Positions 1-43,490 of a stretch of DNA of 43,490 nt are shown piece after piece. The first letter of the stretch is position 1. Each line of letters opens with the position of its first letter. The position numbers and the translations under genes are program-made. This DNA comes from Ponticaulis sp. (GTDB lineage: Bacteria; Pseudomonadota; Alphaproteobacteria; Caulobacterales; Hyphomonadaceae): the NCBI GenBank assembly GCA_002723155.1, contig PBNO01000017.1:1-43490 (forward strand), given 5' to 3'. The notes under the pieces were generated by a model. The model saw only the letters and a program-made list of their open reading frames with translations. It was not told where the DNA came from and did no database searches.

Positions 1-60
1 ACACACAAAACCGTGGTTTGGTATAAACTAGTAAATATAACAATAGCGTTTGGGGACTGA

Positions 61-1494
61 ATGAAGGATATATTGCTTGTTAGTGATAACAATGCATTAC
101 AACAAAATCTGCACACGATCCTGACATTTTTAGGGGAGCCGTGTGTTTCACTTTCGGTGTCTGAAGCGCAATCGTTGCTCGAAAACAAATCACCCGTTGC
201 GGTGATCATCGATGTAGAAACCGGCAACGATGCCCTGGCGTTAATCAAAAATTATCCTCAGCATCCGTTCGTAGCAATCAATATGGCCGACCAGCCAGGC
301 CTTAGCGTAGGCAATTTGGTGGGGCATATCACGCTGCCGATAACTTACCCGGCACTGACGCAGGCTATTCACCGCTGCCAGGAATATATTCGTAGTCACC
401 CCGTACGCAACGGCGCGGTCCCCACTAAAACCCGGTTATTCCGCAGTCTGGTGGGTAAAAGCGAGCAAATTCAGGGCGTTCGTCGCCTGGTAGAACAGGT
501 TGCACCCACTGAAGCCACAGTGCTTATTCTGGGGGAGTCTGGAACCGGTAAAGAAGTTGTCGCGCGTAATGTTCACTTTTTATCTGAGCGCAAAGATGGG
601 CCGTTCATCCCGGTAAACTGCGGTGCCATACCCGGTGAACTGCTGGAAAGTGAGCTGTTTGGTCACGAAAAGGGCGCTTTTACCGGTGCTATCAGTGCCC
701 GTAAAGGCCGTTTTGAGCTGGCCGAAGGCGGCACATTGTTTCTCGATGAAATCGGCGATATGCCGCTGCAGATGCAGGTGAAATTACTGCGCGTACTGCA
801 GGAAAGAATGTTTGAAAGAGTCGGTGGTAACCGGCCAATACAGTGTGACGTGCGGATTATCGCCGCCACCCATCGCGATCTGGAAAAGATGATTGCCGAT
901 GATAAGTTCCGCGAAGATTTATATTACCGTCTGAACGTGTTCCCTATCGACAGTCCGGCCCTGCGTGAACGCCGTGAGGATATTCCGTTACTGTTGCAGG
1001 AGTTGAACAGCCGCATTCAGGGAGATGGTGTCGACCCGGTCAAATTTACTGAGCGCGCTATCAGTTCTCTGATGGAGCACCCCTGGTCGGGCAATGTCCG
1101 CGAGTTGTCTAATCTGGTGGAACGACTGATGATCCTCTATCCGGGCCAGATTGTCGATGTGCAGGATCTGCCGCAGAAATACCAGTATGGTGACATGGAG
1201 CGCTTTGAGCCGGATTACCCCGAAGAAGTGCTTGAGCGTGATGCCTTCAACGAACTCTTCGCCGAGTCGGCCGGATATGACGATGATACACCGGAGCCTG
1301 AACCGGCTATCAACGGTTATTTGCCGGATGAAGGGGTAAACCTTAAAGAGTATCTTTCGGAGCTGGAAATTAATCTTATCCAGCAAGCTCTCGATCAGCA
1401 GGAGTGGGTTGTCGCCCGGGCTGCCGATAAGCTGGGAATGCGCCGAACCACCCTGGTTGAGAAGATGCGCAAGTACAATATTCAGCGTGACTAG
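61..1494 (+). CDS. flrA: FlrA/FleQ-type sigma-54-dependent flagellar master activator
   Basis: Enhancer-binding protein that activates sigma-54 promoters of class II/III polar flagellar genes, including flrBC. The 477 residues have the family order: an N-terminal receiver-like FleQ domain (about 1-115), an AAA+ domain with Walker A GESGTGKE near residue 158, the sigma-54 contact loop GAFTGA near 205 and Walker [10 protein letters not shown] near 226, then a Fis-type helix-turn-helix at about 435-475. The start at 61 is preceded by a good ribosome site (TTTGGGGAC). Gene and neighbour order match the flrA-flrB arrangement of Vibrio and Alteromonas-type gammaproteobacteria, and this is unlike the alphaproteobacterial genes that follow 2.7 kb. 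Family assignment is firm; flrA versus fleQ naming depends on the host. Confidence 0.93.
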
Positions 1495-1513
1495 CACGCC
1501 TGAGCAGAGTTGG

Positions 1514-1539
1514 AGCTAACCATTCGGTTGGCTATTTTT
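1514..1539 (+). terminator. Rho-independent terminator after flrA
   Basis: An 8-bp stem (AGCTAACC/GGTTGGCT, one G-T pair) at 1514-1521/1526-1533 with a 4-base loop, then five T from 1535. It lies 20 bases after the flrA stop, so flrB must use its own promoter. Confidence 0.75.
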
Positions 1540-1637
1540 CTGAATGTAAACGCTGACAACCTCCTTTTGTCATTATATTGACAGCGAAAACTTCGTTATA
1601 AATTACTTATCTTATTGAAATTTAATAGCTAAATTTC

Positions 1638-1655
1638 TGGCACGACTAATGCAAA
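1638..1655 (+). promoter_or_regulatory. Sigma-54 promoter of flrB
   Basis: TGGCACG-N4-ATGCA: the invariant GG (1639-1640) and GC (1651-1652) are exactly 10 bases apart, as sigma-54 requires. It sits 45 bases upstream of the flrB start and downstream of the flrA terminator. This fits the known hierarchy in which FlrA with sigma-54 switches on flrBC. Confidence 0.88.
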
Positions 1656-1699
1656 ATCCTTAGCAGTCCAACAAGTGTCTGCAAATTGACGAGGAATGT

Positions 1700-3217
1700 A
1701 TGGCATTAAATAGTCGTGTTGCCAATACCGTAGAAGAAGTATCGATAAAGCCGGTGAAAAGCCATCAGGCCGCGGCCGATTTATCGCTGGTACGCGAAAC
1801 TGCTCAATCACAGCAGCAGGAACTCGACTCCTTACGACAACAAGCGTCCCGCCTTAACCACCTGTTACAGGTTATGCCCGCCGGGGTTATCGTGCTGGAT
1901 GGCAAAGGTTATGTCAGGCAAGCCAATGAGCAGGCCTCTCTGCTACTGGGCGAACCGCTCGAAGGCGAGCTGTGGCGAACCATTATTGCCCGATCTTTTA
2001 AACCCCGCGCCGACGATGGTCACGAAGTGTCGTTGTTCGATGGGCGCCGGGTGAAACTGTCTATTACGCCACTGGTGAATGAGCCGGGGCAACTTATCGT
2101 GCTTACCGACCTTACGGAAACCCGCCAGTTACAGGCGCGTCTGAGTCATCTGCAACGCTTGTCCTCACTGGGCAAAATGGTTGCCTCACTGGCCCACCAA
2201 ATTCGTACGCCACTGTCAGCGGCAATGCTGTATGCAGCCAATCTGACCCGCAAAAACCTGCAGCCAGAATCCGGCGTTCAATTTGCGCATAAACTGCAGG
2301 ACAGACTCAAAGAGCTGGAGAGTCAGGTCAATGACATGTTGCTGTTTGCTAAAAGCGGGGAGCAACAGGTAGTTAATGATATCTCAGTACAAGAACTGTA
2401 TGAGGCAATTGCGCCTACAGCGCAAACCATCACCCAGGGCCAGGAGCAGGTTGTTATTTTTAAGGGCCAACAAATCGATGCGTCGATCACCGGTAATCTT
2501 ACCGCCTTGCAGGGCGCTTTGCTTAACCTGATCCAGAATGCCAGCCAGATTAGTCCGAAGGGTAGCGATGTTACCGTGCAGTTCAGCGTACTTAACCGCT
2601 GGTTGTGTATCAATATCAGCGATCAGGGGCCTGGTATTTCTGACGCTCTGAAAGATAAAATTTTCGAACCCTTTTACACCACCAAAACGCACGGCACCGG
2701 TCTTGGTCTGTTTGGAGCTTTGTCCTTACTCATGTCTATCAGCAATTCCCAGGCGCAAGACGTCGAGAACCAGATCTATTTGGATCTGAAAGATGGTCGA
2801 GTGGTTATTGATTTGCTCCCCGACGTAGCACCGGAGCACGTCACCAGGATCAAGGAACTAACCCGCGAGGGGTTCTACGATGGAATCGTTTTTCATCGAG
2901 TTATCGATGGCTTCATGGCTCAGACGGGTGATCCGACCGGTACGGGTATGGGAGGATCGGGAACTAAGCTTAAGGCCGAGTTCTCCAATACCCCCTTCGT
3001 CCGCGGTACTGTGGGGATGGCGCGCTCGCAAGACCCTGATAGCGGAGACAGCCAATTCTTTATTTGTTTCGCCGATGCTCAGTTTCTGAACGGCCAATAC
3101 ACGGTATGGGGCAAGGTAAGCGAAGGTATTGAGCTCGTCGACAATATAACTCGGGGCGAACCGCCGGAGAATCCCGACAAGATCGTCAAAATGCAGGTCG
3201 CGGCCGACGCAAAATAA
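1700..3217 (+). CDS. flrB: Chimeric reading frame: FlrB-type histidine kinase (truncated) joined in frame to a cyclophilin
   Basis: Residues 1-337 are an FlrB-type flagellar sensor kinase. They show a PAS-like segment (about 55-140), an H box with His166 in AHQIRTP, an N box (N276/N280), a G1 box DQGPGIS (308-314) and a G2 box HGTGLGL (331-337). The normal kinase continues for a few dozen residues after G2, but here it stops there. From residue 338 (base 2711) the protein is the hydrophobic signal-peptide core and cyclophilin domain of a peptidyl-prolyl isomerase. No known protein family combines these parts. Ribosome site GAGGAA precedes the ATG at 1700. I infer a join between two unrelated genomes rather than a functional fusion, because the kinase loses its C-terminal ATP-lid region and the signal peptide becomes internal. 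Confidence 0.85.
   Translation: MALNSRVANTVEEVSIKPVKSHQAAADLSLVRETAQSQQQELDSLRQQASRLNHLLQVMPAGVIVLDGKGYVRQANEQASLLLGEPLEGELWRTIIARSFKPRADDGHEVSLFDGRRVKLSITPLVNEPGQLIVLTDLTETRQLQARLSHLQRLSSLGKMVASLAHQIRTPLSAAMLYAANLTRKNLQPESGVQFAHKLQDRLKELESQVNDMLLFAKSGEQQVVNDISVQELYEAIAPTAQTITQGQEQVVIFKGQQIDASITGNLTALQGALLNLIQNASQISPKGSDVTVQFSVLNRWLCINISDQGPGISDALKDKIFEPFYTTKTHGTGLGLFGALSLLMSISNSQAQDVENQIYLDLKDGRVVIDLLPDVAPEHVTRIKELTREGFYDGIVFHRVIDGFMAQTGDPTGTGMGGSGTKLKAEFSNTPFVRGTVGMARSQDPDSGDSQFFICFADAQFLNGQYTVWGKVSEGIELVDNITRGEPPENPDKIVKMQVAADAK
2711..3217 (+). CDS. Peptidyl-prolyl cis-trans isomerase, cyclophilin type, secreted (5' end missing)
   Basis: Cyclophilin that isomerises Xaa-Pro bonds, probably in the periplasm. 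About 169 codons remain. They begin inside a signal peptide (hydrophobic FGALSLLMSI, then SNSQAQ, consistent with cleavage after AQA/SQA) and continue with an 'enyleDLKDGRVVIDL' type beta-strand start. Catalytic and binding motifs include FHRVIDGFMAQ (catalytic Arg in FHR), GTGMGGSG, GMARS and SQFFIC, then the conserved QYTVWGKV. The C-terminus is intact. The initiator codon and signal-peptide n-region are absent because the FlrB fragment is attached. Family assignment is firm. The style of sequence suits Alphaproteobacteria, like the rest of the contig. Confidence 0.88.
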   Translation, partial: FGALSLLMSISNSQAQDVENQIYLDLKDGRVVIDLLPDVAPEHVTRIKELTREGFYDGIVFHRVIDGFMAQTGDPTGTGMGGSGTKLKAEFSNTPFVRGTVGMARSQDPDSGDSQFFICFADAQFLNGQYTVWGKVSEGIELVDNITRGEPPENPDKIVKMQVAADAK

Positions 3218-3591
3218 AACTATGCAATATGGAACTCGTTTAGCCGTCTTAGCGAAACGTTAATTCAAGGGTGTTCTCGCCATCGGCTGGGATGCTCCTA
3301 CTAGTCGACCTGAGTTTCAAACCGTGATGGCAATCTCGCCACCGGACTATTTGCTTGTAGCTTCGCGATTTGGATTGCAGCGCCTTTCTTGACCGCGGCA
3401 CACCGCAATAGAAATGTCCCAAGTCCAATATTAATTAAGCGATAGAGAAGCAAGGATTAGATTCGCATTGTGGAATAACGAATTAAAGGTAGTTGTACCG
3501 ACCTCGGGAAGATCAGCTACTCAAAAAATTCAACCAAGACGGTTCATTGGACCGCCGCTGTACCGGGCATCTAACCAAAATCCAACATTTT
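3218..3591. other. Gene-free stretch after the cyclophilin
   Basis: No convincing gene on either strand. A roughly 44-codon open run on the plus strand at about 3265-3400 reads like protein (GWDAPTSRPEF, ISPPDYLLVASRFG), but it has no start codon after the preceding stop and matches nothing I recognise. It could be a remnant. Confidence 0.4.
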
Positions 3592-3828
3592 TCATGCTGC
3601 GCGGCTCTTGAAGTACTTCAGCGCATGGATCCTTATTGCGGACGCCATTGAAACATCCTTGCCGCACTTATCAACAATTTTCTCGCACAACTCGTCTAGA
3701 CTTTGTTCTTCACGCCGACAAATTTCAGTCAGAGTTTCCTAAACTCCCGACTCCAAAGCCAGCGACGTCCGCTTGCCCTTAATAGCAAGGTTAAGGCGCA
3801 TCTTGCGCGTCGACGTAGGGTTGTCCAT
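3592..3828 (-). pseudogene. Ribbon-helix-helix (RHH_4-type) protein interrupted by an amber codon
   Basis: Read on the minus strand from the ATG at 3828, the frame gives 78 residues to the TGA at 3592-3594, with one TAG at codon 30 (3739-3741). Before the stop is KGKRTSLALESGV, after it ETLTEICRREEQSLDELCEKI. This aligns with its upstream neighbour (SGRRTSFRLEEPFWDAVNDCAKELGLTVNQL). The stop falls exactly at the tryptophan of the 'W-aL' motif of RHH_4 proteins, so a single TGG-to-TAG change explains it. The start overlaps the neighbour's stop (TAATG), which implies translational coupling. The product would be a small DNA-binding regulator. It is either a recent pseudogene, a sequencing error, or a gene read through by an amber suppressor. 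Confidence 0.8.
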
Positions 3829-4076
3829 TACGCTGCGCTCCTCGCATTGTCTCGATTTAGGAATCGGTCCCGGTAGTGCGAGATAAGAAAAACCCTAAGC
3901 GATGAAGACATGGAGGCGTCAGAACCTCCGTAATTACGGACAGCATGCGTAATCAACTGATTGACCGTTAGGCCGAGTTCTTTCGCACAATCATTCACTG
4001 CGTCCCAAAACGGTTCTTCAAGACGGAAACTTGTACGACGGCCTGAGATCTCGACGTTTCTAATACTACGGTTCAT
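3828..4076 (-). CDS. Ribbon-helix-helix domain protein (RHH_4 family)
   Basis: An 82-residue protein. Residues 9-50 (SGRRTSFRLEEPFWDAV...LTVNQLI) form the RHH_4 fold common in Alphaproteobacteria: a basic beta-strand for DNA contact, followed by two helices. The C-terminal SSSLRVFLISHYRDR segment is the family's usual ending (S-ALRvfvL). It is intact, unlike the coupled paralogue that follows it. Such proteins dimerise and are thought to act as small transcription factors; the target here is unknown. An AT-rich upstream region (about 4,180-4,350) could hold the promoter. Confidence 0.82.
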   Translation of the reverse strand: MNRSIRNVEISGRRTSFRLEEPFWDAVNDCAKELGLTVNQLITHAVRNYGGSDASMSSSLRVFLISHYRDRFLNRDNARSAA

Positions 4077-4760
4077 ACAAATTAACCTTCGTTTCGGTTA
4101 ACCACGTGAGGAACAATCCACACTGCCGCGCCACCCGAGCAGATGGTTCCATGCCCGAATCCACCAAAACATGCCACATTTATGATATAAATTCCACATT
4201 TATAGAATGTTTTGCTTGAAAAAAATGCATTTTAATACGTATCGTCAAGATCGGTCGGATGTGTGACCAAAAGCCTTCGACAAGATGGCGGAAATGCACA
4301 TTTTTCATCCAGAATTTTAGCGGAACCTATAGAGAATTAAAAACATTTTAGTTCTAGAATGCACCGCGACCATCAACCGCATAGACTTTCACAGATGCAT
4401 TTGTGGTCTCCATAAACTTCACTGTTTGGTCAAAATCCTTGGCGATTTTTTCAGATGAAAACTGAAGCGTAGTCGTACTTTTCTGTGCAGGCTAAATTCC
4501 TCGAAGATAATAGGTGGTCAGTCACGGAAATAAAGACAGCCTCAACATCTGATTGCATCCCTCCTTGTGTTCTCTACCGGATAAATCCGTTTTAAGTGAC
4601 CGGCTACCGTCTCCGTCCCCCGCACGGAAATGATAGACAGTGATTGCTGTGCCGCTTTGCTGAACCTAGGAACACGTTTATGTCGATCCATCCGTCTCGC
4701 GCAGACGATGAATTGGCACTAAAATAATGTTCGTCCACAAAGATAGTTCCAGAGTTTCCT
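4077..4760. other. AT-rich intergenic region, no gene seen
   Basis: About 680 bases separate the divergent RHH and Gfo/Idh/MocA genes. The part at about 4,170-4,360 is markedly AT-rich. I see no tRNA, repeat or credible coding frame. It probably carries the promoters of both flanking genes. Confidence 0.5.
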
Positions 4761-5942
4761 ATGAAAAAATCAAAGGTCCGCGCCGGGATCGTCGGCGCCG
4801 GGTTCGCCGCAAATTTCCATGTCAACGCAATACACCGGGTCTACGGTACCGACCCGGAAATCGTTGGCGTAACCTCCCGTTCAATAGAAACCGCACGAGC
4901 CTTCGCCGAGCCACGCGGCCTGAGGGCATTCGATAGAATGGAAGCACTCCTTGAAGAAGTCGACGTTGTCCACGTCTGCGTGCCGGCCTCCGCTCACGAA
5001 ACGGTTGCCATCGCGGCGTTAACTAGAGGTGTCGCACCGATCGTGGAGAAGCCGTTTACGGGATTCTTCGGCGATGGTAGCGCGCAATTCGATGCGCGGA
5101 CGGTTCCGCGTCAGCATGCGCTGGACGGCGCGCTGGACAGCGTAAAACGCATGCTCGAGGCAGAAGCAGCAAGCACCGCGAGAATCCTTTATGCGGAAAA
5201 CTGGGTCTATGTCCCCGCGATCCAAAAAGAACGCGAGGTCCTGGAAAAGACGGGAGGGCAGGTCCTTTGGATGCACGGCGAGGAAGCCCATTCGGGCTCC
5301 CACTCCCCGGTCTACGGCTACTGGCGGTTCGGTGGGGGTGGATCACTGATTGGCAAAGGTTGCCATCCGTTGACGGCAGCGCTGTACCTTAAAAGGGTCG
5401 AGGGCCGTGCTCGGAACGGCAAGCCGATCAGACCAATCTCCATAACGGCGCGCACGCATGAGATAACACGCCTCGACAATTTTATAGATGTCGGCCTCAT
5501 CCGAACTGACTACTTTGACGTTGAAGATTTTTCGATGCAGCACGTAACTTTCGAGGATGGTACGATTGCCACAATCTTCGCCTCTGAGTTAGTGCTCGGC
5601 GGGATCCACAACTGGCTCGAAGTAGTGGCGAATAACCACCGTACAGTTTGCAGCATCAATCCCAACACTGCGATGCAGACTTATAATCCAAAGGAGGAGC
5701 AATTTCGACACATCTACGTCGTAGAGAAGATCGAAACAAAGCAGGGCTGGGCGATGACCGCGCCCGACGAAGATTTTAGCACTGGATTCCCGCAAGAGAT
5801 CGACGCGTTTTATCGAGCAGTAGCCAGTGGAGGACCGATCGAGAGCGGCTCGGCACTTGGCGCCGACACCGTCGCGACGATATACGCGGGCTATCTTTCC
5901 GCGGAACAGGGTGGCGCGGAAACTTCCATAACTTTGCTCTGA
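4761..5942 (+). CDS. Gfo/Idh/MocA family NAD(P)-dependent oxidoreductase
   Basis: The 393 residues begin with a Rossmann fold: GIVGAGFAANFH at 9-20 (GxGxxA type dinucleotide motif), TSRS after beta-2, and the family signature EKPF near residue 96 that contacts the nicotinamide. The C-terminal alpha/beta sheet domain contains GKGCHPLTAALYL, matching the G-D-xx-H helix where the catalytic His of this family lies. Members oxidise or reduce sugar and inositol-like substrates; the specificity here cannot be told. It is followed at a 90-base gap by an MBL-fold hydrolase on the same strand. The ATG at 4761 lacks a strong ribosome site but matches the usual N-terminus. Confidence 0.85.
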   Translation: MKKSKVRAGIVGAGFAANFHVNAIHRVYGTDPEIVGVTSRSIETARAFAEPRGLRAFDRMEALLEEVDVVHVCVPASAHETVAIAALTRGVAPIVEKPFTGFFGDGSAQFDARTVPRQHALDGALDSVKRMLEAEAASTARILYAENWVYVPAIQKEREVLEKTGGQVLWMHGEEAHSGSHSPVYGYWRFGGGGSLIGKGCHPLTAALYLKRVEGRARNGKPIRPISITARTHEITRLDNFIDVGLIRTDYFDVEDFSMQHVTFEDGTIATIFASELVLGGIHNWLEVVANNHRTVCSINPNTAMQTYNPKEEQFRHIYVVEKIETKQGWAMTAPDEDFSTGFPQEIDAFYRAVASGGPIESGSALGADTVATIYAGYLSAEQGGAETSITLL

Positions 5943-6031
5943 CGGAGATTGTATACCTCGTTCGCCTTGCCTATGATGCTCGCCAACTTATATGCTGCCC
6001 GGTTTCCGGCGGGCCGACCGAGGAGACTGGG

Positions 6032-6940
6032 ATGGCCGTCAACATCCCCTTTAATCGTGATTTCGAGGTACCTTACGGGGCTCTGGAGACCGTCGCCCCA
6101 GGGCTCCGGCGTATCACCGCAAGCAACCCAGGCCCCTTCACGTTCCGCGGTACTGGCACGTACGTTGTGGGAGAAGGCAGTGTGGCGGTGATCGACCCGG
6201 GACCGGACATGCCAGAACATGTCGATGCGCTGCTTAGTGCACTTGTAGGCGAAACTATTAGTCATATCCTCATCACGCATACACATAATGATCACTCACC
6301 CGCAGCCCGGATTTTGAAGGCGGAGACTGGGGCTCCGAGTTACGGTTTTGGTCCACATGGCTCGGGCAAAGGGGAACAGGGCCTGAAGGTCGAAGCCGGC
6401 GGCGACATGGACTTTGTGCCGGACGAATTTGTTAGGGACGGAAGCGTAATCGAGGGTGCTGACTGGTCGGTCTCCTGCCTGCATACGCCAGGTCATACTT
6501 CCAACCATATCTGCTACTCTTGGGATGAGCGTAAGATCTTGTTCCCTGGTGACCATATCATGGGCTGGTCCACCAGCATAATCTCGCCGCCCGATGGCGA
6601 TATGGGCGACTACATGCGGAGCCTGACCAAACTTCTGGCGCGCGAAGATGCGCTTTACTGCCCCACCCACGGACCGACGATCGCCGATCCACATCCACTC
6701 GTGAAAGCCTTCATCGCCCACCGCCGAGAACGCGAAGATAAGATCATGAGCTGTCTCATGTCAGGAATCGAGACGGTCGCCGAGATGGTGCCCAACGTTT
6801 ATGCCGACATCGCTCCTTCTCTGCACGCGGCGGCCTCCCGTTCACTTTTCGCGACGCTAATGTACCTGGTGGAGGAAGATCGCGCCGTCGCGCTCGGGCC
6901 AGCCACCATACATGGAAGATATCGACCGGGTTCGAGCTAG
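6032..6940 (+). CDS. MBL-fold metallohydrolase (LACTB2/glyoxalase-II-like)
   Basis: A 302-residue metallo-beta-lactamase-fold hydrolase. Metal ligands are visible: THTHNDH (His83, His85, Asp87, His88), HTPGHTSNH near residue 157, and the bridging Asp in PGDHIMGW. The C-terminal winged-helix-like segment (about 240-300) resembles the LACTB2 subgroup, whose members cleave RNA or thioesters. Its stop codon shares CTAG with the stop of the convergent NUDIX gene. The MBL plus NUDIX pairing recurs in Alphaproteobacteria (recalled, not checked). Substrate unknown. Confidence 0.88.
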   Translation: MAVNIPFNRDFEVPYGALETVAPGLRRITASNPGPFTFRGTGTYVVGEGSVAVIDPGPDMPEHVDALLSALVGETISHILITHTHNDHSPAARILKAETGAPSYGFGPHGSGKGEQGLKVEAGGDMDFVPDEFVRDGSVIEGADWSVSCLHTPGHTSNHICYSWDERKILFPGDHIMGWSTSIISPPDGDMGDYMRSLTKLLAREDALYCPTHGPTIADPHPLVKAFIAHRREREDKIMSCLMSGIETVAEMVPNVYADIAPSLHAAASRSLFATLMYLVEEDRAVALGPATIHGRYRPGSS

Positions 6941-7659
6941 CCATAGCGCACGTGCCTTTGGTCTTTGCGATAACCGAAGAACGGGTACCGGTCGGGCAGG
7001 GCAAAGCCGACCCCCACGCGTCTCAGCACCTCCTCGAGCATGAATTGTGTCACGTCGACAAGCGGCAAATCGAGCGCTTCGCGAACCGGGACAAACGCGA
7101 GGTTCGCGAGCTCACCACTGCCGCCAAGTTTTCCAGTCATGTCACTGGACCAAGCCCAGAAGAAACGAGCATGAAATCGTATCGCGCGAGACGCTGGCGT
7201 GATTGCACGTCCCAGATAGGCAAGACGGGCAAGGTTGGGCGCCAGCCCAAGCGCACGCATTGCCTCCCAACTCTCATCCCCAGTTTCACCCAAATCTCCT
7301 GGTTCACCCAGAACCAGCCCCGTCTCCTCGAACGTCTCCCGTACTGCCGCCATGGCAAGGGTTCTTGCCATATTTGAGTCTCTTGACAGCCGCCGTGAGA
7401 GGTCTCTATCAAGCTCCCGTGATGGCCTCGGCAACCGATCTGTGCGATCTACTTTGCCACCGGGGAATACATATGCGTTGCTAAAAACCGCTTTGCAACC
7501 ACGGCGCCCCATGAGGACTTCGATACCGGTTGCACCGATACGCAACACCAGCATACTGGCTGAATCCTTAGGCTTCACAGGGTGCAAGATCGAACACGCT
7601 CGTTTGGGCAGATCCCCAGGTCGGCCTGTTTCGGCTTTATTTTTGACTGTTGTGGTCAC
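6937..7659 (-). CDS. NUDIX hydrolase with an insertion in the Nudix box (NUDT19/RP2-like)
   Basis: A 240-residue NUDIX pyrophosphohydrolase. The box is split: FPGGKV (65-70) is followed after roughly 36 residues by REtfEETGL (107-115), so the normal short spacing is expanded. Such an insertion is typical of the NUDT19/RP2 group, some members of which hydrolyse CoA derivatives. The Mg-binding glutamates (EETG) are present, so the enzyme should be active. It converges with the MBL gene, overlapping by 4 bases at CTAG. Confidence 0.85.
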   Translation of the reverse strand: MTTTVKNKAETGRPGDLPKRACSILHPVKPKDSASMLVLRIGATGIEVLMGRRGCKAVFSNAYVFPGGKVDRTDRLPRPSRELDRDLSRRLSRDSNMARTLAMAAVRETFEETGLVLGEPGDLGETGDESWEAMRALGLAPNLARLAYLGRAITPASRAIRFHARFFWAWSSDMTGKLGGSGELANLAFVPVREALDLPLVDVTQFMLEEVLRRVGVGFALPDRYPFFGYRKDQRHVRYG

Positions 7660-7981
7660 GGGCGCTTACACAAAAAACTAAAACCAGAGTTTAATAGCGT
7701 CTCCGGCCATGTTGAAGGCCAAGAACTGAAGCAAAGTAGCGATCCGTGGGGATCCGCAGCTATACATGATGATGGTTTATTAGACATTGACACCAGCTAT
7801 CACGAAAATTTCTATTTTTTGTACTAGGGGGATGTTCAAAGGATCAATCCGAATATCTTGCCCCAGTTTTTGTCTTTTTTAAAATATTAGTGTTATGCGT
7901 TTGTCTATATCGATACTTTAATATTAAATAATTCTGACCTTGATATATTCCCTGCAATAAAATACCCGATTACAGTCCCCG
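7660..7981. other. AT-rich intergenic region between NUDIX and mmcB
   Basis: About 320 bases, strongly AT-rich from about 7,800 to 7,975. No credible gene or RNA was seen. It probably holds the NUDIX promoter, since that gene starts at 7659 on the minus strand. Confidence 0.5.
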
Positions 7982-8431
7982 TCACGTAACAGGAAAGGTA
8001 AGTTCTTGCAGCCGTGTGGCGGCGGTGCGAGCGAAGCGCAGCGTGACCGCTTTCCTGCGTGCTGCAGCAAGTTTCAACCGAGTCGCCTCACGCAGGATCT
8101 CAGCGTCAAACCTGTCCCCTACAATGAGCCCATATTCTGGGCCACTGGGCAAAAGCTCGAGGGGAAACCCCGGCGCGACCGCAAAATAGAATAAATCACA
8201 GTATTCTAAATATTCTTGCCACTTTCGGTCAGACTTAAAACCCGCCACGGACGCCTTAATCTCCACGATCGTCACCAAGCCCGCGCGGTCGATTCCAATC
8301 AGGTCGACACGTCGACCAGTCACGAGCGACATTTCGGCTATTATCACCTGCCCAAGATTCATAAGTAACCGGGCCACACCCCGGGTTATCGAAAGCGTGG
8401 TCTCATGAGATAATTTAAAAGTTTCGGTCAT
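7982..8431 (-). CDS. mmcB: MmcB-family DNA repair protein
   Basis: The 149 residues match the alphaproteobacterial MmcB family (formerly DUF1052), described in Caulobacter as a mitomycin-inducible repair protein. A PD-(D/E)XK-like nuclease core is visible: GRRVDLIGIDRAG (Asp), then TIVEIKASVAGF (E-x-K), then DRKWQEYLEYCDLFYFAVAP. The length is normal. The start at 8431 is divergent from the small heat-shock gene. I saw no clear LexA box in the 360 bases upstream. Confidence 0.88.
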   Translation of the reverse strand: MTETFKLSHETTLSITRGVARLLMNLGQVIIAEMSLVTGRRVDLIGIDRAGLVTIVEIKASVAGFKSDRKWQEYLEYCDLFYFAVAPGFPLELLPSGPEYGLIVGDRFDAEILREATRLKLAAARRKAVTLRFARTAATRLQELTFPVT

Positions 8432-8791
8432 GACACTGCCGACAATTGGAAATTTAACGCGCCAAAAAGACGTCGAAGATTATGTGTTCAAACACAAAAT
8501 GCATCTTCCAGGCGACAATCTTGTCCATTTCATTGGTGCATCATCCGCTGCGTACAAATCGCTTACACATGAAAACTTGTGCGCCCAAATACCGGAAATT
8601 TTCAGCATTTTTTGAGCAAGCGCTAGCAATGCAACTGGCATTACCTGCATTATTCCCTGCCCCTTGATGATAAACAGGTCCATCCTAGATAATTGTAAGA
8701 AATTATCAGACTCCATGCCTTGCGAGCGGCATTGTTGGCGCGACCTCGACAAGGCGAAAGACCGTTACGCTCTAGGAGGAGCTGATCGCAC
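8432..8791. other. Divergent promoter region mmcB / hsp20
   Basis: 360 bases between two divergent genes. Short open frames on both strands (for example 8430-8615 plus) have no ribosome site and no recognisable content. It is expected to hold both promoters. No perfect heat-shock promoter was identified by eye. Confidence 0.45.
8769..8782 (+). promoter_or_regulatory. Small hairpin over the hsp20 ribosome binding site (possible thermosensor)
   Basis: GCTC (8769-8772) can pair with GAGC (8779-8782), placing the Shine-Dalgarno AGGAGG (8774-8779) in the loop and 3' arm. Small heat-shock mRNAs of Alphaproteobacteria often carry ROSE-type thermometers that mask this site. Only 4 bp is visible here, so this is a weak suggestion. 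Confidence 0.25.
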
Positions 8792-9256
8792 ATGACACGA
8801 CTTTCCCTGTTCAACTCACCATTGTTGCTCGGGTTCGATCAATTCGAGCGCACTCTTGATCGCGTCACAAAAACATCCCCCGAAGGCTATCCGCCGTACA
8901 ATATCGAACAAACTTCAAAAGATGATCTTCGTATTACCCTCGCGGTGGCGGGGTTTTCCGAGGACAATCTGAGTGTTCATGTTGAAGAAAATCAGCTTAT
9001 CATCCAAGGCAGGCAGGACGATGATAAAGAGAAGGTTTACCTGCATCGTGGTATCGCTGCACGGCAATTTCAACGCACTTTCGTCCTGGCTGAAGGCATC
9101 AAGGTTACGTCGGCCGAGATTAACAACGGCTTACTTAACATAGATTTGACCCGGCCTAAACCGGAAGTCCGGGTACAGAAAATTAATATCCGATCCGCTC
9201 CACCGAAGAGTGCCAGGAGAACAAGCCAGAGCCTTGACTTCGATGTTACCAACTAA
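8792..9256 (+). CDS. Small heat-shock protein, Hsp20/IbpA family
   Basis: A 154-residue ATP-independent holdase that binds unfolding proteins. N-terminal residues 1-35 are the usual IbpA-like lead (LFNSPLLLGFDQFERTLDR). The alpha-crystallin domain spans about 38-130: NIEQTSKDDLRITLAVAGF, the FQRTFVLAEG strand, and a terminal block with GLLNIDLTRP. The C-terminal tail carries basic and serine residues. Strong ribosome site AGGAGG lies 12 bases before the ATG. The DUF1150 gene that commonly follows hsp20 in Alphaproteobacteria is not seen here. Confidence 0.92.
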   Translation: MTRLSLFNSPLLLGFDQFERTLDRVTKTSPEGYPPYNIEQTSKDDLRITLAVAGFSEDNLSVHVEENQLIIQGRQDDDKEKVYLHRGIAARQFQRTFVLAEGIKVTSAEINNGLLNIDLTRPKPEVRVQKINIRSAPPKSARRTSQSLDFDVTN

Positions 9257-9587
9257 CCGATTGGCACACAGTATGAAACACGGAAGGAATGTTCCCAAAT
9301 TCTGATGATACGAGGCTATTTGGGTATTTTATTGGGGAGGACTATACAAAAACTATACGGGTTCCATGACCTTGGCCTTATGGAACCACTAGATTTGGTT
9401 TTCCCGCTACCAGCCAAGGGCGCACGCGGAACGCCCTACCGGTTCAAAGTCCAGAAAGTTTCTCGGGCCTCGGTCCTACAGCCGTGGTTGCCGCTTTGCT
9501 GACTATTTACCGGGTCATTTTCGTTAATTTTCCTAATAGGCCAACCGCGACCGGCGTCCATGGACCTCCATTTGGTCCTGCGCCCCT
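9257..9587. other. Gap between convergent hsp20 and ptsN
   Basis: About 330 bases between convergent stops. A 65-codon open frame at 9305-9502 on the plus strand has no ribosome site and no recognisable family. I see nothing further in it. Confidence 0.45.
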
Positions 9588-10052
9588 CTAAGCTGCGTCG
9601 CTCGATTCTGTTTGCGTTAGCAACGCATAGATAGCGTCCCGAGTCTCGCAACCCCGAAGTTTGTCACATGTGCTTGGATCGCGGAGCAATCGTGAGACCC
9701 GCGCCAGTGCTTTCAAGTGATCCGCGCCCGCGGCCTCTGGTGCCAAGAGCAGAAAGACCAGATCAACAGGCCGATCGTCGATTGCATCGAACTCAATGGC
9801 CCTGCTTGCTCGCGCGAACACGCCGTGAAGGCGGTCGAGAGCATTCAGTTTCCCATGCGGAATTGCAATCCCTTCACCGACACCCGTTGTCCCTAAACGC
9901 TCCCGTTCGATCAACATATCAAAAATTTCTCGTTGATCGAGTTCCGTCAACTCGGCCGCAACCCTGGAGAGTTCCTGAAGCGCCTGTTTCTTGCTGGAGG
10001 CCTTGAGATGAGGAACGACCGCCTCGGCAGTCAATATTTCGTGTATTTCCAT
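9588..10052 (-). CDS. ptsN: Nitrogen-PTS enzyme IIA (PtsN)
   Basis: 154 residues of the EIIA-Ntr fold, the phosphate-accepting end of the regulatory PTS (PtsP-NPr-PtsN) that controls potassium, nitrogen and envelope stress responses rather than sugar uptake. The phospho-acceptor His66 lies in GIAIPHGK, preceded by ERERLGTTGVG as in the family. DHLKALARVSRLLRD is the conserved C-terminal half. It is the last gene of the lpt-rpoN block. The hpf/raiA gene often found between rpoN and ptsN is absent; only 157 bases separate them. Confidence 0.93.
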   Translation of the reverse strand: MEIHEILTAEAVVPHLKASSKKQALQELSRVAAELTELDQREIFDMLIERERLGTTGVGEGIAIPHGKLNALDRLHGVFARASRAIEFDAIDDRPVDLVFLLLAPEAAGADHLKALARVSRLLRDPSTCDKLRGCETRDAIYALLTQTESSDAA

Positions 10053-10208
10053 TGATTAGCTCGTCAGCAATCCCGCTACGGTCTCGGTACCGACTGTCCC
10101 CCGGTCTAATCGACGCAAGGCGCGGGACAATATGACCACCCACGAACCGAGTCAACCCTGGTAAATGCTTAACACAGCTTTCAGAAAAAACCGGTCAACT
10201 CATTGATA

Positions 10209-11798
10209 TCAATAAGCAATTGCTTTCTCCCGGCGACGGTGGACGGACGATGGTATACGCATAGATTCGCGGTACTTCGCGACGGTTCGTCGAGCGATAT
10301 CAACCCCTTGGCCCCGCAATATCTCAACCAGCCGGTCATCCGAAAGAACCTTGTCTGCCGGTTCCTCATCGATCAACGCTTTGATCCTGAATCTAACCGA
10401 TTCCGCCGAGTGAGCTTCCCCGCCGGCGGCCGACGCGATCGCCGAGGTGAAAAAATATTTCAACTCCAACAAACCCCGCGGCGTTGCAATGTACTTGTTG
10501 TTAGTCACCCGGCTCACCGTGCTTTCGTGCATATTTATTACCTCGGCTATATCTCTAAGAACGAGGGGTTTCAGGTATTGCACACCAAAACGGAAAAATT
10601 CATCTTGTTGGCGAATGATTTCACCCGCCACCTTCAGGATTGTGGTCGCCCTTTGGTGCAACGAGCGGACCAACCAGTTAGCGGACTGTTGACATTCGCT
10701 CAGATACTCACGATCGGTCTTGTTCATCGAACGTTTTGAAATGCTCGTGAGGTAGCTGTTGTTGACCAATACTCGCGGGAGCGAATCAGGATTGAGTTCT
10801 AAGATCCAGTCGCCTGCATGTCCAGCGCGCATCAACACGTCCGGGACAATTTGCTCATCGACGATGGATTCGAAGGCAAGGCCTGGTTTAGGATCGAGAG
10901 ATTTGATCTCCCCGATCATCTCGGCTATGTCCTCATCATCGACTCCACAGAGTTTTTTTAATCCGGCGATATCGCGCCGTGCCAAGCGGTCGAGATTGTT
11001 AACCAAAGCTTCAATCGCCGGATCAAAACGGTTCCGATCCTTTAATTGAAGCGTAAGGCATTCAGAAAGCGTGCGAGCGAAGACCCCTGGTGGGTCAAGT
11101 TTTTGCATGCGCTCGAACACAGTCTCGATCGCGGCGACTTCGCACCCCAACGCCTCCGCCGCGACAGTCATTTCAACTAGGAAATAACCAGTGTCATCAA
11201 TCATTTCAATCAAATTGGCGCCGATCATACGGTGCACCGGATCAACGAAATCAATGCCTATCTGTTCATGTAAGTGCTCGCGCAGGGTCTTCCCCGCCTG
11301 TGCCGACTGATCCAGCCCAAAGTCGCTATCGTCGAAATCACTGCGGCCGCCCGAGCCAGTGTAAGAACCAAGATTCAAGCCCGCATCATCGCCCAAGCCG
11401 GGCGTGGGTCCGTCCGTTTCCTCGATTCCTGCACTGCCCCAATTGTTCTCGTAATCGTTATCATTCGGATCATCGCCTGCGTCGGGCAAAGTGGTAGCTT
11501 CCGCATTGTCAAAGGCGTCGATGCTGACTTCGTCCGAAAACCCATCCTCCAGACCCGACGGCCTTTCCTCATCTACGCGCGCCTCATCATATGCGGAGAG
11601 GTTGTCGGAGCCTGCTTCCTGAGCAGCTGGCCCATCGCCGTCGTCGCGCTCTAGTAACGGGTTTTTTTGCAATTCCCCACTAATGTATTCTGCCAATTCA
11701 ATATTCGAAAGTTGCAGCAGTTTGATCGCCTGCTGCAGCTGCGGGGTCATCACGAGTGACTGGGAGTGGCGGAGATCCAGTCTCTGTGACAGGGCCAT
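10209..11798 (-). CDS. rpoN: RNA polymerase sigma-54 factor
   Basis: A 529-residue sigma-54. Region I is MALSQRLDLRHSQSLVMTPQLQQAIKLLQ-type (Q-rich activator-response helix), followed by an acidic region II (about 55-150), the core-binding domain, the HTH (ESTVSRVTNNKY) and the RpoN box ARRTVAKYRE near the C-terminus, which reads the -24 element. I place the start at 11798, the internal ATG with a strong GGAGG ribosome site, not at the frame's first ATG 84 bases upstream, because MALSQ is the family's N-terminus. The start lies 13 bases after lptB, so the genes are co-transcribed. Confidence 0.95.
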   Translation of the reverse strand: MALSQRLDLRHSQSLVMTPQLQQAIKLLQLSNIELAEYISGELQKNPLLERDDGDGPAAQEAGSDNLSAYDEARVDEERPSGLEDGFSDEVSIDAFDNAEATTLPDAGDDPNDNDYENNWGSAGIEETDGPTPGLGDDAGLNLGSYTGSGGRSDFDDSDFGLDQSAQAGKTLREHLHEQIGIDFVDPVHRMIGANLIEMIDDTGYFLVEMTVAAEALGCEVAAIETVFERMQKLDPPGVFARTLSECLTLQLKDRNRFDPAIEALVNNLDRLARRDIAGLKKLCGVDDEDIAEMIGEIKSLDPKPGLAFESIVDEQIVPDVLMRAGHAGDWILELNPDSLPRVLVNNSYLTSISKRSMNKTDREYLSECQQSANWLVRSLHQRATTILKVAGEIIRQQDEFFRFGVQYLKPLVLRDIAEVINMHESTVSRVTNNKYIATPRGLLELKYFFTSAIASAAGGEAHSAESVRFRIKALIDEEPADKVLSDDRLVEILRGQGVDIARRTVAKYRESMRIPSSVHRRREKAIAY

Positions 11799-11811
11799 GC
11801 CCTCCTCCCCG

Positions 11812-12594
11812 TTACAGCCTGAAACGGTCGCCGAGATAAACCCGGCGTACGTCCTGATGCTCAACGATTTCCGTTGGCGCACCTTCCATCAGCACTGCCC
11901 CGTCGTGAAGGATGTACGCACGGTCGACGATATCGAGCGTTTCGCGGACATTGTGGTCAGTAATTAGAACGCCAATGCCCTTGTCCTTCAGATGTGCTAT
12001 CAAGTCTCGTATTTCTCCAAGAGCGATCGGGTCGATCCCAGCAAGGGGCTCATCAAGCAGCATAAAACTTGGACGCGACGCTAATGCCCGTGCGATCTCC
12101 ACTCTGCGACGCTCGCCGCCCGAGAGAGCCAGCGCCGGTGTACGACGGAGGTGGCTGATCGAAAATTCCGCCAACAAATCATCCAACATGGCGTCTTGGC
12201 GATCTTCGTTCGCTTCTACCACCTCAAGAATGGCACGGATATTCTGTTCGACGGTGAGCCCACGAAAGATGGAAGCCTCCTGGGGCAAATAACCGATGCC
12301 AAGTCGCGCGCGCCGATACATCGGAAGGTCCGATATGTCAGATCCGTCAAGCAGGATCGCGCCATAGTCTGCGGAGATTAATCCAGTGATCACATAAAAA
12401 CATGTGGTCTTGCCCGCACCGTTTGGACCCAACAGGCCTACAGCCTCCCCTCGCTGGACTGACAGACTAATGTCCCGAAGAACGGGGCGCATCTTGAACC
12501 TTTTTCCAATCGTGTTGGCGACCAGTCCCGGGTTCTTGGTCACCAAGCGCGGCATATTCGCAACGTTGTCAAATTCGTTCAATTTATCCTTCAC
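11812..12594 (-). CDS. lptB: LPS export ABC transporter ATPase LptB
   Basis: The 260-residue ATPase drives LptFG to extract lipopolysaccharide from the inner membrane. Walker A GPNGAGKTT near residue 55, the characteristic GIGYLPQEASIFRGLTV, signature LSGGERRRVEIARAL, Walker B FMLLDEPLAGIDP and the H-loop ITDHNVRETL are all present. The N-terminus is about 20 residues longer than E. coli LptB; a later start is possible. It lies 7 bases downstream of lptA and 13 upstream of rpoN. Confidence 0.95.
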   Translation of the reverse strand: MKDKLNEFDNVANMPRLVTKNPGLVANTIGKRFKMRPVLRDISLSVQRGEAVGLLGPNGAGKTTCFYVITGLISADYGAILLDGSDISDLPMYRRARLGIGYLPQEASIFRGLTVEQNIRAILEVVEANEDRQDAMLDDLLAEFSISHLRRTPALALSGGERRRVEIARALASRPSFMLLDEPLAGIDPIALGEIRDLIAHLKDKGIGVLITDHNVRETLDIVDRAYILHDGAVLMEGAPTEIVEHQDVRRVYLGDRFRL

Positions 12595-12601
12595 GGCGTG
12601 C

Positions 12602-13432
12602 TCAATTCTTATTCGAGTTGGGCACGAAAATTCCGCGCACTCGACCCGATTTGGAAGGCTTGCGAGAGGAAAGCAACCGGCTAATACCGGAATTTAAGTT
12701 CACTTCCGCCACCTCTCCATTCAACTGTGTCTTCCCTTTGGTGATCTTAACGTCCCCAGACAAAGTCGCGATCCCACTCTTAGCATTATAGACGCCCTCT
12801 CGCGCCTGCGCGACCTCTTGCGGCGTTGTGATGACAACATTGCCAAGCGCGTCCATCCGCACCGCCTCAAGCGCGCCCGCCCTTTTCTCTCGGAACAATA
12901 CCTTAAGCACGTCAGCACGAATTCTCCGATCGCGCCTTATCGCGACCGCATTTCCACGGGCCACTGCTACCCGCCGCTTCTCCCAATATTCTAAACTGTC
13001 GGACGCTGTGATGGTGTCACCCTTGGTAACCAAGCGAAGATTTTGGCCATACATGACCGCCATCGTCTGATCTAGATCATAGATTGCTCGATCGCCAAAC
13101 GCTGTTCTCTCTGGAGATTTGATCACAACGCGGCCTCGCGCCTCCAGTCGATGAATCTCGGTCCCGTCGCCCTCCGTATCGCGATAAAGCGCCGTAAGGG
13201 TGTCGGCCACGACACTCATCGTACCTCGTGTCGCCCTAGCATTGCCCCTGGCTACATACATCTTTTTCTCGCTGATCCATTCGATACCGTCATCCGCCTC
13301 AACGGTAACCGGGCTGTCCCCTCGAACTAGTGGATTTTTCACATCCGCGCTGAGTACCGAAGTCATGGGATACAGCATCACTACTAACCCCACCAAGGTG
13401 GCGACGATGTTCCGACAACTACCCCTCGTCAC
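12602..13432 (-). CDS. lptA: LPS transport periplasmic protein LptA
   Basis: 276 residues with a signal peptide (hydrophobic VATLVGLVVMLYP, cleavage near SVLSA) and OstA-like beta-jellyroll repeats (VTVEADDGIEWISEKKMYVARGNA; MSVVADTLTALY; TLSGDVKITKGKTQLNGEVAEVNL). It bridges LptC to LptD across the periplasm. Its ATG overlaps the lptC stop by 4 bases, indicating translational coupling. It is longer than the E. coli protein, as is normal in Alphaproteobacteria. Confidence 0.92.
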   Translation of the reverse strand: MTRGSCRNIVATLVGLVVMLYPMTSVLSADVKNPLVRGDSPVTVEADDGIEWISEKKMYVARGNARATRGTMSVVADTLTALYRDTEGDGTEIHRLEARGRVVIKSPERTAFGDRAIYDLDQTMAVMYGQNLRLVTKGDTITASDSLEYWEKRRVAVARGNAVAIRRDRRIRADVLKVLFREKRAGALEAVRMDALGNVVITTPQEVAQAREGVYNAKSGIATLSGDVKITKGKTQLNGEVAEVNLNSGISRLLSSRKPSKSGRVRGIFVPNSNKN

Positions 13433-14097
13433 GAGCGCACTCTCCTAACACCTCGCAGAATCGCTTTGCTGCGACCCCTAAACAGGATGCGTGTACCACG
13501 GTCGTAAAGAAGGAAGCCTTCGGCCTGGATCTCTCCCCCCTCGCCGTGGCCCACTACCGGGTGATCACCACGCGCCGTTCCATCCCGCAGGTCTACCAGG
13601 GCACGCTCGGAAACGAACTGATATCCCTCGTCGTAGAACAAGGTAACGCCACCATCCAGGTTAACCGTCTCGGTTCTCTTATCGAAGACCCCCGTCCGCG
13701 CTTTCATGGCAACCCAGCCCCTATCACTCAACAGGATATCCGCCTTGGGCTGAACGAGATCGATTAACTGATCCGACTTGCTACGTTGCGACGCACTAAC
13801 CGCGGCAATCTGGTAGGGTCGGCGCCTTTCGTCAACACCGACGTAGCGCGGGTTCTTCATCACCAGGCCATCGACATTCACTCCCACCATCGACGCTTCT
13901 CCGACCCGAAACTTTCGCTGGTCCGTCAGCAACTGAGGCCAGGCGAAAGTGACACCAACGATTGCCAACGCGATAGCCGGGAAAACCAGCTTCATAAAGG
14001 CGACCGCCCGGCTCGCCCGCGCTCTGGGACGCCGGCCGTCGCTGCCAAAGAAACGTCGGCGTCGGGGTTGCGGGGGCACACGTTCCATCTCGTCCAT
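13429..14097 (-). CDS. lptC: LPS export protein LptC
   Basis: 222 residues. A very basic cytoplasmic N-terminus (about 1-30) precedes one membrane anchor (FPAIALAIVGVTFAWP, about 38-54) and a periplasmic LptC/OstA-like jellyroll (about 65-215). It receives LPS from LptBFG and passes it to LptA. First of the coupled lptC-lptA-lptB genes; 100 bases downstream of the RNase D gene. Confidence 0.9.
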   Translation of the reverse strand: MDEMERVPPQPRRRRFFGSDGRRPRARASRAVAFMKLVFPAIALAIVGVTFAWPQLLTDQRKFRVGEASMVGVNVDGLVMKNPRYVGVDERRRPYQIAAVSASQRSKSDQLIDLVQPKADILLSDRGWVAMKARTGVFDKRTETVNLDGGVTLFYDEGYQFVSERALVDLRDGTARGDHPVVGHGEGGEIQAEGFLLYDRGTRILFRGRSKAILRGVRRVRS

Positions 14098-14197
14098 TTT
14101 CTACGATCCAACCGTCACCAATCGCAGGGTATGTTTGCATCTTGACGATTGGGAATTAAATTTTCTGCCAATGCTAATGAACCACTCATGTTCCCGT

Positions 14198-14809
14198 TCA
14201 ATGACTGAAGATGTCCTCGGCGCCATACCCGATCAGATCCAGTTCCGCGCGATGCGGCAAGAAGTCGAAGCATGCCTGTGCAAACGCAGTACGCCCCTCG
14301 CGCGCTAAGCGCGAATCGAGTATGGCTCGGATCGAATGCAAATGCAGCACATCCGAGGCTGCGTATTGCAATTGGTCTTCGCTCAGCCCGTCTGAACCCC
14401 AGTCCGATGACTGCTGCTGCTTGGAAAGATCCACGCTGAGAAGTTCGCGGCAGAGATCCTTAAGACCATGCCGGTCCGTATAGGTGCGCACCAGTTTTGA
14501 AGCGATCTTGGTACAATATATGGGACCAGCCGTTACGCCCAGATAAGCCCTCATAACGGCTAAGTCAAACCGCGCGTAATGGTAGATTTTTGTGACGTTT
14601 CGATCTGTCAGCAATAGCTTTAAATTTGGCGCATCGTAAACGCCTTGGCGAAATTGCACGAGGTGGGCTGATCCGTCACCGGAAGAGAGCTGAACCAAAC
14701 ACAATCGATCACGCTCAGGCCGAAGCCCCATAGTCTCGCTATCGACCGCCACTGAAGTACCGAGATCCAATCCGTCCGGCAGATCACCTTTGTGCAGCAT
14801 GATCGTCAT
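14198..14809 (-). CDS. rnd: Ribonuclease D-type 3'-5' exonuclease (short form)
   Basis: 203 residues from the ATG at 14809. DEDD-family exonuclease motifs: Exo I VAVDSETMGL (Asp, Glu), Exo II HYARFDLAVM (Asp), Exo III YAASDVLHLH (Tyr, Asp). Such short RNase D proteins lack the HRDC domains and are common in Alphaproteobacteria just upstream of lptC. The open frame extends to 14971, but I reject those 54 codons because the upstream residues lack family similarity and the family starts close to the first beta-strand. Role: 3' trimming of stable RNAs (from family). Confidence 0.9.
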   Translation of the reverse strand: MTIMLHKGDLPDGLDLGTSVAVDSETMGLRPERDRLCLVQLSSGDGSAHLVQFRQGVYDAPNLKLLLTDRNVTKIYHYARFDLAVMRAYLGVTAGPIYCTKIASKLVRTYTDRHGLKDLCRELLSVDLSKQQQSSDWGSDGLSEDQLQYAASDVLHLHSIRAILDSRLAREGRTAFAQACFDFLPHRAELDLIGYGAEDIFSH

Positions 14810-15850
14810 GTTGTTCCAACGCAAAGTTGTCCAGGCGCGGCGACCGGGCGTAGTGCCCAGGAAAAGAGAGCATTTCCTGACACAAGCACCATTCATTCTA
14901 ATAATCCACACAAACATTAGAATCTCAGGATACGGATTCGCGGTCAACAAACACTTAGGGTACTTTCCCAAAGAGTTCGCTCTAACTCAGTTATCGTATG
15001 GAAAGCTTGATGAACCGTCTGACCAAAGAGAACAAACGCTTAACTGGTTTCCGCCCCATGCCTCAGTTCCGTCCGTACCAATTTAGCTCCTGGTCGTCGT
15101 CCGGTCCGGGTCAAGAATAGACATTGCACTCATCCCATCGCGGTGTCCGTTCATCATCTCGAAACGGACCGGTCACAGTGATCTGTTTCAGACCCTTACC
15201 AGACATTTTATGGTTGGGTGCGATTACTTGGGAGCGTCCGCTAGTCTTAGCGCCGGATTTTCCAAGACGTGCCAGGCCCATAATCTTGCGGATTTTCAAG
15301 CTCAACTCTTTTTTGATTGGGGCCATTCGGCGATGATCTGTGCCTTGAACGAACGGCTCGACGGCTCATTGATGAAACGTATTCCGGTCAAGTGCCATTT
15401 GACCTCCAAGTTTTCGTCGGCCGCTCCAGTCACTATCCATTTTGCTGGTTCGCGCCGGCGCCTCGAATTGATGGGATCTTTGGTCACCTCACGTTTGCCG
15501 TCGCTTCCGCGATCAACAACAAGTTCGACGAGCAATTCAAGGACACATAATGCGACGTTGGGACAGACGAGCTTCACGCAAGATGTCCAGACTAAGTCTA
15601 TATGCTGGACTTTCCGCCCTCGTGCAGAACAAACACGTCCTGCCCACGTCTCTCGACAGTGCGTCGGCCAGGGGTCGCTAGAAACGCTCGGACCAACTGA
15701 CCTGATTGCATTGGTTCCGGCAGAGAATAATGGCACAATGTTCGGGCCGGGCTTGGCTCCTTTGCTCAGCTTTAATCTATATACAAGGCTAGATCGACAT
15801 TTAATCAGGCTAATTTCGTTGATTTAGTTAATTTTTTTCGCTATATTTTC
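14810..15850. other. Gene-poor stretch upstream of the RNase D gene
   Basis: About 1 kb with no recognisable gene. On the minus strand two overlapping frames (15302-15736 and 15111-15326) could be one frameshifted gene, reading into a basic stretch (KKELSLKIRKIMGLARLGKSG). The plus strand has competing frames at 15210-15827. None has a clear ribosome site or known domain. I treat the region as decayed or non-coding. Confidence 0.4.
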
Positions 15851-16495
15851 TTAAATTTTATAATTCAACTTATAGGAATTAATCAAAGCAGGATGCGAAG
15901 AGCCTAATTCTTCAAGGTCCCCATCTAAAATTTCGTTTACTGAATCTTTAAATTTTTGGGTGATCAATATTTCTTGGCCTTTGGCTATGTCTTCACCAAG
16001 GCGACTGGTCGCGTTCACCTGTTGCCCATATAAATTAGATTTCCCAACCCTGAGTACTTTGCCATAACCGAGTCCAATGCAAACGATAATTTTATCTTTT
16101 TCCTCCAGATCTTGATTATAATCCCGCGTCGACTTTTGCATGTCTATAGCGCACCCCAGCGCATTAGACGGATTTCTAAAGGCTACCAATAAACTGTCAG
16201 CATGTTCCTGAATTAGCCAACCATTGAAATCATTGACAATTGGCCTGAAAAGTTCCCGTGATGAATATATCGAATTTAAGAAATGAATAATGCCGTAAGA
16301 GTCGACAGACCTAGAAAAGCCAACCAAATCCGTAAACATTATTGCCCAATTTTCTCCAAAAAGATCCCAGATCTTCTTGTCAATTTTTTCCGTTTCAACG
16401 CCTAGCGAAGACCGCTCGTCCAACAAAGTTTGTAAACGCTTCTCGTCATCTTCCAAAAGAGTTAAATATTCTGCCGGCATTCTCAAAGTCCCCAA
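15851..16495 (-). CDS. Class III adenylate/guanylate cyclase domain protein
   Basis: 214 residues consisting of a short coiled-coil-like N-terminus (LEDDEKRLQTLLDERSSLG, about 12-35) and a class III cyclase homology domain. The first metal Asp is in MFTDLVGFS (Asp56), the second in EHADSLLVAF (Asp100), and the ending YGQQVNATSRLGEDIAKGQEI is typical. No receptor or membrane domain is present. Where many cyclases have GDG, this has ADS, so activity is likely but not certain. The gene is clearly more AT-rich than its neighbours and stands alone in a gene-poor stretch beside a tRNA remnant, which suggests recent acquisition. Confidence 0.85.
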   Translation of the reverse strand: MGTLRMPAEYLTLLEDDEKRLQTLLDERSSLGVETEKIDKKIWDLFGENWAIMFTDLVGFSRSVDSYGIIHFLNSIYSSRELFRPIVNDFNGWLIQEHADSLLVAFRNPSNALGCAIDMQKSTRDYNQDLEEKDKIIVCIGLGYGKVLRVGKSNLYGQQVNATSRLGEDIAKGQEILITQKFKDSVNEILDGDLEELGSSHPALINSYKLNYKI

Positions 16496-17330
16496 AATTT
16501 AGCATTCTGCAAAGTGCAGATATATCGGTACTGCGTTAAATTATTTGCTGAAGCAGGAGGGACTTGGTTCTCCGACCCACGCATTACTAACGTGTTGCTC
16601 TACCAGTTGACCTACTGCGATATCAATAGGTTATTTCGGGGACGCGGCGCACTGGCACAAAACGGTTACAGTGTCAGGCAGATAACTATGGTTACGATCA
16701 GGAAAAACGGCAACCCCTATGAGGCAATGGCCCGTCGCTAAAACACTCCCGCAACCTCATAAATTTTCACCACTCAATCCGCTACTCATGGTTAGTTTAG
16801 GCACATCGAAAGATCCAAAGATCTTGATCAGTACGACCCGCAGCAATTCGAAACTCGATCTCAGGTTCATGGTGACCTACTGGAACGCTGCCTACAAGAA
16901 GTCACGCCGATCAACAAGAGTTGGAGGCCCAAAAATTACGCGCCTTTGATAACTAATCAAATCGAACACCGGTCAGACCTAAATCTGGATACTTTAAGCA
17001 CGCTATCTTGGGAAGTTCAGGGTCCGCGGCTTGAGAACTACCGGAAAGCGACCGATACGATCTCGTCCTGATCGAAGACGTGATATACCAGGCGTTGCGA
17101 AAGTCGGGGCCGCAATACCATTGAACCCGGAAAATCGAGTGTGGAAGCTGAAACTACCCAGAGCAAGAGAAGGACGGTTCACCGAGGCAGAATTCGAGGT
17201 TCTGAAGAACCGTCATTTGTGTTGATGCAAACATTACCTATGGCCTGCGATCAAACTGGCTGTAGAAACCGCACAGCTACGAGGGACATGCCGCGGCGAT
17301 GACAAGGCTTGACGACAATGGGAGAACCCT
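16496..17330. other. Gene-poor stretch with a tRNA remnant and possible decayed coding sequence
   Basis: Apart from the tRNA-Thr remnant there is no intact gene. An open run at about 16805-17070 (plus) reads like protein (DLDQYDPQQFETRSQVHGDLL, WRPKNYAPL) without a start codon. A second frame takes over near 17,045 (YDLVLIEDVIYQALRKSGPQYH). This suggests a frameshifted, decayed gene, family unknown. Confidence 0.4.
16553..16619 (-). pseudogene. tRNA-Thr pseudogene (decayed copy)
   Basis: 67 bases align without gaps to 18006-18072 of the intact tRNA-Thr, same orientation, with about 58 identical by hand count. Four changes abolish the T-stem and the TTC of the T-loop, one breaks an anticodon-stem pair, the anticodon becomes AGU, and the acceptor ends no longer pair. 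It is therefore non-functional. It lies 1.45 kb from the intact gene. Confidence 0.85.
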
Positions 17331-17846
17331 TTGAATATCCCCATTCTTCGCACCAAGCGTCTGATCCTTCGGGAGTTTTCTTCGAACGATTTTGATGCAT
17401 ATGCAAATATGTATGCCGATCCAGAGGTTGCGCGTTACATCAGCTCGGGCGAACCACGGGACCGGGTAACGGCTTGGCGCAGCCTGGCGACCATGATCGG
17501 TCACTGGCATTTACGTGGTTGCGGTTTGTGGGCGGTCGAAGACGCAACGTCTTCAAAATTCATCGGGCGAATAGGGCTGATCGGTCCGGAGGGCTGGCCC
17601 GGCTTAGAACTCGGGTGGGCCCTTTCGCGAGACGTGTGGGGGCGGGGCCTCGCAACAGAGGGCGCGCAACGAGCAATGCAATGGGCCTTTAATGAGTTTG
17701 GGGTGGATCAATTGATAAGCATGGTTCGCCCAGGAAATCTTGCGTCCATTCGAGTGGCGAAGAAGCTCGGCATGGTTCTTCAGGAAGAGCGTGAAATGCA
17801 TGGTGGCCCGATGCTTATCTTTGGACGCCTTCGAGGGCATGTCTAG
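17331..17846 (+). CDS. GNAT-family N-acetyltransferase (RimJ/RimL-like)
   Basis: 171 residues starting at TTG with GGGAGAA as ribosome site. It has the GNAT fold of the RimJ/RimL group: LRTKRLILREFSSNDFDAY at the start, LELGWALSRDVWGRGLATEGAQ containing the acetyl-CoA pyrophosphate loop (R/Q-x-x-G-x-G/A form, WGRGLA), and the late NLASIRVAKKLGM motif. Members acetylate amino groups of proteins or small molecules; the substrate here is unknown. It stands alone between two tRNA-Thr copies. Confidence 0.85.
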   Translation: MNIPILRTKRLILREFSSNDFDAYANMYADPEVARYISSGEPRDRVTAWRSLATMIGHWHLRGCGLWAVEDATSSKFIGRIGLIGPEGWPGLELGWALSRDVWGRGLATEGAQRAMQWAFNEFGVDQLISMVRPGNLASIRVAKKLGMVLQEEREMHGGPMLIFGRLRGHV

Positions 17847-17998
17847 ACGGGTGTATCGACCAAAATTCCACGGTTGGTTGCTACCCACTACCTGATTTGG
17901 CCTATCCGCCACAGGAGAAGTGTAGTTTATACTATTGGATTTGTAAAACTTTACCACCCACTGTGAACTCTTTTCGTTCAATAATTTTAACGAGATAG

Positions 17999-18074
17999 TG
18001 GTGCCGCAGGAGGGACTTGAACCCCCGACCCACGCATTACGAATGCGTTGCTCTACCAGCTGAGCTACTGCGGC
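17999..18074 (-). tRNA. tRNA-Thr (anticodon CGU)
   Basis: A complete 76-base cloverleaf on the minus strand. Acceptor GCCGCAG pairs with CTGCGGC, the D-arm contains AGCTCAGCTGGTAGAGC, the anticodon loop is TTCGTAA (anticodon CGT) on an ACGCA/TGCGT stem, the T-arm is GGGGG-TTCAAGT-CCCTC, discriminator A, and CCA encoded in the gene (17999-18001). Confidence 0.95.
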
Positions 18075-18410
18075 CCTAATCTGCCTAATTTGGGGATATC
18101 TAAGGTTTCGACCTGCCCGGCGCAAGCGGGAAATCGTTTCGCAGCACCCATTTCTAATCCAACTCCCCCGCGCCCCGTGGGCTCCAATAACTCTCCATCT
18201 GACTGCAAAAATTCCCGCGAGCCACGCATCCAGATGTAACGAACGCATTAACGTTCCAGATGACAACATATGGCAATATAGAGTCGAAAAATGCCAACTT
18301 TTCTTCAACAGAGCCTGTCGATGACTAGGGCCTACCAAATATCGTGCGGAACCCCGACAAGTTGATTAATGAAAACATTTTAAATCTGCAACCATGGTAG
18401 ATTGTGGCCC

Positions 18411-19667
18411 TCAGGCTTTGGCGACATTGCCAAAACGCGAGTTATTCAACCAGATAGCAGTCAGTACGGCCAACAAGTTAGCTGAGTTAAAAGCGACGCC
18501 AACCACGAAGGCCATGTGGTAGTGGCCCATCAGGTCGAAGATCCAGCCGCCGAGAAACCCACCCAAGGCCATGCCGCTAGTTCCAAATAGAAACACCACG
18601 CCCATACGCCATCCAGCTTCGCAAGCCGGAAAAAGTTCCCTAACGGCCAACGCATATGCTGGGACGATACCACCAAAAACTAAGCCGAACAGGCCGGATA
18701 CCATGTAGAGTGAAGTTTCTGTCGCGACCAGAGAAAACAGGCCAAGCGCCGCGGTCTGAGCGGCGGACCCAAGAAGGATCGTCAGAAGTCCTCCGATCCG
18801 GTCAGAAATCAAGCCGAAAAGCAGCCGACTGATCGCACTGCACAATAGCAGCAATGAGAGCATCCTGGCGCCAGTGGCTGAGGAAAACCCCAAGTCAGAG
18901 CAATACGCAACGAGGTGAACCATAGGCATTGCCATTGCGACGCAACAGCCCACTATAGCGAAACAGAGCAGGGCCAGGACCATGTTGTACGGAACCACTG
19001 GGCGTATCAGCTCGGCCCCATAGACGTCCCCAGATGAGCTGTCCGCCCCCGTCCGTTGGGACGTTTGCAGCGGGATCGGTCGGCGAAATGCGAACGTTAT
19101 CGGCAACATAATAAAAATGGCTACGAGCCCATAACCGCGCCAAGTCTCCTGCCAGCCGATTGTCGAGATGTTCGGTTCAAACACCAGAGGCCAAACAGCC
19201 CCAGCCAGGGCCTGGCCGCTGGCGACCACAGCGATAGCAAGGCCCCGCCGGCGGTCGAACCAGCGTGTGACATTAGCTAGCATTGGAGAAAACGCGGTGC
19301 TTGTACCTAGGAGCCCTACCAGGAGACCACAACACGCTATCAGGGTCCACTTATCAGGCAAATAACTTGCGACAATAATTCCGCCGCCAGTCATCACTGC
19401 GCCTACCACGGCTGGCCCGCGAATATTTGATTTGTCCGACCAATAACCCATCAGGATACCACCTATACCCGCACCCAACATGAGCGCCGAATAGGCCACC
19501 GATGGGATCCAACGCGGCCAATCGTAGGCGTCAGCCATCGGTTTCAGACTCACGATGATCAGATGTGAGGAGCCATAGGCCATCACCAAATATGCGACCG
19601 ACGCCGCGACCACGAACCAGCCGTAAGGGGTCTCAACGCTGTCGCTGCTGCTCTGGTCAACCGCCAT
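18411..19667 (-). CDS. MFS transporter (monocarboxylate/oxalate-formate antiporter-like)
   Basis: 418 residues with about 12 hydrophobic segments in two halves. GYWSDKSNIRGP after TM2 is the MFS A-like loop, repeated in the second half as GLISDRIGGLLT; RWFDRRRGLAIAVV between TM4 and TM5 is characteristic of the OFA/MCT group, which moves small organic acids. The ATG follows GAAGAGAAC. It lies downstream of the dimethylformamidase-like gene on the same strand, separated by 365 bases, so it may or may not share its transcript. Substrate unknown; a product or substrate of the neighbouring amidohydrolase is a guess. Confidence 0.85.
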   Translation of the reverse strand: MAVDQSSSDSVETPYGWFVVAASVAYLVMAYGSSHLIIVSLKPMADAYDWPRWIPSVAYSALMLGAGIGGILMGYWSDKSNIRGPAVVGAVMTGGGIIVASYLPDKWTLIACCGLLVGLLGTSTAFSPMLANVTRWFDRRRGLAIAVVASGQALAGAVWPLVFEPNISTIGWQETWRGYGLVAIFIMLPITFAFRRPIPLQTSQRTGADSSSGDVYGAELIRPVVPYNMVLALLCFAIVGCCVAMAMPMVHLVAYCSDLGFSSATGARMLSLLLLCSAISRLLFGLISDRIGGLLTILLGSAAQTAALGLFSLVATETSLYMVSGLFGLVFGGIVPAYALAVRELFPACEAGWRMGVVFLFGTSGMALGGFLGGWIFDLMGHYHMAFVVGVAFNSANLLAVLTAIWLNNSRFGNVAKA

Positions 19668-20032
19668 TTCGGGTTCTCTTCCTTATGGCCTACCACTAAA
19701 TGGTTTGCTAGTGGCCGACGGAACAACCGAGGCCTTACGCCTCAAAAACCTTCCCCGTCAACTAGCCAGGTTTGATAGCTAGGAACCACCGCCTTTGAGG
19801 TGGGCGGCAAGGTGGGGAAGAACCGCCAGAAGCTAAGCTTTCCCTAAGACCTACTTCGTGAGCAAAACGACGCCGTTCCGTTGCCCTACACCTGCCCCGC
19901 CCAACGAGCACATCTCAACGCCGCCCCAGAGATTAACGACAAAGATTTTAAGTTCTACTGGAGGGACGCCCACCGAAGCCTCGGGACCACGTGTACCTGT
20001 GCTCAGCGAAACGCACTAGGACTTTGAACGCC
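19668..20032. other. Intergenic region, nothing recognised
   Basis: 365 bases between the MFS start and the dimethylformamidase-like stop. Several short GC-rich repeats allow small hairpins (CCGCC/GGCGG near 19788-19806), but no clear terminator or gene. Confidence 0.4.
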
Positions 20033-22192
20033 CTATTCCTTGAAACGCCGGAGCACGTTGTCGATCATCCGCGAGATGTTGTTTTTGTAGTCCTGGTGCG
20101 ACAAGGATCCACAGAAGGTGATCGAACCGACAGAAAACACCGCGCCCCCGTTCACGGTTTCAAAATAGGTGATGTCGGCTCGGATCAATTCGGTATGCGG
20201 TACCCCGGTATATGTGTTCCGTTGGGATAGCTGATCCTCCAGAACCGCTATGAAACTGGGCTGGTGGTTCTCGGACGACGCTATAACGACAGCATGTGAA
20301 GGTGTGCCGAGACGGGTGTCGGCGCGGTCCAGCTCAAAACCCGCGGCGCCACCGCCCGACAAGCCAAAATTGCCAAGAACTTCCTCGTTGATACCCTCTA
20401 GTATCCAAGCGACGCGGGCATCGTCACTTCCCTTAGATCGCCGAAAGTATGAGCCCTCGAACCCACCTTGGCTGGAGAACCCGACGCCGGCTAGGAGCTG
20501 CGGAGGTCGGCCGTTCCTGCGCCACAGCCCACCATAGCTGCCGTCAAAAGCGTTGTAGTATTCGCCTGGCTCGGCAGCCCAAGCGCGGATGCCGTTCTCG
20601 GCCCGGCGGATCTCAAGCATTCCGGGGATTTCAGGATGGCGAGCAACCCGCCAGTAAAACCCGTTCCCACCCATGTACATGAGCCGTCCCCCGCGCTCGT
20701 GTACGTATGTAGTGAGTGCATCCAGGGTTCCCTTAGTGTGGTATTCGGGATGCGAGCCAGTCATTACCACTTTGTATTGAGCGATCAGCTCAATACCCTC
20801 TTCGTCAAGGTCTTCATCGGTGATTACGTCGACCGAATGACCCATAGCGTCCAGCCAGTCGATTAGGTGCGTATCGGCGGGAAAATGCCGGAGCCCAGAG
20901 CCATGGGGATCGTCGAAGGTGAGAAAATTATGGCGCATGGTCATTAACGGACGAAGTCGTGAAGAATAGGCCACCCCACTGCCGTCGGTGTGATAGTTAT
21001 ATGTTGAATGCGCGTAGCCGGAATGGTCGTCCGGCAAGTGCTGCGAAGCGCCCCACCGCCGGCCCTTCTCGCGGAACTTAAAGTCAGAGATAGCGCGGCG
21101 GTGGTTGCCATAGACCTGATAGGTGAAAGTCGAGGCGAGGAACACAATATCGGAGGTGGGTTGACCGGTCCTGGGGCGCACATAGAAGGGTATAACGTCC
21201 TCGACATGCTGGCAGCGCAAACGGCAGCCGTAGATCCCGCTAGGCATTTCCTTTGGAATATCCAGGACAAAGTCGTCTTCCCAACCACAATCGTGCAGGT
21301 CATCCTCATGGAAATGGATCGCAGAGTAGTGTTCGGGTTTGTGAGTGAAACACATTTCGGTTCCATCCCAGGCCGACCCTGTCATTGCTCTTGAGGGAAC
21401 GTTGACAAGGTCACCATGAAGTCCGTTCGGTCCCGCGTCATGGATATACATTGAACAGATGTCGCGGGAGAAATCCCAGGCGGCGATAGTGTTGGCTGCA
21501 TTGCGAGCCGCCGGGTTAGCGACAGAAAGGATGTAGGGGTCCTCAATCTTGCCGTTGAAATGCCGTCCGATCACACGCTCAGCGCGGGCAGCTACTAAGA
21601 TTGGACCGTCCCCAATTGCGTTGGCCGGCGTTTCTAGGTTGAGCGTGTTCTCTCCCGCGTCGTCGCACAAGTGTTCCGGACGCAGCGGTTCCTGGGAAAC
21701 CCGGATAGTGCCCGTGCCAGAATCATAGCTCGCGGTGATTCTGTACCACTGGTGCCGACGCATTCGCTTGCCAACAGCGATGGAAAGATTGCCAACTTCC
21801 AGCACCGCGCCCTTGGGTCCAATTTCCAGCGAAAACCCGGCCTTGGCTCCATGATCCCATTTCGAGAGAACAGCCTGTGGCCCCTTGTCCGGTAGGGTCG
21901 GCCAAACCACCGCACCAATTGTGAAGGCACTTAATCCGTCAAGCGCACTCTTATCTTTGATCAAGGCGTAAGAGCCAAGGTGAACTGGCTGGACACGCGA
22001 GGGATAGGTGGCCTCCAAGTCCGTCGCGACGGGCAGTAACTTGACTCCAGGCCCTGCGGGGTTCGGGTCGCCATGAATGATACGTACCACGTCAACGGAA
22101 TAGTTTTCCTCAAACGTGCTGCTCACCTTGAATGAGATCCGCCCATTCGGCGGAGCTGAAAACTTATCGGCATATCCCGTCAGCGCAAGCAT
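20033..22192 (-). CDS. N,N-dimethylformamidase large-subunit-like protein
   Basis: 719 residues from the ATG at 22192, chosen over 22228 because AGGGGGAAG lies just upstream and the protein then starts MLALTGYADKFSA, as in the family. Layout: an N-terminal beta domain, a concanavalin/LamG-like lectin fold (about 85-240), and the C-terminal catalytic-type domain of the DMFase beta-subunit family (about 290-715) with YQVYGNHR, SAYNYH-type YNYHTDGSG, TGSHPEYHTKGTLDALTTYV, GGNGFYWRV and a final SITFCGSLSH. DMFase is an unusual amidohydrolase with a mononuclear iron held by two Tyr and a Glu; the Tyr/Glu-rich HPEYH and YNYH blocks are candidate ligands (not aligned). No separate small subunit (DmfA1) is present nearby. 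The substrate may be an amide other than dimethylformamide. Confidence 0.85.
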   Translation of the reverse strand: MLALTGYADKFSAPPNGRISFKVSSTFEENYSVDVVRIIHGDPNPAGPGVKLLPVATDLEATYPSRVQPVHLGSYALIKDKSALDGLSAFTIGAVVWPTLPDKGPQAVLSKWDHGAKAGFSLEIGPKGAVLEVGNLSIAVGKRMRRHQWYRITASYDSGTGTIRVSQEPLRPEHLCDDAGENTLNLETPANAIGDGPILVAARAERVIGRHFNGKIEDPYILSVANPAARNAANTIAAWDFSRDICSMYIHDAGPNGLHGDLVNVPSRAMTGSAWDGTEMCFTHKPEHYSAIHFHEDDLHDCGWEDDFVLDIPKEMPSGIYGCRLRCQHVEDVIPFYVRPRTGQPTSDIVFLASTFTYQVYGNHRRAISDFKFREKGRRWGASQHLPDDHSGYAHSTYNYHTDGSGVAYSSRLRPLMTMRHNFLTFDDPHGSGLRHFPADTHLIDWLDAMGHSVDVITDEDLDEEGIELIAQYKVVMTGSHPEYHTKGTLDALTTYVHERGGRLMYMGGNGFYWRVARHPEIPGMLEIRRAENGIRAWAAEPGEYYNAFDGSYGGLWRRNGRPPQLLAGVGFSSQGGFEGSYFRRSKGSDDARVAWILEGINEEVLGNFGLSGGGAAGFELDRADTRLGTPSHAVVIASSENHQPSFIAVLEDQLSQRNTYTGVPHTELIRADITYFETVNGGAVFSVGSITFCGSLSHQDYKNNISRMIDNVLRRFKE

Positions 22193-22323
22193 GGCTCTTC
22201 CCCCTGTCCGGTTCCTGATTGCGTTCACAGCCGTGATAATGGCCTGGACGTGCGCGCTTTTCTCCCCTCAATTCGGATCACGCGCTACGGTTCTACGAAT
22301 GTGAACAATCCGGGGAAGTTCCC

Positions 22324-23592
22324 ATGTCGCCCACCAGCATGTCCGAGCACGATGCTACCTCTCCAAAATTTTTGCGCGGCAAGTACGCAATCTGTGGCGT
22401 TGGCGAAACCACCTATCGCCGAGGTTCGGAGGAATCTACCCGTTCGCTCGCCACCTGGGCGATCACCAACGCCATGGAGGATTCGGGGCTCGTTCCGGCG
22501 GACATTGACGGCATGCTGAGCTATTCAGGAAACGATTCGATCTTCGCGCCCTGGGTTGCAGGTGATCTGGGCATCCGCCTGAATTTCTACATGGACGTGC
22601 ACGGAGGTGGGTCGTCGACCGAGGCATTGATTGGCATCGCCATCGGTGTCATCGAAGCGGGCATGTGCAAAACGGTGGCCATTTACAGGGCCATGAATGG
22701 CTATTCGGCCGTACGAATTGGCGGCACTGGCACTCGATCGGCCGCCCCCATCGTGGGTGATCAGATCCACCACAGGGCCTACGGCTGGCAAAGCGCGGGA
22801 CAGATGTTCGCACCGACATTTCTGCGCCACATGTATGAATACGGCACGACACCTGAGCAAGTCGCCGCCGTCAAGGTGGCGCATTCCAAGCACGCGTCTA
22901 ACAATCCCAAGGCCTACTACAAGAAGCGCTACACAGTCGATGACGTTGTCCACTCAAGAATCATATGCAAGCCGCTACATCTGCTCGACTGCTGCGTGGA
23001 GACCGACAATGCGACCTGCATCATCGTTACCTCGCTAGAACGTGCGCGCGACTGCAAGCATCCACCTGCCGTAATCCAGTCAGTGGTCGGCCGCTGCTGC
23101 AAGCCAAGGATCGATATGCACTACCAACATGGGCCGATTTCCACGGTCGCGGGTCACTACGCCAAGGAGATCTTGTGGCCAAACGCTGGCGTGGGCCCCA
23201 ACGACATTGACATCACCGGGTCATATGACGCGTTCACCTTCACCACTATGCTACAGCTTGAGGACTACGGCTTCTGCAAGAAAGGCGAAGGGGGAGATTA
23301 TGTCTCGAGCGGCACGATCGAGCTTGGCGGGAAACGGCCCAACAACACCTCTGGTGGCCATCTCTGCGAAGGCTATACCCATGGCATGAACATGGTGATT
23401 GAGAACACCCGTCAGTTGCGCGACGACGTCGATGATAGCTGCCCAATCGGGCCGGACGGCAAGCGCCAGCACACCCACGACCATTCCGAGGGCGGATGCC
23501 GACAGGTCAAGGACGCGGAATTGGCTGCAAATCTCGGCTGGGCTATGCCAGGCACCGGCTCGGCCATGGTTATGGCCAAGGATCTAAGATAG
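22324..23592 (+). CDS. SCP2/thiolase-family protein lacking the nucleophilic cysteine (Ltp2/aldolase-like)
   Basis: 422 residues with the thiolase fold of the lipid-transfer (SCP-x) group: ICGVGETTYRRGS at the start, YMDVHGGGSSTEALI where thiolases have the acyl-accepting Cys, GSYDAFTFT (Tyr301) in place of the H-D-C-F-S type motif, and GGHLCEGYTHGMN (Tyr351) in place of GG...GHPxG. The Cys-less site and the Tyr residues resemble Ltp2-type enzymes, which act as retro-aldolases in steroid side-chain degradation together with a DUF35 partner. The next gene, 12 bases on, is exactly a DUF35 protein. Ribosome site GGGGAAG lies 5 bases before the ATG. It diverges from the DMFase-like gene across about 130 bases. 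Confidence 0.85.
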   Translation: MSPTSMSEHDATSPKFLRGKYAICGVGETTYRRGSEESTRSLATWAITNAMEDSGLVPADIDGMLSYSGNDSIFAPWVAGDLGIRLNFYMDVHGGGSSTEALIGIAIGVIEAGMCKTVAIYRAMNGYSAVRIGGTGTRSAAPIVGDQIHHRAYGWQSAGQMFAPTFLRHMYEYGTTPEQVAAVKVAHSKHASNNPKAYYKKRYTVDDVVHSRIICKPLHLLDCCVETDNATCIIVTSLERARDCKHPPAVIQSVVGRCCKPRIDMHYQHGPISTVAGHYAKEILWPNAGVGPNDIDITGSYDAFTFTTMLQLEDYGFCKKGEGGDYVSSGTIELGGKRPNNTSGGHLCEGYTHGMNMVIENTRQLRDDVDDSCPIGPDGKRQHTHDHSEGGCRQVKDAELAANLGWAMPGTGSAMVMAKDLR

Positions 23593-23604
23593 GAGAGCGG
23601 GACG

Positions 23605-24126
23605 ATGCCAATTCAGGGTGAATATCAGGGCATGATGCTTACCATCGAGGACCTGGATCAGGAAAATCGGGCGTTCTTTCGTTTTTGCGCCGACCGCGAT
23701 TTCCGCCTGCAGCGCGGGAAGAAAAGCGGTCTATTGCGCTACCCGCCTACCACTGCGTGTCCCTGGACCACTGATCGCGAATCGGAATGGGTGCCGGTCG
23801 AGGGCAAGGGAACGGTGCATTCCTACGTCGAGGTGCATCACCCGATCCAGCCGACATTCCGGGACAAAGTACCCTACATGATCATCCTCGCTGATCTCGA
23901 TACCCAAAAAGGCGTGCCAAGTGAACACGAGGCCCTCCGGGTAGCCGGCAACTTGATGACCTCAGATGGCAAGTTCGCGCCGCCTGAAATGATCAAGCGA
24001 ATTGGCATTGGCTCCCGAGTTCGAATGGTTTTCGTGGATGTGACCGGCGAGTTCGCGCTGCCACACTGGACCATCGACGAGGGAGCTGAACAGCCAGAGG
24101 GCCCCTGGCGTTATCCCCAAGAGTAA
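23605..24126 (+). CDS. DUF35 OB-fold protein, partner of the thiolase-like protein
   Basis: 173 residues. After a helical N-terminus (about 10-35, ENRAFFRFCADRDFRLQRG) comes the zinc-ribbon position, here reduced to a single Cys in TTACPWTTD rather than the usual four cysteines. An OB fold follows (GKGTVHSYVEVHHPIQPTF, PYMIILADLD, GIGSRVRMVFVDV). In characterised steroid degraders such proteins bind thiolase-fold aldolases and are needed for their activity or stability. Spacing of 12 bases and GGAGAGCGGGA as ribosome site indicate co-expression with the upstream gene. Confidence 0.85.
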   Translation: MPIQGEYQGMMLTIEDLDQENRAFFRFCADRDFRLQRGKKSGLLRYPPTTACPWTTDRESEWVPVEGKGTVHSYVEVHHPIQPTFRDKVPYMIILADLDTQKGVPSEHEALRVAGNLMTSDGKFAPPEMIKRIGIGSRVRMVFVDVTGEFALPHWTIDEGAEQPEGPWRYPQE

Positions 24127-24205
24127 GAGCGATAGGTAGCTGTATACGCACAATCGTCGCTGCCCCCGTGTAGTTTCATGGCACGTCCTTCACAGCGATA
24201 ATAAG

Positions 24206-25501
24206 TTGTTCAGCGATGAATCAAGAAAGATATTCCGCAACCCCGTCGGACCTTTTTTCATGGCCCGTTTCCGCGACCGCTTGAGCGGTGCGATTAGAAC
24301 CAATCCAATCTCTGAGGAGCCTGACTTTCGTTGGCTATGGGCCGCTTCGATATTTACGGCCGTGGGCATGGCGGGCGAGTTGGTGATCCTCGGTCTACTG
24401 GTGTTTCGGATCACCGGGGCGTCCGAGTGGGTGGGGATTTCTCTGGCTCTTTACTTTCTGCCGCTATTCGTAGTGGGTACCCTATCCGGCGCTGTCGCCG
24501 ATTGGATTGACCGGCGGCGACTACTGCGGCATCTCGAACTTTGTTTCGTCGTTGCTCTTGGCGGGATGGCGCTCATTACTTGGAGCGGCTGGGGGAGCCT
24601 TGCGGCCCTGCTCGGTACCCACGTAGTGCTCGGCAGCTTGCGCGCCATGAATCAACCGATTCGAGTTAGCTATTCCTATGACCTTGTAGGTGGCGAACGC
24701 ATCGTCACTGCGATTGGTACTCTCAATATCGGGCTGCGTCTGGGCCAACTGTTTGGTTCACTCGTCGCCGGCGGGATCACAGAATGGGCCGGCGCGCAAT
24801 GGGCATTCGGGGTATTGGCCGCGAGCCACATGGTCGCTTGGTTCCTGGTATCACGTGTCAAGAGCGCCGGCCGGGCAGCGGTTCCCGAGACCGAGCGGGT
24901 ACCAATAGGCCGTAATCTGGTAGAATATTTAGGCGAACTTAGGTCTAACAGGACGCTGATGATGCTGGTCCTCCTGACCGCCTCGGTCGAGCTGTTCGGA
25001 TTCTCATTCCAAACTGGGATGCCTGAACTCGCGGCCACCCGGCTCGAGTTAGGTGCGGATGGCCTGGGCCAGTTACACGCTGCCCGTGCGGCAGGTGGAG
25101 TGGTGGCCAGCCTGTTATTAGCCATGGGATTTTCCTGGCTTCGTCGGCCTGGCCGAGCCTATATTGGCGTGATCACGATCTTCGGCCTCGGTATGATCTG
25201 GGTATCGCAGGCTGAGAGCTTACCCGCAGCACTGGCATCCCTGTTTCTGGTCTCAGCAATGGCGGTGGCATCGGATATATTAACTCAGTCAATGTTGCAG
25301 TTGAGCGTGCCGAACGCCTTGCGCGGGCGTGCCATGGGGGCCTGGTCGCTGGCCATCGGCATATCGCCCGCCGGCCAGATAGAGATGGGATTACTAATCG
25401 GCGCGCTCGGCTTAGGCGGAGCCTTTGCAGTGAATGGGACAGCACTAATCGCTATCGCGGTCCTGGTGTTGCTGTTCTTGCCGCGCCTAAGGCGGCTATA
25501 A
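24206..25501 (+). CDS. MFS transporter, MFS_3/EntS-like exporter group
   Basis: Up to 431 residues with about 11-12 membrane segments. DFRWLWAASIFTAVG at the start, GAVADWIDRRRLL as loop 2-3, and VLGSLRAMNQPIRVSYSYDLV in TM4-5 match the MFS_3 group, which includes siderophore and drug exporters. No clear ribosome site precedes 24206; the internal ATG at 24260 (MARFRDRL) is an alternative start. It follows the thiolase-like/DUF35 pair by 80 bases on the same strand and converges with the CmcJ-like gene. Substrate unknown. Confidence 0.82.
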   Translation: MFSDESRKIFRNPVGPFFMARFRDRLSGAIRTNPISEEPDFRWLWAASIFTAVGMAGELVILGLLVFRITGASEWVGISLALYFLPLFVVGTLSGAVADWIDRRRLLRHLELCFVVALGGMALITWSGWGSLAALLGTHVVLGSLRAMNQPIRVSYSYDLVGGERIVTAIGTLNIGLRLGQLFGSLVAGGITEWAGAQWAFGVLAASHMVAWFLVSRVKSAGRAAVPETERVPIGRNLVEYLGELRSNRTLMMLVLLTASVELFGFSFQTGMPELAATRLELGADGLGQLHAARAAGGVVASLLLAMGFSWLRRPGRAYIGVITIFGLGMIWVSQAESLPAALASLFLVSAMAVASDILTQSMLQLSVPNALRGRAMGAWSLAIGISPAGQIEMGLLIGALGLGGAFAVNGTALIAIAVLVLLFLPRLRRL

Positions 25502-25555
25502 GACCCGCTAATGGTTTTCCGCCGTAGGTCGATCGACCCGCGTTGTGAAGGCATC

Positions 25556-26416
25556 CTACCGTGCTTCGAAGACCAAGTGGGTGCGGGTCTCGATGCTCTC
25601 GCGGGCAGGAGTTTCTGTGGTTTCGTCCGGGTGATGGAAGGCGCCGTGCGGCGTGAACAGTGCGCGTCCATCATCGATGCTGTCCCAGCCTTTGATCAGA
25701 ATCACCTCGTCTGGTTGCATCTCAGAGGCGAAGTACCACCGGTGTCCAGCCCCGCGGGCGAGCTGGTAGATCTCCCCTATACGGTCAGGGAAGTGCTGAT
25801 CAGTAGCTATGAGATCATCCGCCGGAATGCTGCCAGCATCCGCCAGTGCCAGCGGTGAGCGCCTGACCGGCCCTTTGATCGGGCGCCAGACATTGACCTG
25901 CACGATGCGCCCACCGGAAGAAATTACACGTTCAACCTCAGCCTCGCCCATGGTGTACTTGGCCCGTTGCGGGCCTGACTTGACCGTGTAGTCGCAATGC
26001 ACCCGACTAGCCGGGCCGCGCAATCCATCCTGATTGGTTGCACCGCCCGGTGTGTCGGATCGCCGTGTGTGATCAAAGATGACCACGCTGTCCGCCCCGG
26101 TGTGGACTTTCAGCATGGCGATGAGCTCTTGGTTATACTCGGACTCTATTGCCCCATCGTCCTGGAGGTCGGTCACCTTAGTTGGTCGGTGGAGGATTTC
26201 AAAGCCCTGCACGTCGATCGAGAGTTTCGCTTTTATATTGCGCATGTCTTGTATTTCCGCGGATACCTGCTCGGTCCGGAAGTAGACCTTCGGCTCGCCA
26301 CCGGTGAGCCGGGAGCTCTCGAAATAAGGCTTGGTATCTTGGCGAACGATGTAGGTAAGGTCGGCGGTTACCGCGCGACCAGGCTGCTCGGTGAAGACGC
26401 GCGCAGCGGGGCTCAT
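25556..26416 (-). CDS. CmcJ/NvfI (AsaB-like) family oxygenase
   Basis: 286 residues of the CmcJ/NvfI/AsaB group, which fungi and bacteria use for hydroxylation, desaturation or methoxylation-linked steps in secondary metabolism. Family marks: KVYFRTEQ near the start, VVIFDHTRRSD (112-121), the iron-type HxD in RVHCDYT (His140, Asp142), VWRPIKGPVRRSPLALAD, and a distal His candidate in PHGAFHHPD near 265. A 2-oxoglutarate/Fe(II) mechanism is the family expectation. It follows two SDR genes on the same strand, suggesting an oxidise-then-dehydrogenate sequence. Confidence 0.85.
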   Translation of the reverse strand: MSPAARVFTEQPGRAVTADLTYIVRQDTKPYFESSRLTGGEPKVYFRTEQVSAEIQDMRNIKAKLSIDVQGFEILHRPTKVTDLQDDGAIESEYNQELIAMLKVHTGADSVVIFDHTRRSDTPGGATNQDGLRGPASRVHCDYTVKSGPQRAKYTMGEAEVERVISSGGRIVQVNVWRPIKGPVRRSPLALADAGSIPADDLIATDQHFPDRIGEIYQLARGAGHRWYFASEMQPDEVILIKGWDSIDDGRALFTPHGAFHHPDETTETPARESIETRTHLVFEAR

Positions 26417-26683
26417 AGCTTTGTTCCTTTATTGGCTTGGGCGGCTTAGTTCGATTGGACAGATATAGCCGGCAACCATTACTGATTTTAATGCTGAAAC
26501 AGAAAGACCGTCTCGCCATTTCGGCGATAGAGGGCGTTTTCAACCATTAACAGGTCTTAGAAAGTTCGGAATTTTCAGGAAAAGGGACACTGCGCCTTAG
26601 ACAGGTTCGCGTTACCAATAGTGCTTCACGATCAACACTTTTGATAGATTATGCCCACTTTTCATGCAACGAAATTGCAATCT

Positions 26684-27445
26684 TCACATTTGCTTACCAG
26701 CCGTCCAGCCACCATCGACGACCAGATGGGTTCCGGTACAAAAGCTCGCTTCATCGCTCGCAAGATACAGTACAGCCTTAGCGATCTCCGGTGGGTGGCC
26801 CGCACGGCCCATGGCGTGAATTTTCTTTATCTTCTCGTGCATTTCCGGGTTCTGAAAGTAGCGTTCGGTCAGGGGTGTTCGAATCACGCCCGGGCCGACC
26901 GCGTTGACGCGGATATCATGCGGAGCGAGGTCCATAGCGAGTGCCTTGGTCATGCCGACGACCGCATGTTTAGACGTCGTGTAGGCACAGCGCGAATTAG
27001 CCGCCATAACGCCCAGTGCGGAGGCCGTATTAACGATCGCTCCAGCCTTGCCCTTCGCGATCAGGTGTTTAGCGATCGCTTGGGCGGTGATAAAGACCCC
27101 TGTGACATTGACCTCGATCACTTGGCGCCATTCATCGACCGCCAGTTCCTGGGCAGGCATGATCTCGCGGATCCCTGCGTTGCAGAAGGCAATGTCGAGG
27201 GACCCCATAACTTCTGCCGCCGCCGCCATCACTTCTGCAGTCCGCCTGGCGTCAGTCACATCGAGTTCGAATGGATGCGCTCTGCCGCCTTTCTCCTTGA
27301 TCTCGTCCGCCACCCTAGTGGCGAGGTTGATGTCTAGATCAGTAACCGCCACGCTAGCACCCTCCGCGGCGAAGTGGAAACTGGTCTCTCGGCCAAGGCC
27401 ACCGGTGGCCCCAGTAACGATCACGCCTTTGTTCTCGAACCGCAT
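26684..27445 (-). CDS. SDR-family oxidoreductase
   Basis: 253 residues from the ATG at 27445, which has GGAGGA 7 bases upstream; the open frame runs 51 bases further, but those residues precede the normal SDR start. Classical SDR: TGATGGLGRE cofactor loop, NAG motif in CNAGIR, catalytic Ser in NTASALG and YTTSKHA (Tyr-x3-Lys), and PGVIRTPLT after beta-6. The acidic residue after beta-2 (TDLD) predicts NAD preference. Substrate unknown, probably a secondary alcohol or ketone of the neighbouring pathway. Confidence 0.88.
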   Translation of the reverse strand: MRFENKGVIVTGATGGLGRETSFHFAAEGASVAVTDLDINLATRVADEIKEKGGRAHPFELDVTDARRTAEVMAAAAEVMGSLDIAFCNAGIREIMPAQELAVDEWRQVIEVNVTGVFITAQAIAKHLIAKGKAGAIVNTASALGVMAANSRCAYTTSKHAVVGMTKALAMDLAPHDIRVNAVGPGVIRTPLTERYFQNPEMHEKIKKIHAMGRAGHPPEIAKAVLYLASDEASFCTGTHLVVDGGWTAGKQM

Positions 27446-27672
27446 GGCTCCGTCCTCCGTCCCTTTGGTTGATTGGCTCGAGCTTGCAGCGCACATTTGA
27501 GAGGGTCAATCAGGAGAGCGATGGTTGGCCGGGCGCTTCCTCTGTCACTCCAGCCTTTGCCGTGCCAGGGCCTTGGGCTCACGGATACATTCCAGACTGC
27601 CCCAAAGATCTGATACATTGGCTCTTGTAGTTTTATTTCGAGCTTATCGGGGCACGCAACTTATTCCGCTCG

Positions 27673-28416
27673 TTAATCAGCCATAGTCAGACCACCGGAG
27701 ACACTCAAGACTTGGCCTGTCACGTAGTCGGACATAGGGCTAGAGAAAAATAACACAGCATCGGCGATCTCTTCGGGCTCGCCAATACGCCGGAATGGTA
27801 TCGCCCGAGCCAGTTTTTCACGCATGGACTCGGGTTGCGCCATCAAAAGCGGTGTGTTGGTTGGGCCGGGGCAGACGCAGTTCACATTGATTTTGTGTCG
27901 TGCAGTCTCCCGAGCCAGCGACTTAGAAAATGCGATCACCCCACCCTTGGCCCCTGCATAGATTGTCTCGCCCATGGATCCGACACGGCCAGCGTCACTG
28001 GATATGCATACGATCTTGCCGGAGTTGGCCTCGATCATTGACGGCAAGAAGGCTTTAACCACGTTCATCGGGCCCTTTAGGTTGATGTCTAGTACCTTGT
28101 CCATGAAATCGGGCGTGGCGTCGAGAAAGGGTTGGATGCGGTCCCAGCCGGCAATATTTACGATGATGTCGACGGTTCGCAATCCGCCGTCTGTAACTCG
28201 CTCGCAAAAAGTAGCCACGCTCTCGCGGTTGGCGATGTCCAGCGCGAGAGCCGTTACGCGACCGACCGCCCGCAACTGGGTCTCCGCATTTCCGGCCTCA
28301 TCAATGTCGCCGCTAAATACCTCCGCCCCCGCCTGGGCTAGTTTCAGTACTGTCGCCCGCCCGATGCCGGAGGCGCCGCCCGTCACCACCACCAACTTGT
28401 CTGTCAGATCAACCAC
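27673..28416 (-). CDS. SDR-family oxidoreductase (FabG/BadH-like)
   Basis: 247 residues starting at GTG with AGGGG upstream. It has TGGASGIGRA for cofactor binding, SGDID after beta-2 (Asp, NAD preference), NIAG, catalytic Ser in CISSDAGRV, YAGAKGG (Tyr, Lys), and CPGPTNTPLL. Closest in style to beta-oxidation-like dehydrogenases such as 2-hydroxycyclohexanecarboxyl-CoA dehydrogenase. It heads the minus-strand group SDR-SDR-CmcJ and diverges from the liv-type ABC operon. Confidence 0.88.
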   Translation of the reverse strand: MVDLTDKLVVVTGGASGIGRATVLKLAQAGAEVFSGDIDEAGNAETQLRAVGRVTALALDIANRESVATFCERVTDGGLRTVDIIVNIAGWDRIQPFLDATPDFMDKVLDINLKGPMNVVKAFLPSMIEANSGKIVCISSDAGRVGSMGETIYAGAKGGVIAFSKSLARETARHKINVNCVCPGPTNTPLLMAQPESMREKLARAIPFRRIGEPEEIADAVLFFSSPMSDYVTGQVLSVSGGLTMAD

Positions 28417-28451
28417 TATTCGCCCCTTATGATCAAATCATTCCACATGCG

Positions 28452-28548
28452 TGTTGACGCCAACCGTTATCTTGACACCATCAAGTCAATGGCCTGCTAT
28501 GCTGGATAAGCTTGCGCAACTTTCGGCCAAGGGTTGTATGGCGTCAAC
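28452..28548. promoter_or_regulatory. Candidate operator sites in the divergent SDR/liv promoter region
   Basis: CTTGA-N5-TCAAG is a palindrome at 28471-28485 that overlaps a TTGACA (28472-28477), a plausible -35 for the liv operon. A 10-base inverted pair, GTTGACGCCA at 28453-28462 and TGGCGTCAAC at 28539-28548, flanks it. Such an arrangement suits a dimeric regulator binding between two divergent catabolic transcripts. Seen only by eye. Confidence 0.4.
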
Positions 28549-28675
28549 CGGGCGCACGGCCTGAAAAGGCCAAAGCGCAAGTTCTATTGGGGATGACGCG
28601 TGTCGCTGGTCGCTGTCTCGGCGCGCCTAATTCATCTCTTTGTTGCAGACGACAGCACGCTCTCGGGAGGAACAC

Positions 28676-29849
28676 ATGGTACCCACCTTGCGCACAACGG
28701 CCGCGGCCGCGGCCACGCTACTTCTTTGCACTGGCGCCGCTCAAGCGGAAATCAAGATCGGCGTGCTCTATCCGATCGCCGGAACCGGTGCCGTTTATGG
28801 CACGCCCGCGATGCACGGACACAACATGGGCGCGGATGAAGTTAACGCCGCTGGCGGTATTCTCGGCCAGCAGATCGTTACCGTGGCCCGCGATACCAAA
28901 TTAAAGCCAGCGGCGGGCCGCAGCCGCCGCAAAGGAATTGATTACCAAGGAAGGCGTGCAAGTTTTGGTGGGTGGCTTGAGCTCGGCCGTTGGACTTGCG
29001 ATTTCTGAGGTCGCACGGCAGGAAGGGATTGTTTATATTGCGACGATCCCCAAAACAATCCAAATGACCACCACGAAACTGCACAAACACGTCTTTCGCA
29101 CCTCCTCTCATACCGACTTTGAGGGCGACGCGATAGCTCAGATCGCAAAGAAGCTTGGCAAGAAAACACTCTGCGACATTCAGCTAGACTACGCGTATGG
29201 TCATGACTTAGCCGCGGGGATTGAAAAGGGGCTCAAGAGGCATGCGCCACAAATAAAGAAGGTTCTGGACCTGCGTTCCAAGCTGGGTGCGACCGATTAC
29301 AACGCCCAGATTACTCAGATCCTTGGCGCCGGTTGTGAGATCGTCACCAGCGGCCTTTGGGGTTCTCACTTTGTCAACTTTGCGCAGCAAGCCAAGCCAT
29401 TTGGCCTATTCGATAAGGTTACCTACATCTCGGGCGGCGAGATCGCCAGCCACGAGATTGCCGGAAAGATGGGCAAGGATTATCCGGACAATGTGATCTC
29501 CAACACCTACGAACTTTGGTATGATCACACGTTTCCCGGCCATAAAAAGTTTCAAGCGGACCTTGCCAAGCGTTCCGGCAAGAAGGAAACAGCGATGTGG
29601 CCAGTACTCGCCTATATTGGCGTGAAGTTCATCGCAGCTGCCGCCGAGAAGGCAGGCTCGATGGATGCCGACAAGCTGGCTGCGGCGCTTGAGGGCATGT
29701 CAATCGACACTCCGGTCGGTCCCCGCACAATCGACCCGAAGACCCATCAAGCCGACGCGGGTCAATTCTGGGGTCCAATGGTCAAGAAAGACGGCGTGGA
29801 CTATCGCGTCATGAACCCCGTCACCTATTATCCGGCGACTCTCGACTAA
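28676..29849 (+). pseudogene. Branched-chain-amino-acid-type ABC substrate-binding protein, frameshifted
   Basis: Periplasmic type I binding protein (LivK-like). The first frame from 28676 (ribosome site GGGAGG) gives a signal peptide ending GAAQA, then EIKIGVLYPIAGTGAVYG and GGILGQQIVTVARDTKLKPAA. It then goes out of frame. The remainder (AAAKELITKEGVQVLVGGLSS through to DYRVMNPVTYYPATLD) is in another frame ending at 29849. One extra base in the GGG at 28915-28917 (or a two-base loss) accounts for it exactly. The rest of the protein is full length and the downstream transport genes are intact. This may be a sequencing indel rather than a dead gene. Ligand unknown. Confidence 0.88.
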
Positions 29850-29876
29850 GGAGCCTCTTTACCGACACCACCAATT

Positions 29877-29913
29877 CCCTTCCCGCCGGGACATATAGTT
29901 CCGGCGGGAAGGG
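29877..29913 (+). terminator. Strong intra-operon hairpin between binding protein and permease genes
   Basis: A perfect 13-bp stem (CCCTTCCCGCCGG at 29877-29889 with its complement at 29901-29913) with an 11-base loop, followed by TCTTTGT. Placed between an abundant binding protein gene and the permease genes, it probably protects the upstream mRNA and lets only part of transcription continue. Confidence 0.8.
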
Positions 29914-29947
29914 TCTTTGTCTCGCACAGAAAGGTAAATCAGCGCCC

Positions 29948-30844
29948 ATGGACATGTTGCTGTCCAGTCCGACTTTTGTATTCATACAGGTGCTGAACTC
30001 GATCTCACTGGGTATGAACCTATTTATTATCGCTGCGGGACTATCGTTGATCTTCGGCGTTCTCCGCGTGATAAACTTCGCCCATGGTGTTTTTTATATG
30101 TTTGGTGCTTACATCATGTATTCCATCTCAAAGGAGATGGAGTTGGGGTTCGTAACCGGCGTGGTCGCAGCCGGCTTGGGCTTATCGATCATAGCGATCG
30201 TGATCGAGCGCGGTCTGTTTCAGTGGCTCTATGACAAAGAACACCTGATGCAGCTTCTGTTAACTTTTGCGATCGTGCTGATAATGGGAGATCTGGCCAA
30301 GATTATCTGGGGTACCGACCAGTTGAGTGTGTCGTACCCAGAGGGTTTATCGGGCGCGACTAACCTGGGTGTGACATTTTATCCAACTTATCGGCTGACG
30401 TTGGCTGTGATCGGTCCACTAATCTTTATTGGCCTTTTTTTAATGATCGAGCGTACTCGGTGGGGACGGCTCACCCGAGCGGCGACCCAGGACATGGAGA
30501 TGCTGTCAGCGCTTGGCATCAACGTACCGGTTATCTATGTGACAATCTTTTTGATTGGCTCGGCCTTGGCTGGTATCGGCGGCGCGCTGGCCGCTCCGAT
30601 TAACAGCCCCACACCAGGCATGGACGCGACCATTATCGTCGAGTGCTTCGTCATCGTGATTATTGGTGGACTAGGCTCGCTCTGGGGTAGTTTCGTCGGA
30701 GCGTTGGTCTACGGCTTTGTATTTAATTTCGGATCGGTGATCGTCCCAAATTGGCAGGACGTGTTCGCATTCTTGCTTCTCATGGTAGTGCTCCTATGGC
30801 GACCCTGGGGCCTTTTCGGTAAGCCTGAACGTGAGGGTCAATGA
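29948..30844 (+). CDS. livH: Branched-chain-amino-acid-type ABC permease LivH
   Basis: 298 residues of an inner-membrane permease with about 8 hydrophobic segments. SLGMNLFIIAAGLSLIFGVLRVINFAHG is the family N-terminal signature, and the ALGINVPVIYV and GGLGSLWGSFVGALV segments hold the loop that contacts the ATPase and the last helices. First gene after the hairpin; the stop overlaps the beginning of livM. Together with LivM it forms the channel for LivG/LivF. The ligand class may be amino acids, but such systems also import amides, urea and aromatic acids. Confidence 0.92.
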   Translation: MDMLLSSPTFVFIQVLNSISLGMNLFIIAAGLSLIFGVLRVINFAHGVFYMFGAYIMYSISKEMELGFVTGVVAAGLGLSIIAIVIERGLFQWLYDKEHLMQLLLTFAIVLIMGDLAKIIWGTDQLSVSYPEGLSGATNLGVTFYPTYRLTLAVIGPLIFIGLFLMIERTRWGRLTRAATQDMEMLSALGINVPVIYVTIFLIGSALAGIGGALAAPINSPTPGMDATIIVECFVIVIIGGLGSLWGSFVGALVYGFVFNFGSVIVPNWQDVFAFLLLMVVLLWRPWGLFGKPEREGQ

Positions 30845-30845
30845 G

Positions 30846-31787
30846 ATGGGTTGGGCAATGCCACGCGGCGTTCTGACCACGTGCATCCTCGTTCTTGTCG
30901 CACTTGCCTGCGTACCGCTAATGGAGTCGCGCTACCTAATCGATCTGTCGACTGAGATCCTCGTTTATGTTCTGTTCGCTCTGAGCCTAAACGTGATCAT
31001 CGGCTTTTCCGGGAACGTATCTTTTGGCCACGCGGCCTATTTCGCAATTGGGGGATACGCCAACGCTATCCTGCTAACCACATACGAATGGCCACTCTTC
31101 CTATCGTTTCCGGCCGCCGTGGTGCTGTCGGCGGCGGCCGCCGCATTCGTCGCCTATTTTTGCACTCGGCTGACCGACATATACTTCGCTATGCTAACAT
31201 TGGCCTTCTCTATGCTGGTCTGGGCAATCGCGTTCAAGTGGCGCTCTGTCACCGGTGGGGACGACGGTTTTGTGGGCGTTAATGTGCCCGAATTTCTAAA
31301 TTCGCGCGTGCCGTTCTTCTACTTCACACTCGTCATAGTCACGACTTCCATCGCAACGCTTTGGATGATCTGTCATTCCGCATTTGGTCAGACATTGATT
31401 GCGGTACGAGAGAATCTGACCCGCGCAGGTTTCATTGGCGTCAACACACGAATGATGCGGTGTGCGGCCTTTATCGTAGCCGGCACTTTCGCCGGTGTCG
31501 CTGGTGCAATCTTCGCGATGTACAACCGAGGCGTCTATACAGAATCGGCGTTTTGGACCGAGTCCGCTCAAGTGCTGATCATGACGCTGCTGGGCGGCAT
31601 GTACTCCGTTTTTGGCCCTGCGATCGGAGCCACAACGCTCTACTTGCTTGAGCGGTTCGCAAACGAATATACGGAGTACTGGCCGACTGTCTTGGGCGTG
31701 ATCCTTCTTGTCATCGTGCTGGTCTTGCCTGAAGGTCTGGTCGGCCTCGCCAAACGGATCCGCGGCCATATTGCCGGAGGAAATTGA
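30846..31787 (+). CDS. livM: Branched-chain-amino-acid-type ABC permease LivM
   Basis: 313 residues from the ATG at 30846, one base after the livH stop; a GTG at 30831 is an alternative in frame. About 8-10 membrane segments. LSLNVIIGFSGNVSFGHAAYFAIGGY is the LivM signature, AVRENLTRAGFIGVN is the ATPase-coupling loop, and GGMYSVFGPAIGA lies near the end. It pairs with LivH. Confidence 0.92.
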   Translation: MGWAMPRGVLTTCILVLVALACVPLMESRYLIDLSTEILVYVLFALSLNVIIGFSGNVSFGHAAYFAIGGYANAILLTTYEWPLFLSFPAAVVLSAAAAAFVAYFCTRLTDIYFAMLTLAFSMLVWAIAFKWRSVTGGDDGFVGVNVPEFLNSRVPFFYFTLVIVTTSIATLWMICHSAFGQTLIAVRENLTRAGFIGVNTRMMRCAAFIVAGTFAGVAGAIFAMYNRGVYTESAFWTESAQVLIMTLLGGMYSVFGPAIGATTLYLLERFANEYTEYWPTVLGVILLVIVLVLPEGLVGLAKRIRGHIAGGN

Positions 31788-31790
31788 TCC

Positions 31791-32546
31791 ATGGTTGTTC
31801 TCGAGACTAACGGGTTGGTGAAAGATTTCGGCGGGTTCATTGCGATTAACGACGTCACTTTTTCGCTGGAGAAAGGCCAGAAGCACGCCATCATTGGGCC
31901 AAACGGCGCTGGCAAAACTACATTTTTCAATCTGATTACCGGCCATCTGAAGCCAAGCCAAGGAACAGTGGAGTTCGAAGGGCGTGAGATCACTGGCATG
32001 CCGCCGCACCAAATCGTGCGTCTCGGTCTCGCGCGATCTTTTCAACGGATAAATATTTTCCCCCGCATGACGGTCTACGAGAATATCCAAACAGCGCTTA
32101 TCGCCAAGGATCACAAACATTTCAGTCTTTTCACACCGGCCGCCACGCAGAACCGCAAAGAAACCCGCGATCTGCTAGACCTCGTGGGCTTGAATAAAGA
32201 AATGGCCGAAATTGCTGGTGAATTGTCCTATGGCAAACAGAAGCAACTTGAACTCGCAATATCACTGGCCGAAAACCCGAGCATCCTGCTGCTCGATGAG
32301 CCGACGGCGGGTATGTCACCGCAAGAAACGAGCGACGCAATCCAACTGGTCGACGAAATCGCTAGTAGCAGAGGCCTTACTTTGTTGTTCACCGAGCACG
32401 ACATGAGCGTGGTCTTCGGCATTGCCGACCGCATTTCAGTATTGCACCACGGCGAGCTGATCGCCTCGGGCCTGCCTGACGAAGTTCGCAACAACAAAGA
32501 AGTCCGACGAGTCTATCTTGGTGAGGCCGACGATGCCGCAGCTTGA
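31791..32546 (+). CDS. livG: ABC transporter ATPase LivG
   Basis: 251 residues: Walker A GPNGAGKTTFFN, GLARSFQRINIFPRMTVYENI (Q-loop), signature LSYGKQKQLELAISLA, Walker B ILLLDEPTAGMSP, and H-loop FTEHDMSVVFGIADRISVL. LSYGKQ instead of LSGGQ is the LivG hallmark. Strong ribosome site GGAGGAAA lies before the ATG at 31791, 3 bases after livM. It forms the cytosolic motor with LivF. Confidence 0.94.
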   Translation: MVVLETNGLVKDFGGFIAINDVTFSLEKGQKHAIIGPNGAGKTTFFNLITGHLKPSQGTVEFEGREITGMPPHQIVRLGLARSFQRINIFPRMTVYENIQTALIAKDHKHFSLFTPAATQNRKETRDLLDLVGLNKEMAEIAGELSYGKQKQLELAISLAENPSILLLDEPTAGMSPQETSDAIQLVDEIASSRGLTLLFTEHDMSVVFGIADRISVLHHGELIASGLPDEVRNNKEVRRVYLGEADDAAA

Positions 32547-33237
32547 GGTTCATTCGATCCATACATCCTATGGGCTGAGCCAGGTTCTGTTCGGCATCAG
32601 CTTCGTTGTTGAGCCGGGAGAAGTGGTCTCGCTCATTGGTCGTAACGGGGTGGGTAAGACTACAACCATGCGCTCCATCATAGGGCTAACGCACGCGACC
32701 ATGGGCCGAATCACCTTCGAGGGCACCAACATCACGCGCATGGCAGCGCATAGAATTTCGCGTCTTGGCGTCGGCTTTGTGCCCGAGGAACGGCGAATTT
32801 TTCCGCAACTCACAGTCTGGGAAAACCTGGACATCGCCCGGCGTCCGGCCAACAATGGCAACGGCTGGGACGAGGAGCGGGTTTTTTCACTATTCCCAGA
32901 CTTGCGAGACATCCAAAGCCGTCCAGGCGGCGTACTCAGCGGGGGTCAGCAGCAAATGCTGACCATCGCGCGCAGTCTGATGAACAATCCGCGCCTGTTA
33001 TTACTGGACGAACCGTCGGAGGGATTAGCACCTAAGGTGGTCGAGGACCTCCGTGATCAAATCAAAGCCTTGAAGGATTCCGGCCTCTCGATAGTACTCG
33101 CCGAGCAGAACCTATCATTTGTGCTGTATCTAAGCGACCGGTGCCATATCCTAGAAAAGGGTGAGGTTAAGTATTCCGGAACCCCGAATGACTTACGTGC
33201 CAACCCCGACGTATTAGAGCGCTACCTCACACTTTAA
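32533..33237 (+). CDS. livF: ABC transporter ATPase LivF
   Basis: 234 residues from the ATG at 32533 (MPQLEV), overlapping livG by 14 bases; the frame's earlier TTG at 32518 is less likely. Walker A GRNGVGKTTTMRS, VPEERRIFPQLTVWENL, signature LSGGQQQMLTIARSL, Walker B LLLLDEPSEGLAP and switch His replaced by AEQN, all as in LivF. Last gene of the ABC operon. Confidence 0.94.
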   Translation: MPQLEVHSIHTSYGLSQVLFGISFVVEPGEVVSLIGRNGVGKTTTMRSIIGLTHATMGRITFEGTNITRMAAHRISRLGVGFVPEERRIFPQLTVWENLDIARRPANNGNGWDEERVFSLFPDLRDIQSRPGGVLSGGQQQMLTIARSLMNNPRLLLLDEPSEGLAPKVVEDLRDQIKALKDSGLSIVLAEQNLSFVLYLSDRCHILEKGEVKYSGTPNDLRANPDVLERYLTL

Positions 33238-33583
33238 CGATGCCAGAAGCGGCTCCCTTGCCCGACTTTCGCGTAAACTCGGGCGCGGGGTGTCCGGATC
33301 GGCGGGATGTGGCCTTCTCCTTATGAGGTAGACATCCGGCGGCTCCCGCCACCTCCGAACCGGAACAAAGATTTGCGAAGCCTCTCGAAATTTGAACAAT
33401 TGACAGAAATTACCCATAGAACACACGAAACGAGTTTGGAAGACCGTGTTATCCACCAAGCATATGGCATTTTTATGTCAGAGATCGGACGTGAGGACAC
33501 TTCCGCTTTCATGCATCGGACCCAGCTTGGGCCAAAGTTGATCGACAATTGGCACATAGTTCTATAGTCATCATACTAGCTAA
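33238..33583. other. Region between livF and the TRAP genes; no clear DctP gene
   Basis: A TRAP binding-protein gene (dctP, about 1 kb) would be expected somewhere near dctQM, but only this short space exists. An 86-codon frame at 33307-33567 (plus) has a helical, plausible C-terminal half (TSLEDRVIHQAYGIFMSEIG) faintly like a DctP C-terminus. It lacks a ribosome site and signal peptide. It could be a deletion remnant. Confidence 0.4.
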
Positions 33584-33615
33584 GTGGGGGCGTCGCTCGT
33601 TGGCGCCCCCACTTT
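33584..33615 (+). terminator. Strong hairpin upstream of dctQ
   Basis: A perfect 9-bp GTGGGGGCG/CGCCCCCAC stem at 33584-33592/33604-33612, followed by TTT. It lies 30 bases before the dctQ start. In TRAP operons such hairpins often separate dctP from dctQM. Confidence 0.75.
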
Positions 33616-33644
33616 CGTCCTTGTGACCAAGCAAAGGGGCTGGA

Positions 33645-34187
33645 ATGATTGCCACCGCTCGTTTTATCGAGCGAATCTCCTATATCGTCGGACTAATCGG
33701 GGCTTGGGTAATGGCGCCCTTGGTTTTGTCCATGGTTTACGAGGTGATCGCTCGAAAACTTCTCGATGCGCCGACTTTCTGGGCCTACGAGGTCGGTTAT
33801 ATGCTCGCCGGCACCACCTACATGTTCGGGATGGCATACTGCCTAAAGGTCGGCGGACATATCCGGGTTGATTTCATTTACGAAGGCCTATCCCTGAAGC
33901 GCAAAGCGGTCGTCAATCTAGTGGGCTTCCTCGTACTCATGTTGCCGGGGGCAATTTGGCTGACTTGGGGGCTCTACGAATACGCGGTGGAGGCCTATGT
34001 CACAAACGAAGTGTCCGGCGAGTCTGCCTGGAACCCCATCATATGGCCGTTCCGCACAGTCTGGGTTATCGGATACGCCGCGCTGTGTCTGCAGTGTGTA
34101 GCCGAAGTACTGAAAAATATCCTGGTCCTTCAAAATGTGGACGTTGCGGCGCTAGGATTCGTTGGCCCCGAGGAGAGCCCGTCATGA
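33645..34187 (+). CDS. dctQ: TRAP transporter small membrane subunit DctQ
   Basis: 180 residues with four hydrophobic helices, starting FIERISYIVGLIGAWVMAPLVLSMVYEVIARKL; the R-K-x-x-D-APTFWAYE segment is the DctQ hallmark, and a second marker is GGHIRVDFIYEGLS. The subunit pairs with DctM in a sodium-driven uptake system. Ribosome site AAAGGGG precedes the ATG. Stop and the dctM start overlap (ATGA). Confidence 0.92.
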   Translation: MIATARFIERISYIVGLIGAWVMAPLVLSMVYEVIARKLLDAPTFWAYEVGYMLAGTTYMFGMAYCLKVGGHIRVDFIYEGLSLKRKAVVNLVGFLVLMLPGAIWLTWGLYEYAVEAYVTNEVSGESAWNPIIWPFRTVWVIGYAALCLQCVAEVLKNILVLQNVDVAALGFVGPEESPS

Positions 34188-35527
34188 CCTTGGGTATTGG
34201 CCTCATGATGTTCCCGGCTTTGATGGTGTGCATCTTCATCGGGTTCCCGGTTGCCTTCTCACTGATGGGCGTCGCGCTTTTCTTCGGGTATTTCCGTTTC
34301 GGTGACGCGCTGGTTCACCAGTTAGTGTCTAAAGTGGACGATGTTGCCTCCTATTACGTCTTAGCCGCAGTGCCACTCTTCGTCTTCATGGGCGCGATGT
34401 TAGAACGCTCGGGCATAGCAGAACGCCTGTTTGAGGCTATTCACCTATGGACACGCCGACTACCGGGCGGTCTAGCAGTTGGAACGGTTATCTTATGCGT
34501 TGTCTTCGCGGCTGCGAGCGGCGTGGTAGGTGCGACGGAATCGGTAGTCGGCCTGCTTGCCATCCCGGTGATGCTCCGCTACGCATACGATAAGGGCTTG
34601 ATTTCCGGCACAATCTGCGCCGGTGGTTCATTAGGTACGATCATTCCTCCCTCGGTGGTGGTTGTCATTCTCGGCCCTGTCGCCGATGTGTCGGTTGGTG
34701 ACTTATTCGTCGGCATGCTGTTCCCGGGGTTGATCTTGGCCGGGCTCTACGTCGTCTACATTCTCGGGCGTTGCCTAATTCGCCCGCAGGATGGACCAAG
34801 CCTGCCGCCCGACGAGAACGAACCTTCCCTGTTACGAAAGCTATACATTACTGCAACCGCCTTGATTCCCCCGTTGGTGCTGATCTTTGCAGTCCTCGGC
34901 ACGATCATGTTGGGTTGGGCGACGCCGACCGAGGCTGCCGCCACGGGGGCTATAGGTACGGTGATCATGACATTGATCTACCGCAACTTTAGCTTCGCTA
35001 TCATGCAGGAGGCTTTTCTGAAAACCCTGCAGATCACCGCCATGATCCTAACGATTCTTTTGGGTGGGGTGATGTTCGCGGGCGTGTTCGTCGCCTTGGG
35101 GGGTATAAGCGCTGTTCAGAATCTGCTGGAAGCGGCGAATTTGACAGCTTGGCCGACCATGCTGATCCTGATGTTGATAGCCTTCATCGCCGGTTTTGTG
35201 CTGGATTTGATCTCCATTGTGCTGATCATCATCCCAATAGCGATTACAGTGTTGCGTGCTATGGGGGTCAACGACGTTTGGTTCTGCATCATGTTCCTAG
35301 TTGTGATCCAGACGAGCTATCTGACACCTCCGATGGCACCAGCGATCTTCTATTTGAGAGGTATAAGTCCCCCAGAGATCAGGCTCTCCGACATGTATCG
35401 GGGCGTAGTGCCGTTCATCGCGCTGGAGTTTATCTGCCTCGGCTTGGTTATGGTATTTCCAGAAATCGCACTCTGGTTGCCGTCGGTGGTGTTCGAAACC
35501 CCAATGAAGCCGGCCATGCCGCCATAA
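34184..35527 (+). CDS. dctM: TRAP transporter large membrane subunit DctM
   Basis: 447 residues from the ATG at 34184, which overlaps the dctQ stop; the open frame begins much earlier, but that part lies inside dctQ. About 12 membrane segments. VPLFVFMGAMLERSGIAERLFE, VGATESVVGLLAIPVMLRYAYDKGLISGTICAGGSLGTIIPPSV and WATPTEAAATGAIGT are the family blocks forming the sodium and substrate sites. GMILDLISIVLIIIPI-type segment ends the protein. With no DctP beside it, the ligand is unknown and the binding protein may be elsewhere. Confidence 0.93.
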   Translation: MTLGIGLMMFPALMVCIFIGFPVAFSLMGVALFFGYFRFGDALVHQLVSKVDDVASYYVLAAVPLFVFMGAMLERSGIAERLFEAIHLWTRRLPGGLAVGTVILCVVFAAASGVVGATESVVGLLAIPVMLRYAYDKGLISGTICAGGSLGTIIPPSVVVVILGPVADVSVGDLFVGMLFPGLILAGLYVVYILGRCLIRPQDGPSLPPDENEPSLLRKLYITATALIPPLVLIFAVLGTIMLGWATPTEAAATGAIGTVIMTLIYRNFSFAIMQEAFLKTLQITAMILTILLGGVMFAGVFVALGGISAVQNLLEAANLTAWPTMLILMLIAFIAGFVLDLISIVLIIIPIAITVLRAMGVNDVWFCIMFLVVIQTSYLTPPMAPAIFYLRGISPPEIRLSDMYRGVVPFIALEFICLGLVMVFPEIALWLPSVVFETPMKPAMPP

Positions 35528-35571
35528 ACTAAACTTGCTTAGTAATGGGCAATGACGCTAAACGCGTTAAC

Positions 35572-35607
35572 CAGGGAGCGCCTACTTAGGCGCTCCCTGT
35601 CCTTTTT
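35572..35607 (+). terminator. Rho-independent terminator after dctM
   Basis: A perfect 11-bp stem CAGGGAGCGCC/GGCGCTCCCTG (35572-35582/35589-35599), 6-base loop, then TCCTTTTT. It clearly ends the TRAP transcript. Confidence 0.92.
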
Positions 35608-35688
35608 AGCGGTTGATGGGTGGGGCTCCCCGTCCAAAGGCGTACTTGGTGACATCGCCCCGGTCGCCGCCGTTTTTGTGATTGTTGT

Positions 35689-35733
35689 TAAATCATTTGC
35701 TGATATACGCGTAATATCTCAGCAAATGATTTA
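35689..35733. repeat. Perfect 15-bp inverted repeat with 15-base centre
   Basis: TAAATCATTTGCTGA at 35689-35703 is exactly complementary to 35719-35733; the 15-base centre contains ACGCGT. It sits 80 bases upstream of the membrane hydroxylase gene, in a region otherwise without genes. The likely role is an operator for a large dimeric regulator. A cruciform or transcript hairpin is also possible; no T-run follows, so it is not a classic terminator. Confidence 0.8.
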
Positions 35734-35812
35734 TAGTGCGGTTTGAGGGTTTCCGGAATGTGCACCGGTCTTGGCCGGTGAAGGCGATTAGAAAGAATAG
35801 GAGGGGCGAGCC

Positions 35813-36583
35813 ATGATGGGTGAACGCCAGACCGAGTTCCGCAAGGGTTACCGCCAAAAGATCGATGGTTGGTACAACGGCTATGTCCATATCGCCGTGA
35901 TTTATTCTATCGGTTTCTCGGCGCTCTGGATTTTCAGTCAGCACATCTCGAACGTGCAATGGTACCAATGGCTGGTGGTACCCGTCACCTTCGTAGGTTG
36001 TAACATCTTCGAGTGGTTCCTCCACAAATATGTCATGCACCGACGCATTAACGTGACTGGATTGCGCGCGATTTATGAGAGACACACTCTTAACCATCAC
36101 CAGTTCTTCACCGATGAGGAGGTGCGTTTCCGTGATCATGGGGACTGGCGGGTGACGGTCTTCCCTCCATACGCATTGGTCATTTTCATCATGATGTCCC
36201 TGCCGGGCGTGGCTGTATTCGGTTATCTCTTTGGCTGGAATGTTGGATGGCTGTTCATCTGCACCACCGTTTCCATGTATCTCATTTACGAATTCATGCA
36301 CTTCTGCTGCCACGTGGACGAAAACGCCTTCGTGCGCAACATGCCTTTTATTAATACGCTACGTCGTCACCACGTAGCGCATCACAACAAAAGCCTCATG
36401 ATGGAAACCAACATGAACCTGACTTTTCCGATAGCGGACTGTCTTTTTGGAACTTCTGATCTTGACCGCGGATTACTCGGCCACATTTTCAACGGTTACA
36501 ACACCAAATATCTCAAAACAAATATGCGCTCGCGACCACGTACTCCCATCGAGGCCTCGTTAGGCCCAGTCCCGGTAGATTAA
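35813..36583 (+). CDS. Fatty acid hydroxylase/sterol desaturase superfamily membrane protein
   Basis: 256 residues with four or so membrane segments and the histidine clusters of the di-iron hydroxylase/desaturase superfamily: HKYVMH (71-76), HTLNHH (91-96), HFCCH (about 163-167) and RHHVAHH (about 182-190). The cytosolic face would hold two irons and hydroxylate a lipid or long-chain molecule with O2. Good ribosome site AGGAGGGG is 9 bases upstream. It opens a plus-strand series with the DUF547 and M19-like genes. Confidence 0.88.
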   Translation: MMGERQTEFRKGYRQKIDGWYNGYVHIAVIYSIGFSALWIFSQHISNVQWYQWLVVPVTFVGCNIFEWFLHKYVMHRRINVTGLRAIYERHTLNHHQFFTDEEVRFRDHGDWRVTVFPPYALVIFIMMSLPGVAVFGYLFGWNVGWLFICTTVSMYLIYEFMHFCCHVDENAFVRNMPFINTLRRHHVAHHNKSLMMETNMNLTFPIADCLFGTSDLDRGLLGHIFNGYNTKYLKTNMRSRPRTPIEASLGPVPVD

Positions 36584-36632
36584 ATGGCAAACCACCCCCA
36601 TCAATAATCGCCCCGTTTGAGGTCGTGAGATA

Positions 36633-37463
36633 ATGAAACGGTGTGCTTTTCTGCTCGCAGCGGTGTTTTTTTTGTCCGGATTCGCAACGATTGAGCGTCT
36701 CTTCGCGCCGGACGCCCAACCGTGGGAACGTTGGAAACAACACAATCCGACAAGCACAGCGCACGTCGACCACGCGCCATGGCAGGCCTTCCTCGATCGC
36801 TATCTTGAAGTTCTCGACGGTGACGCCAATCGCGTACGGTATGGCGAGGTGACAGGCGAGGATCGAAGCACACTCGATCGCTATATCGAAACATTAACGA
36901 AGCTGCCTATCGGTGCCTTTGCTCGTAATGAACAGTTGGCCTACTGGATCAATCTTTACAACGCTCTCACCGTCCAGGTGGTGTTAAATCGTTATCCAGT
37001 CAAAACCATATTGGATGTCGATATTGCTGCTGGCCTATTCTCGAACGGCCCCTGGGATGCCAAGCTGATCGTGATTGAGGGCGAGGGCGTTTCACTGAAC
37101 GATATAGAGCATCGCATACTGCGTCCGCTCTGGCGTGATCCTCGGATCCACTATGTTTTAAACTGTGCGTCAATCGGCTGCCCTGACCTACGCCCACGGA
37201 CATTATCGCCCAATAGTATGGATAGTGTTCTGACACGGGCAGCGCAGGAATTTGTGAATAGTTCGCGCGGCGTCTCCATCGAGGACAATATAGTGACGGT
37301 TTCCCGCATCTACGACTGGTTCCACGAAGACTTTGGCTCTTCCGATCGAGACGTGCTCGGGCACATAGCCGGTTTCGCTGAACCGGAACTCCGGACACGA
37401 CTCGAAGCTATCGGCGAGATCCATCGGGTAGCCTATGATTGGCGTTTAAACGACGCACCTTGA
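36633..37463 (+). CDS. DUF547 domain protein, exported
   Basis: 276 residues. A signal peptide (basic MKRC, hydrophobic FLLAAVFFLSGFA) leads to the DUF547 fold, with WQAFLDRYLEVLDGDANRVRYGEV, AYWINLYNALTVQVVL, NDIEHRILRPLWRDPRIHYVLNCASIGCPDLR, and a C-terminal SRIYDWFHEDFGS. DUF547 proteins are widespread in the envelope; biochemical role unknown. It follows the hydroxylase gene by 49 bases, so co-transcription is likely. Confidence 0.88.
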   Translation: MKRCAFLLAAVFFLSGFATIERLFAPDAQPWERWKQHNPTSTAHVDHAPWQAFLDRYLEVLDGDANRVRYGEVTGEDRSTLDRYIETLTKLPIGAFARNEQLAYWINLYNALTVQVVLNRYPVKTILDVDIAAGLFSNGPWDAKLIVIEGEGVSLNDIEHRILRPLWRDPRIHYVLNCASIGCPDLRPRTLSPNSMDSVLTRAAQEFVNSSRGVSIEDNIVTVSRIYDWFHEDFGSSDRDVLGHIAGFAEPELRTRLEAIGEIHRVAYDWRLNDAP

Positions 37464-37537
37464 CCAGTTTGTGCGGATCCTGCCATGGGGTAACGTACGA
37501 CCTCCAACCCGCAAACGATACTGTTCCGAGGGAAGAC

Positions 37538-38536
37538 ATGTCGGATGAACGCTCCTATTCAGGCTTCGTGATCGATGGCGCCCAATACGCCAAATGGGAC
37601 CGTCAAACCTTTCAAGAGATGCGCGACGGTGGCGTGGACTGCGTGAACGTCACTATCGTCTATTGGGAGACCGCACGCGATACCCTGAGTGAGATTGGTA
37701 GGTGGAATCGGTTCTTCGAACGTCATAATGACCTCATTATGCCAGCACAAACAGGAAACGACATACGCGTGGCGAAGGAGCTAGGTAAGACGGCGATCAC
37801 GTTTGCATTTCAACACTGCTCGCCAATCGAAGAAGATATCGATCTGGTCGAAATCATGCACACGCTCGGTGTCCGCTTCATGCAACTCAGCTACAACAAC
37901 CAGAGCGTCTGCGCGACCGGTTGCTACGAGGAGGAGGATCCAGGAATTACTCGGTTCGGACGTCAGGTGATTCGCGAGATGAACCGCGTCGGCATGGTGA
38001 TTGATATGTCTCATTCGGGCGAACGCTCGACCTTTCACGCGATCGAACTTTCTGAGCGACCAATCACCATCACGCACGCCAATCCCAAATCTTGGCACCC
38101 GGCACTGCGCAACAAGACCGACAACCTGCTAACAGCGCTCGCCGAAAGTGGGGGTATGTTGGGCTTTTCAATGTATCCATTTCACATGAAAGGCAAGTCG
38201 AACTGCACTATAGAGTCGTTCTGCGAGATGATCGCGAGGACAGCGGATTTGATAGGTATTGAACACATCGGGATTGGCTCTGATCTGGTCCAGGGTCACC
38301 CAAACGAAGTGGTCGAGTGGATGCGCAATGGTCGTTGGAGCAAGGAAACGGACTTCGGCGAAGGAACGGCGAGGGATGCCGGCTGGCCCGATCCGGTCTC
38401 CTGGTTCACCAGCAACCAAGATTTTCCCAAAGTAACCACGGGCCTGCGCTGTCATGGATTCGGGGAGGATGAAGTCGACCGGATTATGGGTGGAAACTGG
38501 TTACGTTTCTTTGACAAGCATTTTGGCCCGGCATGA
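37538..38536 (+). CDS. M19 (renal dipeptidase) family protein lacking the HxD metal ligands
   Basis: 332 residues from the ATG at 37538, which has GAGGGAAG upstream; the frame opens 99 bases earlier inside the DUF547 gene. Family marks: FQHCSPIEE (Glu98/99), VIDMSHSGERS (His159), ITITHANP (His180), EHIGIGSDL (Asp249) and IMGGNWLRFF. M19 enzymes normally begin with DGHxD (two zinc ligands). Here residues 13-17 are DGAQY, so both are missing, although bridging Glu, both later His and the Asp remain. It may bind one metal or use a different substrate. The stop overlaps the next start (ATGA). Confidence 0.88.
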   Translation: MSDERSYSGFVIDGAQYAKWDRQTFQEMRDGGVDCVNVTIVYWETARDTLSEIGRWNRFFERHNDLIMPAQTGNDIRVAKELGKTAITFAFQHCSPIEEDIDLVEIMHTLGVRFMQLSYNNQSVCATGCYEEEDPGITRFGRQVIREMNRVGMVIDMSHSGERSTFHAIELSERPITITHANPKSWHPALRNKTDNLLTALAESGGMLGFSMYPFHMKGKSNCTIESFCEMIARTADLIGIEHIGIGSDLVQGHPNEVVEWMRNGRWSKETDFGEGTARDAGWPDPVSWFTSNQDFPKVTTGLRCHGFGEDEVDRIMGGNWLRFFDKHFGPA

Positions 38537-40248
38537 CCACGTCGACCTCCATCACAATCGCTTCTCCAACCCAGGTGGCTCTGCGTACACCCGGCAAAGT
38601 GATGCGCCTGGCGCGAATTGGCGCGTTTCACGCAACCCGCCTCAGCTTCGCGCGCACCATTGTGCGGCGCATGACGCGGGAAGCCTGGAAGTTTACCCGT
38701 CCTGTCTTCGATCTAGACGCGGATGGGATTGGCACCGCAATATACCGAGTAGACACGGCCGCCGCCCCGGTCTGGTTCGTCGTTTTCGCCGACCATATTG
38801 CCCCAGAGGACCGCACTGACCGTGTCATCGCGGAGAAGTGGGACGCGACGTTCGCACTCACAACACGCGCCCCGGACGACAGTGAGATCGCCCGTCTACG
38901 GGCCAATGTACCGCTCCAAGAAGGAGGTCGATGCTCGTCCGGAGAGCTAATCCTGAGCCGAGCTAACAAGAGCGTCAGGCTCTTCGAGCACGTGGTGAAC
39001 GCCCTTTCTCAAGGTCAACAGCCTAACCGCGCCAAGATCTTGGAGGTGGGATACCTGATCCGGACTACTGCGGTCTACGGCAACGGCAAGTTCGGTTTGG
39101 CGGATTTTAATCAGGTCAAGGCGGACGGTATCTTTAGTATGCCCTTTCAGGCGGAAATGCTGTGTGTCTACATGGCACGTCTTTTCAGTATAGATTGGGT
39201 AGAACATATCGCATGGATGCGAAATCCACCCTTATTCAAACCACTCGACTTGGGTCTAGCGCGCGCGTTGGGGGTTGGCAACGCAACTGGCCTCGGCATG
39301 GCTCCGTTTCTTATCAACCATCCACTTCTCATCGACCGTTGGATCACCGCTCGGGAAACCGCACTCGCCCGCGTGCGTTCTGTGGACCCAGTGAGAGAGA
39401 CAGAAAGATTGCGATTCATCGCCCTTATGGATCGAGCCAGCATACACTTGGACCAATGGCCGACCACAGACCTCCAACAGCAACAAAGAAACGCTGTATT
39501 GATCGAACAGATTCCATGGATTTTGGATACTGCACGATCGCTATGTGGAACTCGCATCTGGGACCAGTTGGTCCACTGGGCAGAGGATACGCTCTCCCTA
39601 GAATCTCAGGAACTGGTCAACAGCCTTTTGATTGAACTTCATCCGGATTTAGTGGACGAACTGGAGAGCGAAACCGGATCGGATGAGCGTATGGTCCTCG
39701 ATCCCAGTATGAAACTGAAAGACCTCAAATTCACCATCGAGGATAAGTACGATTGGTCGCTGGCCATCGACTTTGCAAGAGACGGAGCCAGAACCATGTT
39801 CTGGTACCGTTCGGCCGAAAAGGAGGAACCCCGACTTGGTTACCGGTTTGAGGAGCCTGGGGAAGAACTCGAAATGCAGGTCGCCATCGCCCACGATGTC
39901 GTGTCGCTGCATCACTGCCTCAATGATCGAGATCCAGATATGCTGGAAGCCACTATCGCCGAGTTCCTAATGAAGTTTCCGGAGTGGCGCGAAACCACAC
40001 GACGCGTCCAGAACGTTGCCCGATTTCCCTACGGTGAGATTCGAGATAACTTGCTCGACGCTAGCTGCCGCCCGATCGATCTCCTGCGGTGTAAACTTTC
40101 GATCTTCGGCGCTACGAAGTTCGATCCAAAATCCAATCTCTGGACACGAATTGCGCTGTTTCAGGGCGCACCACTGACGGCCGAACTTTCTAAGGAAGAT
40201 GCAGACGACTGGGCCTTTCCATTCCTATCCAAAGGATTGGGGCTATGA
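38533..40248 (+). CDS. Protein of unknown family, 571 residues
   Basis: I do not recognise a known domain. The N-terminal 120 residues are basic and mixed alpha/beta, with AIYRVDTAAAPVWFVVFADHIAP and KWDATFALTTRAPDDSEIARLRANVPLQEGGRCSSGELILSRANKSVR. The middle has GYLIRTTAVYGNGKFGLADF and EMLCVYMARLFSIDWVEHIAWMRNP, and GVGNATGLGMAPFLINHPLLIDRWI. The C-terminal third (about 390-470) is acidic and contains DWSLAIDFARDGARTMFWYRS, then EPRLGYRFEEPGEE. No signal peptide or clear membrane helices, so probably cytosolic. Both ends overlap neighbours by ATGA (38533-38536, 40245-40248), so it is made with the M19-like and DUF3726-like proteins. I recall homologues in similar alphaproteobacterial clusters but cannot verify this. 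Confidence 0.85.
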   Translation: MTTSTSITIASPTQVALRTPGKVMRLARIGAFHATRLSFARTIVRRMTREAWKFTRPVFDLDADGIGTAIYRVDTAAAPVWFVVFADHIAPEDRTDRVIAEKWDATFALTTRAPDDSEIARLRANVPLQEGGRCSSGELILSRANKSVRLFEHVVNALSQGQQPNRAKILEVGYLIRTTAVYGNGKFGLADFNQVKADGIFSMPFQAEMLCVYMARLFSIDWVEHIAWMRNPPLFKPLDLGLARALGVGNATGLGMAPFLINHPLLIDRWITARETALARVRSVDPVRETERLRFIALMDRASIHLDQWPTTDLQQQQRNAVLIEQIPWILDTARSLCGTRIWDQLVHWAEDTLSLESQELVNSLLIELHPDLVDELESETGSDERMVLDPSMKLKDLKFTIEDKYDWSLAIDFARDGARTMFWYRSAEKEEPRLGYRFEEPGEELEMQVAIAHDVVSLHHCLNDRDPDMLEATIAEFLMKFPEWRETTRRVQNVARFPYGEIRDNLLDASCRPIDLLRCKLSIFGATKFDPKSNLWTRIALFQGAPLTAELSKEDADDWAFPFLSKGLGL

Positions 40249-40922
40249 GCATTCGGATCTCTTCTGCGGAAATCCTTCAAACCAGCCTGAAAGCGTTAGA
40301 GGGTCACGGGGTGGCGCATGGTCTCGATTTCGATGGTGCGACAAATGTGACATGGCTCGCAACGCGGGGGCTCGCCGGGATCTCAGTATTGGTGGCTGAA
40401 CTGCAAGATACCGAGCCGGGCGCCGAATGGATCGAACCGTATATTGAAGACGACGACGATGTCGCGACTATAATCTCGAAACGATCAAGCGGACTACTGC
40501 TCGCACCTGGCGCAACGGACTGGGCTCTGAATGGCCAGGATGTTCGTATTCCCGACTGTCATGCACCATTATTGTTCGTCGCCGAGGCGGCACGCCGCTC
40601 AGTCGAAGGGATTGGTTTTCGAATCAAATGGCACGCGGGCAGCGCTCGAAACAACGCGAGGTGCGGTCATGGAGAGGCGGCCTTATCGCTTGATCTTCGG
40701 ACGGTCAACGACGCGTCAACCGTTACGATAAAACTCGCTAGACCACCCAAAGCGAAAGATCTCGCGCGGCTGGCTGCCTTCCAAACAAAGTCGTTGCGCG
40801 ATGGGATCACTGTGGACCCGCACGACTGGGACGCACTCAAAGTAGCAGCGCGTAGGGTGCTCGTACCAACCAGTGATCGCTCACGCGGTGGAGCTGGGGC
40901 GGATGTGGACGACAGTGCCTGA
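40245..40922 (+). CDS. DUF3726-like protein
   Basis: 225 residues. SSAEILQTSLKALEGHGVAHGLDFDGATNVTWLATRGLAG is like the DUF3726 N-terminus, where an alpha-helix and a W-x-A motif start the fold; the rest contains PLLFVAEAARRS and VDPHDWDALKVAARRVLVPTSDRSRGGAGA near the C-terminus, also as in DUF3726. No biochemical role is known for the family. It overlaps the 571-residue protein's gene by 4 bases and is 107 bases ahead of the ThDP enzyme. The family name is recalled from memory and moderately sure. Confidence 0.7.
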   Translation: MSIRISSAEILQTSLKALEGHGVAHGLDFDGATNVTWLATRGLAGISVLVAELQDTEPGAEWIEPYIEDDDDVATIISKRSSGLLLAPGATDWALNGQDVRIPDCHAPLLFVAEAARRSVEGIGFRIKWHAGSARNNARCGHGEAALSLDLRTVNDASTVTIKLARPPKAKDLARLAAFQTKSLRDGITVDPHDWDALKVAARRVLVPTSDRSRGGAGADVDDSA

Positions 40923-41044
40923 CCGAGAAAAAAGTCACCAAGCCTCCGGATCACCCACATGGAGCTTATCGGGCCGGCCTCGACACGGGCGATACCCGCG
41001 CCTTACGCTTCATTCTTAGGTTCGTATGGATGAAAGGATGGGTA

Positions 41045-42775
41045 ATGGCGGTCCAGGAAAAGTATGACGAAATCGGAGTACGGCGGGTCCCGACCTATCA
41101 GATACTAGCCGAGGATATCAAGGCCATGGGTGTCGACACGGTCTTTGGGTTGATGAGTGACGACACGGCGCATTTCGGCGTTACTCTAGATGCTGTCGGG
41201 ATCAAGTTTCTAGGCGCTCGCCATGAGAACATCGCAATCACGATGGCCGATGGATATGCAGCGGCGACTGGCCGCCTTGCAGTCGTCTGTGTCGGCCGCG
41301 GGCCGGCTCTTGCTAATGGTCTGCATGGAGCGACCTTCGCCAGTCGGACGGGCAATCCGTTGTTACTAATCTATGGCGAGTCGAACCTGCCGGGTGGTAG
41401 CGTCAACGGGCAGGGTCCCGACTACAAAGGTCTAGATGCAGTGGGCGTCTTAACGGCGGCCGGCATCCGGACTTTTACCCCGACAAGTGCCGAAGCTGCG
41501 CGTCGTACCCTCGCTGATGCGGCTGCCGCCGCACGCTTGGGTCAGACCGTAGCACTGCTGCTACCGGTCAATGTTCAGTTGGCCGAAGTGGACGTGCACG
41601 ACCACGAGATTACGATCGCGCCAATAGATGCTACCCCTATACCGAGAAGAGTCGGACAGCCGGCTCGGGCGCATGCCGTCGCCGCATCTGTCGCGATGTT
41701 GGCCCAAGCGAAAAGGCCACTCATCCTGGCAGGCCACGGTGCCCACAAGGCCGGTGCTAAGGGGGCCCTCATTAGTCTCTCAGAGAAAACGGGGGCGCTC
41801 TTGTCTACTACGGCAAAGGGCAAGGACATGTTCAAGGGTCACCCTCATAATCTAGGAATCATCGGATCGTTCTCGCATTCGATGGCGAGGCGGATGGCGG
41901 GAGAGGCCGATTGCGTGCTCGCCTTTGGGGCCGGGCTCAACATCCTAACCATGAGTTTCGGTGAGTCGCTTCCTGACGCGCCGCTGATCCAAGTCGACGC
42001 CGTGCGCTCGAATATCGGGCGTTGGACGACAGCTGATGTGGCCGTCGTCGGTGATGCCAAGTTAGTAGCAGAACAACTGGTCGCCGCTGTGCCGGATCGC
42101 ACGGCTGAGGACAAGCCGTTTCATGGCACTGAGTCCCTAGGATTGCTCGATAAATTCTCACTTGCCGACGACTTTCAGGCTGGTAACACCGCACGCACTG
42201 TCGACCCTCGCTCGCTTGGCGTGACACTCGACCGGCTGCTACCCAAGATGCGCAACGTGGTTTACGATGCCGGAAATTTCCTCGGCATTGTTCCCTATCT
42301 CTCGGTGCCGGGGCCGGATCATTTCAAGATGACAAACGACTTTGCCTCGATAGGGCTTGGTTTTGGTGCAGCCCTGGGTTTTGCCCGGGCGCACCCTGAC
42401 GTTCCGACGGTACTGGTGATCGGCGACGGTGGATTTCTTATGACAATGGGTGAACTCGAAACCGTGGTGCGCGAAGACCTTCCGCTGGTAGTCGTTCTGA
42501 TGAACGACTGCGCCTATGGAGCAGAACTGCATTTTCTGCGATTGCGTCAGCTTCCGGTCGCTAAGTCGATCTTCCCGGATGTGGATTTCGCACCGATCGC
42601 TGAGGGTTTCGGCTATGACGCCCGTACGATACGGACCTTGGACGAGCTAGAGACAGTGGCTCCAATACTCGCAAATCCCGAAGGACCGATCTTTCTCGAC
42701 TGTAAGATCAACGCCGATGTGGCGGCTCCCTTTATGAGTGAGGTCGCCGCCGCCGACGCGAAACGGCAGGGTTGA
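41045..42775 (+). CDS. Thiamine-diphosphate-dependent enzyme, acetolactate-synthase superfamily
   Basis: 576 residues from the ATG at 41045 (GGATGGG just upstream; 41030 is an alternative). Three-domain ThDP layout: Pyr domain with catalytic Glu in ARHENIAITMADGYAAATG (about 63), a central domain (about 195-330), and a PP domain with IGDGGFLMTMGELETVVRE and VLMNDCAYGAELHF, the GDG...N motif. The second Asn is Asp (MND rather than MNN). The missing FAD/regulatory features make a decarboxylase or carboligase as likely as acetolactate synthase. It probably belongs to the M19-571-DUF3726 operon. Confidence 0.9.
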   Translation: MAVQEKYDEIGVRRVPTYQILAEDIKAMGVDTVFGLMSDDTAHFGVTLDAVGIKFLGARHENIAITMADGYAAATGRLAVVCVGRGPALANGLHGATFASRTGNPLLLIYGESNLPGGSVNGQGPDYKGLDAVGVLTAAGIRTFTPTSAEAARRTLADAAAAARLGQTVALLLPVNVQLAEVDVHDHEITIAPIDATPIPRRVGQPARAHAVAASVAMLAQAKRPLILAGHGAHKAGAKGALISLSEKTGALLSTTAKGKDMFKGHPHNLGIIGSFSHSMARRMAGEADCVLAFGAGLNILTMSFGESLPDAPLIQVDAVRSNIGRWTTADVAVVGDAKLVAEQLVAAVPDRTAEDKPFHGTESLGLLDKFSLADDFQAGNTARTVDPRSLGVTLDRLLPKMRNVVYDAGNFLGIVPYLSVPGPDHFKMTNDFASIGLGFGAALGFARAHPDVPTVLVIGDGGFLMTMGELETVVREDLPLVVVLMNDCAYGAELHFLRLRQLPVAKSIFPDVDFAPIAEGFGYDARTIRTLDELETVAPILANPEGPIFLDCKINADVAAPFMSEVAAADAKRQG

Positions 42776-42905
42776 TTGGGAAAACGGAACAAGGGCATAC
42801 GCCCGAAAGCCTGCAACTCTACGGTCGGCGTCGCTTCTTAAAGCCTTCTATTCCGCCAGCTTTTGCGGGCAGGGGGGACGATTTCTGCCTTGTCTGAGCA
42901 GCAGC

Positions 42906-43490
42906 TCAACGGTGTTCTGTCACGTGCTTTAAGAGGCTACTGGTGAAAGCTTCCGGCTGTTCGATATTAGCTAGGTGTGCGGCATTCGGTATCAACTCTA
43001 ACACCGCGCCGGAGATGCCATCGGCGATCTCCTTAGCCTGTTCTGGCGTCGTACCCTTGTCCTCCTCACCGCAGAGTACTAGGGTCGGCTTGGAGATTTT
43101 CGGGTTCGTAGGACGCATGTCCATCGCCATGATCGCCTGACCGCAGGAAATGAAGCCACTCGCAGGGGTCGATAGTATCATCTCTCTCACCTTCTCCACC
43201 TCATCGGGAATGCGTTGCTGGCCAAGATGAGTGAACCAACGGTCGATTGTCCCATCGACAACCGCTTCCATGCCATCCTCTCTCACCGTCGCGATACGCT
43301 GCTCCCAGACATCCTTGGCCGGCATATGGGCCGCACTGTCGGCGATAGTGAGTGATTTCACCTTGTCCGCATGCCGCATCCCCATCATCTGTCCAACCAT
43401 GCCACCCTTGGATAAGCCACAAAAATGCACCGACCCTATCTTCAAATAGTCGATCAAACTGGCCGCGTCATCCGCAAGCATTTCTATGCT
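42906..43490 (-). CDS. Alpha/beta hydrolase (5' end beyond the window)
   Basis: The C-terminal 190 or so residues of an alpha/beta hydrolase. Nucleophile Ser in FCGLSKGGMVGQ, the Asp in PTLVLCGEEDKGT and the catalytic His in PNAAHLANIEQPEAF are present. The reading frame stays open to the window end, so the N-terminus lies beyond 43490. Style is that of 3-oxoadipate enol-lactonases and related hydrolases. It converges on the ThDP gene with a 130-base gap. Confidence 0.88.
   Translation of the reverse strand, partial: SIEMLADDAASLIDYLKIGSVHFCGLSKGGMVGQMMGMRHADKVKSLTIADSAAHMPAKDVWEQRIATVREDGMEAVVDGTIDRWFTHLGQQRIPDEVEKVREMILSTPASGFISCGQAIMAMDMRPTNPKISKPTLVLCGEEDKGTTPEQAKEIADGISGAVLELIPNAAHLANIEQPEAFTSSLLKHVTEHR

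Follow-up and report, generated by a model that had tools for sequence, protein, structure and literature searches.

The M19-family protein, the orphan 571-residue protein (U571) and the DUF3726 protein encoded in the window, by which we mean the whole analysed stretch of 43,490 nucleotides, form a conserved unit that is widespread in bacteria. We put at about 0.6 the probability that this trio forms the core of an operon that breaks down a cyclic N-methyl betaine, with homarine (N-methylpicolinate) as the most probable substrate.

The four open reading frames named in the original prediction were all found where it had placed them, and all are on the forward strand. The first core gene (37538–38536) encodes an M19-family protein of 332 residues, which matches the whole PF01244 domain, the profile of the canonical M19 membrane dipeptidases, at 267.6 bits against a cut-off of 26 (Pfam). 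The start of the second, U571 (38533–40248), overlaps the M19 stop, and that of its partner, the DUF3726 gene (40245–40922, 225 residues), overlaps the U571 stop. Both junctions, at 38533 and 40245, read ATGA as predicted. The product of the third gene matches PF12525, a domain of unknown function, at 23.7 bits (Pfam, cut-off 22.1), and U571 gave no Pfam family over its cut-off and no NCBIfam family, in agreement with the earlier description of two partners without known function. Profile comparison of U571 with solved structures gave no convincing relative in the PDB. A V-ATPase subunit was the best match yet a weak one (E 0.023) and was rejected, as were other structures with E values of 0.88 or worse with a second alignment; weak similarities of U571 to Ldh_2 or DUF3726 were also dropped.

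U571 is present in 53 of the 385 genomes of the class and PF12525 in 43, and all 43 of the latter also carry U571. The DUF3726 gene directly adjoins U571 in each of these 43 genomes, on the same contig and strand (coordinates compared by eye). When reading frame and position were tested at each junction, the two genes overlapped in 98 of 127 loci, and in one Mesorhizobium plasmid (L155) they are fused. The constant pairing of U571 and DUF3726, their translational coupling in most loci and the single fusion make it most likely that the two are parts of one enzyme, and the expectation that they act together was borne out. The M19 protein is the usual companion of this pair and lies near it in 35/40 and 65/72 loci. 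Its link to the pair is real but looser, because it is directly upstream of U571 in fewer loci (26/40 and 34/72). Many bacteria of the sea and of soil carry the trio, and U571 was also found in genomes labelled as SAR116 and Pelagibacterales.

The DUF3726 family shows some likeness to the Ldh_2 family (PF02615), whose members include DpkA/N-methyl-amino-acid dehydrogenase. Ldh_2 matches with E values of 0.01 or better (best 5.8e-13) were obtained for 6 of the 46 proteins in the DUF3726 alignment, and in one of these six the Ldh_2 match is the N-terminal part. However, DUF3726 is shorter than Ldh_2, the comparison of the two profiles spans 55 columns with a probability of only 40, and the DUF3726 protein of the window has no Ldh_2 domain match over the cut-off (Pfam).

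In annotated plasmids of relatives, the genes are arranged in the order LysR-ALDH-M19-(BCCT)-U571-DUF3726-Ldh_2, and the operons of loci L153 and L158 comprise five structural genes and a LysR regulator. Sarcosine-oxidase-like (Sox/Mgd-like) genes and a helix-turn-helix gene adjoin the operon in these two loci, similar to Ruegeria, where the AraC-type tmaR adjoins mgdABCD (PMC13390433). The operon ALDH is nearest to alpha-ketoglutaric-semialdehyde (alpha-KGSA) and 2,5-dioxovalerate dehydrogenases, with all equivalog scores below the cut-offs; the same limit applies to the other proteins encoded beside the trio in relatives, namely the Ldh_2 reductase, BCCT and ProW-type transporters and a Rid protein. 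Of the 95 loci that have 5 kb of sequence on either side, 36 include BCCT or ProVW genes. Not every locus has the full operon, since ALDH or Ldh genes occur in 58/95 loci, and genes of the Sox/Mgd-alpha or DMGDH type are nearby in only 9/95. A match to a Sox/Mgd-like alpha subunit was obtained in 5/95 loci and none in the assembly of the window (G000), which probably does not own this contig.

The original prediction regarded the pathway as undescribed, which is doubtful because the full operon of the relatives looks like a homarine pathway published in 2026. The LysR-ALDH-M19-U571-DUF3726-Ldh_2 operon is presumably homABCDER, reportedly a homarine catabolic operon of five structural genes and a regulator that Ferrer-Gonzalez et al. 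are said to have described in 2026 in Nat Microbiol 11:1531-1546, doi 10.1038/s41564-026-02313-7. As in homABCDER as reported, the trio of the relatives, in Rhodobacterales and others, sits among five structural genes with a LysR gene, and this operon is sometimes found beside sarcosine-oxidase/Mgd-like genes. The window contains three genes of the reported set rather than the five structural genes and regulator; in the flanks examined, the window and its clade lack ALDH, Ldh_2 and LysR and have LIV, TRAP and hydroxylase genes instead. The pathway of the trio is probably a variant of one that is probably known. Homarine is an osmolyte of marine phytoplankton (PMC9723723, PMC12817926), and the 2026 homarine pathway paper of Ferrer-Gonzalez et al. 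is among the works cited in PMC13390433.

For homarine, the following steps may be proposed. U571-DUF3726 would attack the N-methylpyridinium ring and open it, and the N-formyl or imine intermediate so formed would be hydrolysed by the M19-like protein, which would bind one metal at most. The five-carbon semialdehyde set free would then be oxidised by the aldehyde dehydrogenase, Ldh_2 would turn the N-methylimine into N-methylglutamate by reduction, and Mgd (N-methylglutamate dehydrogenase) would convert this into glutamate. The assignment of the ring-opening step to U571-DUF3726 is a guess, since no structure of U571 is known. We considered the window's formamidase-like gene (DMFA2_C) as support for the N-formyl intermediate but discarded it, a homologue being found by the operon only in L082, one of 126 loci scanned.

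The substrate of the operon might alternatively be a different betaine, cyclic or open (proline betaine/N-methylproline, pipecolate betaine, trigonelline or a carnitine-like compound), degraded by the same general logic. In its favour, the nearest NCBIfam model of the operon LysR is the proline-binding PsrA, although far under the cut-off (145.6 versus 540 bits), the Shinella copy has ProU transporter genes and a gene with a P5CR dimerisation domain beside it, and Rieske-type dioxygenase genes lie near in 4/95 loci. Such extra genes are, however, rare in the neighbourhood, and the operon agrees with the reported homarine operon in both its make-up and its taxonomic spread, leaving another betaine as a possible but rather unlikely substrate. 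A literature search on trigonelline found nothing of use.

The genes upstream of the trio raise the further question of the substrate in the window clade (support 99). A branched-chain-type ABC transporter (LIV; 28938–33237) with a binding protein, two permeases and two ATPases, its family being read from translations, is followed on the forward strand by TRAP genes (33645–35527) for DctQ (33645–34187, PF04290) and DctM (about 34175–35527, PF06808), by an accessory gene of the clade for a membrane hydroxylase-like protein of the sterol desaturase/FA_hydroxylase type (35813–36583), and by an accessory gene for a DUF547 protein (36633–37463). Pfam confirmed the DUF547 gene said to precede M19 (PF04784), homologues of which were found only in L072 and L073 among the 126 loci scanned. 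The lipid hydroxylase-like gene was correctly recognised as far as its orthologues are concerned, since that of L073 matches FA_hydroxylase at 30.7 bits, just short of the cut-off (31), and that of L075 at 34.2 bits, but the 256-residue protein of the window itself has no Pfam match. The orthologues in L073, L075, L081 and L106 are 67–85% identical, and the family also occurs elsewhere in unrelated contexts. The LIV proteins are 80–91% identical to those of L073 and L075 (in L073 only one of the two ATPases was called) and DctM is 81–86% identical. A LIV-DctM-hydroxylase-M19 block with 73–91% identity is present in the window, L073 and L075, and the hydroxylase-M19 pair also in L081. A terminator-like hairpin of 12 pairs (35572–35599) between the TRAP and hydroxylase genes is weak evidence, because the 12 such hairpins of the region are not above the mean of 14.9 in shuffled sequence.

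A profile search found no ALDH, Ldh, LysR or BCCT gene within 9 kb of U571 in the window. As the trio of this clade has no dehydrogenase, reductase or regulator in its flanks, the later steps may be encoded elsewhere or the substrate may differ. In the latter case, the trio would serve a separate, undescribed pathway for a substrate that the LIV or TRAP transporter would take up and that the membrane hydroxylase would hydroxylate first. The support for the clade, the shared block and pair, and the finding of no ALDH more than 35% identical to the operon ALDH in the kin genomes G530–G534 would suit this proposal. Against it, the kin genomes are incomplete, being bins or single cells, and G530 does have an operon-type Ldh_2 (58%), yet the 13.5 kb around that gene contain no further gene of the operon. 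A role is compatible with low identity, because even the Ldh_2 that adjoins U571 in the sister locus L078 shares only 37% identity with the query. Together with the unrelated contexts of the hydroxylase family, these points make a different substrate in the clade doubtful. The contig departs in its tetranucleotide profile from the remainder of its assembly, in which it is probably mis-binned. Because of this misfit, the assembly-wide absence of ALDH, Ldh_2 and Mgd is not usable, and we withdrew the conclusion that the organism has none of them. Equally tentative is a joint proposal that U571-DUF3726 is an enzyme of a new kind, with no relation to the known ring-opening oxygenases, which opens an N-methylpyridinium-type ring without a recognised cofactor domain, and that the trio of the window clade, with the membrane hydroxylase and LIV/TRAP, acts on a non-homarine substrate by an undescribed pathway.

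The ThDP enzyme gene (41045–42775, forward strand), whose product has all three TPP domains (Pfam), does follow the trio, but it lies outside the conserved unit, 122 bases after DUF3726. It is no partner of the trio, because no ThDP homologue above 250 bits was found near U571 in any of 95 loci (0/95). Its orthologues have other neighbours, and we rejected it as a pathway member; the ThDP gene is a bystander. A new four-gene pathway of M19, U571, DUF3726 and the ThDP lyase, suggested by the common strand, the 122-base gap and one weak ThDP-family match (116 bits) in L099, is accordingly very improbable. Of 8 other genomes of the class with close ThDP orthologues, U571 occurs only in G511, and there on a separate contig; about one such genome is expected by chance. 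L073 and L075 also gave no ThDP match, the sequence of L075 reaching only about 0.5 kb past DUF3726.

The M19 protein had been described as lacking the HxD zinc ligands and keeping the remaining site. The loss is clear, as none of the 102 sequences compared has a His or Asp where the HxD ligands would be, whereas the rest of the site is kept only in part. If the HxD, bridging Glu and catalytic His positions have the roles known from dipeptidases, as we assume, the bridging Glu is replaced by Gln92 and a further His by Tyr119 in 102/102 sequences; His159 is retained in 101/102, and His180, Arg191 and Asp249 each in 102/102. Compared with canonical M19 membrane dipeptidases, half of the binuclear zinc site is missing, and a canonical M19 protein elsewhere in the same assembly keeps the metal ligands (alignment read by eye). 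The best structural match, a distant one at 223 bits, is 2i5g, which we take to be P. aeruginosa PA5396. Its replaced and kept residues are those of the window protein (no HxD, Gln, Tyr, two His and Asp; alignments by eye), and the altered site is already present in a solved structure. No paper in the literature searched mentions DUF3726 or PA5396. In Pseudomonas aeruginosa and Vibrio natriegens, a dipeptidase gene, pepD, precedes the dgcAB genes of dimethylglycine catabolism (PMC12093977). The likeness to the window lies in the betaine-linked context and in the same replaced residues of 2i5g, and the passage of that paper on pepD-dgcAB names neither U571 nor DUF3726. Judged by its residues, the M19 protein is not a canonical dipeptidase, and we rejected that identity on the replacements in all 102 sequences. 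That it is an ordinary dipeptidase placed there by chance is extremely improbable, since its membership in PF01244 is opposed by the replaced HxD, bridging Glu and further His and by its presence in 35/40 and 65/72 loci.

U571 and DUF3726 thereby gain a testable role as two parts of one enzyme. Together with M19, they make up a stable core around which the dehydrogenase, reductase and transporter parts are exchanged, and this exchange matters where the full operon serves as a metagenome marker.

The four genes that the original prediction joined in one undescribed pathway are all present on the plus strand: an M19 gene (37538–38536), a gene for an orphan 571-residue protein (U571; 38533–40248), a DUF3726 (PF12525) gene (40245–40922) and a ThDP-enzyme gene (41045–42775). 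The first three (the trio) are linked by the predicted ATGA overlaps at 38533 (M19 stop and U571 start) and 40245 (U571 stop and DUF3726 start), and the ThDP gene starts 122 bases past the end of DUF3726. Pfam matches were obtained for the M19 protein (267.6 bits), the DUF3726 protein (23.7 bits, cut-off 22.1) and the ThDP protein (three TPP domains), and Pfam also names the DUF547 gene upstream of the trio. U571 matched no Pfam family above the cut-off and no NCBIfam model; in an alignment of 47 members, relatives included, seven Pfam families were each matched by one member only.

With the window's own genome counted, U571 occurs in 53 of 385 genomes of the class and 2 of 150 of the order. 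A scan of named genomes confirmed at least 581 relatives, the best 80 of which were kept, so that counts on this named set lean to close relatives. Those best 80 of at least 581 include Halomonas, Marinobacter, Pseudomonas, Mesorhizobium, Roseobacter kin and SAR116, together with one Pelagibacterales-labelled bin and four bins labelled Acidimicrobiales. U571 is also present on 168 plasmid records. Three loci (L066, L067 and L068) hold distant relatives (31–33% identity) without a DUF3726 match, the first two with an M19-like gene, which indicates that the family has further branches.

PF12525 was detected in 43 of the 385 class genomes at E 0.001 (42 over the cut-off), all 43 within the 53 U571 genomes, and in every one it adjoins U571 and shares its contig and strand (coordinates compared by eye). 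Under an assumption of independent genomes, which does not hold, the chance of such co-occurrence would be ~1e-47. The proposed genome-neighbourhood check of U571 bore the pair out: DUF3726 lies directly downstream in 35/40 class-set and 79/79 named-set loci (at least 500 bases of flank; named set from the best 80 of at least 581), the five class-set loci without it there being L066–L069 and L071. The U571 stop and the DUF3726 start overlap in 98 of 127 loci (69 ATGA, 13 TAATG and 16 other; frame and position checked), at least two loci being counted twice (L034 = L091, L040 = L102), so that junction and neighbour counts are not all independent. The remainder comprises 23 gapped loci, four without DUF3726 on the strand, one without a nearby start and one not adjacent, which is taken to be L155. 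In this Mesorhizobium plasmid locus, U571 and DUF3726 share one frame and are annotated as a single protein (8956–11400). From the constant adjacency, the overlapping junctions and this fusion, we conclude that the two proteins are two parts of one function. In another locus, L106, a PhyH-type dioxygenase gene (12376–13275) directly follows the pair, with a hydroxylase gene close by.

An M19 gene of the window's subfamily was found in 35/40 class-set and 65/72 named-set loci, directly upstream of U571 in 26/40 and 34/72 (named set again from the best 80 of at least 581). Because it overlaps U571 in only 38 of 127 loci, its link is looser than that between U571 and DUF3726. The trio as a whole is real, conserved and functionally coupled. 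Residues were compared in 102 near-full-length M19 sequences (>300 bits; the window's own and twice-counted loci included), the catalytic roles of the positions being presumed. The predicted loss of the HxD ligands holds, with His or Asp at the two positions in 0/102. The rest of the site, predicted to be kept, is kept only in part: His159 (101/102), His180, Arg191 and Asp249 (102/102) are retained, while Gln92 and Tyr119 (both 102/102) stand where a canonical M19 protein elsewhere in the assembly has Glu and His, beside its T-H-L-D (HxD region gapped by the aligner and read by eye). With non-canonical site residues in 102/102, the protein does not read as a normal dipeptidase. The best solved-structure match, 2i5g, carries the same replacements; we take it to be the protein of the dipeptidase gene that precedes dimethylglycine dehydrogenase genes. 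Being common to the 102 sequences and 2i5g, the altered site is, at the level of sequence, a subfamily trait and not a novelty of the window. One paper places a ‘dipeptidase’ gene before these genes in Pseudomonas aeruginosa and Vibrio natriegens (PMC12093977), and another gives a gene list (PMC10963909).

Neighbours were counted in the 95 of 120 loci with 5 kb on both sides of U571. The four-gene reading proved wrong: no ThDP homologue >250 bits occurs in any of the 95 loci, and ThDP orthologues have other neighbours. One ThDP-family match (116 bits) lies in L099. Close orthologues occur in 9/372 class genomes (own counted); among the eight others, only G511 has U571, on another contig, with about one expected by chance. 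In an ORF comparison, seven regions around orthologues had no other gene in common with 28–43.5 kb of the window (the comparison called no ThDP frame in one of them, L174). On plasmids, the nearest copy, at 55% identity, lies among branched-chain-type ABC transporter genes.

The window is the whole of contig C17 in an 18-contig assembly. The tetranucleotide profiles of seven 20-kb stretches taken from its other contigs correlate with one another at 0.46–0.72, and the window's last 20 kb correlates with them at −0.03 to 0.33; L033, from a genome of the same order, gives 0.28–0.58 against those stretches. Each of ten overlapping 7-kb pieces of the window (1–39850) scored lower (−0.02 to 0.36) than any of 14 control pieces (minimum 0.39), two only slightly so. 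L073 correlates with the last 20 kb at 0.53, a value raised by homologous genes in common, and unrelated loci reach ~0.4. A transferred island is an alternative explanation of the composition contrast. Given the divergent profile and how seldom U571 occurs in the order, the contig is probably mis-binned and derived from a relative of L073/L075; no weight was therefore given to the absence of Ldh_2, Mgd (N-methylglutamate dehydrogenase) and DMGDH from the assembly. A single frame at 1700–3214 combines a histidine kinase cut short with a cyclophilin and may reflect an assembly join near 2.7 kb. At the other end, an alpha/beta hydrolase gene (42906–43490, minus strand) is truncated by the contig end.

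A tree built from 125 U571 rows by a quick method places the window with L073–L076 and L081 (SH-aLRT 99). A block comprising a branched-chain-type ABC (LIV) transporter, DctM of a TRAP transporter, a hydroxylase-like gene and the trio is common to the window, L073 and L075 (TRAP comparison on DctM; one ABC gene not called in L073). Identities are 79–91% for proteins up to the hydroxylase, 73–80% for M19 and 54–65% for U571. In L081 the hydroxylase and M19 genes lie together, apart from U571, and the hydroxylase family is also found in unrelated gene settings. Terminator-like hairpins follow the LIV binding-protein gene (29877–29913, 16 pairs) and DctM (35572–35599, 12 pairs), the regional total being not above that of shuffled sequence. 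Further upstream are genes for an N,N-dimethylformamidase-like protein (20033–22228, minus strand; DMFA2_C), with a homologue (777 bits) ~6 kb from U571 in L082, and for a thiolase-like lipid-transfer protein accompanied by a small partner of weak BbsA resemblance (22324–24126).

Relatives have a fuller operon. Its order on a Phaeobacter plasmid is LysR, aldehyde dehydrogenase (ALDH), M19, (BCCT transporter), U571, DUF3726 and Ldh; an Aliiroseovarius plasmid has the same order with BCCT at the end, and a Mesorhizobium plasmid a similar one. On a Pseudomonas plasmid the genes are split over two directions, with no Ldh in the stretch. A Shinella plasmid has Ldh on the opposite strand and an unannotated DUF3726 (profile match 60 bits), and profiles recovered LysR, ALDH, M19, BCCT, U571 and DUF3726 from an unannotated Vibrio stretch. 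Near U571 in the 95 loci were ALDH (43), Ldh (28; either, 58), LysR (34), BCCT (25; BCCT or ProVW, 36), Rid (16) and sarcosine-oxidase/Mgd alpha or DMGDH-type genes (9). Profiles for ALDH, Ldh_2 and LysR found none near U571 in the window, L073–L076 or L081 (L074 and L076 being almost without upstream sequence), and the clade genomes G530–G534, incomplete bins or single cells, gave no match >35% identical to the operon ALDH. This absence of ALDH and Ldh weighs little, because the genomes are incomplete and the Ldh_2 beside U571 in the sister locus L078 is itself 37% identical to the query. G530 has an operon-type Ldh_2 (58% identity) on another contig.

The closest models to the operon ALDH are those of alpha-ketoglutaric-semialdehyde dehydrogenase and 2,5-dioxovalerate dehydrogenase, although it falls far short of their equivalog cut-offs (482 vs 770 and 479 vs 750 bits); the closest to its Ldh_2 is L-sulfolactate dehydrogenase, likewise below the cut-off (181 vs 500 bits). 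Sarcosine-oxidase-like genes lie beside the operon in Aliiroseovarius (four) and Phaeobacter (two, at the stretch edge), in both with a helix-turn-helix gene; they may encode either Mgd or sarcosine oxidase. The betaine transporters, the Ldh_2 reductase, the five-carbon-semialdehyde-type ALDH and, in some loci, the N-methyl dehydrogenases suggest that the substrate is a cyclic N-methyl betaine; the chemical steps would be those that the enzyme families suggest. A 2026 paper reportedly describes homABCDER as a homarine operon of Rhodobacterales, SAR11 and SAR116, with N-methylglutamate as a product. It reportedly comprises five structural genes and a regulator, matching the full operon of relatives. 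Indirect evidence comes from PMC13390433, which cites the 2026 paper: there Mgd has a role in homarine catabolism, and the AraC-type tmaR adjoins mgdABCD. The description of the pathway as undescribed is doubtful: the trio most probably serves the published homarine pathway, of which the window's clade would have a reduced version.
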